Assembly (NCBI GenBank): GCA_020073665.1
Contig: JAIQEU010000002.1
Location: forward strand, 62,001-126,000
Reading direction: 5' to 3'
Length of the DNA stretch: 64,000 nucleotides
DNA from: Terriglobia bacterium
Lineage (GTDB): Bacteria; Acidobacteriota; Terriglobia; Terriglobales; Acidobacteriaceae
Shown here: positions 1 to 64,000 of the stretch, piece after piece
How the letters are laid out: each line of letters begins with the position of its first letter
Position numbering within the stretch: the first letter of the stretch is position 1
The notes under the pieces: model-generated
Told to the model about the DNA's origin: nothing
What the model saw: the letters and a program-made list of their open reading frames with translations, nothing else
The model's database searches: none
Position numbers and translations under genes: made by a program

Positions 1-839
1 AGCTTGTCGGCAGTCAGGGTTCCGCTGGTGTGCAGCTGCTTGCCATCGGAATCGAGTTTGCCGTCGAAATCGGCTAGACCCGCGATGCCCGAGGATGGGT
101 CCACGAATCCCGAGGCCGCCAGATCGAGATGCTTGACCGCGACCTGGGCCGAAACCGGCGTCAGGGAAGCATCGCTGTTATTGATCGGCCCGGCCTTGCC
201 ATCGAGTTTCAGATCGCCGCCGCCGGGCAGCTTGGCGGAAAGCGTAAACGGAAACTGCGAGGTAAACGAGAAATCGCGCACCGTGATATTCACCTGGTCG
301 TAAGTCTGCGGTTTGGCGGATGAATTCGCCTTGCCGACTGACAAGCGTCCGTCGTCCACGCTCAGCTTGTTCACGGTGAGGCTGGTCCCCCCGGTGCTCC
401 CGCCGGTTCCCGAACCGGTGGTTCCCGAGGACGGCGCATTCGACTTCGATCCGCCGCCCAGGCTTGAGAAGTTCCACTTGCCTGAGGCTGCATGCAGCAA
501 CGTGATCTCCGGCCGGTCCAGCGTCAGTTCAGTCACGTGCAGCGTTTTGGAGAAGATCAGTGGCATGATTTCCACGCCCACCTTGAGGGACTTTGCCTTC
601 ACGAAGGGAGCCTGGCTGAACGCCGGGTCGTCGGCGATGGCCAGGTCCTCCGCCGAAACCGTCCCCGAAAACAGCGAGAGGCTCAGATTGCCCACCTTGA
701 CCTGGCGGCCCAGGGCGGTCGAAAGATTCGACTCCAGCGTGGGGCCGAAACTGTTCACGTCCACGAAGAAGGGAAGCACGATTACGACTACCAGAATTAC
801 TGCGATGACGATGCCAACAATTTTTAGGACCCGTTTCAT
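1..839 (-). CDS. AsmA-like protein, C-terminus cut by window edge
   Basis: The reading frame is open to the window edge, so only the N-terminal ~279 residues are present. It begins MKRVLKIVGIVIAVILVVV, a single N-terminal membrane anchor. Next comes the pattern usual for AsmA/YhjG-family proteins: a short VDVNSFGPTLESNLSTALGR segment, then LSLFSGTVSAEDLAIADDP and LTLDRPEITLLHAASGKW. A Gly/Ser/Thr-rich linker lies near residues 130-150. AsmA-like proteins are inner-membrane-anchored periplasmic proteins linked to envelope lipid handling. The ATG at 837-839 is preceded by a good Shine-Dalgarno sequence (CGGAGG). The family call is sound; the exact role is not known. Confidence 0.8.
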   Translation of the reverse strand, partial: MKRVLKIVGIVIAVILVVVIVLPFFVDVNSFGPTLESNLSTALGRQVKVGNLSLSLFSGTVSAEDLAIADDPAFSQAPFVKAKSLKVGVEIMPLIFSKTLHVTELTLDRPEITLLHAASGKWNFSSLGGGSKSNAPSSGTTGSGTGGSTGGTSLTVNKLSVDDGRLSVGKANSSAKPQTYDQVNITVRDFSFTSQFPFTLSAKLPGGGDLKLDGKAGPINNSDASLTPVSAQVAVKHLDLAASGFVDPSSGIAGLADFDGKLDSDGKQLHTSGTLTADK

Positions 840-970
840 GGTAGGAATCCTCCGTTCACGTCACAGCTGGTGGGGAAAGCGGGTTCGGAATGACAACGCG
901 GGTAGTGCAGGGTCTCCGGGCTTGCATCAACTGCGACACCTCAAGTCTAGCAAAACGCCGCCCCTCCAGC

Positions 971-2224
971 TCACTTCGGTTCCTGCATTACCTCCGGATT
1001 CGGCAAAGGCGCGTCGTACAACTCCTTCTGCCGTTTGCTGCGTAGAGCATTCATCAGGCGGGTGGTGGTCTGCATTTCCAGCTTCGCGTCTTCGGTCCGC
1101 CCCAGGCGTTGCAGTATCTGGCCGCGCACGTAATGCACGGGATAATTGTCCGGTTCCAATTTGTTGGCGGCATCAATCTCGGCCAAAGCCTCGGTGAATT
1201 TGCCGAGCCGCTGGTAAACCCGCGCCAACTCATAGTGCGAGCTCGCCAGGTTCGGATCCAGGCGCAGCGCCTTGCGCAGCGTCTTAGCAGCTTCCTGATC
1301 CTGCTGCTGCAGCGAATACACCAGCCCAAGCTGGTCGTAGTTGTAGGTGACATCCGGTTCGAGCGCGATGTCCTTGAGAAACTCCGCCTTGGCTTTCTCC
1401 AAATCCTGCTTCTTCAAGTACGCTACGCCCAGGTTAAAATGGACGAACGGCAGTTTGGGATTTGCTTTCGCCGCCACTCCCAGTTCGGTAATGGCTTCAT
1501 CGTATTCTTCCCGGTTAATGTGCGCCTTGCCCATGAGCAAATGAAATTCCGGGGTGTCCTGCCCGGTCTCAACCATCTTGCCCAGAGCACGCTGCTCCAA
1601 GTCCGGACGGTTCGCCTTACTGGCCGAGAGTCCCAGCACATAGAGATAGTTCAACTCGCCCGATGCTTCGTCCCACAAGGGCTCGAGCGCGCGGACTGCG
1701 TCGGCGTAACGCTCGGTGAAGAAGTAGCACAGTCCCAGTAGATGATTGGCCTGCGCCGAACCCGGCGCATCCCGCACTACCGACTCGAACGCAGGAATCG
1801 CCGAGCGAAAATCGTTCTGGCGAAAATAAGCCAGCCCAATATTCAGACGTACTCCCGCCACCGTGGGCGCCAGCCGCTCCGCCTGGTGCAACATTTCCAG
1901 GGCTGCAGTCCACTGCTTGCGCCGCATGTAAACCACACCCAGGTTGGCGTACGCCCCCGCCACCTGCGGATCCACCGCCAGCACGCCGCGAAACGCCCGC
2001 TCCGCCTGGCCAAGGTCCCCGCTCCTCAGGGCCGCTTCGCCTTGCTGGTACAACTGCCGCGGATCTTTGTTCTCCGGCGCGCCCGCCGGGACCTCGGCCG
2101 ATTTTCCTGACGAAAGCCGCGTCCCCGGCTGAGTTTGGGCCGCCGCACGCACCGGCAGGAGACACCAAAAAGCAGCCAGCAGTGCCGCCGCGCACACCCC
2201 CCAGATGCTTGACAGTGGTTTCAC
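971..2224 (-). CDS. Secreted tetratricopeptide-repeat protein
   Basis: A 417-aa protein with an N-terminal signal sequence (hydrophobic AAALLAAFWCLLPVRAAAQ) and about nine TPR units across residues ~55-395, for example AGAYANLGVVYMRRKQWTAA, FVHFNLGVAYLKKQDLEKA and ASSHYELARVYQRLGKFTEA. TPR arrays mediate protein-protein contacts, so it is probably a periplasmic scaffold or assembly factor. No catalytic domain is visible. The start is GTG (reverse complement of 2222-2224) and lacks a strong Shine-Dalgarno sequence, so the exact start is uncertain. It diverges from the LacI-type regulator at 2335, with an inverted repeat between them. Confidence 0.8.
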   Translation of the reverse strand: MKPLSSIWGVCAAALLAAFWCLLPVRAAAQTQPGTRLSSGKSAEVPAGAPENKDPRQLYQQGEAALRSGDLGQAERAFRGVLAVDPQVAGAYANLGVVYMRRKQWTAALEMLHQAERLAPTVAGVRLNIGLAYFRQNDFRSAIPAFESVVRDAPGSAQANHLLGLCYFFTERYADAVRALEPLWDEASGELNYLYVLGLSASKANRPDLEQRALGKMVETGQDTPEFHLLMGKAHINREEYDEAITELGVAAKANPKLPFVHFNLGVAYLKKQDLEKAKAEFLKDIALEPDVTYNYDQLGLVYSLQQQDQEAAKTLRKALRLDPNLASSHYELARVYQRLGKFTEALAEIDAANKLEPDNYPVHYVRGQILQRLGRTEDAKLEMQTTTRLMNALRSKRQKELYDAPLPNPEVMQEPK

Positions 2225-2251
2225 TCTGCTGTAGTGTCCGCCAGCAGCAGC

Positions 2252-2278
2252 CCGAATTCAAGCGATCTGAGAATTCGG
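2252..2278. promoter_or_regulatory. Perfect inverted repeat between divergent genes
   Basis: CCGAATTC at 2252-2259 is repeated as GAATTCGG at 2271-2278 with an 11-nt spacer. It lies between the divergent TPR gene and the LacI-type regulator gene. It could be an operator, possibly for autoregulation, or a hairpin. Most LacI-family operators have shorter spacers, so the assignment is tentative. Confidence 0.35.
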
Positions 2279-2334
2279 ATCGGCAGACCTGGACCGTTTA
2301 GGCTGACGACTGACGACGGAAGACTGACTGCAGC

Positions 2335-3381
2335 ATGGTAACTATTCGCGAGGTGGCGAAGGAGAGCGGCTTTTCGTCGACGACGGTTTCCATCGTCCTC
2401 AACAACGCTCCCTTGTCCCGCTACATTCCCACTGCCACCAAGAAGCGGATCGAGCGCGCCGCCAAGAAACTGGGATACCGCCCCAACCTGTTTGCCCGCT
2501 CGCTGCGCAGCAAACGCAGCCACACCGTCGGGGTCATGGTATTCGACATGACCGACCCCTACTGCACCCTGATCCTGCGCGGCATTGAAAATTCTCTGTA
2601 CCAGGCGTCGTACCTTCCCATCCTCACCGATGTCCACAACGAACGCAGCCGCTTCGAGCGCTACCTTGAGATGCTTCTGGATCGCCGCGTGGAAGCCCTT
2701 ATCGTGCTCGCCAACTGGCTGTTCGTCGACATCGATGTGCTCGCCGACCTGGAGAAGAGCAGCATCCCTACCACCATGATCGGCCGCGAACTGCAGACCG
2801 ACTCCATCAGTTCGGTGACCGTGGATAACGAAGCCGGGGCGCACGCGGCGCTCGAGCACTTGCACTCCCTCGGACATCGCGAGATCGGGTTCATCCGCGG
2901 TCCCAAGACCCTGGCTGACAGCGCCCCCCGCTGGCGGGGTATTCGCTCTTTCGCCAAAGCCGCCGGACTGGAACTGGACCCGCGCCTGATCCTCGACCTG
3001 CCCGAATCCCGCGACCCGATTTCAAGCTTTGAATCCGGCTACAAACTCACCGAGGAACTAATCAAGCAGAAGCGGCCATTCACCGCCTTGCTGGCCTTTG
3101 ACGATATGACCGCCTTTGGCGCCATCCGCGCCCTGGCCAAAGCCGGCCTGCGCGTGCCCGAGCACTGTTCGGTCATCGGGTTCGACGATGTGGCCGCTTC
3201 CAGCCTGTACACACCGCCCCTCACCACGGTCCGCCAGCCCATGGAGGCCATGGGGACGATGGCGGTCGGTATCGCGGTCGAGGGCATCAACGCGGTGCTG
3301 GAAAAGCGCAAGGTCGCCGCCGTACACCGCAAAATGACGCCCGAATTGGTGGTGCGGGAATCCACCCGCAGCCTGCTGTAG
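2335..3381 (+). CDS. LacI-family transcriptional regulator
   Basis: A 348-aa protein of normal LacI/GalR length. Residues 1-55 form the helix-turn-helix plus hinge helix (VTIREVAKESGFSSTTVSIVLN, then KKRIERAAKKLGYRPNLFARSLR). Residues ~62-340 form the periplasmic-binding-protein-like effector domain (VGVMVFDMTDPYC, VTVDNEAGAHAALEHL, ALLAFDDMTAFGAIRAL, VIGFDDVAASSLYTPPLTTVRQP). The effector is usually a sugar or related metabolite. The next gene in the same direction is TonB receptor 1, 258 bp away, which it may control. The start ATG is at 2335. Confidence 0.93.
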   Translation: MVTIREVAKESGFSSTTVSIVLNNAPLSRYIPTATKKRIERAAKKLGYRPNLFARSLRSKRSHTVGVMVFDMTDPYCTLILRGIENSLYQASYLPILTDVHNERSRFERYLEMLLDRRVEALIVLANWLFVDIDVLADLEKSSIPTTMIGRELQTDSISSVTVDNEAGAHAALEHLHSLGHREIGFIRGPKTLADSAPRWRGIRSFAKAAGLELDPRLILDLPESRDPISSFESGYKLTEELIKQKRPFTALLAFDDMTAFGAIRALAKAGLRVPEHCSVIGFDDVAASSLYTPPLTTVRQPMEAMGTMAVGIAVEGINAVLEKRKVAAVHRKMTPELVVRESTRSLL

Positions 3382-3427
3382 GCCGGGATCGCGGGTGGTG
3401 CGAGGGGTGCGGCCCACGATTTTTCGC

Positions 3428-3456
3428 TTGACTTGGCCAAGCCGCTATCTCAATAT
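3428..3456 (+). promoter_or_regulatory. Candidate sigma70-type promoter upstream of TonB receptor 1
   Basis: TTGACT at 3428-3433 (a 5/6 match to the -35 consensus) is followed after 17 nt by CAATAT at 3451-3456, a weak -10 match. The same GCTTGACTTG word occurs upstream of TonB receptor 2 (47736-47745), which supports a shared promoter element. The weak -10 makes the call tentative. Confidence 0.3.
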
Positions 3457-3509
3457 TCATACGTTTTAATAAAAGCATTCAAGCTGTCCGCCGCGGGCTG
3501 CCAACAGCT

Positions 3510-3547
3510 CGTGACCGATGTCACAATTTGCGGTGATAGCGGTCACG
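3510..3547. promoter_or_regulatory. Two tandem CRP/FNR-type palindromes
   Basis: CGTGACCGATGTCACA (3510-3525) and GGTGATAGCGGTCACG (3532-3547) both fit GTGA-N6-TCAC, the CRP half-site arrangement. Their centres are 22 bp apart, about two helical turns, so the sites face the same side of DNA. They lie 92-130 bp upstream of the TonB receptor 1 start. No CRP-family gene is in the window. Confidence 0.5.
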
Positions 3548-3639
3548 CAGGGGGGTGCGGCGGTTGCAGTAGGATGGCGCACTGTTGCGTCGGGATTGGG
3601 GTCTTCAACGGTTCCTGAAGAGGGCCGAAGGGAGCAGCC

Positions 3640-6600
3640 ATGAAATGCCGTCTGGTTTGGTCGACCATTTTCCTGTCGATTCTCTGTGTTCCCGCCGGGC
3701 TTTGGGCGCAGGAAAGCGCCTCCATCACCGGCACCGTCACCGATCCCAGCGGCGCGGCCATTGCCAAGGCCGAGGTCACAGTCAGCAGTCCCGAGCGCGG
3801 CCTCAACCGCACCACGGTCACCAACGACAGCGGCGACTATCTGGTCGCAGGCTTACCTCCGGGACCGGTTAACGTTGCGGTCAGCGCACCAGGTTTCAAG
3901 AAATACGAGGCCAAGGGTGTCATCCTGCGCGTAGGGCAGAAAGCCCGCAATGACGTAGCGTTGCAAGTCGGTGCGGCCAACACCGAGGTCATCGTCGAAG
4001 GCACCTCCGTGGCCCAGGTAGAAACCCAATCCTCCGATCTGGCCGGCACCGTCACCGGAAAGGAAATCACCCAACTGCAGTTGAATGGCCGCAACTTTAC
4101 CCAGTTGGTCACTCTGGTGCCGGGCGTCAGCAACCAGTCAGGGCAGGACGATGCCGGCGTCGGCGTCGGCGGCAACGTTTCCTTTAGCATGAACGGCGGT
4201 CGCACCGAGTACAACAACTGGGAACTGGACGGCGGCGACAACATGGATAACGGCAGCAATACCACGCTGAACGTTTATCCCAGCTTGGAATCCATCGCTG
4301 AGTTCAAAGTGCTCACTTCCAACTACGGCGCGCAGTACGGCCGCAATGGTTCGGGCACGGTGGAAGTGGAAACCAAGTCCGGGACCAACCAGTTCCACGG
4401 AAATGCCTACGAATTCGTGCGCAACGACGTCTTCAACGCCAGAAGTTTTCCCCAGGACACGAACCCTCCCTACAAGAAGAATGACTATGGCTACACCATC
4501 GGCGGCCCCGTGTATATTCCCGGCCTTTACAACAAGGACAAGGACAAGACGTTTTTCTTCTGGTCGCAGGAATGGCGAAAAGAACGTGTGCCCGCGAACC
4601 TTGGCAGCGTGACCGTTCCCTCGCTGGCAGAACGCGGCGGCAGTTTCACCGATTCGTGTTCCCCGGTGCCTGGTGTCATTGATCCGGTGAATTTCCCCAA
4701 CTGCCCGGTTGATCCGTCAACTAACAACCGCTTTCCCGGCGACCAGGTTCCTATTGATACCGTTAACTCCCCGGCTCTCGTAGCCGAGATTCCCGCGCCC
4801 ACCTCAGGCCTGAATACTTGGAATGCTTCTCCCACTCTGCCCACCACCTGGCGCGAGGAATTGTTACGAGTTGACCACAATTTCAACTCAAAAATACGAG
4901 GCACATTCCGCTACATCCACGACTCGTGGAACCAGATTTACCCCACGCCGCTGTGGACGAATGGCACCACTTTCCCAACCATCCAGACCAACTTCAGCGG
5001 GCCCGGCGTCAGCATGGTTGCTCGCCTCACCGCAACAGCCTCCCCCACCCTGCTGAATGAATTTGTCTTCAGCTACACCACCGATCACATTACGCTGGTC
5101 CCGGTAGGCGCCTGGCAGCGGCCCGCCGGCTTGACCTTTGGCTTGTTCCCTGGCGTCGACCAGGGCAAGGTGCCCGGCATCAGCTTGGGCGGCGGGGTAT
5201 TTGACTTTCAAGAAGACGTGGGCTATCTGCCAAACGGTCCTTACAACTCCAACCCGACCTACACCTATCGCGATAACGTCAGCAAGATCGTAGGCAAGCA
5301 CAACCTGCAATTTGGTGCCTATTTCGTGGCGGCCCAGAAGAACGAGTTGGCTGCACCGGGCACCGCCACTAATGGCTCGCTCACGTTTGACGCCACGAAC
5401 GCCGGGGTTAGTACCGGTAACGCTTTTGCGGACTTGCTGATCGGCCGTGTTTCGTCCTTTACTCAGACCAGTGCCCAGCCCAAGTTCTACAACCGCTACA
5501 AAATACTTGAGCCCTATTTCCAGGATGACTGGCATGTCACCAGCCACCTCACCCTGAACCTCGGCCTGCGAGTCAGCTTGTTCGGCACTTACCGGGAGCG
5601 CTACCACAACGAATACAACTTCGACCTCAACAGTTATGTGCCCGGCAACAGCAGCGTGGATCCGGCTACTGGCTTAGTGATTGGCGATGCCTTTAATGGC
5701 GTCGTCCAATGCGGGGTGACCCCCGGAATACCGGACAGTTGTATGAAGGGGCATCTCTTCAACCCGGCTCCTCGCATCGGGTTTGCCTGGGACCCAAAAG
5801 GGGATGGCAAGACCGCGATTCGCGGTGGATACGGCATATTCTTCGAACACACCAACGGCAACGAAGCCAATGCTGAATCCCTGGAACCTGCTGCCAGTCC
5901 GGCGGTGCAAACCACCAGCATCAGCAATTTGACTTCTTACAGCCAAATTGTTCCCCAGGGAACCGGTGGTTGTCCGGTAGCGGCAACCTCGATTTGCACT
6001 TCGCCGTTGCAGATGATTTCGATCCCCAACAAGGCGATGTTCCCCTACGTCCAGCAATGGCACTTGGACATCCAGCACGAGCTCTTCAAGAACACCGTGG
6101 CTACCGTTTCGTACGTGGGCAGTAAGGGAACGCATTTGACACGCATTCTTGACTTGAACCAGCTGCGGCCTACGCCTCTAAGCCAGAATCCCTACGCGCC
6201 GGGAGAATTCATTGACGCGGACCCAACCTCACCAACTTTCAACACGGATTGCTCTGCGCCCACCGTGACCGTGAATGGCGTCCCGGTTACGGGACAAGCC
6301 GGCATCAATGTGCAGGTTGCTGGCTGCGGCGCCAACGCCGACTTGTTCCGCACCCAGTTCCCCGGTATCGGCTCCATCACCCGCATAGAGGAACAGGCTT
6401 CCTCCGTTTATCACGCGCTGCAGGTTTCGGGCCGGCACACGGTAGGCGGGCTGCAACTTAGCCTGTCGTACACCTACAGCCATTCCATTGATGACTCTTC
6501 TTCAGCCAGGGACGCGATTATCTTAAATACCTTTGATCTAGCCAGGGCTCGTGCCAGTTCCAACTTCGACCAGCGGCACTTGTTCACCCTGAGCTACGTG

Positions 6601-7227
6601 TACGATGTGCCGTTCTTCAAGAGTCCGGGGCTGACACACACCTTACTCGGAGGATGGCAATGGTCGGGCATTACCACCATTCAGACGGGCACTCCATTTA
6701 GCGTCGCCGACGGCGTGATTGGCGACAACGCTGGCGTAGGCAATGGCGTCAGTGTCAATTCGGCCCAGTCCTATGCCGACGTGGTGGGTGATCCCAAATC
6801 CAACATCCCCAGCTTTGCTTTCCCTGGATTTGGACCGCTGTTCTATAACCCATCGGCGTTCGCTCAACCACGAGGCCTGACCTTTGGCGACTCGCCACGG
6901 AACTTCCTGATCAATCCCCGGCGCACTAACTTCGACATGTCCTTGTTTAAGCACTTCGCCATCAAGGAGAGCATAGCTTTCGAATTCCGCGCCGAGGCCT
7001 TCAACGTCTTCAACCACATCGAATACGCATGGCTGGGAGGCGACCTGGGCTCGGCGGCGTCGAACAGCCCCTTTTCCAACTCGAACAACACTGCCACTTG
7101 CTATACGCAAGTGGATGCCACCTGCATCCAACCCACTTCGGTTGGAGGGGGTGGAAACGGGTACTTCCGTCCCGCGGCAGCGCACAACGGCCGCATCCTG
7201 CAGTTAGGAGCGAAATTTATCTTCTAG
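3640..7227 (+). CDS. TonB-dependent receptor, Oar-like (receptor 1)
   Basis: A 1195-aa outer-membrane protein with a signal peptide ending near residue 24 (LCVPAGLWAQE). Residues ~28-105 form a carboxypeptidase-regulatory-like beta-sandwich (ITGTVTDPSGAAIAKAEVTV). A plug domain follows (ITQLQLNGRNFTQLVTLVPG, then SIAEFKVLTSNYGAQYGRNG), and then a large beta barrel with repeated motifs such as SKIVGKHNLQFGAYF and RIGFAWDPKGDGKTAIRGGY. It ends with an aromatic residue (GAKFIF), as beta-barrel proteins do. Such receptors import large or scarce substrates using TonB energy; the ligand cannot be read from sequence. It follows a LacI-type regulator and carries CRP-type sites upstream. A bidirectional terminator lies just after it. 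Confidence 0.92.
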   Translation: MKCRLVWSTIFLSILCVPAGLWAQESASITGTVTDPSGAAIAKAEVTVSSPERGLNRTTVTNDSGDYLVAGLPPGPVNVAVSAPGFKKYEAKGVILRVGQKARNDVALQVGAANTEVIVEGTSVAQVETQSSDLAGTVTGKEITQLQLNGRNFTQLVTLVPGVSNQSGQDDAGVGVGGNVSFSMNGGRTEYNNWELDGGDNMDNGSNTTLNVYPSLESIAEFKVLTSNYGAQYGRNGSGTVEVETKSGTNQFHGNAYEFVRNDVFNARSFPQDTNPPYKKNDYGYTIGGPVYIPGLYNKDKDKTFFFWSQEWRKERVPANLGSVTVPSLAERGGSFTDSCSPVPGVIDPVNFPNCPVDPSTNNRFPGDQVPIDTVNSPALVAEIPAPTSGLNTWNASPTLPTTWREELLRVDHNFNSKIRGTFRYIHDSWNQIYPTPLWTNGTTFPTIQTNFSGPGVSMVARLTATASPTLLNEFVFSYTTDHITLVPVGAWQRPAGLTFGLFPGVDQGKVPGISLGGGVFDFQEDVGYLPNGPYNSNPTYTYRDNVSKIVGKHNLQFGAYFVAAQKNELAAPGTATNGSLTFDATNAGVSTGNAFADLLIGRVSSFTQTSAQPKFYNRYKILEPYFQDDWHVTSHLTLNLGLRVSLFGTYRERYHNEYNFDLNSYVPGNSSVDPATGLVIGDAFNGVVQCGVTPGIPDSCMKGHLFNPAPRIGFAWDPKGDGKTAIRGGYGIFFEHTNGNEANAESLEPAASPAVQTTSISNLTSYSQIVPQGTGGCPVAATSICTSPLQMISIPNKAMFPYVQQWHLDIQHELFKNTVATVSYVGSKGTHLTRILDLNQLRPTPLSQNPYAPGEFIDADPTSPTFNTDCSAPTVTVNGVPVTGQAGINVQVAGCGANADLFRTQFPGIGSITRIEEQASSVYHALQVSGRHTVGGLQLSLSYTYSHSIDDSSSARDAIILNTFDLARARASSNFDQRHLFTLSYVYDVPFFKSPGLTHTLLGGWQWSGITTIQTGTPFSVADGVIGDNAGVGNGVSVNSAQSYADVVGDPKSNIPSFAFPGFGPLFYNPSAFAQPRGLTFGDSPRNFLINPRRTNFDMSLFKHFAIKESIAFEFRAEAFNVFNHIEYAWLGGDLGSAASNSPFSNSNNTATCYTQVDATCIQPTSVGGGGNGYFRPAAAHNGRILQLGAKFIF

Positions 7228-7242
7228 CGGTGGGCGAGCAAA

Positions 7243-7280
7243 AAGAGATCCTGGCCTTCGCGAGAGGCCAGGATTTCTTG
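7243..7280. terminator. Bidirectional intrinsic terminator between convergent genes
   Basis: ATCCTGGCCT (7248-7257) pairs perfectly with AGGCCAGGAT (7265-7274) around a 7-nt loop. Read on the minus strand the stem is followed by CTCTTTTT, a proper U-tract for the trans-sulfuration gene. On the plus strand it is followed by the weaker TTCTTG, for receptor 1. Confidence 0.8.
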
Positions 7281-7300
7281 TTGCATTCGTAGGCGCGGAA

Positions 7301-7311
7301 ACTAACGACTA
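7301..7311 (-). repeat. Stop-codon-overlapping short repeat, copy 1
   Basis: On the minus strand this reads TAGTCGTTAGT, and its first three bases are the stop codon of the trans-sulfuration gene. Near-identical copies overlap the stop codons at 15030 and 25690. Confidence 0.5.
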
Positions 7312-8514
7312 ACGACCTACTTCCGCGTGTTGCGGTGAGGCGCTCACCACCGCCAGCGCTTGCTCCAAATCCGCGATCAGGTCTTCCGCGTTCTCGATCC
7401 CAACTGAAATTCGTATCAGTTGCTCGGTGATTCCCATCTTCGCGCGCTGCTCAGCCGGGACCGTGAGATGGGACGTCAACGCCGGCATGCATACTAGCGA
7501 ATCCACGCCGCCCAGGCTGGGCGCCAGGGTGAACAAATGGAGCGATTCGGTCAGCCGGCGAGCGTCTGCGCCGGTACCGTCCACCTCGAAGCTGACCACG
7601 CCACCTCCGCCCTGCATCTGATCGAGCGCCAGCGCGTGCTGCGGGTGATCTTCAAGAAACGGGTAGTGCACCTGCTTTACCTTGGGATGCCGCGCCAGAT
7701 ACTGCGCCACTCGCAGCGCGTTCAGATTATGCCGCTGCACTCGCACCGCCAGCGTCTTGATGCCGCGCAGCAGCAGCCAGGCGGCATGCGGGTCGAGAAT
7801 TCCGCCGAGCGTGGTACGGGTATCGCGGATCTGGTCTACGAGGTCTTTGCGGCCGGCGACGATTCCGCAAATCAGATCGGAGTGTCCGCCATAGTATTTG
7901 GTGCCCGAGTGCATCACCAGGTCAATACCGTATTCTGCCGGGCGCACATTGATAGGCGTCGCAAACGTGCTGTCGATCAGGCTGATCAGGTTGTGCTGTT
8001 TGGCCAACGCCGCGGCCTTGCGCAAATCGACCACCCGCAGCGTGGGATTGGTGGGCGACTCCAGGTACAACAGCTTGGTGTTGGGACGGATTGCGCGAGC
8101 ATGCTGCTCGTATTCGGTGGTGTCGACAAATGTAGTTTCAACGCCGAGCTTGGGCAACCACTCGCTCAGGAACTTGATGGCCCCGCCATAGATGTCACGC
8201 TGCGCCACAACGTGGTCGCCACTCTTCAGCAGAGCGAGGATCGAACTGGTGATAGCGCCCATGCCGGAAGCAAACAGCAGCGCCGCGTCAGTTCCTTCCA
8301 ACTCTGCGATGGCCCCTTCCGCCACGCTGTTCGTCGGATTGCCGTAACGCGTGTAGTACGCGTCGGTGCCGGTGGCGCGCACCTGCTGCTCGTTGTCGGT
8401 GACCTCGAAAGTGGAAGTCTGGTAGATGGGCGTGGCCAGCGGCGCGTGCTTGCGGCTGAGGTCGGTGCCGCCGCGGACGGCCTCAGTTTCCTGACGGTGC
8501 TTGTGCTTTTTCAT
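7309..8514 (-). CDS. PLP-dependent trans-sulfuration enzyme (cystathionine gamma-synthase type)
   Basis: A 401-aa Cys/Met-metabolism PLP enzyme. Landmarks are YTRYGNPT (residues ~54-61), the cofactor-stacking segment FASGMGAITS (81-90), and the PLP lysine K206 in MHSGTKYYGGHSD. The C-terminal half carries the usual SLGGVDSLVCMPA substrate loop and ITEQLIRISVGIENAEDL. The family covers cystathionine gamma-synthase, cystathionine gamma-lyase and O-acylhomoserine sulfhydrylase, which sequence reading alone cannot separate. Divergent thrC-thrB next door share homoserine-derived substrates, which favours a methionine-biosynthesis role. Its TAG stop lies inside a short repeat. The region between the two divergent genes (8515-8727) shows no riboswitch I can recognise. 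Confidence 0.88.
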   Translation of the reverse strand: MKKHKHRQETEAVRGGTDLSRKHAPLATPIYQTSTFEVTDNEQQVRATGTDAYYTRYGNPTNSVAEGAIAELEGTDAALLFASGMGAITSSILALLKSGDHVVAQRDIYGGAIKFLSEWLPKLGVETTFVDTTEYEQHARAIRPNTKLLYLESPTNPTLRVVDLRKAAALAKQHNLISLIDSTFATPINVRPAEYGIDLVMHSGTKYYGGHSDLICGIVAGRKDLVDQIRDTRTTLGGILDPHAAWLLLRGIKTLAVRVQRHNLNALRVAQYLARHPKVKQVHYPFLEDHPQHALALDQMQGGGGVVSFEVDGTGADARRLTESLHLFTLAPSLGGVDSLVCMPALTSHLTVPAEQRAKMGITEQLIRISVGIENAEDLIADLEQALAVVSASPQHAEVGR

Positions 8515-8727
8515 CCCGGACTCCTAGCCCTACCGACAGCGGGCCGGCAAGGGCTTCACAGAAGACTATCGTTCGACCGCCAACCGGGCAAGCCTACTTT
8601 CGCCGGGCCGCCCCCGTACCCTTTATAATTCCTCCACTCCCTGGATGCCGGCCTGCCGCACCAGGTCAGGTAGGGATAGACGAGCGGCACGGTACCAAAC
8701 ACCCGGCGCTTTCGACACCCAGCAAAC

Positions 8728-10122
8728 ATGACCGTTACCGATCGCATGACCAATCCCGGCGCTGCCCTTCAACCGATATCGAAATTGCGCTGCATTGGCT
8801 GCGGCGCGGTCCGGCAGAGTTCCAGCAAGGACTTTCGCTGTCTCGATTGTGGCGATCTGTTCGAGGTCTTTTACACCGGGTGGAAAGCGGCGGGCGGCGA
8901 AACCGTCGATGCTCTCGACGCTGCCGCCACCAGGGAACTTTGGCGTCAGCGCCTTGGCTCCCGGCTGCCCATGGACGAGAGTGGTGTGTGGCGTTTTCGC
9001 GAAGTGCTGCCCGCACTTGGCGAACGGCATCAGCCAATCACGCTGCGCGAAGGCAAGACGCCTCTTTATGAATTGCCTTCCTGTGCGCGAATTACCGGCG
9101 TCCAGCAACTTTACGCCAAGCACCAGGGCATGAACCCCACCGGATCGTTCAAGGATACGGGCATGACGGTGGCTGCATCGTTCGCCCGCCAGGAAGGCTT
9201 CCGCTGGGTGGCTTGCGCCTCCACCGGGAACACTTCCGCTTCCATGGCCGCCTACGCGGCGCGCGGCGGTATGCGCAGCCTGGTGCTGATCCCGGAAGGC
9301 AAAATTTCCTGGGGCAAGCTTTCGCAATCGCTGGACTACGGAGCGGTCACCTGCCAGCTAAGCACCGATTTCGACGGTTGCATGCGCGTGCTCAACCAGG
9401 TAGTGCAGCGCATGCCGGTGTATCTGCTGAACTCCGTCAACCCGTTTCGCATCGAGGGCCAGAAAACCGCCGCCATCGAGTTGCTGGAACAGTTCGACTG
9501 GCGGGTGCCGGATCACGTGATCGTCCCCGGCGGGAACCTGGGGAATTCTTCCGCTTTGGGCAAAGCGTTCCTGGAGATGAGGGAACTCGGCTTCATCTCG
9601 CGACTGCCGAAGCTGTCGGTGATTCAGGCTGAAGGCGCCAACCCGCTGGTGCGGTCCATCCGCGAGAACGGCGGAGCCCGGCTGATCCCGATGCAGGCCG
9701 AGACCCTGGCCACCGCCATTCGCATCGGCGATCCCGCCTCCTGGAAGAAGGCCTTGCGCGTGATCAAGGCCACCGGCGGCGCGGTCGAGCAGGTGAGTGA
9801 AGTGGAGATCGCGCTAGCCAAGGCAGAAATCGGAGCCGACGGAATCGGTTGCGAACCCGCTTCGGCCGTGACGTTGGCCGGCCTGAAGAAGCTGGTGAAG
9901 CAGGGTTTCGTGAAACCCGTAGAGTCGGTGGTCCTGGTGCTGACGGGCCACTTGCTCAAAGACCCTGAGTTCACGCTGAAGTTTCACCGCGGCGATCTGT
10001 TTTCAGGAACCAGTCACGAGGCGGAAGCAAGTGTTCTCTCGACTCACCAGCGCGCCCCCATTGTGCTCGACGCTACTGTGGATGCGGTCCTGAAGACCCT
10101 GGAGCAGGCGGAGAAGGCGTAG
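8728..10122 (+). CDS. thrC: Threonine synthase
   Basis: A 464-aa PLP fold-type II enzyme that converts O-phosphohomoserine to threonine. The PLP lysine is K142 in NPTGSFKDTGM. The glycine-rich phosphate loop region is ASTGNTSASMAAYAARGG. The N-terminus carries two CxxC pairs (C22/C25 in RCIGCG and C38/C41 in RCLDCG), a zinc-ribbon-like module found in many threonine synthases of this branch. The start ATG at 8728 gives the full N-terminus; TATAAT at 8624-8629 could be a -10 box but lacks a clear -35. thrB follows after 14 bp, so the two form an operon. Confidence 0.93.
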   Translation: MTVTDRMTNPGAALQPISKLRCIGCGAVRQSSSKDFRCLDCGDLFEVFYTGWKAAGGETVDALDAAATRELWRQRLGSRLPMDESGVWRFREVLPALGERHQPITLREGKTPLYELPSCARITGVQQLYAKHQGMNPTGSFKDTGMTVAASFARQEGFRWVACASTGNTSASMAAYAARGGMRSLVLIPEGKISWGKLSQSLDYGAVTCQLSTDFDGCMRVLNQVVQRMPVYLLNSVNPFRIEGQKTAAIELLEQFDWRVPDHVIVPGGNLGNSSALGKAFLEMRELGFISRLPKLSVIQAEGANPLVRSIRENGGARLIPMQAETLATAIRIGDPASWKKALRVIKATGGAVEQVSEVEIALAKAEIGADGIGCEPASAVTLAGLKKLVKQGFVKPVESVVLVLTGHLLKDPEFTLKFHRGDLFSGTSHEAEASVLSTHQRAPIVLDATVDAVLKTLEQAEKA

Positions 10123-10136
10123 GCCAAGTCGGCGCA

Positions 10137-11072
10137 ATGAAGACCAAAGCAAACCAGAACCGATTGGACCTTCTGCTGCCCGCCACCTCGGCGAACCTCG
10201 GCCCCGCGTTCGATGCCGCCGCCCTGGCCTTGGGACTGTTCCTCAAAGTGCATGCCCGCGCCGCCGAACAGTTCTCCATTAGTGCCAGCGGCCGCGACGC
10301 TGAAATCTGCGGCCAGCTTGAAAACCATCTCATCCTGGAAACCTACCGTGAGGTGCTGCAAGCCGAAGGCAAGCCCATCCCCCCGTTGGCGCTGCGCATT
10401 GCCAATCAGATTCCTATCGGCAAAGGATGCGGATCCTCCGCTGCGGCCCGGCTAGCCGGAATCGCCCTGGCAGTCCATTACGGTGGCTTGCGCTGGAGCG
10501 ACAGCCGCATCATCGGAGAGGCCTCTCACCGCGAGCATCATCCCGACAATGCGGCTGCCTGCTGGTCCGGGGGCTTGGCCATCGCCCGCATGTCGAGTCC
10601 AACGGAGGCCCAGGTCGTGCACATTCGGCCGAAAGGGAAGTGGTCCCTGCTGTTGGCGGTTCCGGGTGAGAGTCTCTCGACCGAAAAGGCGCGTGGCGTT
10701 CTTCCGGTGCAATACTCCCGCGCCGACGCCGTCGCCAATATTCAGAATTCCATGCTGCTGCTGGCCGCCTTCGTTGAGGGGCGCCGTGACTTGCTGCAGT
10801 CTGCCTTGGAAGACCGCATCCACCAACCCTATCGGGCTCCGTTGTGTCCGCTCTTGCCGGTGCTGCAGAAAATGGCGGGAACCTCGGGGGTGCTGGGGGT
10901 GGCCTTAAGCGGAGCCGGGCCATCCGTGCTGATCTTTCTTGATCACAGCGCAAGCCTGGGCCGAGCCAAGGCACGCATCGCGGCACGCCTCCGTGAGCAC
11001 GGTCTTTCCGCGGAGCTGATTGCAACCATGATTGCCGAACGAGGGGTGTACAGGAAGGGCTCAAGCAAGTAG
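10137..11072 (+). CDS. thrB: Homoserine kinase
   Basis: A 311-aa GHMP kinase that phosphorylates L-homoserine, supplying the substrate of the adjacent threonine synthase. The N-terminal motif LLPATSANLGPAFDAAALAL, the ATP-binding GHMP loop IPIGKGCGSSAAA (residues ~91-103) and the C-terminal glycine motif GVALSGAGPSVLIFLD are all present. Length fits the family. It begins 14 bp after thrC and shares its transcript. Confidence 0.93.
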   Translation: MKTKANQNRLDLLLPATSANLGPAFDAAALALGLFLKVHARAAEQFSISASGRDAEICGQLENHLILETYREVLQAEGKPIPPLALRIANQIPIGKGCGSSAAARLAGIALAVHYGGLRWSDSRIIGEASHREHHPDNAAACWSGGLAIARMSSPTEAQVVHIRPKGKWSLLLAVPGESLSTEKARGVLPVQYSRADAVANIQNSMLLLAAFVEGRRDLLQSALEDRIHQPYRAPLCPLLPVLQKMAGTSGVLGVALSGAGPSVLIFLDHSASLGRAKARIAARLREHGLSAELIATMIAERGVYRKGSSK

Positions 11073-11137
11073 GCCAGAGGGTTCCCCGCCACCAAAGCGG
11101 AACGACGCCCGATCTTCCTCCGATTCTGGCTCCGCTC

Positions 11138-11353
11138 TTAATCCAGATTGCAGTTGCCATCACCCATCAGCACATGGCTCGAAGCCACAATGCTAAACAG
11201 GTGTTGCTCAAAACTGACATAAGGGTCGCGTGCAAAACGCTCCGGATAAGAACTCAAGGCGTTGAGAAACGTCTCGATCTCCTGCTGCACCTGCCGCTCG
11301 CGGGCGGTATCAGAAAAGCCCATGGCCACCATCTGCTGTCTCTTCGCTCTCAT
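11138..11353 (-). CDS. Conserved-looking 71-aa protein of unknown function
   Basis: The frame opens further upstream, but the ATG at 11351-11353 is the likely start because GGGGACG lies just upstream and the upstream codons look non-coding. The product is MRAKRQQMVAMGFSDTAR, then a charged helix RQVQQEIETFLNALSSYPERF, then RDPYVSFEQHLFSIV. It looks like a small helical cytoplasmic protein. From memory, similar small proteins occur in other Acidobacteriota. No function can be assigned. It is isolated, downstream of and antiparallel to thrB. Confidence 0.6.
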   Translation of the reverse strand: MRAKRQQMVAMGFSDTARERQVQQEIETFLNALSSYPERFARDPYVSFEQHLFSIVASSHVLMGDGNCNLD

Positions 11354-11554
11354 TGGCTCGTCCCCATTTAGCTGGAAGTAACGGTTGGGGGGATTCAATA
11401 AAAACACCACAACCAGGCGCAACTCCATCCCGGGAAGACACCCATACGTGTCTGGAAGGCTTCTCTCAGAATCGGGGGGAACCCAAAGTACGTTCTGGGG
11501 GTTGAGGTGTAAATGGCACTTTGGTGCCATGCACCAGAAACGGTGCAACACGAA

Positions 11555-11580
11555 GCAGGGCCGGCGGTGACCGGCCCTGC
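11555..11580 (-). terminator. Hairpin downstream of the DinB-like gene
   Basis: GCAGGGCCGG (11555-11564) and CCGGCCCTGC (11571-11580) form a perfect 10-bp stem with a 6-nt loop, 23 bp past the stop of the DinB-like gene. The minus-strand tail TTCGTGTT is only weakly U-rich. The rest of the 11354-11603 gap shows no gene. Confidence 0.6.
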
Positions 11581-11603
11581 GGGGCTGCAAGAAACCAGTT
11601 TCG

Positions 11604-12170
11604 CTAGCGGCTGGCGGGCGGAATAATGCTGTTCATTCGCAAGTACTCCACCATCTGCCCGTAGTGGTCAAAGCAATGGCCTGTGATCAGCGTGGCCAAT
11701 CCCAACCGCGTAGTCGTGCCTTGGCCGAAAGGACTCTTAATCGGCTCCACAGCATTTTGCGCGGTTATGGAGGCGGCGGCCTTGTGGGCATAGGCAAAGG
11801 AATCCTTGAGGAATTTCATCGTATCTGCTTTAGTCTTCACGGAATCGGGACCATTCTCGCTTCCGAGGTCGACCGGAGGTTTCTCTCCCAAGATGGCAGA
11901 CGCCACCAGGTAATTGACCGCGGACACGTGCTTCACCTGCTGGCCAAATGTCCGCACCCCTTTGAACTCACCGCTGGTCGGCGCAAAGGAGTACTTGTCC
12001 TCAGGCATGGCCTCGGCCGCGGGCACAAACTCCCCTTCCACGCCGCTGATGGCGCCGTCGGCTACGGTTGCCAGGGTGCGCACCTCGGCTGGTTTGCTGG
12101 CTTGGGCGGCCGCAATGCCACACGCCGCTAGGACCACGATCGACGCAAAAAGCCACTTCATTCTCCTCAT
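11604..12170 (-). CDS. Exported DinB-superfamily protein
   Basis: A 188-aa protein with a cleavable signal peptide (MKWLFASIVVLAACGIAAAQA) followed by a DinB/YfiT-like four-helix bundle. The family's metal-binding histidines are visible: FGQQVKHVSAVNYL and, near the end, ITGHCFDHYGQMVEYLRM. The closing RMNSIIPPASR is a shared ending in secreted Acidobacteriota DinB-like proteins as I recall them. DinB folds usually act as thiol- or metal-dependent transferases/hydrolases; the secreted subset has no assigned function. Start 12170 has a strong AAGGAGAG site. It stands alone and has a hairpin after its stop. Confidence 0.8.
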   Translation of the reverse strand: MRRMKWLFASIVVLAACGIAAAQASKPAEVRTLATVADGAISGVEGEFVPAAEAMPEDKYSFAPTSGEFKGVRTFGQQVKHVSAVNYLVASAILGEKPPVDLGSENGPDSVKTKADTMKFLKDSFAYAHKAAASITAQNAVEPIKSPFGQGTTTRLGLATLITGHCFDHYGQMVEYLRMNSIIPPASR

Positions 12171-12219
12171 GAGATCTCTCCTTGAATTTATAGGGTGATG
12201 GGAGGATACAGGAACTTGC

Positions 12220-13485
12220 CTAATCGCGCACTACCGCCGGGGTCAATTCCAGTTGCTGGGCCGTGAGCCGGTACTGCCGGACGGCCAGAACTCCCGCTAC
12301 CAAGGCGATTGCCGAACACAGAAGCGTTGTAGGAATGCCCACCTTCGACGCCAAGGCGCCCCACAGCGCGCTGCCTACCGCCATGCCGCCCTGCAGCACC
12401 AGCAGGTACATGGAGAGCGCGCGGGCCCGGAACGATGGTGGCGACATGGTCTGGGCCGCCACATTCAGGCACGCCAGGATGCCGATCCAAGCGGTGCCGC
12501 TGGTGAACAGGACCAGGCAGAGCGCGCGGAAATCCTGCACGCGACCGGCGGCGAATGTCATGGTGGCAAATACCAGGATGGCGAACATGACCACACCATC
12601 CACCGACAGCTTGCTCCGCAACCGCGGCAGGACCGCCGCTCCTGCCAGCGCCCCTAGCCCGAACGACCCCAGCAGCAAGCCGTATCCGGTGGCGCCATGA
12701 GGACGGGCCAGTAGCGGCAGCAATGCCGGCAGGGAACTTGCCGCCAGGCTGAAAGCTACGGTGCGGATCAGCACGCACTGAACCAGCGGCGCGCTCCGCA
12801 TGTAGCGTATCCCCGCCCACAGCGCGTCGCGCACCCGTCCAGTCTCGACGTGCTCATAGTGTGGACGCTTCCAGCGATACAGAAAAAAGATCACTCCAAA
12901 AAACGAAGCGGCGTTCAGCAGGAAGGCTACGCCCGACCCGGCACTGGCGATCACCAAGCCACCCAGCGCCGGACCAACCGCCCGCGCCACGTTGAAGCCC
13001 ACCGAATTCAGAGCCACGGCGGGTGCGTGCTGCTGCGGCGAAACAATCTCCGGCGTGATCGCTTGCCATGCCGGATCATTCATCACCGCGCCTAGTCCCA
13101 GCAGGAAGGTAAAGCCCAGCAGCACCCAGGGCGAAATACGGCTAGTCAGAGTGAGGATGCCGAGCGTGGCTGACGCCAGCACCATCCATCCCTGGGTGAT
13201 CAGCAGAAACCGCCGCCGGTCCACCAGGTCAGCCAGCGCTCCAGCGGGCAGAATCACCAGAAACACGGGCACGGCCGTCGCTGCAGTGACCAGGCTTACC
13301 ATCAGGGGCGAGGTTGTCAGCTGCGTCATCAACCAGCCGGCGCCTACGTTCTGCATCCAGGTGCCAGTGTAGGAAATTACCGCGGCGATCCACAGCGAGC
13401 GGAACAGCGGTTCGCGCAGCGGTGCCCACGCCGAACCTCCCTCGGCAGCAGGCAAGTTTCCCGGGATGTTTATCGACTCCGCCAT
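12220..13485 (-). CDS. MFS transporter (EntS-like)
   Basis: A 421-aa protein with 12 predicted membrane helices. It begins ...LREPLFRSLWIAAVISYTGTWMQNVGAGWLM, the opening of the DUF894/EntS-like MFS group, and has the loop-2 motif DLVDRRRFLL (MFS motif A-like DxxxRR). It ends with a short cytoplasmic tail. Substrate unknown; relatives export siderophores or drugs. It starts 2 bp after the stop of the APC permease, so the two are co-transcribed. Confidence 0.85.
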   Translation of the reverse strand: MAESINIPGNLPAAEGGSAWAPLREPLFRSLWIAAVISYTGTWMQNVGAGWLMTQLTTSPLMVSLVTAATAVPVFLVILPAGALADLVDRRRFLLITQGWMVLASATLGILTLTSRISPWVLLGFTFLLGLGAVMNDPAWQAITPEIVSPQQHAPAVALNSVGFNVARAVGPALGGLVIASAGSGVAFLLNAASFFGVIFFLYRWKRPHYEHVETGRVRDALWAGIRYMRSAPLVQCVLIRTVAFSLAASSLPALLPLLARPHGATGYGLLLGSFGLGALAGAAVLPRLRSKLSVDGVVMFAILVFATMTFAAGRVQDFRALCLVLFTSGTAWIGILACLNVAAQTMSPPSFRARALSMYLLVLQGGMAVGSALWGALASKVGIPTTLLCSAIALVAGVLAVRQYRLTAQQLELTPAVVRD

Positions 13486-13487
13486 GA

Positions 13488-14972
13488 TTAATTGCTTGCC
13501 ACTTCCTCGACGGCCGCGGCCACGCCTTCACCAAACGGCCATTCTCCGTGTCGCCAGGCGCGGACCATGTAGATGAGCAGCCCCGCCAACAGGATGACCA
13601 CCGCGTAGCGGATTTCCTTCAGAAAATTCTGACGGAAGATCAGGATGTAGACAAATCCAAAACTTGCCAGCAGCGCCGGAACCGGATACAGCCACATGCG
13701 GAACGGCCGCGGCATCTCCGGACGCCGTACCCGCAGCACCATCAGCCCGATGGCCTGTACCAGAAACTGCAGCAGGATACGAATCACCACCAGCGCCGCG
13801 ATTACATCCTGCAGGCGGAAAAAACAGAATAGCAGCGCGCCCGCACCCAGCGCGAGCAGCGACACATACGGAAACCGATGCCGCGGATGCACCCGCGCAA
13901 ACGCGCGGAAGTAGTTACCGTCAAGGGCTGCCGCATAGGGTACTCGCGAGTACCCCAGCATCAGTGAGAACACCGAAGCGAACGCCGTCCACATGACCAG
14001 TACAGTCGCCAGGTTGGCGGCCCACGGCCCGTAGACCCGCTGCATGAAGATGGAGACCAGGTACAAACGCTCGTTCGATTGTCCCATCCGGGTAATTTCC
14101 TGCCACGGCACCACACCCAGGATGCTGACGTTCATCACTACATATAGACAGGCTACTAGAGCAATGGATAGCAGCAAGGCACGGGGTATGGTCCGCCCGG
14201 GTTCTTTCACTTCATCGCCCAGAAAACAAATGTTGTAGTAGCCCCAATAATCGTAGGCCGAAATCAGCAGGGCCGAGCCTAGCCCGAGAAAAAAATTGCG
14301 CGACAGAGTGAACGCTCCCGGCGGAAAACTGAAAGCGCGCGCAGCGTCGAAATGGCTGAGGCCCGCGAAGATGACCCAACCCATCGTTCCCATCACCCCC
14401 GCCCACAGCAACTTCGACATCCATCCGATGGAGGTGATCTTGCGGTACAGCAGCACCACGGCGAGGGCAACCATGCCAATGGCCACGAACGTCGCCCCGG
14501 AAACCAGCCAGCTCAGTTGTAAAGTTCCCAGCAGCGGCAGATCCAGGCTCCAGCTGCGTGCCAGGAACTGCTGCTCCAGTCCTGGCCAGAAGTACGACGC
14601 ATATCCTGCCAGCCCAATCGCGCCCGACGCAATCGAAAGCGGGGCGCTGAAGGAAAGCTGCCAGATGAACAGAAAGGAAATCAGCCGGCCCAGCCGCTTC
14701 GCCCCGTAAATTTCCCGCAAGTAACGATACGAGCCGCCCGAGCCCGGCATGGCCGCGCCCAGTTCCGCCCACACCAGCCCATCGCACACCGCCAGCAGCG
14801 CCCCCACAACCCAGCCCAGCATGGCCTGCGGACCGCCCATCGCACTCACGATCAAAGGCAGGGTAATGAAGGGTCCCACCCCGATCATGTCAATCATGTT
14901 GAGGGTAGTCGCGCTCCCCAATCCCACGCCTCGAATGAGCTGGGGAGCGACGGGCTGTGTTGTTTCCTTCAT
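13488..14972 (-). CDS. APC-family amino acid permease
   Basis: About 494 aa and 12 or more membrane helices, of the APC superfamily. I chose the ATG at 14970-14972 (MKETTQPVAPQLIRGVGLGS) over an upstream TTG, because the protein family begins just before the first conserved segment. TM1 holds NMIDMIGVGPFITLPLIVSAMG with the glycine-rich unwound substrate site. GAAMPGSGGSYRYLREIYG is the TM2-loop signature. The likely substrate is an amino acid or amine. Its TAA stop is 2 bp before the MFS gene start. Confidence 0.88.
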   Translation of the reverse strand: MKETTQPVAPQLIRGVGLGSATTLNMIDMIGVGPFITLPLIVSAMGGPQAMLGWVVGALLAVCDGLVWAELGAAMPGSGGSYRYLREIYGAKRLGRLISFLFIWQLSFSAPLSIASGAIGLAGYASYFWPGLEQQFLARSWSLDLPLLGTLQLSWLVSGATFVAIGMVALAVVLLYRKITSIGWMSKLLWAGVMGTMGWVIFAGLSHFDAARAFSFPPGAFTLSRNFFLGLGSALLISAYDYWGYYNICFLGDEVKEPGRTIPRALLLSIALVACLYVVMNVSILGVVPWQEITRMGQSNERLYLVSIFMQRVYGPWAANLATVLVMWTAFASVFSLMLGYSRVPYAAALDGNYFRAFARVHPRHRFPYVSLLALGAGALLFCFFRLQDVIAALVVIRILLQFLVQAIGLMVLRVRRPEMPRPFRMWLYPVPALLASFGFVYILIFRQNFLKEIRYAVVILLAGLLIYMVRAWRHGEWPFGEGVAAAVEEVASN

Positions 14973-15020
14973 TAATGGAAAAAGCTGAGAACCGAGAACT
15001 GGCAGCCGGCAACTGGGTTT

Positions 15021-15032
15021 GACCAACGACTA
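15021..15032 (-). repeat. Stop-codon-overlapping short repeat, copy 2
   Basis: Minus-strand TAGTCGTTGGTC, whose TAG is the stop of the PIG-L gene. It is identical to the 12-mer at 25681-25692. Confidence 0.55.
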
Positions 15033-17795
15033 ACGGCTAGCGACCGAAGCTGACGACTGGCTCAACAAGTTGACATACAGCCGGACCGCTCCCGGCACTC
15101 CGGCCGGCAACTGGCGAAAGAAGGCGTATCCGGTGTAAATGTAAGTGCCCTTCCCGTACTGTGCCCGCAGCAATCCACCCTTCTGCAGCGGCTCTCCCGG
15201 ATCTTGGCACGCCAAGAGCGGCTTGAACTTGTCATCCCACTGGCTCATGAAGTAGAGCCCGCGTTCTTGCACCCATCCGTCGAAATCTTTTTGGGTAACC
15301 GGGTTGGGATAGTGGAACACGCCGTCGTCGGGGGCCAGAATCTGTACCGGCGCTTCTTCCACGGAAACGCGCGCCCGGCTGAGCTGGGCCGAGTAGGGGG
15401 TAAAGTGCCCGCTGTTGAAATCCCCTACCCCGGCGTTGTACTGCACCACCAGGGTTCCGCCGGCAGAAACATAGTCCAGCAGCTTCTTGTTGTTCGCGAC
15501 CAGATCCTTCTGCGTGTCGTACGCGCGAATGCCCAGAACGATGGTTCCGTAGCGGCTCAGATCCTCGCTTCCGAGCTTATCGGCGGGGATAAGGGTTACA
15601 TTCATCCCGATTTGCCCCAGCGTTGTCGGAATGTCATCCCCCGCCCCCATTACGTAGCCGACCTTCAGACCCGCGGGTACCTTCACGTCTACGATGCTCA
15701 CCCGCTGCAGGGCCGGCTGGTAATAATAAAAGGTGTCCAGGTCTTCCCGCGTAACCTCGGTATAGCCTTCGCTGTACTTTGACCCTCCGGATTCGAGAAT
15801 GGCGCGAATCTCGGTCCGTCCTTCTTGCAGGCTCGCTGGAAACACCTTGAACTTGAACTCCTGCTTTTCTCCGCGATGGTAAAATTCCACCGGCAATTCT
15901 GAGGGCTCCACTCGCCAGTTGGGCGGAACTTGCAGGCGCAGACTCCCTTTCGCCGGTGCATTGAGGTTGTAGGTCGCGCCCACAGTCACGTTGCAGCCAG
16001 GGTCACCCTCCTTGCGGATAACCTGTGCCCCCGGCTCCAGGCTGACCGAGAACGCCGGAACGACGGCTAGCACCCGCTCTTGCTCGGCACCTTTGTCGTC
16101 CAGAAAAGGCACGATCACCGGAGATGAGACGTGATTTCCACCAAAATCCTTTTGTGCCGGAATCGAGTACTCCACGCGCACTCGGAACGGCGAAGGCGGG
16201 AAGGGAAGCCCGGCGTACTGCGGCTGGTCGATGGTGTTGATGGCGTCTTCTTCCGGGTTGTTGCGATGCCAGTAGGGACGCGTGTAAGCAACTTTTGGCG
16301 GAACCACCATGTGGTAGCTCGCTACATAGTCTTGTCCCGGCTTGATCTCCTTCGTGCTCTTGGGAGTGTCCGCGGTCCAGCCTTCAAATCCGTCGAGCGT
16401 GACATGTTCCGCCAGGAGCGGATACTTGGAACCGTTGTGGAACTTGACTACCAACTCGAACTTCTGCCCCGGCGATACGACGGTGAAGGCGTCTACTTCC
16501 CTCGGCACGCCGCCGGCAGGGCCCGGCACGGTCGCTTCTACGGTCACATCCAAGGCAAGGTTGAGCGCGGTTTCGGCTTGCTGCTGCTTCTCCCTAAGAC
16601 GACCAAGCACGTCAGCCTTGGCGGCTTCGCTCAAGCTGCCTTTCTCTAAACGATCTGCGATCTCCCGAAATCCTTGCGCAGCAGCAAACAATGGTCCCGC
16701 GGCATCGCCCGGACCTCGCACACTGGCCTCGGTTGCCTGCTGGATTTCCTGCGCCACCTTCTCGAGCGCTGGTTTCAACCATGGCGCCTTGCTCTCTTCT
16801 GCTCCCAGCCTTGCCGCGAGCCCCGGAAGGGTTGTGTCAATTCCGTCGTAGAAGTCCTGTTCGTGCCCTTCTTTATCTTTGGTTGTTTGCACAACCGAAT
16901 CGACCAGCTTGTAGTAGTTGAAGCGATCTCCGGGATCCAATGTCCAGGCGCCTGCTCCCTGCGAAAGCTGGTGCTTCAGCCCCAGCATGGCGAACTGGGC
17001 GGGTTCCATCCCTAGCAGCGGATCGACTTTACCCGAATTCACTCTGAGCGTGTAGTCGGCGCTGGGACAGTCCTGCGCGAAAAATCCGCAAACGTTGCCC
17101 ACGTACACCTTCTTGGCCTGCCACGGTTGCAGACCCTCTTTGATTTGCTCAGGAAAACGCTTGGGATCGGCCGCGGCTCGAAACGCCTCTTGCGCCAACA
17201 AAGACGAAACCTGGTGATGCCCATGACCATCGCGATCGGTTCCGCTAAATCCTGCCATTATCACGTCAGGGCGAAACGTCCGTACCACGCGAACAATATC
17301 TCCTAACGCAATGTCGCGTCCTTGCCACTTCTGCAGAGTTTCCTCCGGTGTCTTGGAAAATCCAAAATCGGCGACGCGAGTAAAGCGTTGTTCCACACCG
17401 TAGTAACGATCGGCAGCCGTCAGTTCGAGGGTGCGAAGAACTCCCAGTACGTCGAACAGGTTGCTGCCAACCTTGTTCTGTCCACCTTCGCCTCGATTCA
17501 GAGTCAGCAGCAAGGTGCTTGCGCCTTTGCCCCGCGATTCCAGCGTCAACGTGCCACCATGCTCGTCGTCAGGATGCGCGACCACGTGCATGAAACGAGC
17601 CGTAGTATTCAGGCGCCGCAGCATGAGTTTCAGTCCCGCGGTCCCTGTATCTTGCGGCAGGGGTGCAACTGGACTAACTGGCTGTGCAGTCTGAGCACGC
17701 CCGGGCAGCGCCAGCAGCAGGGCGAAGAAAATGGCAAGAACGAATGGGGCAGAGGACCGCAGTCCCCGCAAAGGTCGTCGAACGGGATTTTGCAT
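15030..17795 (-). CDS. Multidomain PIG-L deacetylase-family protein, exported
   Basis: About 921 aa from the ATG at 17793-17795. A signal sequence (APFVLAIFFALLLALPGRAQ) is followed by a PIG-L/LmbE domain with the zinc motif VVAHPDDEHGGTL and a second histidine cluster GTDRDGHGHHQ. PIG-L enzymes remove N-acetyl groups from amino sugars or related substrates. The middle third is beta-sandwich-like (an NPCBM/CARDB-type region with AEHVTLDGFEGW). The C-terminal ~220 residues resemble a class-I glutamine-amidotransferase/ThuA-like fold (VGYVMGAGDDIP, YGTIVLGIRAY, LLDYVSAGGTLVVQYN) without an obvious catalytic triad. The start upstream at 17948 would overlap the kinase gene and add an unlikely tail. 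It is downstream of the kinase gene on the same strand. Confidence 0.82.
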   Translation of the reverse strand: MQNPVRRPLRGLRSSAPFVLAIFFALLLALPGRAQTAQPVSPVAPLPQDTGTAGLKLMLRRLNTTARFMHVVAHPDDEHGGTLTLESRGKGASTLLLTLNRGEGGQNKVGSNLFDVLGVLRTLELTAADRYYGVEQRFTRVADFGFSKTPEETLQKWQGRDIALGDIVRVVRTFRPDVIMAGFSGTDRDGHGHHQVSSLLAQEAFRAAADPKRFPEQIKEGLQPWQAKKVYVGNVCGFFAQDCPSADYTLRVNSGKVDPLLGMEPAQFAMLGLKHQLSQGAGAWTLDPGDRFNYYKLVDSVVQTTKDKEGHEQDFYDGIDTTLPGLAARLGAEESKAPWLKPALEKVAQEIQQATEASVRGPGDAAGPLFAAAQGFREIADRLEKGSLSEAAKADVLGRLREKQQQAETALNLALDVTVEATVPGPAGGVPREVDAFTVVSPGQKFELVVKFHNGSKYPLLAEHVTLDGFEGWTADTPKSTKEIKPGQDYVASYHMVVPPKVAYTRPYWHRNNPEEDAINTIDQPQYAGLPFPPSPFRVRVEYSIPAQKDFGGNHVSSPVIVPFLDDKGAEQERVLAVVPAFSVSLEPGAQVIRKEGDPGCNVTVGATYNLNAPAKGSLRLQVPPNWRVEPSELPVEFYHRGEKQEFKFKVFPASLQEGRTEIRAILESGGSKYSEGYTEVTREDLDTFYYYQPALQRVSIVDVKVPAGLKVGYVMGAGDDIPTTLGQIGMNVTLIPADKLGSEDLSRYGTIVLGIRAYDTQKDLVANNKKLLDYVSAGGTLVVQYNAGVGDFNSGHFTPYSAQLSRARVSVEEAPVQILAPDDGVFHYPNPVTQKDFDGWVQERGLYFMSQWDDKFKPLLACQDPGEPLQKGGLLRAQYGKGTYIYTGYAFFRQLPAGVPGAVRLYVNLLSQSSASVASR

Positions 17796-17917
17796 AGGTA
17801 TGGGATTATGGTTTTCGAGGATTGGAGGCAAGATTTTTCCCGGTTTAAGCCCTTCAACTAATGGACTGCGCCGCCTGCCAAGAGTTAGCAGGTTGCAGAA
17901 CCTCCATCCTACTCGAT

Positions 17918-20323
17918 TCACGGCCCGGGCGCGATTGCCTGCTGGCAATTGCTGGCGGCGGTTAACACCTTGTCAAACCCGGGGTCAGCACGCAGTTTCG
18001 CCAGCAGTGGGTCTGACAACAGGTTGGAGTGGGCACAATAATTTTGCTCCACGGCGCTGCTCAGCAAATGCAAAGCGGCTTCCTTCTTGCCGCAGTACCC
18101 GAAAAGGGCTCCCTGGTAGTACCAGATCTCGGGGTCAGGCTCGGCGGGTTGGGTGGTTTCCGCTTCGTGTGCCAGGCGATCCAATTCCGACGGAGGCCGC
18201 AGGCCCAGGCAGGCCTCCCAGAGATCACGGTGATACCGGGCAGCCGTGGGCATATGCTTCACCGCCTCGCGCGCTTCCGCCACCTTGCCTTCGCGCAAAA
18301 GCACCGACGGCGTGATATACGCGGCCCATTCCGATCCCTGGTCCAGGCGCACAAAGTCCATCGCCCGCTCGGTGTTTCCCAGTTCCATGAACGCCCAGGC
18401 GCACGAGCGCCACAGGTAGTTCCCCGGAGCCAGTGCCATCGCGGTGTCGCACTCCTGGGTCGCTCTCTCCAGCATCCCGGCGTAGCGCAGGGCGAACGAC
18501 AGCGCGAAATGGGCCTGCCCGCTCTCCGGACGGCGCTTCACCAGTTCCTGCGCAATTTCATAGGCTTTCCCCAACTCACCCCGCTCCACGTGGTTCACCA
18601 CCATTTGGCTGGCGGCCGGGATGCGGTTGGGATCTAGCGCCAGCGCCCGTTCATAGGCCTTGGTGGAGCGCTGGAACATTTCCTCGCCGCCGGTCGAATA
18701 GTCCGCGTCGTAGTAGCTGCGCAGCCCCAACTCTTCCCAAGCCGGAGCGTAGGTCGGGTCCATTTCTACCACGTGCTCAAGCACCGCAATGGCGTCCTTG
18801 TTGGGCCCGGGATCATGCGCCAGTGCCAGGCTGTGCAGGTAGAGGTCGTAGGCCTCGGCATTCTTGGGACGGGTGCCGGTATCGAGGAATCCGCCGGCCG
18901 CTCCCAGCGTCGGCAGCAGACCCCGGCGCACCTGGCTCGCCATTTCCGCCTGCAAGGCGATCAGGTCCTGGGCCCCAGTGGTCAAATTGGTTTGCCACAG
19001 CAGTTTGTCGGTGTCCACTTCGATGGCTTCCAGCGTGATCAGAAGCCGCTCGCCCTGCTTCAGGAAGTGCCCGGTCAGAACCGTGGCCACGTGCAGTTCA
19101 TGCCCGGCTTTTTGGGGATCCACATCGGCAGCGACATATTTTCGCGTGACCGACGACGGACGCACGTCCAGCGTCCGCGTGTAGGTGAGCACGTTCGCGA
19201 TTTCGTCGGCCAGCGCGAAGCGTAGATACTCCACACTGAAATCGCCGTTGATGTTCTGCAGTGGCAGCACCGCAACGGTGTTCTTGGCTGCGCCACCGCT
19301 GCCCATGCGATGTTTGAACCACCACGTGCCCCCGGATGCTAGCACTGTGACCAGCAGCGCGCTGACGCCGATCAGCAGGTAGGTCTGGCGTTTGCTGGTG
19401 GTGCCCTGAAAGGTGTTGGTCACAATACGGTAGGGCAAAGCGGAGCGTCTCCCGCTGCTCTTCGTTAGCCCCGATTCGCTTTCTTTTTTCAGTGCCTGCA
19501 GGTCCGCCTTCATCGCCAGAGCGTTCTGGTAGCGGCTGCCGCGGTCCTTCTCCATGGCCCTGCCGATGATGCCTTCCAGTTCCATGGGAAGCGCGGGGTT
19601 CAGCTTGAGCGGGGAGATCGGCTTCTGGTTCAGCACCGCGTCCAGCGTGGTCACCACGTTGGTTCCGGCAAACGGCTTCTTGCCGGTGGCCATTTCGAAC
19701 AGCACCACGCCGAACGAGAACAGGTCGCTGCGTGGATCCAGTTCTTCGCCGCGGGCCTGCTCCGGAGACATGTAAACCGCCGTGCCCGGAATCACGCCCA
19801 CCGCGGTCAACGAGTCTTCCACCGGGGTTTCGTCGCTGGTGGCAGCGCGCTCGCGCAACAACTTGGCCAGCCCGAAATCGAGAATTTTGGTTTGCCCGCT
19901 TTCGGTGACAAAAATATTGGCCGGCTTGATGTCGCGATGGATGATCCCCTTGGCATGGGAGGCCGCCAGCGCATCCGCCACTTGGATAGCAACGTCGAGC
20001 AACTGGTCGATATCCATCGGCTTGCCACGGATCAGCTGTTTCAGGCTATGGCCCTCCAGCTTCTCCATCACAATGAAGGGGTGGCCGTTGGCGTCTTCGA
20101 TGTCGTGGATGGTGCAAATGCCAGGATGGTTTAACTGCGAGGCAGCGCGAGCTTCGCGCACGAAGCGGTCCAGGGACTTGGAGTCGTTCACCAAGTTTTC
20201 TGGGATGAACTTGAGGGCGACGTGGCGGCCGAGGCGAGTATCTTCCGCCTCGTACACTACCCCCATGCCACCACCGCCGAGTTTTCCCACAATGTGGTAG
20301 TGGGAGACCGTCTGGCCGATCAT
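17918..20323 (-). CDS. Membrane Ser/Thr protein kinase with C-terminal TPR region
   Basis: An 801-aa PknB-type kinase. The P-loop is [13 protein letters not shown] (residues 14-26), followed by catalytic K38 in VALKF, HRD at 129-131 in the HRDIKPAN loop, and DFG at 149-151. Later come [26 protein letters not shown] and an R at the kinase C-lobe. One transmembrane helix spans about 314-336 ([22 protein letters not shown]). The outer part has a FlgO/TolB-N-like stretch ([19 protein letters not shown]) and TPR-like helices to the C-terminus. This architecture is common in Acidobacteriota as a membrane signalling kinase. All key residues are present, so it should be active. The PIG-L gene lies downstream on the same strand. 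Confidence 0.92.
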
Positions 20324-20622
20324 GCAGAGCTATCCTGCCTGTCGGCGGTAATGTTAGGCCGTGGCCAAGAGTAGGTCAACTGGGATAAGCCGGCAGCGCC
20401 GCTGAATCGTCATTTTGGCCGTCACAAACCGCGGTGAAGGTCTTGCAAGCCCTGGGAGAAGTAGGAGGAAGCGCCAGCCCCGAAGGGGCGAAAGAAACTG
20501 CGGTAATTCGGCCCCGGCGGCGCGAAAGCGGTAGGATATTGGCAAGGCTGCTAATCTCAAGTCGGAAACGGCCGATGTTCTAGTTGCTGCACTTGGGCAA
20601 CTGGAGCGCGAGGAGGTCCGCC
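20324..20622. other. Divergent intergenic region, no gene seen
   Basis: 299 bp between the kinase gene and the DUF2934 gene, which point away from each other. I see no convincing ORF. It holds a small CCCC-GAA-GGGG hairpin near 20480 and the Shine-Dalgarno sequence AGGAGG at 20611-20616 for the DUF2934 gene. Confidence 0.5.
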
Positions 20623-20997
20623 ATGTCAACCACTCGACCTGTCCCCGAAGAGGCCATCCGCCGCCGCGCCCAGCAACTCTTCGAACACCGCGGACGAATC
20701 CCCGGCCACGAAGTCGAAGACTGGTTGCAGGCCGAGGCTGAACTGGCAGGTGAAAAGCGGGCGCCGCTTCCCGGAAGGTCCGCTTTCGTGATGGTCAAAC
20801 TAGACGGCGTCACCTACACCGGCGAATACGACTCCCAGCACTGCGACGGCTACCTGCCGGGTGAGTTCGCTTCCGGCGCCCCTACCCGCATCCGCTTCGA
20901 GCAGGACAAAATGTATATCCAGCGCCCCAACGGTAAGGAACTGGAAGCCAGGATTGTCAAACAGGTTCCCGCCCTTACCCGACCCAGGGCTGGCTAA
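20623..20997 (+). CDS. DUF2934-domain small protein
   Basis: 124 aa from the ATG at 20623, which follows AGGAGG with good spacing; an upstream in-frame start at 20584 lacks one. Residues ~8-37 match DUF2934: EEAIRRRAQQLFEHRGRIPGHEVEDWLQAEAEL, here cited by its ends (EEAIRRRAQQLF and DWLQAEAEL). The rest (LDGVTYTGEYDSQHCDGYLP, IRFEQDKMYIQRPNG) is a beta-rich segment with no match I know. DUF2934 is a short domain of unknown function found in soil bacteria. Confidence 0.75.
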   Translation: MSTTRPVPEEAIRRRAQQLFEHRGRIPGHEVEDWLQAEAELAGEKRAPLPGRSAFVMVKLDGVTYTGEYDSQHCDGYLPGEFASGAPTRIRFEQDKMYIQRPNGKELEARIVKQVPALTRPRAG

Positions 20998-21006
20998 GGG
21001 CAGAGG

Positions 21007-22194
21007 TTAGCTCTTCGGATAAAACCCGGCCGACGATCCCACCCACTCCATATTCTTGTTGTGGTCCACTCCCATCATTAGCCCACGTCCCATGCGGATG
21101 ATGGTCATCACCGGCAGCAACTCCTCCAACCAGATGTACATGACCCGCACCTCGGCCTTGGTGCCGCCATGCGGAGTCTCGATCACCGGCTCAAAATTCA
21201 TGCGCTTCTGCAGGATGTACTGCGAGCGCTTGTCTCGGGGAATCTGGGCCAGGTCGTCCTTCGTAGGATTCATGAGTACACCCAGCCCGGCAAACGAAAA
21301 TAACGGCTTCACCACGTACTGGTCCAGGTCTTTTGGGATGTGGTCGACGCGGTCTAGGAACATGGTCTCAGGCACGCACTCGTGATGCAGGTAGGGCAGA
21401 GAAAACTTGCTCATGCGGAAATACCAGTTGGGATGCCCTGCCCACTCCACCGACAGTTCATCGGTCAAGTGGAATGACAGCTTCAGGTCTTTGCGCACCA
21501 GTTCGTCCACGATCGCACGGTTGTAGATCCGCTTAATCGGCGTTCGCTTGCCCGCGTTCTGGTAGAAGAGATAGCCCCCCACCTGCTTGATGTCGGTGAT
21601 GGCAACCGTCTTGATTCCCAGGAGGTTTTCGGTAAGCAGAAAGTCCGGCCGGGTCTTCTGATGCTGCGGATCAATCTCCATCAGGACGACGTTTTCCGGG
21701 GCATGTTCGCCCAGAATCGCGCGCCCCAGCAGCTTCTTGTAGCCGTCCCAGTCCAACCCGCTTAGCAGGTATTCGAGCTTCGTATCCAGACCGAATACCT
21801 CTCCGTACACCTGCGAAAGCATCGCCTGGTAGGCGTACAGGGAAGGGAAGCCCTGCAGTTCGACCAACTTGGGCTGCAGCTTGCCAGCCCCGTCCCGCAC
21901 CAGCCCGAAGTCCACCTGCACGAACAGGGGGTGCGGCGACTCGTTGGGTACGTTGAACTCCGGGGGGATAGATTCGAACGAAGCCTTGCGATACTCCAGG
22001 CCCTTCAACTGGTTAATGAGCTCTTTGCCGTATTGCGCCATCTGCTCGAGCAGTTCCTTGGGGAAGAAGCAAGGCGTCTCGCACAGACGGAAGGGTATCG
22101 CCATCCCGCAGCGTTCGGCCATGCGCTTCTGGAATGTCTTGTATTTCTCCGTCGTGAAGTTCGTGTTGAATTGCTGTCGAAGAGAAGGAATCAT
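21007..22194 (-). CDS. ATP-grasp-like ligase of unknown substrate
   Basis: A 395-aa protein, last gene of the five-gene operon. Its C-terminal third has ATP-grasp landmarks: lysine plus glycine loop YVVKPLFSFAGLGVLMNP, the adenine-contact stretch YILQKRMNFEPV, the acidic/arginine strand KAEVRVMYIW, and the terminal N in MGVDHNKNMEWVGSS. The N-terminal part includes LFVQVDFGLVRDGAGKLQPKLVELQGFPSLYAYQ, an LVELQG pattern reminiscent of permuted ATP-grasp proteins. No database-level family was recognised. ATP-grasp enzymes form amide bonds through acyl phosphates. It starts 39 bp after the M29 peptidase stop. The ligase function is inference. Confidence 0.6.
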   Translation of the reverse strand: MIPSLRQQFNTNFTTEKYKTFQKRMAERCGMAIPFRLCETPCFFPKELLEQMAQYGKELINQLKGLEYRKASFESIPPEFNVPNESPHPLFVQVDFGLVRDGAGKLQPKLVELQGFPSLYAYQAMLSQVYGEVFGLDTKLEYLLSGLDWDGYKKLLGRAILGEHAPENVVLMEIDPQHQKTRPDFLLTENLLGIKTVAITDIKQVGGYLFYQNAGKRTPIKRIYNRAIVDELVRKDLKLSFHLTDELSVEWAGHPNWYFRMSKFSLPYLHHECVPETMFLDRVDHIPKDLDQYVVKPLFSFAGLGVLMNPTKDDLAQIPRDKRSQYILQKRMNFEPVIETPHGGTKAEVRVMYIWLEELLPVMTIIRMGRGLMMGVDHNKNMEWVGSSAGFYPKS

Positions 22195-22233
22195 GAGACT
22201 TATGTGTGTGTGGGCATGGGCGACTGGCCCCTG

Positions 22234-23280
22234 CTACGCTTCAATCAGAAACTGTCCCGCCCGCATGATCTGCTGTTCGTCGACCCAAATATCAAAGTTT
22301 CTGCCTACCACATCAATATGGGTCGAGGAGTACCACTCCGCCCCGGTGTGTGCCCCGTAGGGGTTCCCGAATGCGATGTGAACCCCGGGATACTTCTCGT
22401 CCTGCAGAATCTGTCCGATCACATCTTTTAGCTCGATGTTGGTGCCGATCGCGAACTCACCCACCAGGTCGCTGTTTTCATCGGTGTGGGTGTAGCGCCA
22501 GAAATCTTCTTCCAGTTCCTTGTTGGAGGAATGCGCCTCGGCGAGACGATTGCTTTTTACCCGGATGGTCAGCGGAGCCTCCCGCAGGCTGCCGAACTTG
22601 GCGCACAGCCAGTCGCCGACCACGCCGTCGATCACGAACGTCCCATTGACCTCCCCCGGCGTGGTAAACACCTCGCCACCCGGCAGGTTCCCCCACGTGT
22701 CGGGACTGATGATTCCACTGGTCTTCAGCCAGCGGTAATTGGGGTTCAGGTCGGCCACCAGGTCGGTGCCGGCTGCGGTCTTGGCCCGAATCCGCTTGGC
22801 CTTGCGCACCATATCCACGACCTTCGTGCTGATCCGGTCGACTTTAAGGAAATCCGCTCGCATCCCCTCCAGCATGATCTGGCGGTTGATATTCACCATG
22901 TGGGCGTGCCGGATCTTCCGCCGGTTCACTATGTCGGTCATCTGCATGCGTGACCGCAGTTCGTTGGTCTGGGCGTATACGGCAAAAATGCTGACCTGGC
23001 TGGTCTCGAGGTCGGCCACGATTTCCGGCGGAAGGTCGATCAGCGGACGCTGCGCCAGTTCCTCCAGCACCCACGCCCGGTACGGCGCGCCGATGCTCTC
23101 CAGTTCATGGACAATACTGGCCGCGATTTCGCGCGTAGCCTCGTCGGTAATGACCGTGACTTTCTCGCTCGGCTGGATGCGCAAACACACCTTCACGGCG
23201 TTGCGCGCGCCGGGAGTGTATTCAGGATCGAAAGGAAGCGTGCTTAATGGGCGACTCACTTGACTGATGGGAAGATTCAT
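22234..23280 (-). CDS. M29-type (AmpS/PepS-like) metallo-aminopeptidase
   Basis: A 348-aa protein resembling thermophilic aminopeptidases of family M29. Visible motifs are GNLPGGEVFTTPGEVNG (metal-binding Glu), VGEFAIGTN, VHIAFGNPYGA, and the metal-binding HID in STHIDVVGRN followed by DIWVDEQQIM. The family trims N-terminal residues from short peptides using two metal ions. Here it is the fourth gene of the operon, between a carboxylate-amine ligase and an ATP-grasp-like protein, so a role in maturing or recycling the operon's peptide product is plausible. The start ATG 23278-23280 has no strong Shine-Dalgarno sequence. It is somewhat shorter than the ~400-aa family average. Confidence 0.78.
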   Translation of the reverse strand: MNLPISQVSRPLSTLPFDPEYTPGARNAVKVCLRIQPSEKVTVITDEATREIAASIVHELESIGAPYRAWVLEELAQRPLIDLPPEIVADLETSQVSIFAVYAQTNELRSRMQMTDIVNRRKIRHAHMVNINRQIMLEGMRADFLKVDRISTKVVDMVRKAKRIRAKTAAGTDLVADLNPNYRWLKTSGIISPDTWGNLPGGEVFTTPGEVNGTFVIDGVVGDWLCAKFGSLREAPLTIRVKSNRLAEAHSSNKELEEDFWRYTHTDENSDLVGEFAIGTNIELKDVIGQILQDEKYPGVHIAFGNPYGAHTGAEWYSSTHIDVVGRNFDIWVDEQQIMRAGQFLIEA

Positions 23281-23313
23281 TTATGAACTGGTCTCGCAAT
23301 TGGTATTGGGTAG

Positions 23314-23365
23314 GGCACGGCATTAGCCGCGCCACCCAGAGCCAAACTGAACTGGGCTTTAGCCC
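23314..23365. repeat. Two short palindromes inside the operon
   Basis: GGCACGGC-ATTA-GCCGCGCC (23314-23333, one mismatch) and GGGCT-TT-AGCCC (23354-23365) lie in the 110-bp gap between the GCS2 and M29 genes. They resemble the REP-like palindromes common between Acidobacteriota genes and could form RNA hairpins. Confidence 0.45.
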
Positions 23366-23390
23366 CTGAGGGTCAGATGCCAGACCCGTT

Positions 23391-24536
23391 CTACCCTATT
23401 TTCCTGGCGGAAGCCGGCACCGCGGTCTCAGCCAGGCCCGTTTCTGTCTCTTCAATAATGTAGTCGACCACTTTCTTCAGGTCACCGCCGCTTTCGTGGA
23501 ACACGCGTAGCTGGCGGTCCGCGCCCGTCCCCATTTTCATAATCTCATGGATGTACTCCAGTTCCTCGCGGGAATCGAGTTCATCCACCACGTCGTCCAC
23601 GAACTCCAGGTATTCATTCAACAGGTCGCGGACTGGAACCTCTTTCTGCTTTCCGAAATCTACCAGTTTTCCGTCCAGGCCATAGCGCGACGCCCGCCAC
23701 TTGTTCTCCATCACCAATGCCCGGCGATACAGGCGGAACCCCTGGTTCGCGGCATGCAACTTATACAGTTTTGCCACCGTCGCCTGGATGAGCGCGGCCA
23801 GCGCAATGGTTTCATCCACCCGCATGGGAATATCGCAGATGCGGAATTCCAACGTGTTGAAGAACGGATGCGGCCGCATGTCCCACCAGATCTTCTTGGC
23901 GTTATCAATGCAGTTGGTCTTGATCAGCAGCTTGATGAAATTCTCGTACTCGCCCCAGCTGGGAAAATAGTCCGGAATGTTAGTGCGTGGAAATTTGTCA
24001 AATACTTTGCAGCGATACGATTTCAGCCCGGTGTTCATCCCCAGCCAGAAAGGCGAATTGGTCGAGAGCGCCAGTATGTGCGGCAGGAAATAACGGGCGT
24101 GGTTCATGAGATGGATGGCGGTCTCCCGGTCCTCCACCCCAACGTGCACGTGCAGGCCGAAAATCAGGTTGGCCCGGGCGACCAACTGCATGTCTTCCAC
24201 GATGTTCTTGTAGCGCTCGTCGGGGGTGATCTCCTGCATACGCCAGTCGGCGAACGGATGGGTCGCCGCCGAGGCCAGCCGCAAGCCGTTCTCCTTCGAC
24301 AGCGCTACCATGTCACGCCTCAGCTTCTTTACTTCCGCCTTGGCTTCCTTAATATTGGCGCAGACCGAGGTCCCGACCTCGACCACCGACTGGTGCATCT
24401 CTGCCTTCACCCGCTCCTGCAGCAGCAGTTTGCCCTTCTCGATCATTTCCGCGTGGATATGCGAGCGCAGGTCGCGCGTGACAGGATCGACGGTCTGGTA
24501 CTCTTCTTCGATCCCGATGGTAAAGGTTGGCTTCAT
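23391..24536 (-). CDS. Carboxylate-amine ligase, GCS2/YbdK family
   Basis: A 381-aa member of the glutamate-cysteine ligase type-2 (YbdK) family, which couples a carboxylate to an amine with ATP. Landmarks are GIEEEYQTVDP with metal-binding glutamates, VVEVGTSVCANIKEA, ASAATHPFADW, LHVHVGVED, and the signature TLEFRICDIPMRVDETIALAAL. Length fits the family. It is the third gene of the operon, between an ATP-grasp ligase and an M29 peptidase, with 110-bp gaps on each side. The family can form gamma-glutamyl or other amides; the substrate here is not known. An alternative role as the EgtA-like supplier of gamma-glutamylcysteine to the nearby egtB is possible but unsupported. Confidence 0.88.
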   Translation of the reverse strand: MKPTFTIGIEEEYQTVDPVTRDLRSHIHAEMIEKGKLLLQERVKAEMHQSVVEVGTSVCANIKEAKAEVKKLRRDMVALSKENGLRLASAATHPFADWRMQEITPDERYKNIVEDMQLVARANLIFGLHVHVGVEDRETAIHLMNHARYFLPHILALSTNSPFWLGMNTGLKSYRCKVFDKFPRTNIPDYFPSWGEYENFIKLLIKTNCIDNAKKIWWDMRPHPFFNTLEFRICDIPMRVDETIALAALIQATVAKLYKLHAANQGFRLYRRALVMENKWRASRYGLDGKLVDFGKQKEVPVRDLLNEYLEFVDDVVDELDSREELEYIHEIMKMGTGADRQLRVFHESGGDLKKVVDYIIEETETGLAETAVPASARKIG

Positions 24537-24583
24537 AGCGGTGCTACAGACCGGGAAGGGTCGAAATAGTATAGCTGTTCAGT

Positions 24584-24646
24584 AGCGCCGGCGTCCCGCC
24601 GGCCACCGCACGTCAAAACTTTGTGCCGACGGCACGCCGGCGCCAC
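24584..24646. repeat. REP-like inverted repeat pair
   Basis: AGCGCCGGCGTCCCGCCGGC at 24584 onwards faces its near-reverse-complement GCCGACGGCACGCCGGCGCC ending near 24645, with ~17 bp between. A third single copy of the same unit sits at 27436-27457. The pair ends immediately before the stop of the ATP-grasp gene. It has the form of a small REP/MITE-like element. Confidence 0.6.
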
Positions 24647-25639
24647 CTAACGCGTTTCCGCTGCCTTCGCCTTCTTTCGTGCGGCCGGCTTGGTTGCCGC
24701 CAGGGGCGCTCCGGCCAGGAACGCAGCCCAGCGCAACTCACGCGCCGGATTCTCGTCGCTAAGCGCTTTCTTTACTGCCATATCCGCCACAGCATTCACC
24801 ACCCACTCGAAGTTTTCCTTACCCACCGAGGTAATCTCTGCGTCGGGGGCCGGGTTCATGAAATCGATGGCGTACGGCACGCCGCCTTCGACCGCGAACT
24901 CCACGGTGTTCAGGTCATACCCTAAAGCCCGGCACAGGGTAAGTGCATCCTTCTCGATGCGTTCTTTCATCTTCGGTGACGGCGGTGGATTTCCCTTTAC
25001 ATAGCGCTCATGGTGCGGAGCCTTCGGGTCGTAGCGCATGATGTGCACTTTCTCCTGCCCGATCACGTAGCAGCGGAAGTATTCCTCGAACTCCACTCCG
25101 TGCTGCAGGGTCATGCACAGGTGCCCGGTCTCGTTGTAGGCCTTGAAGAACTCCTCCGGCGAGTCGACTTTATAGACGTTCTTCCAGCCGCCCCCGTCGT
25201 AAGGCTTCAGAAAGGCCGGGAAGCCGACGTATTCGAACACTTCCTCCCAGTTCAAGGGAAACATGAGGTTTCGCATCGACTGATCTGTAGTTCCCGGCGG
25301 GTGCCGGTTGTGGGGCAGAATCACGGTTGGAGGGATGGCCACGCCCAGCTTGCTCGCCAGCGCGTAGTTGAAGAACTTGTCGTCGGCCGTCCACCAGAAG
25401 GGATTATTGATGACCACCGTCCCATTGAGCACAGCGTTCTTCAGGTAGGCGCGGTAGAACGAAATGTCCTGGGAGATGCGGTCGATGATCACCCGGTACC
25501 CGCTGGGCTCGGCCATCTTTACCCCGCCCAGCTTCACAAACTCGGCGGTCACGCCTTCCACCTTCATGCTGTTGATCTTCTCCACCACCGCGGGCGGAAA
25601 AGAATTTTCCATGCCAAAAATGATTCCGATTTTCTTCAT
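24647..25639 (-). CDS. RimK/D-Ala-D-Ala-ligase-like ATP-grasp enzyme
   Basis: 330 aa from the ATG at 25637-25639, which has an AGGTGAG site; the upstream frame is not coding-like. The start MKKIGIIFGMENSFP opens a pre-ATP-grasp domain. Then come the ATP-binding lysine and glycine loop FLKPYDGGGWKNVYKV, the acidic segment GVEFEEYFRCYVIG, and the metal-binding end VEFAVEGGVPYAIDFMNPAP with D and N. The C-terminus is basic (AARKKAKAAETR). Such enzymes ligate a carboxylate to an amine or thiol. It is the second gene of the operon, 50 bp after the esterase. Confidence 0.82.
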   Translation of the reverse strand: MKKIGIIFGMENSFPPAVVEKINSMKVEGVTAEFVKLGGVKMAEPSGYRVIIDRISQDISFYRAYLKNAVLNGTVVINNPFWWTADDKFFNYALASKLGVAIPPTVILPHNRHPPGTTDQSMRNLMFPLNWEEVFEYVGFPAFLKPYDGGGWKNVYKVDSPEEFFKAYNETGHLCMTLQHGVEFEEYFRCYVIGQEKVHIMRYDPKAPHHERYVKGNPPPSPKMKERIEKDALTLCRALGYDLNTVEFAVEGGVPYAIDFMNPAPDAEITSVGKENFEWVVNAVADMAVKKALSDENPARELRWAAFLAGAPLAATKPAARKKAKAAETR

Positions 25640-25680
25640 ACGGCTCACCTTTGTTAGAAATCTATAGCTGCCTGCCCATT

Positions 25681-25692
25681 GACCAACGACTA
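25681..25692 (-). repeat. Stop-codon-overlapping short repeat, copy 3
   Basis: Minus-strand TAGTCGTTGGTC, whose TAG is the esterase stop codon. It is identical to the copy at 15021-15032. Confidence 0.55.
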
Positions 25693-26400
25693 AAAATACT
25701 TCCCCGCCATGCGCTGCCACAGCGGCCAATCGTGCTTGGAATTGTCACCCCACACATCCAGCCAGTGCGGGACCGCTTTCTCGTTCAGCAGGTGCGACAG
25801 CTTCACATTCTGGTCTAGGCACATATCCCAGTCGGCCGACCCCAGCACAATCTTCATCTGGCGGTAGCGGCTCAGGTACCAGTCGTCGCTCATGTTCTGT
25901 AGATAATCCGGCGGATTGTTGAAGTAGCAATCCTCGTCGTAATAGCCGTCCAGAAACTGGTGGATGTCGTATGCCCCGCTCATGCTCACGCAATGGGTCA
26001 CCAGTTCCGGATGTTTGAAGGCAAAATTGACCGCGTGATAGCCACCGAAGCTGCAGCCGGTGACTGCCAGCTGCGGGGCCGGGTTCTTCCAGCGCAGGAA
26101 GGGAAGAAACTCGTGCAGCAGGTAGGCCTCGTACTGCAGGTGCCGCGCCACCCGCACCCGCGGATGCACGTTCTTGTTGTACCAGCTCTCGGTATCCACC
26201 CCGTCAGGACAAAACACCTGGAGCTCGCCGGATTCGATTTTGGGCGCCAGCACGCCGATCATGCCCCGGTCTTCATACTCGAAAAATCTCCCCATCGAGG
26301 TCGGAAACACGACCAGGGGCGGGCCGCCGTATCCGAACACCAAGACTTCCATGTCGCGGTGCAGTTGGTGGCTGTATCCTTTGTGATATTCGCGGTTCAT
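25690..26400 (-). CDS. Esterase of the PF00756-like alpha/beta hydrolase family
   Basis: 236 aa from the ATG at 26398-26400 (MNREYHKGYSHQLHRDMEV). The nucleophile elbow is AVTGCSFGGYHAVNFA (Ser in GCSFGG). Acid and His candidates are in VLGSADWDMCLDQ and DNSKHDWPLW. No signal peptide, so it acts in the cytosol. It is the first gene of the operon and may hydrolyse an ester or thioester, or release the product of the downstream ligases. A longer frame from 26718 overlaps the divergent gene's 5' end and is unlikely. Confidence 0.82.
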   Translation of the reverse strand: MNREYHKGYSHQLHRDMEVLVFGYGGPPLVVFPTSMGRFFEYEDRGMIGVLAPKIESGELQVFCPDGVDTESWYNKNVHPRVRVARHLQYEAYLLHEFLPFLRWKNPAPQLAVTGCSFGGYHAVNFAFKHPELVTHCVSMSGAYDIHQFLDGYYDEDCYFNNPPDYLQNMSDDWYLSRYRQMKIVLGSADWDMCLDQNVKLSHLLNEKAVPHWLDVWGDNSKHDWPLWQRMAGKYF

Positions 26401-26511
26401 GGGCGCGGAGTATCTTACCTGATCGGTGGCGGCGGACGCACTCTGGATTGCGGACGCCAGAGATCTTGCGACGCGCACCGGCCGCCGACTCTTTGCTATG
26501 CTTACACCCCC

Positions 26512-27432
26512 ATGAGCACACTCTCGGAAGCCGAGATTCGCCACAGACTTGACCCTCTGCGCGTGATCAACGCGATCGAATCTGCTTTTCGCGACCTCTA
26601 CCCCAATGTCGTCATTCCTTTGCGCACTCACCTGGAGACCGATGCCGGCGTCTTCCTCATCATGCCCTGCTACGACCGCGCCGGCCACGCGCTCGGTATG
26701 AAGCTGGTCATGGTGCAAAGCCGTCCCGCTCGCCCCGAAGATCGCATCCAGGCCACCTACCTGCTGCTCGAGGCGGAGACCGGGCTCCCGAAGCTGGTCA
26801 TCCCCGCCAACTATCTCACCGACCTACGCACGGCAGCGACCTCGGCGATCGCCACAAAGTTTCTGGCGCGCGAAGATGCCCGAGTTCTCGGGATCTTTGG
26901 TACAGGCCGCCAAGCCCGGGCACACATAAAGGTAGTGCCCCTGGTGCGTGGTTTCGAGCGCGTGCTGATCTGTGGTCGGGACGCAAATCAGGTGGTGGAA
27001 TTTGCCCGCGAGATATCGGTGGAATCTGGCTTGCGTGTGGAACCCGTCGACGCGTCCACCTGCGCCGCCGAGTCTGATGTGCTCTGCACCTGCACCTCAT
27101 CCGCAGTCCCATTGTTTGACGGGAGCCTGCTCCGTCCCGGGACTCACCTGAACGCAGTCGGCGCCTTCCAGCCACGCTCTCGCGAACTGGATTCCGCAGC
27201 GGTGGGACGCTCCCGCATTGTGGTCGAGACCTATGATGGTGCGCCCGAGGAAGCCGGCGACTTGCTCATTCCCAGGAAGGAAGGTGTGATCTCCCGCGAT
27301 CATATCGTCGCTGACCTGCACCAACTGGTCAGCCGTAAGCGGCTTGGCCGCACGCAGCCCAGCGATATCACGCTGTTCAAGAGCGTCGGCTGCGCGCTGG
27401 AAGATCTGGCCACTGCGAAACTGCTGGCCTGA
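26512..27432 (+). CDS. Ornithine cyclodeaminase/mu-crystallin family protein
   Basis: 306 aa from the ATG at 26512 (MSTLSEAEIRHRLDP); the frame runs open further upstream but that part lies antisense to the esterase. The NAD(P)-binding Rossmann segment is VLGIFGTGRQARAHIKVV, preceded by LTDLRTAATSAIATKFLA and followed by NAVGAFQPRSRELD, all typical. The family includes ornithine cyclodeaminase, alanine dehydrogenases and ketimine reductases, so the substrate is open. It diverges from the amidoligase operon with 111 bp between starts, and could supply an unusual amino acid (for example proline from ornithine) to it; that is inference. Confidence 0.87.
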   Translation: MSTLSEAEIRHRLDPLRVINAIESAFRDLYPNVVIPLRTHLETDAGVFLIMPCYDRAGHALGMKLVMVQSRPARPEDRIQATYLLLEAETGLPKLVIPANYLTDLRTAATSAIATKFLAREDARVLGIFGTGRQARAHIKVVPLVRGFERVLICGRDANQVVEFAREISVESGLRVEPVDASTCAAESDVLCTCTSSAVPLFDGSLLRPGTHLNAVGAFQPRSRELDSAAVGRSRIVVETYDGAPEEAGDLLIPRKEGVISRDHIVADLHQLVSRKRLGRTQPSDITLFKSVGCALEDLATAKLLA

Positions 27433-27435
27433 TGC

Positions 27436-27457
27436 AGCGCCGGCGTCCCGCCGGCCA
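27436..27457. repeat. REP-like unit, single copy
   Basis: AGCGCCGGCGTCCCGCCGGC, matching the left arm of the pair at 24584-24646, directly after the stop of the ornithine cyclodeaminase-like gene. Confidence 0.55.
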
Positions 27458-27460
27458 TTC

Positions 27461-28039
27461 CTACTGCGGCTTGCCCACAGGCTTGGCGCCGCCGTGCGGA
27501 TTTGTCATCCCAGGAGGAGCTGCGTTCATCCCGCCATGGCTCCCGCCCATCGAACCCATATCCCCCGGGGCAAAGCAGGTGATGCGGCCGCTGGGAGCAA
27601 CGCGCATCTGTGACGGGCACGCGCCGCTGGCCACTCCCGACGCCCCTTCCGCCTGCGCGGTGAACAATTTCCCAGCGGAGTTGCCGGCCACGCCCACGGT
27701 CATTCCCGGCATGTCGTAGGCTACCCAGAACGCGTGCTTTTTCTGCACAGCTTGGGTGGCGCAATCGCTGGCAACTTTCAGTTGGTCGTCGGCTTGCGAG
27801 CTGAGCCTTCCGCAACTGGTGGCCCCGGATCCAGCAAGCTCCTCGAGCTTCTGCTGCACCACGTCGCCCGATTTCGCGATCACACCCCCGGACAGATCAG
27901 GAACGGAGGTCATCCCGGTGGGGGTAGACGCAGGAGAGGAAGGCGCTGCGGAAGAAGGAGACGCTGCCGGCCCAGTCGACTTGTTGCACCCAGCCAAACA
28001 CACAACCGCAATCAGCAAAACCAGAAGAGTTGTTCGCAT
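27461..28039 (-). CDS. Putative lipoprotein of unknown function
   Basis: A 192-aa protein with a lipoprotein signal: MRTTLLVLLIAVVCLAGCNKS, lipobox LAGC with Cys-18. A Ser/Pro/Ala-rich linker (residues ~24-45) is followed by a small domain with four further cysteines (TSCGRLSS, SDCATQ, GACPSQ, ITCFAP) that could make two disulfides. The tail is rich in Gly, Met and Pro (DMGSMGGSHGGMNAAPPGM). Membrane-anchored, periplasm-facing. No family recognised. It lies downstream of the cytochrome c gene on the same strand (57 bp). Confidence 0.65.
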   Translation of the reverse strand: MRTTLLVLLIAVVCLAGCNKSTGPAASPSSAAPSSPASTPTGMTSVPDLSGGVIAKSGDVVQQKLEELAGSGATSCGRLSSQADDQLKVASDCATQAVQKKHAFWVAYDMPGMTVGVAGNSAGKLFTAQAEGASGVASGACPSQMRVAPSGRITCFAPGDMGSMGGSHGGMNAAPPGMTNPHGGAKPVGKPQ

Positions 28040-28096
28040 GACGCGATTATTGTAAACGAGCGTGGCAGATTCGCGAGGCGCAGACTTCCCAGAAAC

Positions 28097-28621
28097 TTAG
28101 GGCTGCTTCTTTCGCCATTCCGCATCCACTGCCGGCGGCAAAGATTCCAGGCGGCTCAGGAAGGTGGCGACTTTCCAAATATGGTCGTCCGACACTGCCT
28201 GATCGTTGTGCCACTGCCGGTCCCAGGCCGACATGCCGGAATAGCGGACACCATTCCTGACAATCCAAAACAGCTGCCAGTCGGGCAGCCGGGGTGGGTT
28301 CTTGGCAAACTGCGGAACATTTGGGTAAAAGCTAGCCCCGTAGTCGCTGGCCTCGTTGGGATCGCCGTGGCACCCGGCGCAGGCATCTTTGAAAATTTTC
28401 ATTCCTGCCAGCAGGGTCTCATCCGTCATAGGAAGCGGGTTGGAGACATGCGGGGCGTGCCGCGCCACGTAGTTGTTGAGCGCCATTTGCGAGAAGGCCT
28501 TCTCCCATGCCGGTGGAGGCGCGCTTGCGTAAGTGGGCAACAAGCCACACCAAGCCATGGCCAAAGCGATCACTGGAAGCGTCAAGATCCCAAGCACCCA
28601 GCCTGCGAGAAGTCTGCGCAT
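28097..28621 (-). CDS. Membrane-anchored monohaem cytochrome c
   Basis: 174 aa from the ATG at 28619-28621, which has a strong GGAGGTGG site; the longer frame does not. An N-terminal anchor (LLAGWVLGILTLPVIALAMAW) is followed by one haem-binding CAGCH motif in FKDACAGCHGDPNE and a candidate axial Met in VRYSGMSAWDRQ. It resembles small class-I cytochromes that carry electrons in the periplasm. No oxidase genes are adjacent, so its partner is unknown. Confidence 0.85.
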   Translation of the reverse strand: MRRLLAGWVLGILTLPVIALAMAWCGLLPTYASAPPPAWEKAFSQMALNNYVARHAPHVSNPLPMTDETLLAGMKIFKDACAGCHGDPNEASDYGASFYPNVPQFAKNPPRLPDWQLFWIVRNGVRYSGMSAWDRQWHNDQAVSDDHIWKVATFLSRLESLPPAVDAEWRKKQP

Positions 28622-28688
28622 AACCACCTCCCGGTGTCTTCGTATAGACGGCACAACCGTGAATTGGTTTCGCCGCTAAAATGGCTCC

Positions 28689-29684
28689 ATGCGTGCCATG
28701 GTGCTAGAGCGCCCGCGGCCAGCGGATGAGTCTCCGCTCAACTTGCGAGATATCCCCAGGCCAATTCCTGGCCCCGGCGAGATTCGTGTGCAGGTGCGCT
28801 GCTGCGGCCTGTGCCACACCGACCTCCACACCGTCGAAGGCGACCTGCAATTGCCTAAACTTCCCGTCGTGCCCGGCCACCAGATCGTCGGCGCCGTTGA
28901 CGCCGCCGGCAGCGGCGCGCGCACATTCAAGGAGGGCGACCGCGTGGGCATCCCGTGGCTGCACTCCACCTGCGGCCACTGTGAATACTGCCGCCGCGAT
29001 CTGGAGAACCTGTGCGACTCCGCCCGGTTCACGGGACTCCACGTTGACGGCGGTTACGCCGAATACACCGTCGTCCACGAAAATTACGCGTACCCTATTC
29101 CGAAGATTTTCTCCGACGAAAACGCGGCGCCGCTGCTGTGTGCTGGGATCATCGGCTACCGCTCCTATCGTCTGAGCGGCGCCGGCTCCGGACAGCGACT
29201 CGGGCTCTACGGTTTCGGAGCCTCCGCCCACTTGGTCTTGCAGTTTGCCCGTCACTGCGGCTGCGAGGTGTACGTTTTCACTCGCACCGCAGCACACCGC
29301 GAGCTGGCCAAGAGCCTGGGCGCTGCCTGGGTTGGCGCCGCCGAAGACGCAGCTCCGCACCCACTCGACGCCGCTATCATTTTTGCCCCTGCGGGCGGCT
29401 TGGTCCCGCACGCTCTCCGGGCGCTGCGCAGAGCCGGCAGTCTCGTGCTGGCGGGCATCACCATGAGCCCCATCCCGCAGATGGATTACTCGCTTGTCTA
29501 TCAGGAACGCACCATCCGCAGCGTAGCCAACTGCACCCGTCAGGACGCCCGCGAGTTTCTCGAACTTGCTGCCGATGTTCCCCTGCACACCGAGATCCAG
29601 ATCTTCGATCTGGAGCGAGCTAACCAGGCCCTGCAAGCATTAAAGAGGAGCGAGATCAAAGGAGCCGGTGTGCTGCGGATTTGA
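28689..29684 (+). CDS. Zinc-dependent alcohol dehydrogenase (AdhA-like)
   Basis: A 331-aa medium-chain dehydrogenase. The catalytic-zinc segment is CGLCHTDLHTVEG with PVVPGHQIVG, and the structural-zinc cysteines are in STCGHCEYCRRDLENLC. The cofactor-binding region is LGLYGFGASAHLVLQFARH. The product is expected to oxidise or reduce an alcohol/aldehyde with NAD(P). It is a single gene with a small hairpin (AGCCGC-GCA-GCGGCT, 29706-29720) just after its stop. Confidence 0.9.
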   Translation: MRAMVLERPRPADESPLNLRDIPRPIPGPGEIRVQVRCCGLCHTDLHTVEGDLQLPKLPVVPGHQIVGAVDAAGSGARTFKEGDRVGIPWLHSTCGHCEYCRRDLENLCDSARFTGLHVDGGYAEYTVVHENYAYPIPKIFSDENAAPLLCAGIIGYRSYRLSGAGSGQRLGLYGFGASAHLVLQFARHCGCEVYVFTRTAAHRELAKSLGAAWVGAAEDAAPHPLDAAIIFAPAGGLVPHALRALRRAGSLVLAGITMSPIPQMDYSLVYQERTIRSVANCTRQDAREFLELAADVPLHTEIQIFDLERANQALQALKRSEIKGAGVLRI

Positions 29685-29741
29685 GCTGGATCGGACCTCA
29701 GGCCGAGCCGCGCAGCGGCTGCCAATGCATCGCCCCAAGAC

Positions 29742-29771
29742 TTGCAAGTAACTAAATCTAAAGCATATGTT
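29742..29771 (+). promoter_or_regulatory. Candidate promoter upstream of egtB
   Basis: TTGCAA (29742-29747), an 18-nt spacer and TATGTT (29766-29771) form an imperfect sigma70-like promoter about 155 bp before egtB. The remainder of 29685-29925 shows no gene. Confidence 0.35.
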
Positions 29772-29925
29772 GGCGCTGCGGCATTGCTGATTTGGCCTCG
29801 ATAACCGTGAGTCCGCAGCCTTGTTTCGCGCATCTACTGTAGGACTTCGGGCAGTCCCCGATGTAACCTCGAGGACACGCTCGTCATCCAACCGAGAAGC
29901 TTTCAACGCCGGAAGGAGTCCCTCG

Positions 29926-31254
29926 ATGCTGGCCGCGCAAAACGACGTTGAAGTTGGGCACGCGCTGGAACGGCTGGCCGCGTCTCGCGCCGAAACCGAC
30001 AATCTGTTCGACCTGGTTAGACCCGATTCTCTCTACGAGCGGCCCATTCCCGAAAGACACCGTATCGTTTTCTATATCGGTCACCTGGAGTCCTTCGACT
30101 GGAATCTTCTTAGGGAGCGCCTGTTTGACGTCACACCGTTCCATTCCGAATTCGATCGGTTGTTTGCTTTCGGCATCGATCCGGTAGGCGGTGGTCTTCC
30201 CCAGGATCAGCCTGCCGACTGGCCATCGATCGCGGAAGTACGAAACTATGTGGGCCGGGTGCGGCAGATTCTGGATGAAGAATTGCCCAAGGCCCTGGCT
30301 CCGGGCGCCAGTACTCGCGAGTTTCCTGTCACTTTGTTGTTGAATGTCGCCATTGAGCATCGCCTGATGCATGCCGAAACGTTGGCCTACATGCTGCACC
30401 AGTTGCCGCTCGAACGGAAGGTCCGCCCGCAGCAATCGTCTGGGCCGCTGGCGGTGACTGTACAACCGCACATGGTGGAGATTCCTGCCGGCCCGGCCAC
30501 GCTTGGTCTTCCCCGCACAGGCCCTGCTTTCGGTTGGGACAATGAGTACGAAGAGCATACCGTCACCGTACCTGCCTTCGCCATCGATCAATACAAAGTC
30601 TCCAACGCCCAATGGATGGAATTCATGGCCGCCCGGGGCTACGAACAGCGCGATCTCTGGACCGAGGACGACTGGAACTGGCGACGCGATGAGCAAGTGA
30701 GCCATCCGGCGTTCTGGAAGTGGGCTGGCGGAGCTTGGACTTACCGCACCATGTTTGACGAAATCCCGCTGCCGCTCGACTGGCCGGTTTACGTGAGCCA
30801 CGCGGAGGCGACGGCGTTTGCCCGCTGGGCAGGGAAGTCGTTGCCCACCGAGGCGCAGTGGCATCGCGCCGCCTACGCTACTCGAGAAGGCGAGGCGAGA
30901 CACTATCCATGGGGTTCCGCAGTTCCCAGCGCGCAGCTTGGTAACTTCGACTTCCAGCGCTGGGACCCAACGCCCGTCGGAGCTTTCCCTCAGGGCCAAA
31001 GTGCATGGGGCGTGGTCGGCCTGGTCGGGAACGGCTGGGAGTGGACCTCAACCATACTTGGTCCGTTCCCCGGCTTCCGGCGCTTTCCGTTTTATCCCGG
31101 TTATTCGGCGGACTTCTTCGATGGCAAGCATTACGTCATCAAGGGCGGATCGGCCCGCACCGCGGCATGCATGCTGCGGCGCTCGTTCCGCAACTGGTTC
31201 CAGCCGCACTACCAGTACGTTTACGCGGGATTCCGCTGTGTGAGTAACCAATGA
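29926..31254 (+). CDS. egtB: Ergothioneine biosynthesis iron enzyme EgtB
   Basis: 442 aa from the ATG at 29926 (GGAAGGAG upstream). The N-terminal DinB-like domain carries the three iron-binding histidines: one in YIGHLESFDWN and two in the HxxxH of IEHRLMHAETLAYM. The C-terminal formylglycine-generating-enzyme-like domain has GNGWEWTST and the closing IKGGSARTAACMLRRSFRNW. EgtB joins hercynine to a thiol donor using Fe and oxygen, forming a sulfoxide. It overlaps egtD by 4 bp (ATGA), so they are translationally coupled. The donor (gamma-glutamylcysteine or free cysteine) cannot be read here. Confidence 0.93.
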   Translation: MLAAQNDVEVGHALERLAASRAETDNLFDLVRPDSLYERPIPERHRIVFYIGHLESFDWNLLRERLFDVTPFHSEFDRLFAFGIDPVGGGLPQDQPADWPSIAEVRNYVGRVRQILDEELPKALAPGASTREFPVTLLLNVAIEHRLMHAETLAYMLHQLPLERKVRPQQSSGPLAVTVQPHMVEIPAGPATLGLPRTGPAFGWDNEYEEHTVTVPAFAIDQYKVSNAQWMEFMAARGYEQRDLWTEDDWNWRRDEQVSHPAFWKWAGGAWTYRTMFDEIPLPLDWPVYVSHAEATAFARWAGKSLPTEAQWHRAAYATREGEARHYPWGSAVPSAQLGNFDFQRWDPTPVGAFPQGQSAWGVVGLVGNGWEWTSTILGPFPGFRRFPFYPGYSADFFDGKHYVIKGGSARTAACMLRRSFRNWFQPHYQYVYAGFRCVSNQ

Positions 31255-32234
31255 AAAAACATTTCATGCTGACCCACGCTATCACCGCCGATCCGGCGTT
31301 CGAATTCGCTGCCGACGTGCGCGCCGGACTGGATCGCCCCGGGCAGAAGGAGCTGCTGTCGAAGTACTTGTATGACGACGTGGGCTCGGCGCTGTTCGAA
31401 GTGATCAGCGTGTTGCCGGAATACGGCCTGACCCGGGCGGACGAACGGCTATTGCAGCGGCACGCCGGCGACATCGTGGAGCGCGTTCCGGCGCCGGTGA
31501 TGGTGGCTGAACTGGGCAGCGGAAGCGGCAAGAAAACGCGCTGGATCCTCGAAGCCTGCTGCCGCCGTCAGCACACCTCCTATTACCCCATCGAGATCTC
31601 GCGCACCGCGCTCGCCATGTGCGCGCGCGAGCTGGGCGACATCGATTCCATCAGCATTGTGGGCTTCGAACGCGAGTACCTCGATGGCTTGCTGGAAGTC
31701 GCGGCCAGACGGAAGCACGGCGAGCACCTGCTGGTGTTATTCCTCGGAAGCACGATCGGCAACTTTGACCGGCCCGCCGGTGTGAAGTTCCTGCGGCAGG
31801 TCCGCAGAATTCTGCAAGCGGGTGATTCGTTGCTGCTGGGGACCGACTTGGAGAAGCCCATCCCGCAACTGCTCAATGCCTACCGCGACTCGCTGGGCGT
31901 GACTTCGGCGTTCAACCTGAACCTGCTGGCCCGCATCAACCGGGAACTGGATGGCGATTTCGATCTGTCGCAGTTCGAGCACACGGTCCGGTTCAACCCG
32001 GAAGCGCGCAGCGTGGAAATGCACCTGCGGTCCAAACACAATCAAACCGTAACCATCCCCAAAGCCGAACTTTCGGTTACCCTCCTTGAGGACGAAACCA
32101 TCTGGACGGAAAGCAGCCACAAGTATTCCGCTAGCGAAATCACCGAGATCGCCCGCCAGACCGGTTTCCGCTGCGATGGCCAGTGGATGGATCGCGAATG
32201 GCCGTTTGCCGAGAACCTGCTGATCGCGGAATGA
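31251..32234 (+). CDS. egtD: L-histidine N-alpha-methyltransferase EgtD
   Basis: A 327-aa EgtD-family methyltransferase that trimethylates histidine to hercynine with S-adenosylmethionine. Visible are LPEYGLTRADERLLQ near the start, the SAM-binding ELGSGSGKKTRWILE, FLGSTIGNFDRPAG, and the substrate-pocket TIWTESSHKYSASE. It starts in the egtB stop codon overlap. With egtB it makes the first two steps of ergothioneine synthesis. No egtA, egtC or egtE lies beside it. Confidence 0.93.
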   Translation: MKKHFMLTHAITADPAFEFAADVRAGLDRPGQKELLSKYLYDDVGSALFEVISVLPEYGLTRADERLLQRHAGDIVERVPAPVMVAELGSGSGKKTRWILEACCRRQHTSYYPIEISRTALAMCARELGDIDSISIVGFEREYLDGLLEVAARRKHGEHLLVLFLGSTIGNFDRPAGVKFLRQVRRILQAGDSLLLGTDLEKPIPQLLNAYRDSLGVTSAFNLNLLARINRELDGDFDLSQFEHTVRFNPEARSVEMHLRSKHNQTVTIPKAELSVTLLEDETIWTESSHKYSASEITEIARQTGFRCDGQWMDREWPFAENLLIAE

Positions 32235-32262
32235 GGGCAGGTTCGTATCAGGGCGCGCCTGT

Positions 32263-35115
32263 TTAGGCGCTGGATTTCCCGTCGGTATAGAACGCCGCTT
32301 CCACCGGCCGCACCACGCGTGGGAACCACAACGGTCGCCGCAGCCTGCCGGGGGCTCGGCGGGTAAGCGCTTTCCACTTCAGGTACACGGCGTAGGACAG
32401 GTTCGTGTCCACAAAGATATCTCCGTAGCGATCGTCCGGGCCCGCCTTCTCCACCCGCACCATCTGGTGCCAGCAATGCATTCCGCTGATGGGGTCAGGA
32501 TGCACCGGGAAGGTGATGTCCTGATGCACGCCGGCATCGCTCCACCAGACGCGTTTGGTGTCGGGATCGGGGCTCTGGTAAGGCGCGACGCCTTCGATCT
32601 GGCGCATCTTCCACTGCCCCTTGCCCACTTCTTTCAAGTCCACCCAGGCGCTGGACATGCGTTCGATCTGTTCGTCCTTGTTCACGCGCCAGCGGCCCAG
32701 ATGATGCGAACACGCCACCACGCCGGGCGTGAGGCCTTCCGTGACCCAGGCATGCAGCACGAAGAAACCGATTTCGGTATGGACCTTGATCAGGTCACCG
32801 GTACGCACGTTGCCCAGTTTGGCCGCGTCCACCGGATTCACCCACAGCGGATTCTTGTGCGAAATCTCGTAGAGCAGTTTCGAATTGCCCGAGCGGGTGT
32901 GGATGAGATTGGGCAACCGGAAAATGGGCAGCAGGGTGCAAACCTCGCCGTGTGCGTCTTTCGGCCAGTCAACCGTCGGCGTATAGAGAGGATTGAAATC
33001 TTCTGTCGGATTTCCGACAGACGCAGCCTGTGCTGACCGGTGAATATGGCTGCGATAGTACTCGGGCAGCACAAACTCCGGCCATTTCCAGTCGGCCATG
33101 GTTTTCGAAAACAGCTCAAGCTTGCGCGAAGGTGTGCCGTAGCCCACGACCGCTTTGCCATCCACCATTACGCCCACGGCTTTGCCTTGTTTCGTCACCA
33201 CGCCGTTGGCTTCGACACTGGACCCATCCAGGTCCGCCGCCGCAACCGGCTTCTCGTTCAACTTGTACACGTCCGTGGTCACCTCGAAGGCCCCGTACTT
33301 ACGCATATATTCGAGAGGCGTGAGGTTCTCTTTCTTCGCGGCTTCAGGAAGCCCCGGCACGGAGTTCTCAAAAATCCAGCCGTAGTATTCGTCCAGCGTA
33401 ATCTTCTGCCCCGGCCGGTACGGCGACTCGAACCAATGCCGGATACCCATGGAACCATCCGGATCGATCGCCCACGACAGGTTGATCCAGAACTCATCTT
33501 CCTCCCAGACTTCTCCGGGATTGGCCTGGTAGGTGTAGTCGAATTTCTCTCCCTGCCTCTCCCTCAATACGCGGAGCACAGGCTGGCGGAACCCGATCCA
33601 CTTACTCGCCTGCGTCTCCTGGCTCATCAAATCGTGACGCTCTGGACTGAAGCCCATGGGCAGCACGTAGTCGGCGAACCACGCCGTCTCGCTCCAGGTA
33701 GGGGTCAACGCCGCGTGCAAGCCGATCTTCTCCTCGTCTCGCAACATCTCGATCCACGAGAATCCATCAGGATAGGTCCACACGGGGTTAAAGACGCGAG
33801 TAAAGTAGGCGTCGACACGTCCACGGCCTTCCTTCAGAAAGTGCGGCAGCAGAAACGACATCTCGTGCGTACAAAGCGGCCATTCCGGTGGATACAGCAA
33901 CTCGTTCCAGCGCTTCTGCGGCGGTGGAACCTTGAATGGCTTTGGCACAAACTTGTTCCACGCATTCAGATTGTGCCCGCCCTCAGTTCCGACCGACCCG
34001 GTCAGTACATGCACCAGCATCAAGGCACGCGCCGACTGCCATCCGCCCAGGTTTCCCGACGCGCTGCCCCGCCACAAGTGCGATGCGAAGCGGCTTCCCG
34101 CAGCCGCGATTTCCCGCGCAATCCTGACGATGACATCGGCTTTGACTCCGCTTTCTTTCTCCGCAAACTCGGGAGTGTAGCGCGCGTAGTGGTGCTTCAA
34201 GGCTTCGATGAAGGCTGCAAAACTCTGGGCTTTGGCCTTGAATCCGTCGACCTCCAGTTCTTCCCAGTTGGTCCAGTTCTGCATGAATGCGGCATCAAAC
34301 CGGTTTTCGTTAAGGATGACCAGCGCGATGGCCAGCAATACTGCAGCCTCGGTGCCGGGATAGGTCGGCAACCAGTAGTCCGCCATGCTGGCGGTATTGG
34401 AGAGGCGCGGGTCCATGACCGCCAGCTTGGCGCCGGCCATCTTCCCGTCGATGATGCGCTGCGCGTGCGGGTTGAAATAGTGCCCGGACTCCAGATGTGC
34501 CGAGAGCAGCAGGATAAAGCGCGCATTGGCGTGGTCGGGAGATGGCCGGTCGGCATAGTGCCACAGCAAATATCCGAGGCGCGCGGACGACGAGCAGACG
34601 TTGGTGTGCGAGTTGTGCCCGTCAATGCCCCAAGCCTGCAGGGTGCGATCCATGATGAAGTCGTGTCCCGGCCGGCCGACGTGGTACATCACTTCCTCGC
34701 CGCGACCTTCCTGGAACGCCTTGCGAATGCGGGCGCCGAAGGTCTCCAGCACTTCATCCCAGGAAACGCGCGCCCATTGGCCGCCGCCGCGCGGCCCGAC
34801 TCGTTTCATCGGGTAAAGCACGCGGTCGGGATCATGAACCTGGTTGATGGTGGCAGGACCCTTGGCGCACAGGCGTCCCCGGCTGGCAGGATGTTTGGGA
34901 TTGCCTTCAAACTTTGCGATCTTCCCGGTCTCCTTGTCGACGTAGGCCAGCAGTCCACAGGCCGACTCGCAGTTGAAGCAGATCGTGGGGACCAACTGGT
35001 AGTGCCGCTCCACGCGTCGAGGCCATGCTTGGGAGTCAAACTCGGTCCAGTCATCCCACTTCTCAACCGGTGGACAGGTCGAAAGATGGCTGCCAAAGCG
35101 TTTGAAGTCGTCCAT
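32263..35115 (-). CDS. Molybdopterin oxidoreductase catalytic subunit, CISM family
   Basis: 950 aa from the ATG at 35113-35115 (CAGGAG upstream); an upstream GTG at 35151 would overlap the previous gene. The N-terminal [4Fe-4S] motif is TICFNCESACGLLA with the fourth Cys in GRLCAKGPA. The likely molybdenum ligand is the Cys in HTNVCSSSARLGY. Later come GTEGGHNLN and a C-terminal molydopterin dinucleotide-binding domain (IPEF-type fold around LPIFRLPNLIHTRSGNS). There is no Tat or other signal peptide, so the enzyme should stay in the cytoplasm. Its substrate is not known; cytosol-facing relatives such as sulfite dehydrogenase SoeA exist. It is 19 bp after the electron-transfer partner gene. 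Confidence 0.88.
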   Translation of the reverse strand: MDDFKRFGSHLSTCPPVEKWDDWTEFDSQAWPRRVERHYQLVPTICFNCESACGLLAYVDKETGKIAKFEGNPKHPASRGRLCAKGPATINQVHDPDRVLYPMKRVGPRGGGQWARVSWDEVLETFGARIRKAFQEGRGEEVMYHVGRPGHDFIMDRTLQAWGIDGHNSHTNVCSSSARLGYLLWHYADRPSPDHANARFILLLSAHLESGHYFNPHAQRIIDGKMAGAKLAVMDPRLSNTASMADYWLPTYPGTEAAVLLAIALVILNENRFDAAFMQNWTNWEELEVDGFKAKAQSFAAFIEALKHHYARYTPEFAEKESGVKADVIVRIAREIAAAGSRFASHLWRGSASGNLGGWQSARALMLVHVLTGSVGTEGGHNLNAWNKFVPKPFKVPPPQKRWNELLYPPEWPLCTHEMSFLLPHFLKEGRGRVDAYFTRVFNPVWTYPDGFSWIEMLRDEEKIGLHAALTPTWSETAWFADYVLPMGFSPERHDLMSQETQASKWIGFRQPVLRVLRERQGEKFDYTYQANPGEVWEEDEFWINLSWAIDPDGSMGIRHWFESPYRPGQKITLDEYYGWIFENSVPGLPEAAKKENLTPLEYMRKYGAFEVTTDVYKLNEKPVAAADLDGSSVEANGVVTKQGKAVGVMVDGKAVVGYGTPSRKLELFSKTMADWKWPEFVLPEYYRSHIHRSAQAASVGNPTEDFNPLYTPTVDWPKDAHGEVCTLLPIFRLPNLIHTRSGNSKLLYEISHKNPLWVNPVDAAKLGNVRTGDLIKVHTEIGFFVLHAWVTEGLTPGVVACSHHLGRWRVNKDEQIERMSSAWVDLKEVGKGQWKMRQIEGVAPYQSPDPDTKRVWWSDAGVHQDITFPVHPDPISGMHCWHQMVRVEKAGPDDRYGDIFVDTNLSYAVYLKWKALTRRAPGRLRRPLWFPRVVRPVEAAFYTDGKSSA

Positions 35116-35134
35116 AGTTCGAATCTCCTGCCCG

Positions 35135-36658
35135 CTAGCTGTTGGGGACACTTTGTCCGGCCATCACAAAGCACCATTCGAAAATCAGCAGTCCGGCGAG
35201 TGCGAGCACGCCGGCGAATCCCACCAAAAGGCGGTTCGATGCCAGCAGTAGCAACAGCACTGGAAGAATCCCGCCGAGGAGCACTGCGCCTCCCCAGAAA
35301 GCAAGGCGGAAGGGCCCGCGCGTAATCAACCGGGCCGCATAGTTGGCATTGTCGGTGGAATGAGGCACGGCCACTTCGCCCAGCAGCATGAGCAGGTGCA
35401 GGCCCAGGCAGATGACCAGGGTGTGAGCCGCGAACGAAGTTGCCTCGGGAGTGCCGCCAAACCCGCCCGGCAGCAGCGTCAGCGTTGCGGACCCGCAGAG
35501 CAGCGCCTGCACGATCAAATGCACCGGCAGAAGCGGCGTCTGCCACAAGTCGCGGCCTTCGCATTGTCCAAAGAGAAACGCCGTGTAGGCCGCGGCCATG
35601 AAACCCACGATCACCGTGGGCCAGAGCAAGACTCCTGAGACTTCGGAATATCCCGCCACCGCACTTAACCAGAACACTCCGCACAGCCCGCTGTATGCGA
35701 TCAGGATGAAAGCTCCACGCGCCAGCCAGGACTTGCTTTGCGGCGTCAACACCACGCGCAGGAACCGTTCCTTGTGATCAAGGTCCCAAACCAGCAGCAC
35801 CACGGTCAGAGCGGTGAACAGGAGCGCCAGTGCGGAGAGCGCGAGGTCGCGCAGGCGGTCGCCCGACAACCGCCCGAGCGCAAGCGCAATGGCCGGAACC
35901 GCCAGCACCCCCGAGCCGATAGATTTCGTCCAGCAGTAGGCGGGAACCTGCCAGCCCCAGGGACGGGCGTGCGCAACGTCATAGGCCGCCAAGGCACTCC
36001 GCTGCAGCAAGGGACTATCGGTCGGGTAGATTGCACCCCCGCCGTGGACATCCTGATTGCGCTGCGATGCCATGTAGAAAAGATCATGCCTCGCCGCGGT
36101 GGGAACGATCGCGCTTTCATCGGCGTCGATGTAATAGAGCTTGGGCTTGGTGCCTTGCTCGGGCTTGCGGACGCGCACCGGCTCGCGTGCCAGCAACTGC
36201 GAAATCTCGCCGTCAGGATTGTCCAAGTCCCCGGCAACGATGGCGTGTTCCGGGCACACCACCACGCAGGATGGCTCCAGGCCCACTTCCGTGCGATGTG
36301 CGCAAAAATGGCACTTCGCCGCCGTACCCTCGTCCGGGTCCATGTAAATCGAGTCATAAGGGCAGGCCTGCATGCAGGCCTTGCAACCAATGCAGCGCTC
36401 GGAATTGAAGTCCACAATTCCGTCCTTGCGCTGGTACATGGCGGTCACCGGACAGATGGTCACGCACGGAGGCTTCTCGCAATGATTGCAGCGGGTGACC
36501 TGGAACACGCGCCGGGTGTTGGGAAACATCCCCTTTTCCACATACTTGACCCAGGTGCGGTTCACTCCCAGGGAGACCTGGTTCTCGGTCTTGCACGCCA
36601 CGGTACAGGCATGGCAACCGATGCACTTGCGGTTATCAATGATGAATCCGTATCGCAT
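35135..36658 (-). CDS. Fused four-cluster ferredoxin and NrfD-like membrane subunit
   Basis: A 507-aa fusion. Residues 1-~165 are a PsrB/DmsB-type protein with four Cys clusters (CIGCHACTVACK, CNHCEKPPCVTICP, CIGCKACMQACP, CHFCAHRTEVGLEPSCVVVCP), so four [4Fe-4S] centres. Residues ~230-500 hold about eight membrane helices of the NrfD/PsrC type (LVWDLDHKERFLRVVLTP, SWLARGAFILIAYSGLCGVFW). Together with the adjacent molybdoenzyme it forms a complex that passes electrons to or from the quinone pool. In most operons these two parts are separate genes. The start ATG is at 36656-36658. Confidence 0.88.
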   Translation of the reverse strand: MRYGFIIDNRKCIGCHACTVACKTENQVSLGVNRTWVKYVEKGMFPNTRRVFQVTRCNHCEKPPCVTICPVTAMYQRKDGIVDFNSERCIGCKACMQACPYDSIYMDPDEGTAAKCHFCAHRTEVGLEPSCVVVCPEHAIVAGDLDNPDGEISQLLAREPVRVRKPEQGTKPKLYYIDADESAIVPTAARHDLFYMASQRNQDVHGGGAIYPTDSPLLQRSALAAYDVAHARPWGWQVPAYCWTKSIGSGVLAVPAIALALGRLSGDRLRDLALSALALLFTALTVVLLVWDLDHKERFLRVVLTPQSKSWLARGAFILIAYSGLCGVFWLSAVAGYSEVSGVLLWPTVIVGFMAAAYTAFLFGQCEGRDLWQTPLLPVHLIVQALLCGSATLTLLPGGFGGTPEATSFAAHTLVICLGLHLLMLLGEVAVPHSTDNANYAARLITRGPFRLAFWGGAVLLGGILPVLLLLLASNRLLVGFAGVLALAGLLIFEWCFVMAGQSVPNS

Positions 36659-36800
36659 CGCGGAAATCTTCCCGAGAGGAAAGCCTGTTGAGTGTCACAC
36701 CTATCCGTCTGTGCGGTCAACCGGGGTGTATGGCAAATGCTGGTACAGGGAAGGCGTCAGCAGAATCGTGTGTAGAAAGTAGTAAGCTGCGAGGAAGCGT

Positions 36801-36875
36801 TGGAGGCGCGGGTCGGAATCGAACCGACGCATAAAGGTTTTGCAGACCTCTCCCTTACCACTTGGGTACCGCGCC
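36801..36875 (-). tRNA. tRNA-Cys (GCA)
   Basis: Cloverleaf on the minus strand with acceptor stem GGCGCGG/CCGCGCC and anticodon GCA (RC of 36841-36843). T-loop GGTTCGATTCC is present and the CCA end is encoded (3' end at 36801). It lies 93 bp downstream of tRNA-Gly. Confidence 0.95.
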
Positions 36876-36943
36876 CCTATCCCTACGTTAACGTCAGACC
36901 TGAAAAAAGTCTACGGCCACCAGCCAACGGCCCAGACAGCAAA

Positions 36944-36963
36944 TGCCCCGCGGGCACGGGGCA
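36944..36963 (-). terminator. Hairpin between the two tRNA genes
   Basis: TGCCCCG/CGGGGCA form a 7-bp stem with a 6-nt loop, 5 bp downstream of tRNA-Gly on the minus strand. It is either a terminator or a processing hairpin; only a short T-run follows. Confidence 0.4.
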
Positions 36964-36968
36964 AAATC

Positions 36969-37043
<75 letters not shown>

Positions 37044-37140
37044 TTCGTCATCGATTATAAACAACCGGGAAAGCTGCGGCAAACCGCCACTGCAGTGCCC
37101 AGTGATCAGTGGTCGGTGGCCAGTCGTGCTGCCTCACCGA

Positions 37141-37860
37141 CTACTGCCCACTCGCCTTCTGCATAGCTTCGTTGGCCTTCGCTGTGATCTGGTTGCGTAC
37201 GTCCCACAGTTCTTTATAGAACAGGTGTCCCATCCGCTGGTGCAGGACCTCGACCGGCGTTCCCATGGTGCCCACGACTCCACCACCGATGATTCTTTGC
37301 GCCAATTTCAGGTGGTGAAAGCGGAACAAGTGCACGCGCTCGTCGAAATCGAGGAGTCGCTCTGCTACGTCGTGCAACCCGAAGAACTCGTCGTGCCGGT
37401 GGTACATCTCATCGACGCTCAGGTTGGCCGCGTGCAGTTGAGCGTAGAACGCTTCTCCTAGTCGCGGGCCGATGTGCAATAGCGCCAGGAAGCCCGGAGA
37501 GTCGAGGCCGCTCCCGTGTCCCAGTCCTGCACGGATTATGTGGTAGTCGTAGGGAGTAATCGTCTCCAGCACGTGCAGCATCGAGACCGGATAGTCCAGC
37601 ATCTGGTCGGCCCGGCGCATCAGGCGCGCCGCGTTGGAAAAATCGCCTGCCACAATGAGGCTGCGGGCCCGGTCCAGTTCCCATGCCGCGCCCTTCAACA
37701 GCAGTTCCGAACTCTGGTGCACCACCTGGAAGGTCATTTCGTCGGGGTGGCGGAATTCCTCGGGGCGTTTCTGCAGAGACAGCAGTTCGTCGGTGCGCAG
37801 GTAGCGCTCGTAATCGGACGCGCCCTTGCCGGGGAGAATCGGTTTTCGCAGGTCATCCAT
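37141..37860 (-). CDS. kynA: Tryptophan 2,3-dioxygenase
   Basis: 239 aa, a haem enzyme that opens the indole ring of L-tryptophan to N-formylkynurenine. Family segments are all present: SDYERYLRTDELLSLQ, TFQVVHQSSELLLK, the ligand-side GHGSGLDSPGF, and the C-terminal FRFHHLKLAQRIIGGGVVGT MGTPVEVLHQRM region with the axial-histidine helix. Slightly short against the ~260-280 aa usual length but complete. No other kynurenine-pathway genes are in the window, so it stands alone. Its TAG stop is followed by TCGGTGAGG, loosely like the stop-codon repeat elsewhere. Confidence 0.9.
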   Translation of the reverse strand: MDDLRKPILPGKGASDYERYLRTDELLSLQKRPEEFRHPDEMTFQVVHQSSELLLKGAAWELDRARSLIVAGDFSNAARLMRRADQMLDYPVSMLHVLETITPYDYHIIRAGLGHGSGLDSPGFLALLHIGPRLGEAFYAQLHAANLSVDEMYHRHDEFFGLHDVAERLLDFDERVHLFRFHHLKLAQRIIGGGVVGTMGTPVEVLHQRMGHLFYKELWDVRNQITAKANEAMQKASGQ

Positions 37861-37929
37861 GACAGGTCATCCTGAGTCGCTTGATGGCTGAATGAAAACA
37901 GGCCCACGCGGGGCTGAAAACTCCCAATC

Positions 37930-38637
37930 TTATTCCTTGTGGCCGATCCACTGCGGGTCCTTCTCCGGCGTAACGATCTGGCCATCGCGCATGTGAAAGA
38001 TGCGATCGCCATACGCCGCCGCTTCCGGGTTGTGCGTAATCATGAGCACCGTCTGGCCCAGTTCACGGTTGGAATGGCGCAGCATGTTCAGCACGATTTC
38101 CGAGTTCTTCGAGTCCAGATTGCCGGTGGGCTCATCGGCCAGCACGATCGCGGGCTTGTTGATCAGCGCCCGCGCCAGTGCCACGCGCTGCTGCTCGCCG
38201 CCCGACAGCTCCGAAGGCCGGTGGTGCAAGCGCTTTTCCAGTCCCAGCAGCCCGACGATTCTATCGAAGTGCGCCGGGTCGCGCTGGCCGCTGCCGGCGA
38301 TGTCCAGGGCAATTTCGATATTGCAGCGCGCGTCCAAGGTCGGCAGAAGATTGAATTTCTGGAACACAAATCCAATCTTGCGCTTGCGCATGCGGGTACG
38401 CTCGGCATCGGAAAGTGCGGCGAAGTCGTCGCCATCCACGATGACGCGGCCGGAGTCGGCGCGAGTCAGTCCGCCCAGCAGGTAAAACAGCGTGGACTTG
38501 CCGCTGCCCGAAGGTCCCACCACGCTGACGAATTCGCCCTTCTGCGCACCGAACGAAATCCCGCGCAGCGCCGGCACATCAACCTTGCCAACGCGGTAAG
38601 TTTTGCATAGCTCTACGGCTTCAATAAAGGCAGGCAT
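37930..38637 (-). CDS. ABC transporter ATPase, LolD/MacB type, without partner
   Basis: A 235-aa ATPase. Walker A GPSGSGKST (residues ~42-50), Q-loop FVFQKFNLLPTL, signature LSGGEQQRVALARAL, Walker B IVLADEPTGNLD and H-loop ITHNPEAA are all intact. The LolD/MacB-like group drives lipoprotein sorting or efflux and normally pairs with an FtsX-like permease. No permease gene is adjacent on either side, so the partner must be elsewhere. The response regulator lies upstream on the same strand with 107 bp between. Confidence 0.9.
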   Translation of the reverse strand: MPAFIEAVELCKTYRVGKVDVPALRGISFGAQKGEFVSVVGPSGSGKSTLFYLLGGLTRADSGRVIVDGDDFAALSDAERTRMRKRKIGFVFQKFNLLPTLDARCNIEIALDIAGSGQRDPAHFDRIVGLLGLEKRLHHRPSELSGGEQQRVALARALINKPAIVLADEPTGNLDSKNSEIVLNMLRHSNRELGQTVLMITHNPEAAAYGDRIFHMRDGQIVTPEKDPQWIGHKE

Positions 38638-38744
38638 CCCAAACCTTCGATATTACACGAAGCCCACGCCAACGGAGAGTGCTCCGGCAGTGACGCAACT
38701 CCCATGCGTCCTGCAAGCGATGGCAAAAGGATATTTCCTGTAGC

Positions 38745-39164
38745 TTACGCCACGCTGACCTTGGCCGGAGGACGCGTCTGCGAATGCGCCCGTTTGGGTC
38801 CTCGTTTGCGTACTAGGAGCAGGCGGATCCGTTCCAGCAGCTCCAGCGGTGCGCACATTCCCTTGGGAAGAAATGCGTCGGCCCGCGTGTCGCGGTCGAA
38901 GATCTTGACCTTGCCCGAAACCAGGATGGCGGGAGTTTGCGGCGAGAGTCCCTTGATCGCTTCGATCAGCCAGCCTCCATCCAGCCCGGGCATGACCAGA
39001 TCAGTCAGGACCAGATCGACCCCACCCTGCTTGAACCGTTCCAGGGCCTGTTCGCCACTGGTGCAGGCCACCACGCGGTAGCCGCGGGTTTCCAGCATGA
39101 CTTTGCGAATGGACAGAGACTGCTCGTTGTCGTCGACACAAAGAATTGTTCTTTTCGGCTTCAT
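38745..39164 (-). CDS. Single-domain response regulator
   Basis: 139 aa, a CheY-like receiver only. Key residues are visible: acidic pair D11/D12 in CVDDN, phospho-acceptor D55 in VLTDLVMPG, S83 in LVSGKV and K101 in AFLPKG. No output domain follows; the C-terminal tail is basic (RKRGPKRAHSQTR). It would act by protein-protein contacts or as a phosphorelay intermediate. No histidine kinase gene is in the window. Confidence 0.9.
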   Translation of the reverse strand: MKPKRTILCVDDNEQSLSIRKVMLETRGYRVVACTSGEQALERFKQGGVDLVLTDLVMPGLDGGWLIEAIKGLSPQTPAILVSGKVKIFDRDTRADAFLPKGMCAPLELLERIRLLLVRKRGPKRAHSQTRPPAKVSVA

Positions 39165-39373
39165 TCCTGTTTCCGAGACGGCGGATTGTCGGCGTATCCG
39201 CCGGGGGAATCCGAAAACTTTCTAGTTACCTGGGAGAATTCAGAGCGCCATGAATCCTAACGGGAGAGGAGAGCTGTGTAAAGTGCCGCCGATGCTAATG
39301 GGAAGTTTGCCCCATTGAAAAACTTCTGGAGTTGTGCATGTCACGTTTTCTTGAGCACAATCGCGCTCCTTGC

Positions 39374-40267
39374 TCAGAAAAAAACTTCTCCGCGCATCAC
39401 CTCCACGGCATTTCCACCGACCCGCACGTTAACCACTCGATCATCCCGGCGCGAAGCACGAACGAAAATCCGGCTGGGTCGCTGCATTTCGATACCTTGC
39501 TCGATGAGCACCCGCTCCTCCGGCTTGGCCACGCCGTGGGCCACCATCCATGCCGCGGTGCAGCCCGCCGCCGAGCCGGTAGCCGGATCCTCGCCGTTGT
39601 AAAACATCATGCGTGCATGCAGGCGCGCAGCCGGATCCACGGTCTCACGCGTAACAAAATAGAAAAACTTACCGCCAAAACGCTCTAAGTATTCCGCCGA
39701 ATGTTTTTGGTCGACCTGGAGTTGGCGCATGATTTCCAACCCCCGCAAGGGAACCACCGTAAACGCCAAGCCGGTGGAAACCGTCTGGATCGGCAGAGAA
39801 GGGTCCACGTCGCCATCACGTAAACCCGCGGCCCGCACCACCGCTTCGCGATCGTGCACCGGGCCAAATTGCGGGTCCACCTGCGTCATTTCCCCGAGGA
39901 CGGGTTTTGCCGGCGACTCCTCGAAGCGCACCGGCACCCTGCCGACCTTCAGGTCGAGAACAACCTCTTGTGCGCCGGCGGAGCCGCGCAAGGCGAACGC
40001 GGTCCCCAGAGTTGGATGGCCCGCAAACGGCAGTTCCTCTTCCACGGTGAAGATCCGCGCCCGCACCCCACGCTTGGCCTCGGTGGCGGCGTCGCCCGGC
40101 AAGATAAACGTGGTTTCCGAAAGGTTCATCTCCCGGGCCAGGGCTTGCATCTGCTGGTCGCTAAGTCCGCGGCCATCGAGAAAGACCGCGAGCTGGTTCC
40201 CGGCCAGGGGCTGGGAGGTGAACACATCCAACTGCACGAAGGGAAAATGCCTTACTCCTGTGCTCAT
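39374..40267 (-). CDS. PhzF-family isomerase/epimerase-like protein
   Basis: 297 aa with the family's opening FPFVQLDVFTSQPLAGNQLAVFLD and catalytic Glu in LAREMNLSETTFIL. Later GHPTLGTAFAL and the second-half GEDPATGSAAGCTAAW match the phosphate-like binding loops of PhzF folds. Despite the name, most members are not phenazine enzymes and their substrates are unknown. It is a single gene, divergent from peroxiredoxin with 214 bp between. Confidence 0.9.
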   Translation of the reverse strand: MSTGVRHFPFVQLDVFTSQPLAGNQLAVFLDGRGLSDQQMQALAREMNLSETTFILPGDAATEAKRGVRARIFTVEEELPFAGHPTLGTAFALRGSAGAQEVVLDLKVGRVPVRFEESPAKPVLGEMTQVDPQFGPVHDREAVVRAAGLRDGDVDPSLPIQTVSTGLAFTVVPLRGLEIMRQLQVDQKHSAEYLERFGGKFFYFVTRETVDPAARLHARMMFYNGEDPATGSAAGCTAAWMVAHGVAKPEERVLIEQGIEMQRPSRIFVRASRRDDRVVNVRVGGNAVEVMRGEVFF

Positions 40268-40300
40268 AACCTACCTTGTATTCTGCGAGGTGCTCCGCGT

Positions 40301-40329
40301 TTGACGGAATTTTGACTGCCGCGTATTCT
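40301..40329 (+). promoter_or_regulatory. Candidate sigma70-type promoter for peroxiredoxin
   Basis: TTGACG (40301-40306), exactly 17 nt, then TATTCT (40324-40329). This is the best promoter match in the window by eye and points to the peroxiredoxin gene 153 bp downstream. Confidence 0.5.
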
Positions 40330-40481
40330 ACCGGATGTATGAGCCTGAGCTCCATGCCGCGTCCGGTGGGCTGTTGTCCTTGGGCGCAGGGGCGGGGCTA
40401 GCGAGACGCAGTTTTCAACCCACCCGGCGCCGGTGAGCGAGTCCAAGCGAGAATCCCAGACCAAGTACGAGGAGATCAACC

Positions 40482-41141
40482 GTGTCCTTACGAATTAATG
40501 AAACCGCTCCCAATTTCACCGCCGAAACCACCCAAGGCACAATCAACTTTCACGAGTTTATCGGCGACGGCTGGGCTATCCTGTTTTCGCACCCCAAAGA
40601 TTTCACTCCGGTGTGCACCACCGAACTCGGCTACATGGCAGGGCTGCAGCCGGAATTCGCCAAGCGCAACTGCAAAATTATCGGGCTGAGCGTAGACCCA
40701 GTCAGCAATCACAGCAAGTGGGCCGCCGATATCGAGGAAACGCAGGGCCACAAGGTGAACTACCCCATGATCGGCGACTCGGACCTGAAGGTCGCCAAGC
40801 TCTACGACATGTTGCCGGCAGAGAGCGGCAGCACCTCCGAGGGCCGCACCGCGGCCGACAACGCGACCGTGCGCACCGTGTTCGTGGTTGGCCCGGACAA
40901 GAAGATCAAGCTAATGCTCAGCTATCCCATGAGCACCGGTCGCAATTTCGACGAGGTCCTGCGCGTGCTCGATTCCATCCAGCTCACGGCCAAGCATAAG
41001 GTAGCCACCCCGGTGAACTGGAAGCGGGGCGATGACGTCATCATTTCACCGGCGATGTCGAATGAAGAAGCGCAACAGAAGTTTCCCGGCGGCTGGAAGA
41101 CGATCAAACCGTATTTGAGGGTGGTTGCGCAGCCGAAGTAA
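40482..41141 (+). CDS. 1-Cys peroxiredoxin (Prx6 type)
   Basis: 219 aa. The start is GTG at 40482 after ACGAGGAG. The peroxidatic Cys is C45 in FTPVCTTELG, and the C-terminal dimerisation domain (KVATPVNWKRGDDVIISPAMSNEEAQQ, cited by its ends) marks the Prx6 group. It reduces peroxides in the cytosol with thiol donors. The peroxidatic residue is Cys, not selenocysteine, despite the neighbouring selC. Confidence 0.93.
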   Translation: MSLRINETAPNFTAETTQGTINFHEFIGDGWAILFSHPKDFTPVCTTELGYMAGLQPEFAKRNCKIIGLSVDPVSNHSKWAADIEETQGHKVNYPMIGDSDLKVAKLYDMLPAESGSTSEGRTAADNATVRTVFVVGPDKKIKLMLSYPMSTGRNFDEVLRVLDSIQLTAKHKVATPVNWKRGDDVIISPAMSNEEAQQKFPGGWKTIKPYLRVVAQPK

Positions 41142-41219
41142 GACCGACATCGGGCGTCAGACCTCAGGCGTAGGGCGTCAGGCCGAAAGCTGACCGCGGC
41201 AGGCTGATGTCCCGCTCTT

Positions 41220-41317
41220 GGAAGCGCAAGGGGTCCGGTGACTCTCCCGGTCTTCAAAACCGGCGGTCGGCAGGTTTTCCTGTCGACGGTGGGTTCGACT
41301 CCCACTCGCTTCCGCCA
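41220..41317 (+). tRNA. selC: tRNA-Sec (selenocysteine, anticodon UCA)
   Basis: A 98-nt tRNA with acceptor GGAAGCG/CGCTTCC, anticodon stem CCGGT/ACCGG around CTTCAAA, so the anticodon is TCA (41254-41256), which reads UGA. The long variable arm is GTCGGCAGG-TTTT-CCTGTCGAC. The T-arm is GTGGG/CCCAC and the GCCA end is encoded. The extended D-arm (GGGTCCGGTGACTCTCCC) matches bacterial selC. It lies 78 bp after the peroxiredoxin gene. Confidence 0.96.
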
Positions 41318-41360
41318 CCCGCCTCGGCATAGCAACCGGCCGCAACCCGAGCGATGGTGC

Positions 41361-42536
41361 CTACGGCAACCACTCCCGGGGTTCGCGGAAGGCTTCGGCT
41401 ACGTCGTTCAGAAATTCCGCGGCCCGGGCGCCGTCCACTGCCCGGTGGTCGCTCGATAGCGCTAAGGTCATCATCGGCCGGATACCCGGCTTCCCGTCAA
41501 CTGGGACGACCCGGTCCGCGACGCGCCCGACCGCGAGGATGGCGGCTTGCGGAGGCGTGATGATCGCGATGAATGCATCGACGTTATACATGCCCAGGTT
41601 GGAGACGGTAAAAGTCGCACCTGCGATATCGGCGGGACGCAGCTTTCCGGCCCGCGCACGCTCGGTGAGGGCGCTTCGCTGAGCCGCGATATCAGCAAGT
41701 CCCAGCCGATTCGCTCCGGGAATCACTGCCCCGACCACGCCGTCCTTCACCGCCATGGCGATGGCGATGTTCACCTCAGGATTTTGGCGAACTGCGCTCC
41801 CGGTCCAGCTGGAGTTCATCTGCGGATGTTTGGTCAGCACGCGCGCTACCAGCGCGACCAGAAAATCGGTCAGGGTTGGACGAACTCCACCCGTTTTTTC
41901 TATCGTCTGCAGCATCTGCTTGCGAGCTTCGACTAGTGCGGTGGCATCGAGTTCGCGAACCAGGAAGAAATGGGGTACGGTGGTCCAGCTTTGCGTGGTG
42001 CGCTCGGCCATCAGTCGCGCGACCGAACTCAGGGCTTCTGCTTCCGGCGGTGTGGAAGCGCTCGGCGGGGCTGCCGCCAGAATGTCAGCGGCAAGGATTT
42101 CCCCGCCTGGCCCCGATCCGCGCAGCCGACTGATGTCGATGCCGCGCTCCTTGGCCAGGCGGCGGGCCTTGGGAGAAATCTTCGCCTCCGCGGCCGCTGG
42201 CACCGATGCGCTCGTCGTGGCCACGGGAGCAGCGGGAGCAGCAGCGGTAGTTCGCCGGGCGGTCGCGGCAGGTGCGATCTCTGGGGGAGGGACTTCTCCG
42301 GGCGCGACAATCCAGGCGATAGTTTGACCAACCGGCACTACGGCCCCGGCTTGGGCGTTGACGCCGGCCAGGATGCCGTCACCTGCGGCTTCAAGCTCGA
42401 TCACGGCCTTGTCAGTTTCCACTTCCAGAAGCACGTCGCCCTTGACGACACGGTCGCCCTCTTGCTTCCGCCAAGCCACCAGCTTGCCGGTTTCCTGCGC
42501 CATCTCGAGAGCGGGCATGACTACGCTTAGGGCCAT
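41361..42536 (-). CDS. 2-oxoacid dehydrogenase E2 (dihydrolipoyl acyltransferase)
   Basis: 391 aa. One lipoyl domain with the lipoyl lysine K43 in EVETDKAVIE, an Ala/Pro-rich linker, an E1/E3-binding domain (ISPKARRLAKERGIDISRLRG SGPGGEI region), and a catalytic domain ending with the active-site SSDHRAVDGARAAEFL. It forms the core of a pyruvate-, acetoin- or branched-chain-type complex with the E1 genes upstream. Last gene of a six-gene operon; the tRNA-Sec gene lies beyond it in the opposite direction. No E3 gene is adjacent. Confidence 0.9.
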   Translation of the reverse strand: MALSVVMPALEMAQETGKLVAWRKQEGDRVVKGDVLLEVETDKAVIELEAAGDGILAGVNAQAGAVVPVGQTIAWIVAPGEVPPPEIAPAATARRTTAAAPAAPVATTSASVPAAAEAKISPKARRLAKERGIDISRLRGSGPGGEILAADILAAAPPSASTPPEAEALSSVARLMAERTTQSWTTVPHFFLVRELDATALVEARKQMLQTIEKTGGVRPTLTDFLVALVARVLTKHPQMNSSWTGSAVRQNPEVNIAIAMAVKDGVVGAVIPGANRLGLADIAAQRSALTERARAGKLRPADIAGATFTVSNLGMYNVDAFIAIITPPQAAILAVGRVADRVVPVDGKPGIRPMMTLALSSDHRAVDGARAAEFLNDVAEAFREPREWLP

Positions 42537-42567
42537 GATTTTTTCAGAAACTGCGCGGTACGATTAT

Positions 42568-43914
42568 TCAGCGGGTGACTTCCACTCGCTCGGTCTTGGA
42601 ACTGGCTTCCACCATCTCGCGCACGCGCTTGCTGGGGGCCGCTTCAGTCTCACGCGTGGTGGCCAGAGGCCCGTTCACCGTGAAGTAGTGCGCGCCGGCC
42701 ACCATCAGGGTCTCGGCGGGGAAGCGCGTAATGACTTCGTGGCCAGTCTCGGTGACCACAATTTCTTCCTCGATGCGCGCGGCACTCCAGCCGTCGGTCG
42801 AGGGCCAGAAGGTTTCGAGCGCGAACACCATGCCCGGCTTGATCTCCGTGGGATGATCGAACGACACCAGCCGGCTGATGACCGGTTTCTCCCAGATGGC
42901 GAGCCCTATGCCATGGCCATATTGCAACGCGAAGCAAGACTCTTCATCCGGGAAGCCGAACTCCTGTGCCTTGGGCCATACCGATGCGATCTCCGCCGTA
43001 GTTCGGCCCGGCCGGACCAGGTCAATCGCCGCATCCAGGTAGTCGCGGCACCGCTTGTAGGCGTCCACCATGGCGTGCGAACCGTACCCGATGGTGAAAC
43101 AGCGGTAGTAGCAGGTGCGGTATCCCATGTAGGAGTGGAGAATGTCGTAGTAAACCGGATCCCCGGGGCGCAGCACGCGATCCGAAAAAACATGCGGGTG
43201 TGGGTTGCAGCGCTCGCCGGAAATCGCATTCACGGCTTCCACGTATTCCGAGCCGAGATCGTAGAGTACCTTGCTCACCAACCCGACCGCTTCGTTCTCC
43301 CGCATGCCCGGCTTCATGGCCCGGTAAAGTTCGTCATAGGCCGCATCCACCATCATGGCGGAGGTGTTGAGGAGCGAAATCTCATCCTGGGTCTTAATGA
43401 CGCGGGCCTCCGACATCAACGCTTGCCCGTCGACCACCTTGATCCCTTCTTTTTGCAGCGCAAAAAGCACCGGCGGCTCGATGATGTCGATGCCCAGCGG
43501 CTCTTTGTGCAGGCCGCGTAACTCCAACTCCAAGCGAATTTTCTTGGCAACGTCCTCGGCGCGCCCCATCTCCGGCGTCATGGCGCCGCGCAGCATCGAA
43601 ATGCCTGGACGGGAACGTTCTCCCAGCCACGGGCAGTTTTGTTGGTGGTGGCGGGCGGCGGAGCCGAAGTCCCATAAGATCGGCTCATCGTTCTGCGGCA
43701 GCAGGGTGAAGCGATTGGCCTTATCCTGGGCCCAGCTGCCGATATGGGTCGAGGTCAGGTAGCGCACATTGTTCATGTCGAAGCAGAGCAGTGCGCCCAT
43801 TTCCGACTTGGCCAGCAGATGCTTCGCGCGCTCCAGTCGTTCCCGGCGCAAGCGGTCAAAATCAATGCGCTCTTCCCAATCCACCGCCATCGTTCCGTGC
43901 GTCTTCAGCGCCAT
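42568..43914 (-). CDS. M24-fold (Xaa-Pro peptidase/creatinase-like) protein with altered metal site
   Basis: 448 aa with a creatinase N-domain (YLTSTHIGSWAQDKANRF) and the pita-bread M24 domain. His and Glu ligands are recognisable in LQYGHGIGLAIW, FALETFWP and ARIEEEIVVT. At the first ligand pair, GDPVYYDILHSYMGY has one Asp, but the next segment is YRTCYYRCF where metallopeptidases have SDxxRTF, so the second Asp is Cys. This suggests a non-peptidase or altered-metal role. It is placed between E1beta (22 bp) and E2 (31 bp) in the operon. Confidence 0.85.
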   Translation of the reverse strand: MALKTHGTMAVDWEERIDFDRLRRERLERAKHLLAKSEMGALLCFDMNNVRYLTSTHIGSWAQDKANRFTLLPQNDEPILWDFGSAARHHQQNCPWLGERSRPGISMLRGAMTPEMGRAEDVAKKIRLELELRGLHKEPLGIDIIEPPVLFALQKEGIKVVDGQALMSEARVIKTQDEISLLNTSAMMVDAAYDELYRAMKPGMRENEAVGLVSKVLYDLGSEYVEAVNAISGERCNPHPHVFSDRVLRPGDPVYYDILHSYMGYRTCYYRCFTIGYGSHAMVDAYKRCRDYLDAAIDLVRPGRTTAEIASVWPKAQEFGFPDEESCFALQYGHGIGLAIWEKPVISRLVSFDHPTEIKPGMVFALETFWPSTDGWSAARIEEEIVVTETGHEVITRFPAETLMVAGAHYFTVNGPLATTRETEAAPSKRVREMVEASSKTERVEVTR

Positions 43915-43936
43915 ACCATGCCTCCTGTTGCAGATT

Positions 43937-44932
43937 TCACGAACGGCCGCACAGTGCCCGCGCCGCCTCGAACACGGTCTGCTCGGTGGGCACGGTCACG
44001 TCCTCCAGCGGGGGTGAGAACGGGATAGGCACGTGCATGGCTCCCATCCGTTTCACCGGGGCGTCCAAGTCATAGAATGCGCCCGCGGCGATCACCGACG
44101 CAATCTCCGCGGTCACGCCGTAACGTTCGTAGCCTTCGTCCATCACAATTACGCGCGAGGTTTTCTTGGCCGATTCGATCAGGGTATGTTCGTCGAGCGG
44201 CCAGGCCGTGCGCGGGTCAACCACTTCGGCGCTGATGCCCGCCTGGTCGAGCAGATCCGCCGCCCCCAGCGCGACCTGCACCATGCTGCTGGTTGCCACC
44301 AGCGTGATGTCGCTGCCGGCGCGCTTCACATCCGCCAGGCCCAACGGGATGGTGTACTCCTCGGCGGGCACCGGACCCTTTTGTTTGTACATCATTTTGT
44401 CTTCGAAGAAGACCACTGGATTCTCGTCGCGGATGGCGGCTTTCAACAATCCTTTGGCATCGTAGGGCGTTGACGGCAACACCACCTTGAGGCCTGGCAC
44501 GTGGCAGAACCAGGCATGCAGCGACTGCGAGTGCTGGGCGGCCGAGCGGCGGGTGGCGCCCAGGGTGGTGCGCATCACCATCGGGACTTTCCAGGTCCCT
44601 CCCGACATGTAATGAACCTTGGCGGCCTGGTTCACCATCTGGTCCATGGTCAGGGTGATGAAGTCGCCAAACATGATGTCTACCACCGGGCGCAGGCCGG
44701 TCATGGCGGCGCCAACGGCGAGGCCGGTGAAGCCCGCTTCCGAGATGGGCGTGTCGAGCACGCGCTCTTTGCCAAATTCTTCCACCAGGCCGGAGAGAAC
44801 CTTGAACGGAGTGCCCGCCTCGGCAACATCTTCGCCCATGATGCAGACCCGCGAATCACGGCGCATTTCTTCCGCCAGCGCTTCGCGGATGGCTTGTGCG
44901 AACGTCAATTCGCGCGGAGCCGCGTCAGGCAT
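43937..44932 (-). CDS. 2-oxoacid dehydrogenase E1 beta subunit
   Basis: 331 aa, transketolase-like pyrimidine-binding subunit. VCIMGEDVAEAGTPFKV holds the conserved Glu for thiamine diphosphate activation. DTPISEAGFTGLAVGAAMTG, AAQHSQSLHAWFCHVPG and the C-terminal VIVMDEGYERYGVTAEI are family features. It pairs with E1alpha, whose stop overlaps its start by 8 bp. Pyruvate-, acetoin- and branched-chain-type enzymes cannot be told apart by eye. Confidence 0.92.
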   Translation of the reverse strand: MPDAAPRELTFAQAIREALAEEMRRDSRVCIMGEDVAEAGTPFKVLSGLVEEFGKERVLDTPISEAGFTGLAVGAAMTGLRPVVDIMFGDFITLTMDQMVNQAAKVHYMSGGTWKVPMVMRTTLGATRRSAAQHSQSLHAWFCHVPGLKVVLPSTPYDAKGLLKAAIRDENPVVFFEDKMMYKQKGPVPAEEYTIPLGLADVKRAGSDITLVATSSMVQVALGAADLLDQAGISAEVVDPRTAWPLDEHTLIESAKKTSRVIVMDEGYERYGVTAEIASVIAAGAFYDLDAPVKRMGAMHVPIPFSPPLEDVTVPTEQTVFEAARALCGRS

Positions 44933-45923
44933 ACACGTCCTCTCCCACTTGCTCTACGCCCGGATAGGGAGAGGCCAGGGCGAATTCAACGGCTTTCTCC
45001 ATTTCCAACTTGATCTCGGCGTGCATGCGCTCCAGCACTGCCGCATCCGCAAGGTTCTGCTCTATCAACCAGGCGCCAAAGTTCTTGATGGGATCGCGCT
45101 CCGTCTTCCACAACAGCTCTTCTTGCTTGGTGCGGTAATACTCGCGGCTGATGTCGCCGACGTGGTGCCCGGTGTAGCGATAGGTGTTGCACAGTAGGAA
45201 GGCTGGCCCCTCTCCGCGCCGCGCGCTCTCGATGAGCCGAGCGGCTACGGCATGCACCGCCCGCACATCCTGTCCGTCGACACTTTCGGCGCGGACGCCG
45301 AAGGCAGTCGCGCGCTGCAGAATGTCTCCCGCGGTGGTTTCGGTGTAATGCGTGTATTCGGTATAAAGGTTGTTCTCGCAGACGTAGATCACGGGCAGCT
45401 TGTAGAGCGCTGCCAGGTTCATGACCTCGTAGAGAACGCCTTGACCCAGGGCGCCTTCCCCAAAGAAGCAGACTGCGACTCGCTGGTTGCCGAGTCGCTG
45501 GGCGGAGAACGCAGCTCCCGTGGCGATGCCGGCGCTGCCACAAACAATCGCATTCGCACCCAGGTTGCCGGTCGCCGGATCGGCAATGTGCATGGAGCCG
45601 CCTTTGCCGCGGCAGTAGCCTGCCTCCTTGCCCAGCAATTCGGCGAACATGCGGTCGGGCGACGCCCCCTTGGCCAGGCAATGTCCATGGCCGCGATGCG
45701 TACTGGTGATGTAGTCGGTGGGCTGCAGCGCCTCGCAGACGCCGACCGCCACCGCTTCTTCTCCCACATAGAGGTGAGCCAGGCCGGGCATCAACGCGCG
45801 GGTATAGAGTTCGTTGACCTGTTCCTCGAACAGCCGAATCGCCACCATCTGCCGGTACATGCGTATCCACGACTCGGCGGCGGCAGCGGAACCGGTGTGG
45901 GTGGGATTGGCCGCGGTCGTCAT
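44925..45923 (-). CDS. 2-oxoacid dehydrogenase E1 alpha subunit
   Basis: 332 aa from the ATG at 45921-45923 (ACAGGAG upstream); a longer frame upstream is antisense-phase noise from the preceding gene. The thiamine diphosphate motif is FFGEGALGQGVLYEVMNLAALYKLPVIYVCENN (GEG...NN spacing, cited by its ends). RGHGHCLAKGASPDRMFAELLG and GKGGSMHIAD are typical of pyruvate/acetoin-type E1alpha. It decarboxylates the 2-oxoacid together with E1beta. Confidence 0.92.
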   Translation of the reverse strand: MTTAANPTHTGSAAAAESWIRMYRQMVAIRLFEEQVNELYTRALMPGLAHLYVGEEAVAVGVCEALQPTDYITSTHRGHGHCLAKGASPDRMFAELLGKEAGYCRGKGGSMHIADPATGNLGANAIVCGSAGIATGAAFSAQRLGNQRVAVCFFGEGALGQGVLYEVMNLAALYKLPVIYVCENNLYTEYTHYTETTAGDILQRATAFGVRAESVDGQDVRAVHAVAARLIESARRGEGPAFLLCNTYRYTGHHVGDISREYYRTKQEELLWKTERDPIKNFGAWLIEQNLADAAVLERMHAEIKLEMEKAVEFALASPYPGVEQVGEDVYA

Positions 45924-46813
45924 TTTGCAACTCCTGTCTTGACCCCAGACATGCGCGCCAGCACATCGAACACCACGGCAAAGTCCAGCTTCTCCCAACC
46001 CATGCCACGGGCGGCGGTCAGGAATTCGTTGCTTAAGGCGGTCGTGGGCAGGGGTACGTCGAGGGCGCGGCCCAGATCCATCGCCAGCATCAGGTCCTTC
46101 TGCATCATGTTCACATCGAACCAGGCTTCCTCCGGTTGCTGGAGAACGAAGGGTCCACGGTACTGGATCATGGGTGATGCGACCGCGCTGTGCGTAAGAA
46201 CATCCACCGCCACTTCGCGGGCGATGCCACTCTTCTCCGCCAGCAGCACGCCCTCGGAGAATGCCAGCATCTGCACCGCGAGACTCAAATTGATGGCGAT
46301 CTTCATGGACAGCGCGATGCCGTTGCCGCCCACGTACGTGACTTTTGGCCCGATGTCGCCCAGCAGCGCCTTGACCTTCTCGAAAGTTTCGGGCCGCCCG
46401 CCCACCATCACCGAAAGCTTGCCTTGCTGCAGAGTGACCACGCTGCCGGAGACGGGCGCATCCACCATGTCGCCGCCCTGGCTGCGCACCTTCTCTGCCA
46501 GCGCGCGGCTGACCTCGGGACTCACCGTACTCATGTCGATGAGGAGCTTGCCCGCGCCGAGTGCGCTCAGAATCCCGTCGGGACCCTCGGTGATCGCTTT
46601 CAGGGCCGCCGAGTTGGTGACCATGGAGAAGGTCACGTCCGACGCCGCACACACCGCGCGTGGCGAGTCAGCCCAGCGCATGCCCTTATCAATAAGCCAT
46701 TGCGCCTTGGCGCGGGTGCGGTTGTACCCGGTCACCACGTGCCCCTTCTCGAGCAACCGGGCAACCATGTTGCCGCCCATCACGCCCAGCCCGACGAAAC
46801 CCAGGTTGGCCAT
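45920..46813 (-). CDS. 3-hydroxyisobutyrate dehydrogenase-like NAD(P)-dependent oxidoreductase
   Basis: 297 aa. The N-terminal Rossmann motif is GFVGLGVMGGNMVARLLEKGH, with VDAPVSGSVVTLQQGKL and the catalytic-lysine stretch GNGIALSMKIAINLS. Family members act on 3-hydroxyacids such as 3-hydroxyisobutyrate, tartronate semialdehyde or glyoxylate. It is directly after the GntR gene (no gap) and overlaps E1alpha by 4 bp, so it feeds the same pathway: oxidation of a hydroxyacid, then of a 2-oxoacid. Confidence 0.9.
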   Translation of the reverse strand: MANLGFVGLGVMGGNMVARLLEKGHVVTGYNRTRAKAQWLIDKGMRWADSPRAVCAASDVTFSMVTNSAALKAITEGPDGILSALGAGKLLIDMSTVSPEVSRALAEKVRSQGGDMVDAPVSGSVVTLQQGKLSVMVGGRPETFEKVKALLGDIGPKVTYVGGNGIALSMKIAINLSLAVQMLAFSEGVLLAEKSGIAREVAVDVLTHSAVASPMIQYRGPFVLQQPEEAWFDVNMMQKDLMLAMDLGRALDVPLPTTALSNEFLTAARGMGWEKLDFAVVFDVLARMSGVKTGVAK

Positions 46814-47521
46814 CTATCGCACCTTTCCTGTGGGGGAGGCCTTGGAATCCTCACGCACTTGCTGCAAGTGGTCTTGCATGGCTTTACGTGCCGCTTTCGA
46901 GTCTCGACGCTCGACTGCATCGAGTATTTCCTTGTGGTGAAACTGGCCGCGCTGCGGGCCGCCTTCAACTTTGAAGATGCGCATCCTCTGCTCGCGCAAC
47001 AGCCCGACGATGGAATCGATGAGCGACAGGATAATCGGGTTGGAGGCCGCTTCCGCCAGCGAGAGATGGAAGTCGAGGTCGGCTTCGATATAGGCGTCGG
47101 GATCGTGGGAGGCGCGCTCCATTACTTCGTAGGCTTCGCGCATGGTCACCAGGTGCTGCTCTTCGATCCGCCCGGCGGCCAATGCGGCAATCTCCGGTTC
47201 AAGGATCGCGCGCACCTCGGCCAAGTGCGCCAAGCCTTCCGGCTGACTGATCCTGGCCATCAAGTCGATCGATTTTTGAATCGCCTGGGAAGTGCCATCG
47301 GTGATGAACGTGCCCCGGCCGGAGAAGGATTCCACCAGCCCTTTTTCTCCCAAGGCCTTGACCGCTTCGCGTACCGCGGTGCGACTTACACCGAAGCGCT
47401 GTGCTAGCTCGCGCTCGGCCGGGAGCTGGTCCCCCGGCTTGAGAGCACCTTTATAGATGGACTCCTCAATTTGCTGCACAATCTGCTCGTAAAGTCGGGA
47501 AGTGCGAATCGTTTTGTACAC
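46814..47521 (-). CDS. GntR-family regulator, FadR/FCD subfamily
   Basis: 235 aa, starting GTG at 47519-47521. The winged helix-turn-helix is at residues ~8-75 (QLPAERELAQRFGVSRTAVREAVKAL). The C-terminal all-helical FCD domain has the metal-ligand pattern (DLDFHLSLAEAASN and the later H in FHHKEILDAVERRD). FCD regulators respond to organic acids. It is the first gene of the operon it presumably represses, and diverges from TonB receptor 2. Confidence 0.92.
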   Translation of the reverse strand: MYKTIRTSRLYEQIVQQIEESIYKGALKPGDQLPAERELAQRFGVSRTAVREAVKALGEKGLVESFSGRGTFITDGTSQAIQKSIDLMARISQPEGLAHLAEVRAILEPEIAALAAGRIEEQHLVTMREAYEVMERASHDPDAYIEADLDFHLSLAEAASNPIILSLIDSIVGLLREQRMRIFKVEGGPQRGQFHHKEILDAVERRDSKAARKAMQDHLQQVREDSKASPTGKVR

Positions 47522-47804
47522 GGAAGATGCCCCAATCGAACAATGATATTAGCCAGTACCCGCAGGCTGCCGTTAATAATTGGTCATACCGCTATACCAC
47601 GCCGCGAACCGGCGGGTCAAGTCATCGGTCTCGACACAATCTACAAGAAAATGTATAAATCGTTTACTCCTATCGATATGTATGAAATTTTTCCCGTGCT
47701 CCGGTAGCCCTCTTGAGTACCAGAGGGGAAAAGAGGCTTGACTTGTATCTAGACATAATGGTACAGCTGTCCGACCAGTTAAAACCGTCTCCTCGGAGGG
47801 CGTT
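47522..47804. other. Divergent control region between GntR operon and TonB receptor 2
   Basis: 283 bp without a gene. It contains TGGTCATACC at 47581-47590, close to the FadR-type TNGTNNNACNA pattern, and TGGT-N11-ACCA at 47759-47777. TTGACT at 47738-47743 lies in the GCTTGACTTG word also seen before receptor 1. GGAGG at 47795-47799 is the Shine-Dalgarno sequence for receptor 2. Any of the palindromes could be the GntR operator. Confidence 0.4.
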
Positions 47805-50800
47805 ATGGGGTCGCTGCTGAAGTCAGTTCGAGTGTGCAGTGTGGGCTTGGCCGGGTTGCTCTTGGCGTGTCTGCCGCTCGTCGCGCAAACTAACACCGGC
47901 CGCATCCTGGGCACCGTCACCGATCAAAGTGGTGGCGCCGTGAACGGCGCTACAGTGACCATCACGGACGTGCAACGAGGCACCACGCGCACCATCACTA
48001 CCGATGAGTCCGGCGCGTATGTCGCCCCCAACCTGGTTCCCAGCGTGTATAAGGTTCGCACGGAAGCCAAGGGCTTCAAGACCCTGGAGCGCCCCAACAT
48101 CCCAGTCGAGGTTGCCACCGACGTGCGCATCGACCTGGTGCTTCAGCCTGGCCAGGTCACGGAAACGGTGGTGGTTCAGGAAGACGTGCCGCTGGTCAAT
48201 ACCACGTCCTCCACCTTGGGCGGTACGCTCAGCAACAAGGAAATCAACGACCTGCCGCTGAATGGCCGCAACTATGAGAACCTGCTCCAGCTACGGCCCG
48301 GGGTCGTGCGTTACCCGGGCGGCGGATTCTCCACCACCAGCACCAATGGGCTGCGCGCCGAGGACAACTCCTACCTGATCGACGGCCTGTTCAACAGCGA
48401 ACCTTTCTCCGGCCAGAGCATCATCAATGGCGCCGGCATCGCCGGAGATTCGGCGACCATTCTGCCGGTTGACTCTATCCAGGAATTCAATGTGCAGATC
48501 AGCCCTCCCGCAGAATACGGCTGGAAGCCTGGAGCCATCGTCAACGTCGGGCTGAAGTCGGGGACCAACAGTATCCACGGGACGGCTTACGCCTTTGGCC
48601 GCGATACGCCGCTGGATGCACGCAACTACTTCAACCCGGTGTCCCAGCCCAAGAACCCCAGAAACCTGGAGCAGTTCGGCGGGACCGTGGGCGGAGCAAT
48701 CATCAAAGACAAGCTCTTCTACTTCGGTGGCTACGAAGGACAGCGTTACACGGTCGGCAACACTGGACAGATTGACACCTACGCTACCGGCTCGCTGGGC
48801 GGCGATCCGACGAACAGTCTGGTGGATGCCATTGCCGCGCTGGAAGCGGCGAAGATTCCGGTCAGCCCCGTGAGCCTGCAGGTTGGCGGCTGCACTTTGG
48901 GGCCACCGATTTCCTGCAACAGCAGTGCTTTCCCCCTCAACGACGGCACCAATCCAGCCGGCCCTACCAAAATCGATTACGGCCTATCCAACACAGTCAG
49001 CGCTGACAATGCGGTGGGCAAAGTTGACTACCACCTCAATGATCGCCACGTAATAACGGGCCGTTATTTCTACGGCAACAACTCCGGAACCGTGGCCGAC
49101 GCGAGCCAGTTGCAAGCCCAGTGGTTGACGCAGATTCACACCCGGGCGCAAGTGGCCGGGGGAAGCTGGACCTATGTTCCCAGTTCCCATTGGGTGAATG
49201 AAGTGCGCTTCGGCTACAACCGGCTTTACCAGCCGACGTTCACCTCGGATCACAACAAGCTGGCGTCGTCCTATGGCCTCGACACCGGCGTGACCAACCC
49301 CCTGTACGGTGGATTGCCACGCATCAATATTTTCCCGCTTTACATTTTCCCCCAGGAACTAGGCGGCTTTAACTGGCCGAAGGTGCAGGGCCCCGACACC
49401 CGGTTCCAGGCCGTGGATCATGTTTCGTACATCCGCGGCAATCACGCCATCAAGTTCGGCGCGGAGATCCATCATGACGGGTTCAGCGGCGGCGCCTACG
49501 GAGGCGCCCGCGGCCGAATCAAATTCATCGGTGGGGCGCTGTTCGGCGGCACCTCCTCAGGGCTGGAGGATTTCTTCGCCGGAATGCCCACCGTGGGAAG
49601 CCAACTGGTCGGCGATCCCACCCGCCATATTCACAATTGGGGGTACGCAGCCTTCGTGCAGGACGACTGGCGTGTCAACCACCGGTTCACGGTGAACCTG
49701 GGCCTGCGCTATGAGCTCAACACGGTGATTAAGGACGACAACAACCTGCTGGGCAATTTCGATCCAATCCATGGGCTGCAGCAGGTCGGAAAGGGAATCA
49801 GCTCGCCCTACAACGGAGATCACAACAACTTCGCTCCCCGCGTCGGCTTCGCCTGGGACACGTTGGGCGACGGCAAGACCGTGCTCCGCGGGGGCTTCGG
49901 CATCGTTTACGAGACGCTTAACTGGGAATCATTCCTCGCCCTGAACAATTCACTGGGCCTGAGCACGATTCCCACGGGAGCCATCATCGATGGGAGCGGC
50001 GGAACGGCCGGCGGCTCGATCGCGGTCGGCACCGTCAACTTTGATGGTTCGAACCTTAACTGGGATCCGATGATCACCGGAATTCCGGGAACCGTCTTCC
50101 CCACCACCGGCATTAATTGCTTCGCCAATCCCTGTAGCATCCTGGGAATGGACCGCAACCTCCGAACGCCATACGTTTGGAACTGGAACTTCAACCTGCA
50201 GCACGCCTTCAACAATAACCTGTCCATGGAACTGGGTTACGTCGGCAACCATGGCTCCAAGTCGGTCGGCATCCGCGACATCAATCAAAACGTGCCGGCG
50301 AATGACGTTCTAATGGACGAGCAGTCCGGCCGGCCCTTCAACGCCCAGTTTCCCTACCTGAGCTTCATCTACCAGATGGAGAACATCTACCACTCGAACT
50401 ACAACGGCTTGCAGGCGACTCTGACCGCGCGGAATTACCACGGGTTCAGCTTTGTCGCCGGGTACACTTGGTCCCATTCTCTCGACAATGTGGGCGCCAA
50501 TTGGGATTTCGGCGCTGGCTTGGGTCTGCCGACCGACAGCAACAATCCCCAAAGGGAATACGCCAGCAGCGACTTCGACATCCGGCATCGCTTCACCCTC
50601 TCGATGACTTACGCGATTCCTGGCAAAAAGTCGTTCGGGCAGGTACTGGAGGGCTGGTCGATCAACTCCATTGTCACTCTTGCCGGTGCCCAACCCTTTG
50701 GCGTGATGGATGCGGGAAGTGATATCAGCCTGACTGGCGAGGCCAACGATCGCTGGGACTTCTTCGGCAACACCAACGACTTCAAGTCGACTCCCACCGG

Positions 50801-51275
50801 CATTCCGTTCTTCCAGCCAGGGATTCCCGTCAATCCCACGGATCCGACCTTTGCAATCAACAACCCGCTTTGCGCAAACACCGCAGCGGCGAATGGGCTG
50901 ACCGCTTCCATGCTCGCCTTCGGCTGTTTTCAGAGTGGCAAGTCGGTCATGCTTCCCCCACTGGCCGGTACCTTTGGCACGATGGGCCGCAACATCTTCC
51001 GTGACACCGGCTATCGCAATGTGGATTTCTCGGTGGGCAAGAATTGGAAGTTCGGGGAACGGCTCAACGCAACCTTCCGTGCCGAGTTCTTCAATATTTT
51101 CAACCATCCCAACTTCGCCAATCCTTTCGGAGGACAAAATGGCTGGGCGCATAACGATCCTTCAACCGGTTCGTTCGGTTGTTCCTGCGCCACGCCGGAC
51201 GTGTCCGCTTCCAACCCGGTCATCGGATCGGGCGGGAGTCGTGCCGTCCAGCTGGGATTGAAACTGACCTTCTAA
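47805..51275 (+). CDS. TonB-dependent receptor, Oar-like (receptor 2)
   Basis: 1156 aa. Signal peptide ends near residue 28 (GLLLACLPLVAQ). Then a carboxypeptidase-regulatory-like domain (ILGTVTDQSGGAVNGATVTI), a plug (INDLPLNGRNYENLLQLRPG, SIQEFNVQISPPAEYGW), and a beta barrel ending RAVQLGLKLTF. It is a TonB-driven outer-membrane importer. The divergent neighbour is the GntR-controlled 2-oxoacid operon, so the two may share a substrate and the regulator. The ligand is unknown. Strong GGAGG site before the ATG. Confidence 0.92.
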   Translation: MGSLLKSVRVCSVGLAGLLLACLPLVAQTNTGRILGTVTDQSGGAVNGATVTITDVQRGTTRTITTDESGAYVAPNLVPSVYKVRTEAKGFKTLERPNIPVEVATDVRIDLVLQPGQVTETVVVQEDVPLVNTTSSTLGGTLSNKEINDLPLNGRNYENLLQLRPGVVRYPGGGFSTTSTNGLRAEDNSYLIDGLFNSEPFSGQSIINGAGIAGDSATILPVDSIQEFNVQISPPAEYGWKPGAIVNVGLKSGTNSIHGTAYAFGRDTPLDARNYFNPVSQPKNPRNLEQFGGTVGGAIIKDKLFYFGGYEGQRYTVGNTGQIDTYATGSLGGDPTNSLVDAIAALEAAKIPVSPVSLQVGGCTLGPPISCNSSAFPLNDGTNPAGPTKIDYGLSNTVSADNAVGKVDYHLNDRHVITGRYFYGNNSGTVADASQLQAQWLTQIHTRAQVAGGSWTYVPSSHWVNEVRFGYNRLYQPTFTSDHNKLASSYGLDTGVTNPLYGGLPRINIFPLYIFPQELGGFNWPKVQGPDTRFQAVDHVSYIRGNHAIKFGAEIHHDGFSGGAYGGARGRIKFIGGALFGGTSSGLEDFFAGMPTVGSQLVGDPTRHIHNWGYAAFVQDDWRVNHRFTVNLGLRYELNTVIKDDNNLLGNFDPIHGLQQVGKGISSPYNGDHNNFAPRVGFAWDTLGDGKTVLRGGFGIVYETLNWESFLALNNSLGLSTIPTGAIIDGSGGTAGGSIAVGTVNFDGSNLNWDPMITGIPGTVFPTTGINCFANPCSILGMDRNLRTPYVWNWNFNLQHAFNNNLSMELGYVGNHGSKSVGIRDINQNVPANDVLMDEQSGRPFNAQFPYLSFIYQMENIYHSNYNGLQATLTARNYHGFSFVAGYTWSHSLDNVGANWDFGAGLGLPTDSNNPQREYASSDFDIRHRFTLSMTYAIPGKKSFGQVLEGWSINSIVTLAGAQPFGVMDAGSDISLTGEANDRWDFFGNTNDFKSTPTGIPFFQPGIPVNPTDPTFAINNPLCANTAAANGLTASMLAFGCFQSGKSVMLPPLAGTFGTMGRNIFRDTGYRNVDFSVGKNWKFGERLNATFRAEFFNIFNHPNFANPFGGQNGWAHNDPSTGSFGCSCATPDVSASNPVIGSGGSRAVQLGLKLTF

Positions 51276-51298
51276 CCGCCAACGCGAGATCTGGAGCA

Positions 51299-51325
51299 GG
51301 GCCGGCCGGGACCCAAGGCCGGCCC
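51299..51325 (+). terminator. Hairpin after TonB receptor 2
   Basis: GGGCCGGCC (51299-51307) and GGCCGGCCC (51317-51325) form a perfect 9-bp stem 23 bp past the stop. No U-tract follows, so it may be an mRNA-stabilising hairpin. Confidence 0.5.
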
Positions 51326-51351
51326 AAACTTACCAAGTGAGACCGCATCTG

Positions 51352-52716
51352 ATGCTGCTGAACTTCGCCCCGCACCCCTCCGTGTACCTCTCTCCCTCCC
51401 CCTCTTGTCATCCCGAGCGTAGCGAGGGATCTGGGGGTTGCCGGCGCCGGCAAGAACCCAGGTTGCTCGTCGCTTTCGCGCCTCCGAATGACAATGCAGA
51501 GTGGGTTCGTGGCAGCTTGGGCCTGGTGCTCCTGCTCTGCCTGTTGGCCTGCGCAGGCATTGCCCCTGCACAAGATCGAGGCGAGCGCACCCTCGACGAG
51601 ATCAAGACGGAAGCCATCAAGCGTGCGGAAACTGGAATGTATCCGCTGATCGGGCTTGATCCCGCCGACGTCCGCGAAGCCTTTGCCGCGATCAATACCA
51701 AAGACAAGGACGAATGGGCCGCCGCCTTCATGGCGGTGGCCGATCGCTACATGGCAGAAGGCAACGCGCTGGCGGCTACCGATCCCACCAAAGCAAACGC
51801 CGACTACATCCGCGCCTGGCGGCTTTATTCCTTCGGTCGTTGGCCCATACCCGCCTCTCCGGGCAAGCAGCGTTCTTACGAAAAGGCTATCGCAGCCTTT
51901 CTCGCCCATGCCCGCTCCTGGGACCCGCCGCTGGAGGTGGTGCACATTCCCTTCGAGGGGAAGGAGATTATCGGATACCTGCGGCTGCCCAAGAATGCCA
52001 AAGGCCCGGTGCCTCTGGTGATCACCGTGAATGGCCTGGACAGCCGCAAAGAAGATTTGGCGGAAAGCTTCGCGGCGGTGCTGCCCTACGGCATCGGTTA
52101 TCTCGCCGTGGATGGGCCGGGCACCGGCCAGGCGCCAATCAAGGCCAGCGAAACCGCAGACCGCATGTTGTCGCGGGTCATCGACTATGCCCTCACCCGG
52201 CCGGAAGTGGACAAGACCAAGCTGGTCGTTCATGGCGTGAGTTGGGGTGCGTACTGGGCCACCAAACTGGCCATCGTGGAGCATGCCCGCCTGAGGGGCG
52301 CGAGCGCGCAGTCGCCGCCGGTGGACGCTTTCTTTCAAAAAAATTTTCTGATGAATTCGCTCTTGGGAAACCGGGAGTACTTGTTCGATCAAGTGCCCGC
52401 ACTTATGTCAATCCTTCAAGGCGCGAACAGCCTGGACGACATGGCGGAGATTCTCCCCAAGATGTCGCTGGTGAAGCAGGGCCTGCTGGGGAAGCCGATG
52501 GCCCCGATGCTGGTGATTGGCGGAGTCCTCGACACCCAGGTTCCGATATCCGATATCTACCTGCTGCTCGATAAGGGAGACGTTCCGAAAGACGCGTGGA
52601 TCAATCCCCAGGGCGGACACCTTGGACGACAAGTCAAGGTATGGCCCGATCCCATTATTTTCAAGAAGGTGATCATTCCGTGGCTGCTGCGCACTCTGGA
52701 TATTCCTGCCCAGTAA
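51352..52716 (+). CDS. Alpha/beta hydrolase (FrsA-like), uncertain start
   Basis: Up to 454 aa. The body is clear: PLEVVHIPFEGKEIIGYLRLP, DGPGTGQAP, nucleophile elbow VVHGVSWGAYWA (GxSxG), Asp in IGGVLDTQVPISD, and His in NPQGGHLGRQ. A signal-like helix LGLVLLLCLLACAGIAPAQ precedes it. Upstream of that helix the frame runs through an intergenic repeat (51406-51493), giving CHPERSEGS in the N-terminus. The ATG at 51352 lacks a good Shine-Dalgarno sequence; TTG at 51517 and GTG at 51526 are alternative starts that would begin at the signal helix. It probably acts on an ester in the periplasm and lies after receptor 2 on the same strand. Confidence 0.78.
   Translation: MLLNFAPHPSVYLSPSPSCHPERSEGSGGCRRRQEPRLLVAFAPPNDNAEWVRGSLGLVLLLCLLACAGIAPAQDRGERTLDEIKTEAIKRAETGMYPLIGLDPADVREAFAAINTKDKDEWAAAFMAVADRYMAEGNALAATDPTKANADYIRAWRLYSFGRWPIPASPGKQRSYEKAIAAFLAHARSWDPPLEVVHIPFEGKEIIGYLRLPKNAKGPVPLVITVNGLDSRKEDLAESFAAVLPYGIGYLAVDGPGTGQAPIKASETADRMLSRVIDYALTRPEVDKTKLVVHGVSWGAYWATKLAIVEHARLRGASAQSPPVDAFFQKNFLMNSLLGNREYLFDQVPALMSILQGANSLDDMAEILPKMSLVKQGLLGKPMAPMLVIGGVLDTQVPISDIYLLLDKGDVPKDAWINPQGGHLGRQVKVWPDPIIFKKVIIPWLLRTLDIPAQ
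51406..51493. repeat. CHPERSEGS intergenic repeat
   Basis: Starts TGTCATCCCGAGCGTAGCGA and ends ATGACA, the ends being a 6-bp inverted repeat (TGTCAT/ATGACA). The translated form CHPERSEGS is often seen in mis-predicted proteins of Acidobacteriota, so this is a dispersed non-coding element. It overlaps the 5' end of the hydrolase frame. Confidence 0.8.
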
Positions 52717-52752
52717 GACAGCGCTGCCACCAGCCATGAGAAAGTCGATGGT

Positions 52753-54231
52753 CTACGACACGGTGGCGGCCACTTCAAACGGATAGTGCCGCGGTTTGTG
52801 CTGCACCGAAACCCATTTCAGGGTAGTGAACTCTTCCAGCGCCCACCTGCCGTTCAACCTGCCGAAACCCGACGCTTTTTCCCCGCCAAAGGCCACCAGA
52901 GGCTCATCGTTGATGGTCCCGTCATTGACATGGACCATGCCGGAATCGATCTGCTTGGCAAGTTCGGCGCCCTGCTCCACGTTTCGCGTGTGGATGGCCC
53001 CACTTAGACCGTAGGGACTGTCGTTGGCGATGCGAATGGCCTCCTCGGTGGAGTCGAACGGGATGACGCAGACCGCCGGGCCGAACATCTCGTTGCGGGC
53101 GATCGCCATGTCGGGACCAACGTCAGCGAAGACCGTAGGCGAAACCACGTTCCCTTCGCTCTTCCCGCGCAACACCACCTTGGCTCCTTCGTCGACCGCC
53201 TTCTGAATTTGCTTGGCGAGGGTGTCAACCTGTGCCTTGTTCATCAGTGGGCCGATATCGGTGTCGGGCTGGCGTGGATCGCCTACCTTCAGGTTCGACA
53301 CGCGGCCAACGTATTTCTCCAGAAACTGCGGGTACAGGCTGCGATGTACCAGGACACGGTTCGCCGACATGCAGATCTGGCCTTGGTGGGTAAAACGGCT
53401 GAACACGGCGGCGTTGAGTGCGTAGTCGAGATCGGCGTCGGCCATGACAATCAGGGCGCTGTTGCCCCCCAGTTCCAGTACGGCCTTCTTCAGGCAGCGG
53501 CCGGCCACGCCTCCGATATGCCTGCCCACACCTTCAGAGCCGGTAAAGGAAATAATGCGCGGAATCGGATGCTCCACAAAGGCGTCGCCAATTTCGCGGA
53601 TGTCGGCCATGATCACGTTAATCAGGCCCTTTGGCATACCGGTTTCCTCGAAGACGCGCGCCACCAGCGTTCCCCCGGTGATCGGGGTATCGTCGTGCGG
53701 TTTCAGCACGACGCCGTTGCCTGCACCCAGTGCCGGGGCGACCGAACGCATGCTGAGGAAGAAGGGGAAATTGAAGGGGCTGATCACGCCAACCACTCCC
53801 ACCGGAACCCGGTACAGGCGGTTTTCCTTGCCGTCTACTGCCGAAGGAAGGATTTCGCCCGTCATGCGCAGAGGGTACGTGGAAGCTTCCTTGATGATGT
53901 TCTTGACCAGGCCGATTTCGAAGAACGCTTTTAACGCCGTTCCGCCGAGTTCTTCGATGATGATGTCGGTGATTTCCGCCTCGTGCTTCTCGACCCAGGT
54001 GATCGCCTTCTCCAGGATGGCGCGCCGTTCAAACGGATTGATTTCGGCCCAGATCTTCTGCACGGCGGCTGCGGAACGATAGGCCTCGTCCAGATCGGAG
54101 AGGTTGGCCAACTTGAAATCGGCGATTTTCTTGCCGTTGTAAGGATTCGAGTCCGTGAGCGTCTTCTGACTCGATCCGTCTCGCCATACTCCACCGATGT
54201 ATTGCTTGTTCAGCGCAGCAAATTGGTTCAT
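52753..54231 (-). CDS. Aldehyde dehydrogenase
   Basis: 492 aa. Catalytic Cys is C287 in THQGQICMSANRV and general base Glu is E253 in VLELGGNSAL. Cofactor segments VGVISPFNFPFF and SFTGSEGVGRHIG are intact. It resembles benzaldehyde/salicylaldehyde-type dehydrogenases. The start ATG at 54229-54231 has AAGGGGAG upstream. It is downstream of the fused monooxygenase (37-bp gap), so it likely oxidises an aldehyde made from that enzyme's product. Confidence 0.92.
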   Translation of the reverse strand: MNQFAALNKQYIGGVWRDGSSQKTLTDSNPYNGKKIADFKLANLSDLDEAYRSAAAVQKIWAEINPFERRAILEKAITWVEKHEAEITDIIIEELGGTALKAFFEIGLVKNIIKEASTYPLRMTGEILPSAVDGKENRLYRVPVGVVGVISPFNFPFFLSMRSVAPALGAGNGVVLKPHDDTPITGGTLVARVFEETGMPKGLINVIMADIREIGDAFVEHPIPRIISFTGSEGVGRHIGGVAGRCLKKAVLELGGNSALIVMADADLDYALNAAVFSRFTHQGQICMSANRVLVHRSLYPQFLEKYVGRVSNLKVGDPRQPDTDIGPLMNKAQVDTLAKQIQKAVDEGAKVVLRGKSEGNVVSPTVFADVGPDMAIARNEMFGPAVCVIPFDSTEEAIRIANDSPYGLSGAIHTRNVEQGAELAKQIDSGMVHVNDGTINDEPLVAFGGEKASGFGRLNGRWALEEFTTLKWVSVQHKPRHYPFEVAATVS

Positions 54232-54268
54232 AAGCTCCCCTTAGGTGCCTTGCAAGTAGCGTGGTTTC

Positions 54269-55990
54269 TCAGTCTGCAATATCGGGATGATGCGTCGCAA
54301 TCCGGTAGCGGCCGGAGTGAAACACCAGTGGTTCCCCGTCGTTGTACTTGTATTCTTCTACCTCGCCGAGAAAGATGACGTGGTCGCCGCCGTCGTGCTG
54401 TTTCACTTTTCGGCAAACAAACTGTGCAATCGCGCCATTCAGGATCGGGACCCCCGCCTTGCCCTCGGCGAAGTCTACCCCAGCGAATTTGTCGGGCATG
54501 GGAGTAGAGAACTGGCGCGAAAGGTGATGCTGTTTCGACTCCAGAACATTCACCGCGAAATGAGCGCAGTTCGTGAAGTCGGCAAAGCTGGGCGCCTGGC
54601 GAGCCAGGCTCCACAGGATCAGCGGCGGATTGAGCGAAACCGAAGAGAAGGAGTTGACCGTGACTCCGATCTTGCGTCCGTCTGAGGCACGGGCCGTGAC
54701 CACCGTGACTCCGGTGGCAAACTGGCCGAGAGCGCGCCGAAAGTCGCGCCGGTCAAAGCGTTCGGCGACTGCCTTGGCTTCCTGCTGGATGAACTGGTCC
54801 GCCTCGGCCGGGTCCATGAACCACGGGAACAACGTGCGGGGATCGTCAAATCCGTTCACAAATGCACTGGCGATGGCAGGGCTTTTTCCGGCGCAATCCA
54901 GCAACCGGAGCACATGCGCGGGCGGCTTTAGCAGCAAGTTGGTCCACTCGGTCACCCATTTGGCATAGCCGGTCCAGTAACGATCAAAGGTTTGCTGCAT
55001 CCATTCGGCATCGGCGGGTCCATGACCCCGCTCCAGGATGGCCTCTAGGTAGATGTCGGCACAGCGTGCCGCATTGTTTGAGCCTTGTCCGGTTATGGGA
55101 TCGTTGAGAACCACAGCATCGGCCATACCCAGAATCGGAGACCCCGCGACCTTGGCTACAGGTTTGCGCACGGTCGGCACAACACACCCGGATAGAACGC
55201 CATTGTCGTCGGTGAGTTCGATGTTGCGGCAGCGCGCCGCTTCCCAGGGAAGAAAAGTTTCGAGCAGCTCCTGGCTGCGCGCCAGGTGCTCAGCGGGCGT
55301 GAGGTCTCCACTCCAGCAATCCATGGGGCCGCCGCGCACACCTTCGAAGACCATGATCTCGCACGGGCCGCTGGTGGTCAGAGCGGGAAAGACAAAATAT
55401 TCACCAACATTCGGGATCAGGTTGAAGCAGACCGCGGAGTACGGGACGCGAGGCTGCATCCCGGTCACGTAGGTCAAGGCAAGCGTGCGTTGGGCCTGCG
55501 AAAACGGCGAGCGGTCGGGATCGCGCTCGAACAGCTGACCAAGCGCGCCTTTTCCACTGGCGACGATGACTAAGTCATGCGTGCGAGCGTAGGCCGCGAG
55601 GTCGTCTGGACTGGCTGCCTTGATGTGGAGCTCGCCGCCTCGACTCTGGAATTGGGCGAGCCAGCGCGGGATCTTCAGCCGCTGATCGACCGATTGCGCG
55701 AAGTTGTCCAACCGGGCAGACCAATCGATCGACGCGCCTCCGATTCCATCCGGAACCGCGAAGGAGATTCCCTCAACTTGGGGACACTGCTTTTCCCAAT
55801 AATCCAGGTTGAGGTCGTGCTCGATCTCGAGGGCCGAGTCGAACATGCACTGGCTCGACATGACGTGGCCTTTGAGGATTTCATCGGCGGAACGGTCGGA
55901 GAAGAGGCTTACTTCGTAGCCCGCGCCCAGCAGTCCATGCGCCAGTTGTAAGCCCGACTGACCGGCTCCGACAATCGCGATGCGTTTCAC
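54269..55990 (-). CDS. styA2B: Fused styrene/indole monooxygenase and flavin reductase (StyA2B type)
   Basis: 573 aa, start GTG at 55988-55990. Residues 1-~405 are a StyA-like FAD monooxygenase: FAD-binding GAGQSG (8-13), GHVMSSQCMFD (41-51), and the second FAD motif DPITGQGSNNA (297-307). Residues ~412-573 are a StyB/HpaC-like flavin reductase (FRRALGQFATGVTVVTA, VNSFSSVSLNPPLILWSL, GDHVIFLGEVEEY). The oxygenase inserts one O atom into styrene- or indole-like substrates using reduced FAD supplied by the C-terminal domain. This fusion type is known from Rhodococcus StyA2B, which works with a separate StyA1. A StyA1-like gene lies 1 kb away, divergent. Confidence 0.92.
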   Translation of the reverse strand: MKRIAIVGAGQSGLQLAHGLLGAGYEVSLFSDRSADEILKGHVMSSQCMFDSALEIEHDLNLDYWEKQCPQVEGISFAVPDGIGGASIDWSARLDNFAQSVDQRLKIPRWLAQFQSRGGELHIKAASPDDLAAYARTHDLVIVASGKGALGQLFERDPDRSPFSQAQRTLALTYVTGMQPRVPYSAVCFNLIPNVGEYFVFPALTTSGPCEIMVFEGVRGGPMDCWSGDLTPAEHLARSQELLETFLPWEAARCRNIELTDDNGVLSGCVVPTVRKPVAKVAGSPILGMADAVVLNDPITGQGSNNAARCADIYLEAILERGHGPADAEWMQQTFDRYWTGYAKWVTEWTNLLLKPPAHVLRLLDCAGKSPAIASAFVNGFDDPRTLFPWFMDPAEADQFIQQEAKAVAERFDRRDFRRALGQFATGVTVVTARASDGRKIGVTVNSFSSVSLNPPLILWSLARQAPSFADFTNCAHFAVNVLESKQHHLSRQFSTPMPDKFAGVDFAEGKAGVPILNGAIAQFVCRKVKQHDGGDHVIFLGEVEEYKYNDGEPLVFHSGRYRIATHHPDIAD

Positions 55991-56008
55991 GAGGTTCGGC
56001 CCTTTTAC

Positions 56009-56797
56009 CTATTCCATCAGCTTTGGAATCGCGGGGGCAGCCATCTCCGGCCCCATGGCAGAATAGCCGCCGTCTACCGCCAGGTCAGTTCCGGTGATGA
56101 AGGAGGCATGGCTGGAGCAGAGGAAGAGCACACCCTGGGCGACTTCTTCGGGTTCGCCTACGCGGCCAAGCAGGTGAAACGGGCCGCCCACACGGTTGGT
56201 TTTTGCCTTGTCGCCGTGAGTCAGTTCGTCCATCACCCGCGACCAGGTCCAGCCCGGGGAAATCGAATTGACCCGAATCTTGTCGCCAGCCAGGTCCATG
56301 GCTTCGTTGCGGGTGAGTTGCAGGGTCGCTGCTTTGGTTACGGGATACAGCCAGCGCCCGGTCTGCGCAACTTTCGCGCTGATGCTGCCGAAATTTACCA
56401 CCGCGCCGCCGCCCCGCTTCATCATGTGGGGACGCACGGCCTTGAGCAGCATCACGCCGCCCACCACATTGACGTTGTAGCTGTCGAGCCAGTCTTTGCG
56501 TGAGGCATTCAGGGCGTCATCGATGTAGACGCAGGCCAGGTTGACCAGAAAATCGATTCCGCCGAAGGCAGCCACCGTGCGCTCGACGCAATTCGCAATT
56601 TGGGAGTCATCGGCGAGATCGGTGTGCACGAAAAGCGCGTCTTTGCCGAGAGCGCTGGCCACCCCTTGCCCATCTTTATCGTTGATGTCGGCGATCACCA
56701 CCTTGGTGCCTGCGCGCTGAAATGCTTGCGCCACAGCGGCCCCGATCTTGGTGGCACCACCGGTTACGATGGCGACTTTGCCCTGCAATCCCTCCAT
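56009..56797 (-). CDS. Short-chain dehydrogenase/reductase
   Basis: 262 aa from the ATG at 56795-56797 (GGAGACG upstream); the longer frame to 56899 is not supported. Cofactor motif VTGGATKIGAAV has Lys where TGxxxGIG usually has Gly. NLACVYID stands at the usual NNAG site. The catalytic Ser is in FGSISAK and YxxxK in LYPVTKAA. The C-terminal GTDLAVDGGYS is classical. It precedes the fused monooxygenase by 18 bp in the same operon and may oxidise a diol or hydroxylated product, as SDRs do in indole and aromatic pathways. Confidence 0.88.
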   Translation of the reverse strand: MEGLQGKVAIVTGGATKIGAAVAQAFQRAGTKVVIADINDKDGQGVASALGKDALFVHTDLADDSQIANCVERTVAAFGGIDFLVNLACVYIDDALNASRKDWLDSYNVNVVGGVMLLKAVRPHMMKRGGGAVVNFGSISAKVAQTGRWLYPVTKAATLQLTRNEAMDLAGDKIRVNSISPGWTWSRVMDELTHGDKAKTNRVGGPFHLLGRVGEPEEVAQGVLFLCSSHASFITGTDLAVDGGYSAMGPEMAAPAIPKLME

Positions 56798-56979
56798 GCT
56801 CGTCTCCGGACTTCTTGGTCTTTTGAGCGGGAAGCCTATCACGAGGTCGGATGCCGGGCAAGATGGGCGTGCTGTTTGGAGGTATTCTCTCCTCAGCATT
56901 TGGCGAAGCTTGACACAGTCGATTATAGTTTGGCACTCAGAGGTTGAATGCAGTACATCGCGTACCTGGAGAAAATCGG

Positions 56980-58212
56980 ATGAGGAAAATTGCCATCGTG
57001 GGTGGCGGGCAGTCGGGCTTGCAACTGGCGTTAGGACTCCTGCAGAAAAACTACGAAGTCACGGTCGTTAGTAACCGCACGCCGGAGCAGATCTTCAACG
57101 GCCGGGTCACCTCCAGCCAGTTTATGTTCCATGATTCTCTCCAGAACGAACGCGACCTGGGGATCAACTTTTGGGAAAAGGACTGTCCCATCACCGAGGG
57201 CATTGCCTTCACGATTCCCGGACCCGACAAGACCAAGGCCCTGTTCTGGGATTCCAGACTCGACAAGTATGGCCAGTCGTTAGACCAGCGGGTCAAGTTT
57301 TCCGGGTGGCTCAAAGAGTTTGCCAAGCGCGGCGGAAACCTGGTGATCAAAGACGCCGGGCCGCAAGACGTCGACGAGTACAGCAAGAACTATGACCTGG
57401 TCATCGTGGCCGCAGGCAAGGGCGAGGTCAACCGCATGTTCGAGAGGGACGCGGAAAAGTCTCCCTTCGACAAGCCGATGCGAGCCCTGGCACTGACCTA
57501 TGTGAAGGGCATGGCCCCACGCCAGCCGTTCACCGCAGTTTCTTTCAATCTGGTCCCGGGAGTTGGGGAGTACTTCGTTTTCCCCGCACTCACTACCACC
57601 GGGCCATGCGAGATCATGGTGTTCGAGGGGGTTCCGGGCGGCCCCATGGACTGCTGGAACGAGGTCAAGACCCCGCAACAACACTTGGAGAAGAGTAAGT
57701 GGGTGCTGGATACGTTCATGCCACTCGAGGGAGAACGCTGCCGCAATGTCGCACTGACCGATGACAACGGCATCCTGGCAGGGCGGTTTGCGCCGACCGT
57801 GCGCAAGCCGGTCTGCAAATTGTCAGGCGGCCGTTTCGCCCTAGGGATGGCCGACGTGGTGGCCACCAACGACCCCATCACCGGCCAGGGATCGAACACC
57901 GCCAGCAAGGCGGCCAGCATCTATTTGAAGCGAATCCTGGAGCGCGGCAACCAACCCTTCGACGCCCAGTGGATGCAGCAGACCTTCGACATCTTCTGGA
58001 ACTATGCGCAGTGGGTAGTCCGGTGGACCAACTCGCTGCTGGTGCCGCCGGAACCGCAAATTTTGCAACTGATGGGTGCTGCCAGCCAGATTCCGCGGTT
58101 AGCAAGCAAGATCAGCAACGGGTTCAACAATCCACCGGATTATTCTCCCTGGTGGTTTGATCCCGCCGAAGCCGACAAGATAATTCAGCAACTGGCGGGT
58201 GCTGCAGCCTAG
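56980..58212 (+). CDS. styA1: Stand-alone styrene/indole monooxygenase oxygenase (StyA1 type)
   Basis: 410 aa from the ATG at 56980 (GGAGA upstream). It is a full-length StyA-like flavoprotein monooxygenase: IVGGGQSGLQLALGLL at the N-terminus, GRVTSSQFMFHDSLQNERDLG, LALTYVKGMAPRQPF, and NDPITGQGSNTASKAA. It is clearly homologous to the oxygenase half of the fused gene, with long shared stretches such as VGEYFVFPALTT. It has no reductase domain, so it needs reduced FAD from the StyA2B partner, as proposed for the Rhodococcus StyA1/StyA2B pair. It diverges from the SDR-StyA2B-ALDH operon with 182 bp between starts. Confidence 0.92.
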   Translation: MRKIAIVGGGQSGLQLALGLLQKNYEVTVVSNRTPEQIFNGRVTSSQFMFHDSLQNERDLGINFWEKDCPITEGIAFTIPGPDKTKALFWDSRLDKYGQSLDQRVKFSGWLKEFAKRGGNLVIKDAGPQDVDEYSKNYDLVIVAAGKGEVNRMFERDAEKSPFDKPMRALALTYVKGMAPRQPFTAVSFNLVPGVGEYFVFPALTTTGPCEIMVFEGVPGGPMDCWNEVKTPQQHLEKSKWVLDTFMPLEGERCRNVALTDDNGILAGRFAPTVRKPVCKLSGGRFALGMADVVATNDPITGQGSNTASKAASIYLKRILERGNQPFDAQWMQQTFDIFWNYAQWVVRWTNSLLVPPEPQILQLMGAASQIPRLASKISNGFNNPPDYSPWWFDPAEADKIIQQLAGAAA

Positions 58213-58617
58213 GCGGCGGGCGGCGGCAACTTGCTTTTGGCGACCGCGCTGCGACTAGTTTCAAGGTGTCTGGATTGCGTTGTTGCCCGGTGTCTCTGCC
58301 CACCAAACGATCCCGCAAAAACTCTAGCCGGCTTTCTGCGAGATGGGCCTTGACAATCGCTTGGGCTCGTTGTTGAATTGGCCACACTATTGCATATCTC
58401 TCGTCGCCAATGTGGGGCCACGAGATTTTGGGTATCGTCCGTTACGAAACTGAGTTCACAACTGATCGTCGCCGACTCCCCGTGATCGGGGCATTCGGCT
58501 AGGACCGTCCTCCCGCACGGGGAAGGATCTCTGTTCAATCGTTGGTTTGTTGAACTTTTCAACACAGGAAATTTGGACCATGAAGGCAAGTGCCGGTCTC
58601 ACAGAAAAGGGGATCCC
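58213..58617. other. 405-bp non-coding region before TonB receptor 3
   Basis: No convincing gene. It contains a small CCCCG-TGAT-CGGGG hairpin (58478-58491) and a perfect inverted repeat TGTTGAA-CTT-TTCAACA (58548-58564), 53 bp before the receptor start, which could be an operator. A minus-strand frame of ~126 codons here is low in protein-like composition and has no recognisable domain. Confidence 0.5.
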
Positions 58618-61600
58618 ATGAAGCGGACTTCGTCTTGGGCAGTGGGCGCTGCAGTTCTGTTTCTGTTGTGGTCGTCGAACGCGCTGGGCCAGGAACTGGC
58701 CACGTTAAAGGTGACGGTGAATGACCAAACCGGCGCCGTGATTCCAGGCGCATCCGTTACCCTGCGAAACACCCAGACTGGCGCCAGGCGCAGCGACGTT
58801 TCCGAATCTCACGGTTTGTCGGTGATTCCCGGCGTTCCCGCCGGCGGCTACGAACTCACGGTCGAGGCCAAGGGGTTCACCTCCCGCAAGCTCCCGGTGT
58901 CCCTGTCGGTGGGCCAGACCGCTTCAGTGGTGGTCACCTTGGGCGTCACCATTACCCAGGAAGTACAGGTGCAAGACGTCGTCCAGGGTATCGACACCGA
59001 AAAATCAGATATCAGCCAGGTTATTGACACACCCAAGATCAACGACCTGCCGGTTTCTGGCCGCGACTTCATCGACTTCGTCTTACTCACGCCCTCGGTG
59101 AACGTGGGCAGAAGCACGGCCGTCGGAGCACAATCGCCGTTCACAGAGACGGTCCTCAAGCTCAGTTTCGCCGGTGTCCGTGAAAGCCACACCTCATTTT
59201 TCGCACTGGACGGAATCGACTACACCACCAGCATCTCCGGAGTGCAACGCATCAGCCCCTCACAAGACTGGGTGCAGGAATTCCGCGTGGTAGACAGCGC
59301 GTATACGGCAGACACGGGGCGCAACCTAGGGTCTGTGGTAAACACGGTCACCAAGTCAGGGACCAATGATGTGCACGGCTCGGTCTACGAATTCTTTCGC
59401 AACAACAACCTGGACGCCAACAACCTGCTCTCGGCGCCGGGCTTCAATACCCTGCGTTTCAACCAATTCGGGGGGACGGTAGGCGGTCCTATCCGCAAGG
59501 AAAAGAACTTCTACTTCCTCGGTTACGAGGGGCAGAGGCGAGCCGAGTCGCCTATCTATTCGTCCCTCATCCTGCACTGCACCGACACGCCGGGCTGCTT
59601 CGGCCCGGGGAGTCCCAGCATTAACCAAGTGAAGCAAGACCTCGGTTTGCAGCCCGAGAGTCTGAATTCAATCCTGACCATTGATGATTACGACAAGTTC
59701 ATTGGCAAGACCAATAACATCCTGACTGACAAGACTTTTCTCAACATCACCTATCTGTTCAACGATTCGCGCAAGAAAAACGCACGCGGCGCGGCGCCAG
59801 GCGAAGGACTGCCTTCCTCCTATCGCGACAACCCGGTGCGCGACCAGACCTTGTACAGCAACCTGATTCACGTGTTCAACCACGATCTGACGTCCGAAAC
59901 CCTGCTGCAGTATGGCAGACGCAGCTTTGAACTGAACCCCAAGGGACTGGGATTCGAGCCGGCCTTGGGTATTCCTGACCTGTTGTCGTCGGGTGGTTTT
60001 GTGGGCAGCGTCCGGTTTTACCAGGAGCAACACTTCCAGTTCGGCGAGAATCTTACCTACACGCGCGGCAACCACGCGCTGAAGTTCGGCGGCGAGGTCC
60101 AGCCCATCTGGACTACTACGCAGGTCCCGCTGTTCAGCCCGGGGTTCGCGATCTTCGCTCCACAGACTTTCTTTTTGCCACCGCCCAACGACGGCACTCC
60201 GGTTGCGTTCTTGTTCCTGGAGCCGCGTTCGTTATTCGGTACTCAGATTCCCAACCGCGACCCCAACTTCGAGGCTGGCCTGTACGCCGGGCCCAGCGAA
60301 CAAACCTTCAACGACGCTACCACCGTGGACTACCGCCACACTTTATGGTCGCTGTATGCGCAGGACCAGTGGAAGGCCCGGCCCAATCTGACTTTCACGC
60401 TGGGTCTTCGTTATGACGTAGACAAGCTGCCCCCGGGATCCGAACTGAAGCAGATCGGCGGGTTCCATCCCACCCAGTACGGGAATGTCCAGCCGCGCGC
60501 CGGTTTCGCGTATGCCTTCAATGGAGGCAGAGGTGTACTGCGCGGTGGTTTTGGCCTGTTTACCGGGCCATTCGTCTACAGCGATATCCTGGTCAGTTGG
60601 GTCGGCGCCTCGGAATTCACTCCCTTTACCCAACCCTTTCTGCCTGAGTTCTCCAATCCCAGCCAGAACTTGATCGGGTTCGGTCCGTCCGGCGCTGTCG
60701 GTGATGCTCCAATTTCGTTGAGGTCGGATTTCATCAACTTCGTCACCACCGGCGCGTACCCACCGCCAACCCAACTCGCGCAAGTTCCTCTGGGTTACGC
60801 AAAGAAGGACTTTCCCCTGCCTTTTTCGGAGCAAGGTAACCTTGAACTGGAACATCAAATCGGCAAAGACTTCTTTGTGTCGTTGGGATATCAGTGGTTG
60901 CATGCCTCGCGGTTGCCGGTGTATTCGAGCATCAATGGCGCGCCGCAGCCGGGGTGCGATCCGCTGGTCACCAGCGGTTGCAAACAGTTCTTTGCGCCCT
61001 TGCCGGAGCCTTTCGGTTTCGTCTTATATGTCAAGCCGATTGGCTTTTCGATTTACAATGCGGGCACGCTGAGTGTGCGCAAGGCCTTCTCGCACAATTT
61101 CAGCTTACTGGCGAACTACACCTACGCCAAGTCCATCGACATCGCCACCACCGTGAACCTGCCGAACACGCCAGAGAACTATCTGCATCCGGAATATGAC
61201 CGGGCGGTTGGCGACAACGACGTTCGTCACCGCTTCACGCTGGCGTTCCAGGCGGAATCGCCAAAGGAATGGCCGCGCCTGCTGCGTGACTTCAAGTTTT
61301 CCACCCTCACCAGCCTGCAAAGCGCTCGCTACTTCAGCATCAACTCGGGATTTGATACCAACGGTGACCTGTTCCCATTCCCCGACCGCGTGGGTACCAG
61401 TTCCCGCAACATTTACAAGGGCGATCCGTACTATGACGTGGATGTACGCCTGCAGCGAGATATTCCTTTCACTGAGCGTATCAAGGGAGAGGCCAGCGTT
61501 GAGGCCTTCAACCTGTTCAACCGGCCCAATGTGGAAGATGTGGACCACGTGTACGGCGCCCCGGACTTTATCGGGGCCGTGCCGAAGCAGTTCGGCGACC

Positions 61601-61692
61601 ATATTTCGAGTCCCGGCAACCCCACCTTCGGCTCGCCTAAATTCGCATCTCCGGCGCGCCAACTGCAGCTTTCGTTCCGGGTCACCTTCTAG
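58618..61692 (+). CDS. TonB-dependent receptor, Oar-like (receptor 3)
   Basis: 1024 aa from the ATG at 58618 (AAGGGGA upstream); the upstream in-frame start at 58573 would add a charged tail before the signal peptide. The signal peptide (WAVGAAVLFLLWSSNALGQ) is followed by a carboxypeptidase-regulatory-like domain (LKVTVNDQTGAVIPGASVTL), a plug (INDLPVSGRDFIDFVLLTPS, then TADTGRNLGSVVNTVTKSG) and a beta barrel ending LQLSFRVTF. It sits between the StyA1 gene and the nitrilase-fold gene, all on the plus strand, so it may import the aromatic substrate. The ligand is unknown. Confidence 0.92.
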   Translation: MKRTSSWAVGAAVLFLLWSSNALGQELATLKVTVNDQTGAVIPGASVTLRNTQTGARRSDVSESHGLSVIPGVPAGGYELTVEAKGFTSRKLPVSLSVGQTASVVVTLGVTITQEVQVQDVVQGIDTEKSDISQVIDTPKINDLPVSGRDFIDFVLLTPSVNVGRSTAVGAQSPFTETVLKLSFAGVRESHTSFFALDGIDYTTSISGVQRISPSQDWVQEFRVVDSAYTADTGRNLGSVVNTVTKSGTNDVHGSVYEFFRNNNLDANNLLSAPGFNTLRFNQFGGTVGGPIRKEKNFYFLGYEGQRRAESPIYSSLILHCTDTPGCFGPGSPSINQVKQDLGLQPESLNSILTIDDYDKFIGKTNNILTDKTFLNITYLFNDSRKKNARGAAPGEGLPSSYRDNPVRDQTLYSNLIHVFNHDLTSETLLQYGRRSFELNPKGLGFEPALGIPDLLSSGGFVGSVRFYQEQHFQFGENLTYTRGNHALKFGGEVQPIWTTTQVPLFSPGFAIFAPQTFFLPPPNDGTPVAFLFLEPRSLFGTQIPNRDPNFEAGLYAGPSEQTFNDATTVDYRHTLWSLYAQDQWKARPNLTFTLGLRYDVDKLPPGSELKQIGGFHPTQYGNVQPRAGFAYAFNGGRGVLRGGFGLFTGPFVYSDILVSWVGASEFTPFTQPFLPEFSNPSQNLIGFGPSGAVGDAPISLRSDFINFVTTGAYPPPTQLAQVPLGYAKKDFPLPFSEQGNLELEHQIGKDFFVSLGYQWLHASRLPVYSSINGAPQPGCDPLVTSGCKQFFAPLPEPFGFVLYVKPIGFSIYNAGTLSVRKAFSHNFSLLANYTYAKSIDIATTVNLPNTPENYLHPEYDRAVGDNDVRHRFTLAFQAESPKEWPRLLRDFKFSTLTSLQSARYFSINSGFDTNGDLFPFPDRVGTSSRNIYKGDPYYDVDVRLQRDIPFTERIKGEASVEAFNLFNRPNVEDVDHVYGAPDFIGAVPKQFGDHISSPGNPTFGSPKFASPARQLQLSFRVTF

Positions 61693-61700
61693 CAACCAGA

Positions 61701-61728
61701 GGCAAGGGGGCGTACAGCCCCCTTTGCC
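61701..61728 (+). terminator. Hairpin after TonB receptor 3
   Basis: GGCAAGGGGGC (61701-61711) pairs with GCCCCCTTTGCC (61717-61728) with one bulge and a 5-nt loop, 8 bp past the stop. No T-run follows, so it is a candidate only. Confidence 0.55.
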
Positions 61729-61789
61729 CACCCAGGCTCCGGCGCCGGCCGGTTCGTCGGCGTGACACCCTCACTTAAGGAAGAACGCC

Positions 61790-62857
61790 ATGGTGAAACC
61801 TTATACCGCCGTTGGCCTCATCCCCGCCGTACGCGGTATTCGCCGCCGCAAAGACATTAAGATCAACCTGGAACACTTGAAACACCTGGTGAAAGCTGCC
61901 AGCTGGCTGTCGGCACTCGACATCCCGGTGCGCTTGATCGCCCTTCCCGAAGGAGCTTTGCAGGCCTTCAACGATGAAGTGCTGGACCTGGACCACGTCA
62001 AGTTCGCACGCGAGTGCGCCATCGACATCCCCGGCGAAGAAACCGACGAACTGGGCAAGATTGCGGTCGAGTACAACGCTTTCATCATCGCCCAGGCAAA
62101 AGCGCGCCACCCTGATGTCAAAGACCGTTTCTTCAATGTCGGTTTCATCCTCAACCCGAAAGGCAAAGTAATCCTCAAGCACTACAAGGTCTCGCCCCTG
62201 TTCCCGGTGGAGCACTCCGTCTGCCCCCACGACATTTACGATTGGTGGATCGAAAAGTACGGGCGCAACCTGGATGCCTTCTGGCCGGTGGTGGATACCG
62301 AGATTGGCCGCCTCGGCATCATGATGGCGAATGAAGGCTCATATCCGGAGAACGCCCGGGCCCTGGCGCTGAATGGCGCCGAGGTGGTCTATCGCGCCTC
62401 TTATCCGCACCCCGCGACCGGCAATGAGATTTTCGAAATTCAAAGCCGGGCGCGCGCGCTCGACAACAACATGTACATCGTCGCCCCCAACCTGGGGACG
62501 TATTACCTGTTTCCCGAAGAGACCACCCCTATCGATACCTTCGGCGGACGTTCTTTCATCATCAATTACAAGGGGCAAATCGTGGGGCGGCAGGAGTACG
62601 GAGGCGGGTCAACCTACGTGGCGGGAGTGATCGACATTGAGGCCCTGCGCGATCACCGCGCGCGGGCGCAATGGGACAACTGGTTGAAAGACTTGCGCAC
62701 CGAACTGTACCAGATACTCTACGAACAGCCCATCTATCCCAAGAATCTTTACCTTAAGCGCGAACCGATGAAACACGCGGAATACCGGAAGAAGGTCATC
62801 CAGCGGCAGATCCGGCTGATGCACGATCGCGGCATCTGGAAGAAGCCGGAGCGCTGA
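61790..62857 (+). CDS. Nitrilase-fold protein lacking the catalytic cysteine
   Basis: 355 aa, carbon-nitrogen hydrolase superfamily. The catalytic Glu (IALPEGALQAF) and Lys (VILKHYKVSPLF) positions are kept. The nucleophile site reads RLGIMMANEGSYPENAR, where amidases of this fold have ICDDGNYPE; the Cys is therefore Ala. Other fold features are intact (NMYIVAPNLGTYYL, GRSFIINYKGQIVG). Without the Cys, nitrilase or amidase chemistry is not expected, so it may be a binding or regulatory protein or use another residue. It is 97 bp after TonB receptor 3 on the same strand, with a hairpin between. Confidence 0.8.
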   Translation: MVKPYTAVGLIPAVRGIRRRKDIKINLEHLKHLVKAASWLSALDIPVRLIALPEGALQAFNDEVLDLDHVKFARECAIDIPGEETDELGKIAVEYNAFIIAQAKARHPDVKDRFFNVGFILNPKGKVILKHYKVSPLFPVEHSVCPHDIYDWWIEKYGRNLDAFWPVVDTEIGRLGIMMANEGSYPENARALALNGAEVVYRASYPHPATGNEIFEIQSRARALDNNMYIVAPNLGTYYLFPEETTPIDTFGGRSFIINYKGQIVGRQEYGGGSTYVAGVIDIEALRDHRARAQWDNWLKDLRTELYQILYEQPIYPKNLYLKREPMKHAEYRKKVIQRQIRLMHDRGIWKKPER

Positions 62858-62904
62858 GCGCGACAAATCCTGCTGACGTGCTTTAGGGACCGTGCCCACG
62901 AGGC

Positions 62905-63528
62905 TTACTTTGCCAGGCAGAAGGCCACGATGGTATCGCCTCGCGCTCCGGTACTTTTCTCGACTTCTTCCACCAGTGTAAGTTCCAGGTCGTCGCAGTC
63001 CGGCTTCATTTCGCAAGCCGCAATCTCTTCCGGCGTGGCCCCGTGAAAGCACAGTTCACACACGCCCAAGCCGCCTTCCGAGCGCAGCGGCGGACCAAAC
63101 ATACGGCAAGTCATAGGCCGCGACTCATAGAGTTCACAAGTCCCCGTTTCCGGGTCCAGCACCGGGCAGGGCTCGTCATTGGCAAAGCCGGCGAAGCGGC
63201 GCTCGGCTTCATGGCCTTCGTGCAAAAGGCCGCTTACCGGATCGCCGGGAAAATCCTTTAATAGCCTTGAAACCGAGTCGCGCGCCCTTTGTCGCAGCCG
63301 CCCAGCACGCTCGGGTTCGCGCCGTTCCAGATCAGCCAGGCCTTGCTGCAGGCGGGCGGCATCCAGCTGATTTATGGCGAAGGGACCGATGCAGCACGAA
63401 GTACAACCCGGGCGGCAAACCAGCCATACCCCGCTTCGCCGCGTGACGTCCGCCAGGGCAGCATCCACGATTTGGACCAGGGCACGGTCCCCGGCGGGAA
63501 CGGCTCGGCAAGCCATGCCTGACAGCAT
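62905..63528 (-). CDS. YkgJ-type cysteine-cluster protein
   Basis: About 207 aa. Start is either the ATG at 63526-63528 or the one at 63514-63516; both give the same core. Cysteines in CRPGCTSCCIGPFAINQLDA and DEPCPVLDPETGTCELYESRPMTCRMFG match the YkgJ/UPF0153 pattern, which probably binds metal or an iron-sulfur cluster. GVCELCFHGATPEE adds a further pair. No transmembrane segment. Function not known. It diverges from the cytochrome gene at 63760 with a CRP-type site between. Confidence 0.82.
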   Translation of the reverse strand: MLSGMACRAVPAGDRALVQIVDAALADVTRRSGVWLVCRPGCTSCCIGPFAINQLDAARLQQGLADLERREPERAGRLRQRARDSVSRLLKDFPGDPVSGLLHEGHEAERRFAGFANDEPCPVLDPETGTCELYESRPMTCRMFGPPLRSEGGLGVCELCFHGATPEEIAACEMKPDCDDLELTLVEEVEKSTGARGDTIVAFCLAK

Positions 63529-63627
63529 ACCGCAGCCGGTTCCCGGGGTGCCGGGGAGGCAGATCCACACATTTTTTCGGCAGAGCCCGACCGGCAAAAC
63601 CACGTCTGGCGCGGCCTGCCAACCCGT

Positions 63628-63643
63628 TGTGATCTACATCACA
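63628..63643. promoter_or_regulatory. Perfect CRP-type palindrome
   Basis: TGTGATCTACATCACA fits TGTGA-N6-TCACA exactly. It is 117 bp before the cytochrome c start and 100 bp from the start of the divergent YkgJ-type gene, so it could control either. Confidence 0.6.
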
Positions 63644-63759
63644 TTCGCCCGTGACTCCCGCCACAGCGCCAAGGTACATGCTTGCCCGACAATCGCTCCA
63701 CTCGCAAGCAGTGGGATGCGAGGTAAAACCAACAAATTCATAGCGAAGGAGGCGATGAG

Positions 63760-64000
63760 ATGCCTACGCGCCATCGCATAGCCCTACCCCTTGTTCTGGT
63801 CCTGATGGTGACGCTGCTCAGCGTTAGCAGTTACGCTATCCCCGCCTTTTCACGCCAATATGGCACCTCGTGCAGCACTTGCCATGTCGATTTCCCCAAG
63901 CTCAACGACTTCGGCAAGGCTTTCAAAGATGCCGGGTTCAAATTTCCCAAAGACGACGAAACCTTCATCAAGGTACCCCCGGTCATGCTGGGGGCCCCGG
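63760..64000 (+). CDS. c-type cytochrome, C-terminus cut by window edge
   Basis: Only 80 codons are inside the window; the frame is open to the edge. The start ATG at 63760 has AAGGAGG 7 nt upstream; the ATG at 63755 runs into a stop at once. A signal peptide (ALPLVLVLMVTLLSVSSYAIPA) is followed by one haem-binding CSTCH motif (C38, C41, H42) in RQYGTSCSTCHVDFPKLND. More haem sites may lie past the edge, as in multihaem periplasmic cytochromes. A CRP-type site lies upstream. Confidence 0.85.
   Translation, partial: MPTRHRIALPLVLVLMVTLLSVSSYAIPAFSRQYGTSCSTCHVDFPKLNDFGKAFKDAGFKFPKDDETFIKVPPVMLGAP

Follow-up and report, generated by a model that had tools for sequence, protein, structure and literature searches.

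The locus lies in a stretch of 64,000 nucleotides from a Terriglobia bacterium (Acidobacteriota), here called the window, whose numbering is used throughout. On the minus strand, a StyA2B-type fusion gene (54269..55990) forms an intact ORF of 573 amino acids that is recognized by Pfam and NCBIfam models. Its product consists of an oxygenase domain (approximately residues 1-403, with Smoa_sbd at residues 146-253, E 2e-41) and an NADH:flavin reductase domain (approximately residues 410-571, with Flavin_Reduct at residues 422-564, 7.2e-39). The same strand carries an SDR gene (56009..56797; start set by homology, the long ORF reaching 56899; Pfam adh_short_C2) and an aldehyde dehydrogenase gene (ALDH, 52753..54231; intact ORF, Pfam Aldedh). 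The separate oxygenase StyA1 (56980..58212; start set by homology within an ORF spanning 56944-58212; Smoa_sbd, 1.7e-43) is the only one of these four genes on the plus strand. The first-pass annotation had named a StyA-reductase fusion and a separate StyA-type oxygenase with an SDR and an ALDH as neighbours, and intact ORFs with the expected Pfam domains bear this out. The interval 54269-58212 holds the two oxygenases and the SDR, and the ALDH lies just beyond it.

Between the SDR and StyA1 genes lies a divergent intergenic region of 182 bp (56798..56979), in which short conserved blocks can be aligned across seven of nine acidobacterial loci and a single sigma-70-like site is predicted on the plus strand. 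Both promoters, for the SDR side and the StyA1 side, are presumably located within this region, for which these features are weak evidence. The locus can be described as divergent operons insofar as its gene groups diverge, with co-transcription within each group putative.

Two further genes sit just past the interval 54269-58212 on the plus strand. StyA1 is followed by a TonB-type outer-membrane receptor (58573..61692; Pfam CarboxypepD_reg, OMP_b-brl_4 and TonB_dep_Rec_b-barrel), which is presumably Oar-like, and by a protein with the CN_hydrolase fold (61790..62857, Pfam). The latter carries the motif GIMMANEGSYPE, in which Ala takes the place of the catalytic Cys, and alignments show that the Glu and Lys of the triad are retained.

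Indole-type features of the two oxygenases

Both oxygenases carry the Smoa_sbd domain and the FAD-binding Rossmann motif by which Group E is recognized, with a GxGxxG-type N-terminus visible. In addition, a separate oxygenase and a single-ORF oxygenase-reductase fusion, the combination that defines the E2 type, are present together. Among PDB chains, the fusion is closest to 7z4x (625.7 bits, compared with 122.3 bits for 3ihm, StyA), and StyA1 likewise scores 600.2 bits against 7z4x and 140.2 bits against 3ihm; 7z4x is, as we take it, the structure of VpIndA1. The reductase part of the fusion is closest to 5zc2, the reductase of p-hydroxyphenylacetate hydroxylase (140.6 bits). StyA1 (A1) and the oxygenase part of the fusion (A2) share 57.8% and 55.9% identity with the oxygenase from a cluster with iifABCD gene order, and 28.7% and 28.8% with VLB120 StyA. 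Scores of the oxygenases against the NCBIfam StyA model (198.8 and 227.2) fall far under its cut-off of 550.

A fingerprint of indole monooxygenases (IMOs), S46-Q48-M50-V/I73-I76-A96 in StyA numbering, is given in PMC13101512. All six residues are found in A2 (SQMVIA), and four of the six in A1 (SQMTIG), which retains Ser46, Gln48, Met50 and Ile76 and deviates at Thr73 and Gly96. The two oxygenases are thus unequal, with the full fingerprint in A2 and two departures in A1. In the same alignment VLB120 StyA reads NVHYHS, and none of the six residues of the styrene monooxygenase (SMO) fingerprint N46-V48-H50-Y73-H76-S96 occurs in A1 or in A2. The tree proposed in the first-pass annotation places both oxygenases among the indole monooxygenases, in a tree with one true styrene enzyme. 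Its further suggestions, that indole is a likelier substrate than styrene and that a StyC-type isomerase is lacking, agree with the identities and the fingerprint of the fusion, and with a query of the source genome with VLB120 StyC that gave no match in a search run without a positive control. The assignment of both oxygenases as indole-type rather than styrene-type is well supported by these sequence comparisons. This class leaves the natural substrate unfixed, since the E2-type system VpStyA1/VpStyA2B of Variovorax paradoxus also oxidizes styrene and sulfides (PMC6017014).

The changes at the putative pocket positions of A1 recur, in part, among its relatives. A1 falls within an acidobacterial clade of ten sequences (support 100/100, and an SH-aLRT of 100 in a second tree), and its further residues include Phe49 and Thr310. 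Position 96 is Gly or Phe in all ten acidobacterial A1 sequences and Ala in all 131 others, and Thr310 is present in 10/10 and 0/131, respectively. One member of the clade, from locus L016, is without three of the changes (Ala49, Val73, Ile86).

Relation to known clusters and neighbouring genes

The comparison set consisted of 80 loci, to which Rhodococcus opacus 1CP does not belong. Oxygenase and reductase domains are joined in one ORF in 57 of the best 80 relatives, and the divergent layout recurs in other acidobacterial MAGs; together, these rule out a chance arrangement. According to a 2018 paper, such a fusion was known only from Actinobacteria and Variovorax, and the StyA2B-type fusion itself is not new in kind. 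For Acidobacteria combined with StyA2B or indole terms, nothing relevant was found in the open-licence literature, and print may still hold some. As to how many times the fusion arose, monophyly of all fused oxygenases was not rejected (AU p 0.207), and a clade of acidobacterial and Variovorax fused oxygenases was borderline (AU p 0.041).

The likeness to Rhodococcus opacus StyA1/StyA2B that had been proposed holds for the two-part architecture, which is also found in actinobacterial homologues. The gene order of the window locus is divergent, whereas a co-directional SDR-A1-A2B order, common in E2-type systems without defining them, occurs in 25/25 fused loci of Variovorax and 23/26 of Actinobacteria. 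The actinobacterial fused oxygenase domains form a separate clade (13 sequences, support 98/90), and 16 of 17 Arthrobacter-group loci contain an isatin-hydrolase-type cyclase. VpStyA1/VpStyA2B, which is E2-type and belongs to the indole-monooxygenase branch, resembles the window locus in its separate oxygenase, its fusion (64-68% identical across 25 Variovorax loci) and the adjoining IifB-like SDR. The Variovorax loci differ in their co-directional order, in Ala96 of A1, where the window has a changed A1 pocket, and in an IifA-like DLH, which is nearby in 22/25 (the other three being short) and was not seen at the window locus.

The iif, ind and dho-ipo clusters of Acinetobacter, Pseudomonas and Cupriavidus share with the window an IMO, an IifB-like SDR and a flavin reductase. 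However, in the window the reductase is fused, a second oxygenase is present, and IifA and IifR were not found. IifA belongs to the dienelactone hydrolase family and IifE is MetA-like (PMC4577076); in place of IifE, the window has the TonB-type receptor. PMC13101512 reports strains in which specificity is divided between an IMO and a SkaMO. An Acinetobacter plasmid oxygenase that seems SkaMO-like by its neighbours shares Gly96 with A1, but A1 is an IMO-branch protein, approximately 58% identical to an IMO and with 4/6 fingerprint residues, whereas the fingerprint is reported to be missing in SkaMOs.

By similarity and synteny, the SDR appears to be IifB-like: it scores 410.8 bits against NCBIfam NF006121 (cut-off 294), is 54% identical to the SDR of the Acinetobacter locus L062, where the gene order is iifABCD, and occurs in all eight acidobacterial database loci. 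The ALDH falls under the cut-off of every NCBIfam model among the 25 of 45 listed, StyD included (336.8, cut-off 800). Its kin occur in L008 (split), L011 and L016, and with a presence in 4/9 acidobacterial loci its candidacy as a core cluster member is weakened. As a partner set, SDR and ALDH are both present and incomplete, given that the receptor family and the Cys-less CN hydrolase are each found in 7/9 acidobacterial loci.

The closest solved chains of the CN_hydrolase-fold protein are a formamidase (55 bits) and an aliphatic amidase. It shares the CN_hydrolase domain and the Glu and Lys triad positions with these members of the nitrilase superfamily, and differs from them in the Ala for Cys, also in its close kin. 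A relative that retains the Cys is encoded on contig C42 of the source genome. A search for a nitrilase-fold subfamily without Cys returned nothing relevant in the open-licence literature, though print may hold some. Close copies (at least 80%) were present in only two of 396 genomes of the phylum (G000 and G148), both with an IMO; in G148 the homologue adjoins a TrpB-like enzyme. Haloarchaeal kin have no indole-like neighbours. The protein was considered as a simple substitute for IifA or isatin hydrolase, and this is weakened by three lines of evidence: its kin co-occur with an IifA-like DLH near the iif-ordered cluster of Acinetobacter L062 and adjoin an isatin-hydrolase-type cyclase in Tsukamurella L102, the catalytic Cys is absent, and another contig of the source genome encodes a true member of the cyclase family, with 35% identity to the Arthrobacter cyclase.

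Within contig reach, searches with query proteins whose families were checked found no IifA-like DLH, isatin-hydrolase-type cyclase or AraC-type regulator in any of the eight acidobacterial database loci, so that a full route to anthranilate is not evident. In the source genome, the DLH search gave a partial match only (31%), a search for ring-hydroxylating dioxygenases gave two alpha subunits, and a search run without a positive control gave no match to the Tsukamurella enzyme annotated as salicylyl-CoA 5-hydroxylase. A 2-oxoacid dehydrogenase cluster (approximately 41.4-46.8 kb) is unsupported as a pathway part, as none of its gene families recurs in the acidobacterial loci within contig reach.

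Proposed function and alternative readings

The locus is probably an acidobacterial island for a Group E, indole-type two-component FAD monooxygenase that acts in the oxidation of indole or substituted indoles. The roles of reductase and oxygenases, the substrate class and the SDR step are inferred from characterized relatives. The reductase domain of the fusion would use NADH to reduce FAD; the reduced FAD would serve the oxygenase domain of the same protein and would also reach the separate StyA1 by diffusion or transfer. With indole or one of its derivatives as substrate, the oxygenases would introduce an epoxide at C2-C3. The SDR, acting like IifB, would oxidize the resulting epoxide or diol to a 3-hydroxyindolin-2-one-type lactam, which would stop the product from collapsing to indigo; PMC6221969 describes an IifC-IifB route. 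The outer-membrane receptor is a probable importer of the substrate or a precursor. RoStyA1/A2B and VpStyA1/A2B provide precedent for a division of labour (PMC6017014). Given its changed pocket, one guess is that A1 takes a bulkier or 3-substituted indole and A2 takes indole; another is that CN-hydrolase-fold proteins, a nitrilase, an isochorismatase-type hydrolase and the ALDH finish ring opening towards anthranilate.

E2-type enzymes do epoxidize styrene (PMC6017014) and the ALDH adjoins the fusion, so that the locus could be read as a system for styrene or another aryl alkene in which SDR and ALDH turn the epoxide into an aryl acetate. This is very improbable in view of the non-SMO fingerprint of both oxygenases, their StyA identity of about 29%, the scores under the StyA and StyD cut-offs, the patchy occurrence of the ALDH and the StyC search, again without a positive control, that found nothing; the styrene pathway is rejected by fingerprint, identity and family cut-offs. 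A more credible alternative, though still doubtful, is that both oxygenases act on plain indole, with the A1 substitutions being without effect and the second copy redundant, as perhaps in Variovorax. Indigo is made by VpStyA1 and VpStyA2B alike (PMC6017014), four fingerprint residues are intact in the window A1, and the L016 member of its clade is without three of the changes. However, drift without selection would be unlikely to preserve the changes at positions 96 and 310 throughout the acidobacterial A1 sequences, which counts against redundancy.

The oxygenases and SDR could also serve detoxification or pigment formation only, yielding a less toxic exported product and no growth. IifC turning indole to indigo is presented as detoxification in PMC4577076, and searches of the acidobacterial loci found no IifA-like or cyclase gene for ring opening, with no close one genome-wide. 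This reading is improbable, as uptake and subsequent degradation are suggested by the conserved linkage to a receptor and, in several acidobacterial loci, to ALDH and to hydrolases of the amidase, nitrilase or isochorismatase type. The indole-oxidation reading could be extended to a third way of breaking down the indole ring, in which StyA1 would be re-specialized for a substituted indole (positions 49, 73, 96 and 310) and the SDR-derived lactam would be opened by CN-hydrolase-fold proteins in place of IifA or isatin hydrolase, the Cys-less one using other chemistry or acting as a non-catalytic partner. Such an extension is unlikely.

What was unanticipated is the pocket changes of the A1 clade, the divergent cluster with a receptor and a Cys-less CN hydrolase, and that IifA, cyclase and AraC genes were not found in the eight database loci within contig reach. 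Relatives of the Cys-less nitrilase-fold proteins occur in other bacteria and in haloarchaea, and the ties of this subfamily to several indole settings provide a lead on its function. The natural A1/A2 pair, of which one has and one departs from the residues that predict indole, offers a direct test of the fingerprint. The self-supplying StyA2B design now extends to the Acidobacteriota, a large phylum of soil bacteria.

Gene layout and substrate class of the oxygenases

The island is built of two divergent gene groups. On the minus strand, an SDR with its true start near 56797 is followed by the StyA2B-type fusion (55990-54269), carrying Smoa_sbd and Flavin_Reduct domains, and lastly by an aldehyde dehydrogenase (ALDH, 54231-52753). 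On the plus strand, the separate oxygenase StyA1 (A1, 56980-58212) comes first, then an outer-membrane receptor of the TonB type (58573-61692) and a protein with the CN_hydrolase fold (61790-62857). ORF and domain searches recovered all the reading frames, domains and orientations of the first-pass annotation. The reductase part of the fusion scored 191.0 bits against p-hydroxyphenylacetate hydroxylase reductase versus 113.2 against StyB (NCBIfam), both below cut-off.

A further outer-membrane receptor (47805-51275), with CarboxypepD_reg/OMP_b-brl_4 architecture, lies upstream of the ALDH side; no counterpart was found in the other acidobacterial loci. In addition, a single minus-strand cluster (41361-47521) holds 2-oxoacid dehydrogenase E2 and E1 components (E1 beta confirmed by profile search, the others assigned by inspection) together with an M24 peptidase-family protein, a 3-hydroxyisobutyrate-dehydrogenase-like protein and a GntR/FCD regulator; none of its genes has a family member in the acidobacterial loci.

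Fingerprints in StyA numbering have been described for indole monooxygenases (IMO; S46-Q48-M50-V/I73-I76-A96) and styrene monooxygenases (SMO; N46-V48-H50-Y73-H76-S96) (PMC13101512). In one alignment, these positions read NVHYHS in VLB120 StyA, SQMVIA in the oxygenase of the fusion (A2) and SQMTIG in A1. The oxygenase of locus L062 from Acinetobacter shares 57.8% identity with A1 and 55.9% with A2; for StyA the values are 28.7% and 28.8%. The scores against PDB 7z4x (A1 600, A2 626 bits) and 3ihm (140 and 122 bits) agree with this comparison on the indole side; 7z4x, whose record reads only 'putative dehydrogenase/oxygenase subunit', is presumably VpIndA1. The earlier suggestion of indole rather than styrene is supported. 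The gene order of L062, DLH-SDR-oxygenase-reductase (DLH and AraC labels checked), matches iifABCD (PMC4577076).

Occurrence and origin of the fusion

Smoa_sbd was found in three of 396 sampled genomes of the phylum, where the window's genome (G000) is the sole representative of its genus: two copies in G000, one in G148 and a 34% relative in G286. With so few carriers, the cluster counts as rare in the phylum; its host may have acquired the island. The closest homologues of the fusion come from acidobacterial MAGs, which places G000 in the Acidobacteriota. In G148, the single oxygenase is accompanied by an SDR, and no fusion was seen.

A contig scan gave 400 relatives, the best 80 of which were analyzed as loci. 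A single-ORF fusion is present in 57 of these 80 (25 Variovorax, 26 actinobacterial, 6 acidobacterial). Eight of the loci carry acidobacterial record titles (L008-L012, L016, L039, L049), and six of them have an intact fusion; the L039 contig ends within it, and L049 carries it as two overlapping ORFs (7998-9663). This split and that of the L008 ALDH (two ORFs, 9688-11223) reflect either sequencing error or decay. The SDR and divergent A1 occur in all eight loci (A1 partial at the contig end in L012), whereas SDR-A1-A2B is co-directional in 25/25 Variovorax loci (SDR cut in L015) and 23/26 actinobacterial fused loci. In Pseudomonas, Acinetobacter and non-Variovorax Burkholderiales loci, the reductase is separate. 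A published database search of September 2017 found styA2B-like genes only in Actinobacteria and Variovorax (PMC6017014), a reported range that the Acidobacteriota widen. In the Acidipila MAG L016, a third, remote group-E oxygenase (9783-11132; about 35%, fingerprint GAVGVG) directly follows the fusion.

In two oxygenase trees (74 of 143 rows, thinned and without L016; 77 rows), the fused oxygenase domains form separate acidobacterial, Variovorax and actinobacterial clades, and the acidobacterial A2 clade adjoins Variovorax A1, not Variovorax A2 (97/90; SH-aLRT 88 in the second tree). In the reductase tree (47 of 81 rows, without L016, several long branches flagged), acidobacterial and Variovorax fused domains group together (90/85). 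In AU tests, a single clade of all fused oxygenases was not rejected (p 0.207), and an acidobacterial plus Variovorax clade gave p 0.041.

The A1 pocket and the Cys-less protein

Acidobacterial A1 proteins form one clade (100/100 with 8 rows; SH-aLRT 100 with 10 rows in the second tree). Ten clade rows were compared with 131 others, all from the best 80 loci and the window; StyA and the distant group-E proteins of L004 and L016 (at 9783) were excluded. Position 96 is Ala in 131/131 other rows versus Gly in nine and Phe in one of the clade; position 310 is Thr in 10/10 versus 129 Asn, one Ser and one Leu. Phe49 occurs in 9/10 clade rows and none of the 131, and position 73 is Thr in 9/10 versus Val or Ile in all others. 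L016 is the exception at 49, 73 and 86, with Phe for Gly at 96. Four more remote plasmid proteins have Ala96 (Kitasatospora, Deinococcus), Ser96 (Embleya) or Gly96 (Acinetobacter), so Ala96 is not universal beyond the compared set; Thr310 is absent from all four. These changes may alter the substrate of A1. Strains with one IMO and one skatole monooxygenase (SkaMO) of split specificity have been described (PMC13101512), and the Acinetobacter Gly96 protein seems SkaMO-like, judged by its neighbors. The Acinetobacter plasmid locus L113 resembles a skatole-type cluster: its 38% group-E oxygenase is accompanied by a flavin reductase, an SDR, parts of a ring-hydroxylating oxygenase and an acetamidase/formamidase.

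Across nine acidobacterial loci (the window and the eight database loci), the receptor family occurs in seven (all except L012 and L016), as does the CN_hydrolase-fold protein lacking its catalytic Cys (window, L008-L011, L039, L049). A Cys-bearing paralogue is present in three (L009, L012, L016), the nitrilase family 'Nit5' in four (L009, L011, L012, L016) and ALDH in four (window, L008 as two ORFs, L011, L016). The L012 contig stops within A1 and that of L039 within the fusion, which leaves parts of both loci out of view. In G000, the Cys-bearing paralogue, Nit5 and an isochorismatase-type hydrolase are adjacent on another contig than the window's.

The Cys-less protein reads GIMMANEGSYPE where Cys-bearing relatives read VICMEGSFPE in the alignment, and it retains the triad's Glu and Lys. 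The Cys is also missing in its close kin: those of L008, L009 (398), L010, L011, L039, L049, G148 (84%), Tsukamurella (62%) and Acinetobacter L062 (59%), and two on haloarchaeal plasmids (L103 8992-10098, 56%; L104 8992-10083, 52%). Eleven remoter copies seen in the phylum (36-45% identity) have Cys in eight and Ala in three (L098-L100), so the loss is not limited to close kin. The protein and its kin are found at IMO loci and near the iif-ordered cluster; the Tsukamurella homologue accompanies an isatin-hydrolase-type cyclase 59% identical to that of Arthrobacter, and a TrpB-like enzyme (NF009057, 721.2 bits, cut-off 366) lies directly upstream in G148. No indole link was seen in the two haloarchaeal surroundings viewed. 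Among the 396 phylum genomes, only G000 and G148 carry copies at least 80% identical, and each of them also has an IMO. With G000 taken as given, a single further carrier would by chance be one of the two remaining Smoa_sbd genomes with a probability of about 2 in 395, ignoring kinship. The Tsukamurella plasmid locus (L102) also holds an SDR, an FMO-like protein, an indolepyruvate-oxidoreductase-like pair and genes annotated salicylyl-CoA 5-hydroxylase and AMP-binding, and it looks like another indole/anthranilate cluster; no Smoa_sbd oxygenase was seen in the 19 kb viewed.

Proposed pathway

Alongside the observed anatomy, kinship, conserved linkage and residue changes of the island, a pathway can be proposed. 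NADH-dependent FAD reduction by the fusion type and oxygenation by both proteins are known from characterized relatives (PMC6017014), and by analogy the fusion would reduce FAD with NADH and both oxygenases would oxygenate. IifC/D convert indole to a dihydrodiol and IifB yields 3-hydroxyindolin-2-one (PMC6221969, PMC12538310); the same steps may be followed here. The substrate is probably indole or a substituted indole, which the outer-membrane receptor would import.

The CN_hydrolase, nitrilase and isochorismatase family hydrolases may act downstream. Genes of known indole clusters were searched for with Pseudomonas, Variovorax and Arthrobacter queries (E 1e-15, up to 8 kb per side): among the best 80 of 400 loci, the IifA-like DLH occurs in 33, the isatin-hydrolase-type cyclase in 19 and the AraC-type regulator in 66; none of the three was detected in the eight acidobacterial loci at these settings. 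G000 has one DLH match (31% over half of the query) and two cyclase-family proteins above the Pfam cut-off; the better one, on another contig and 35% identical to the Arthrobacter cyclase, could serve the pathway, with nothing tying it to the island. For a cluster that contains a cyclase, N-formylanthranilate has been put forward as an intermediate (PMC9871250), and, speculatively, the formamidase-like Cys-bearing paralogue would suit this step. Of the new points, those that lend themselves best to testing are the A1 pocket and the Cys-less partner.
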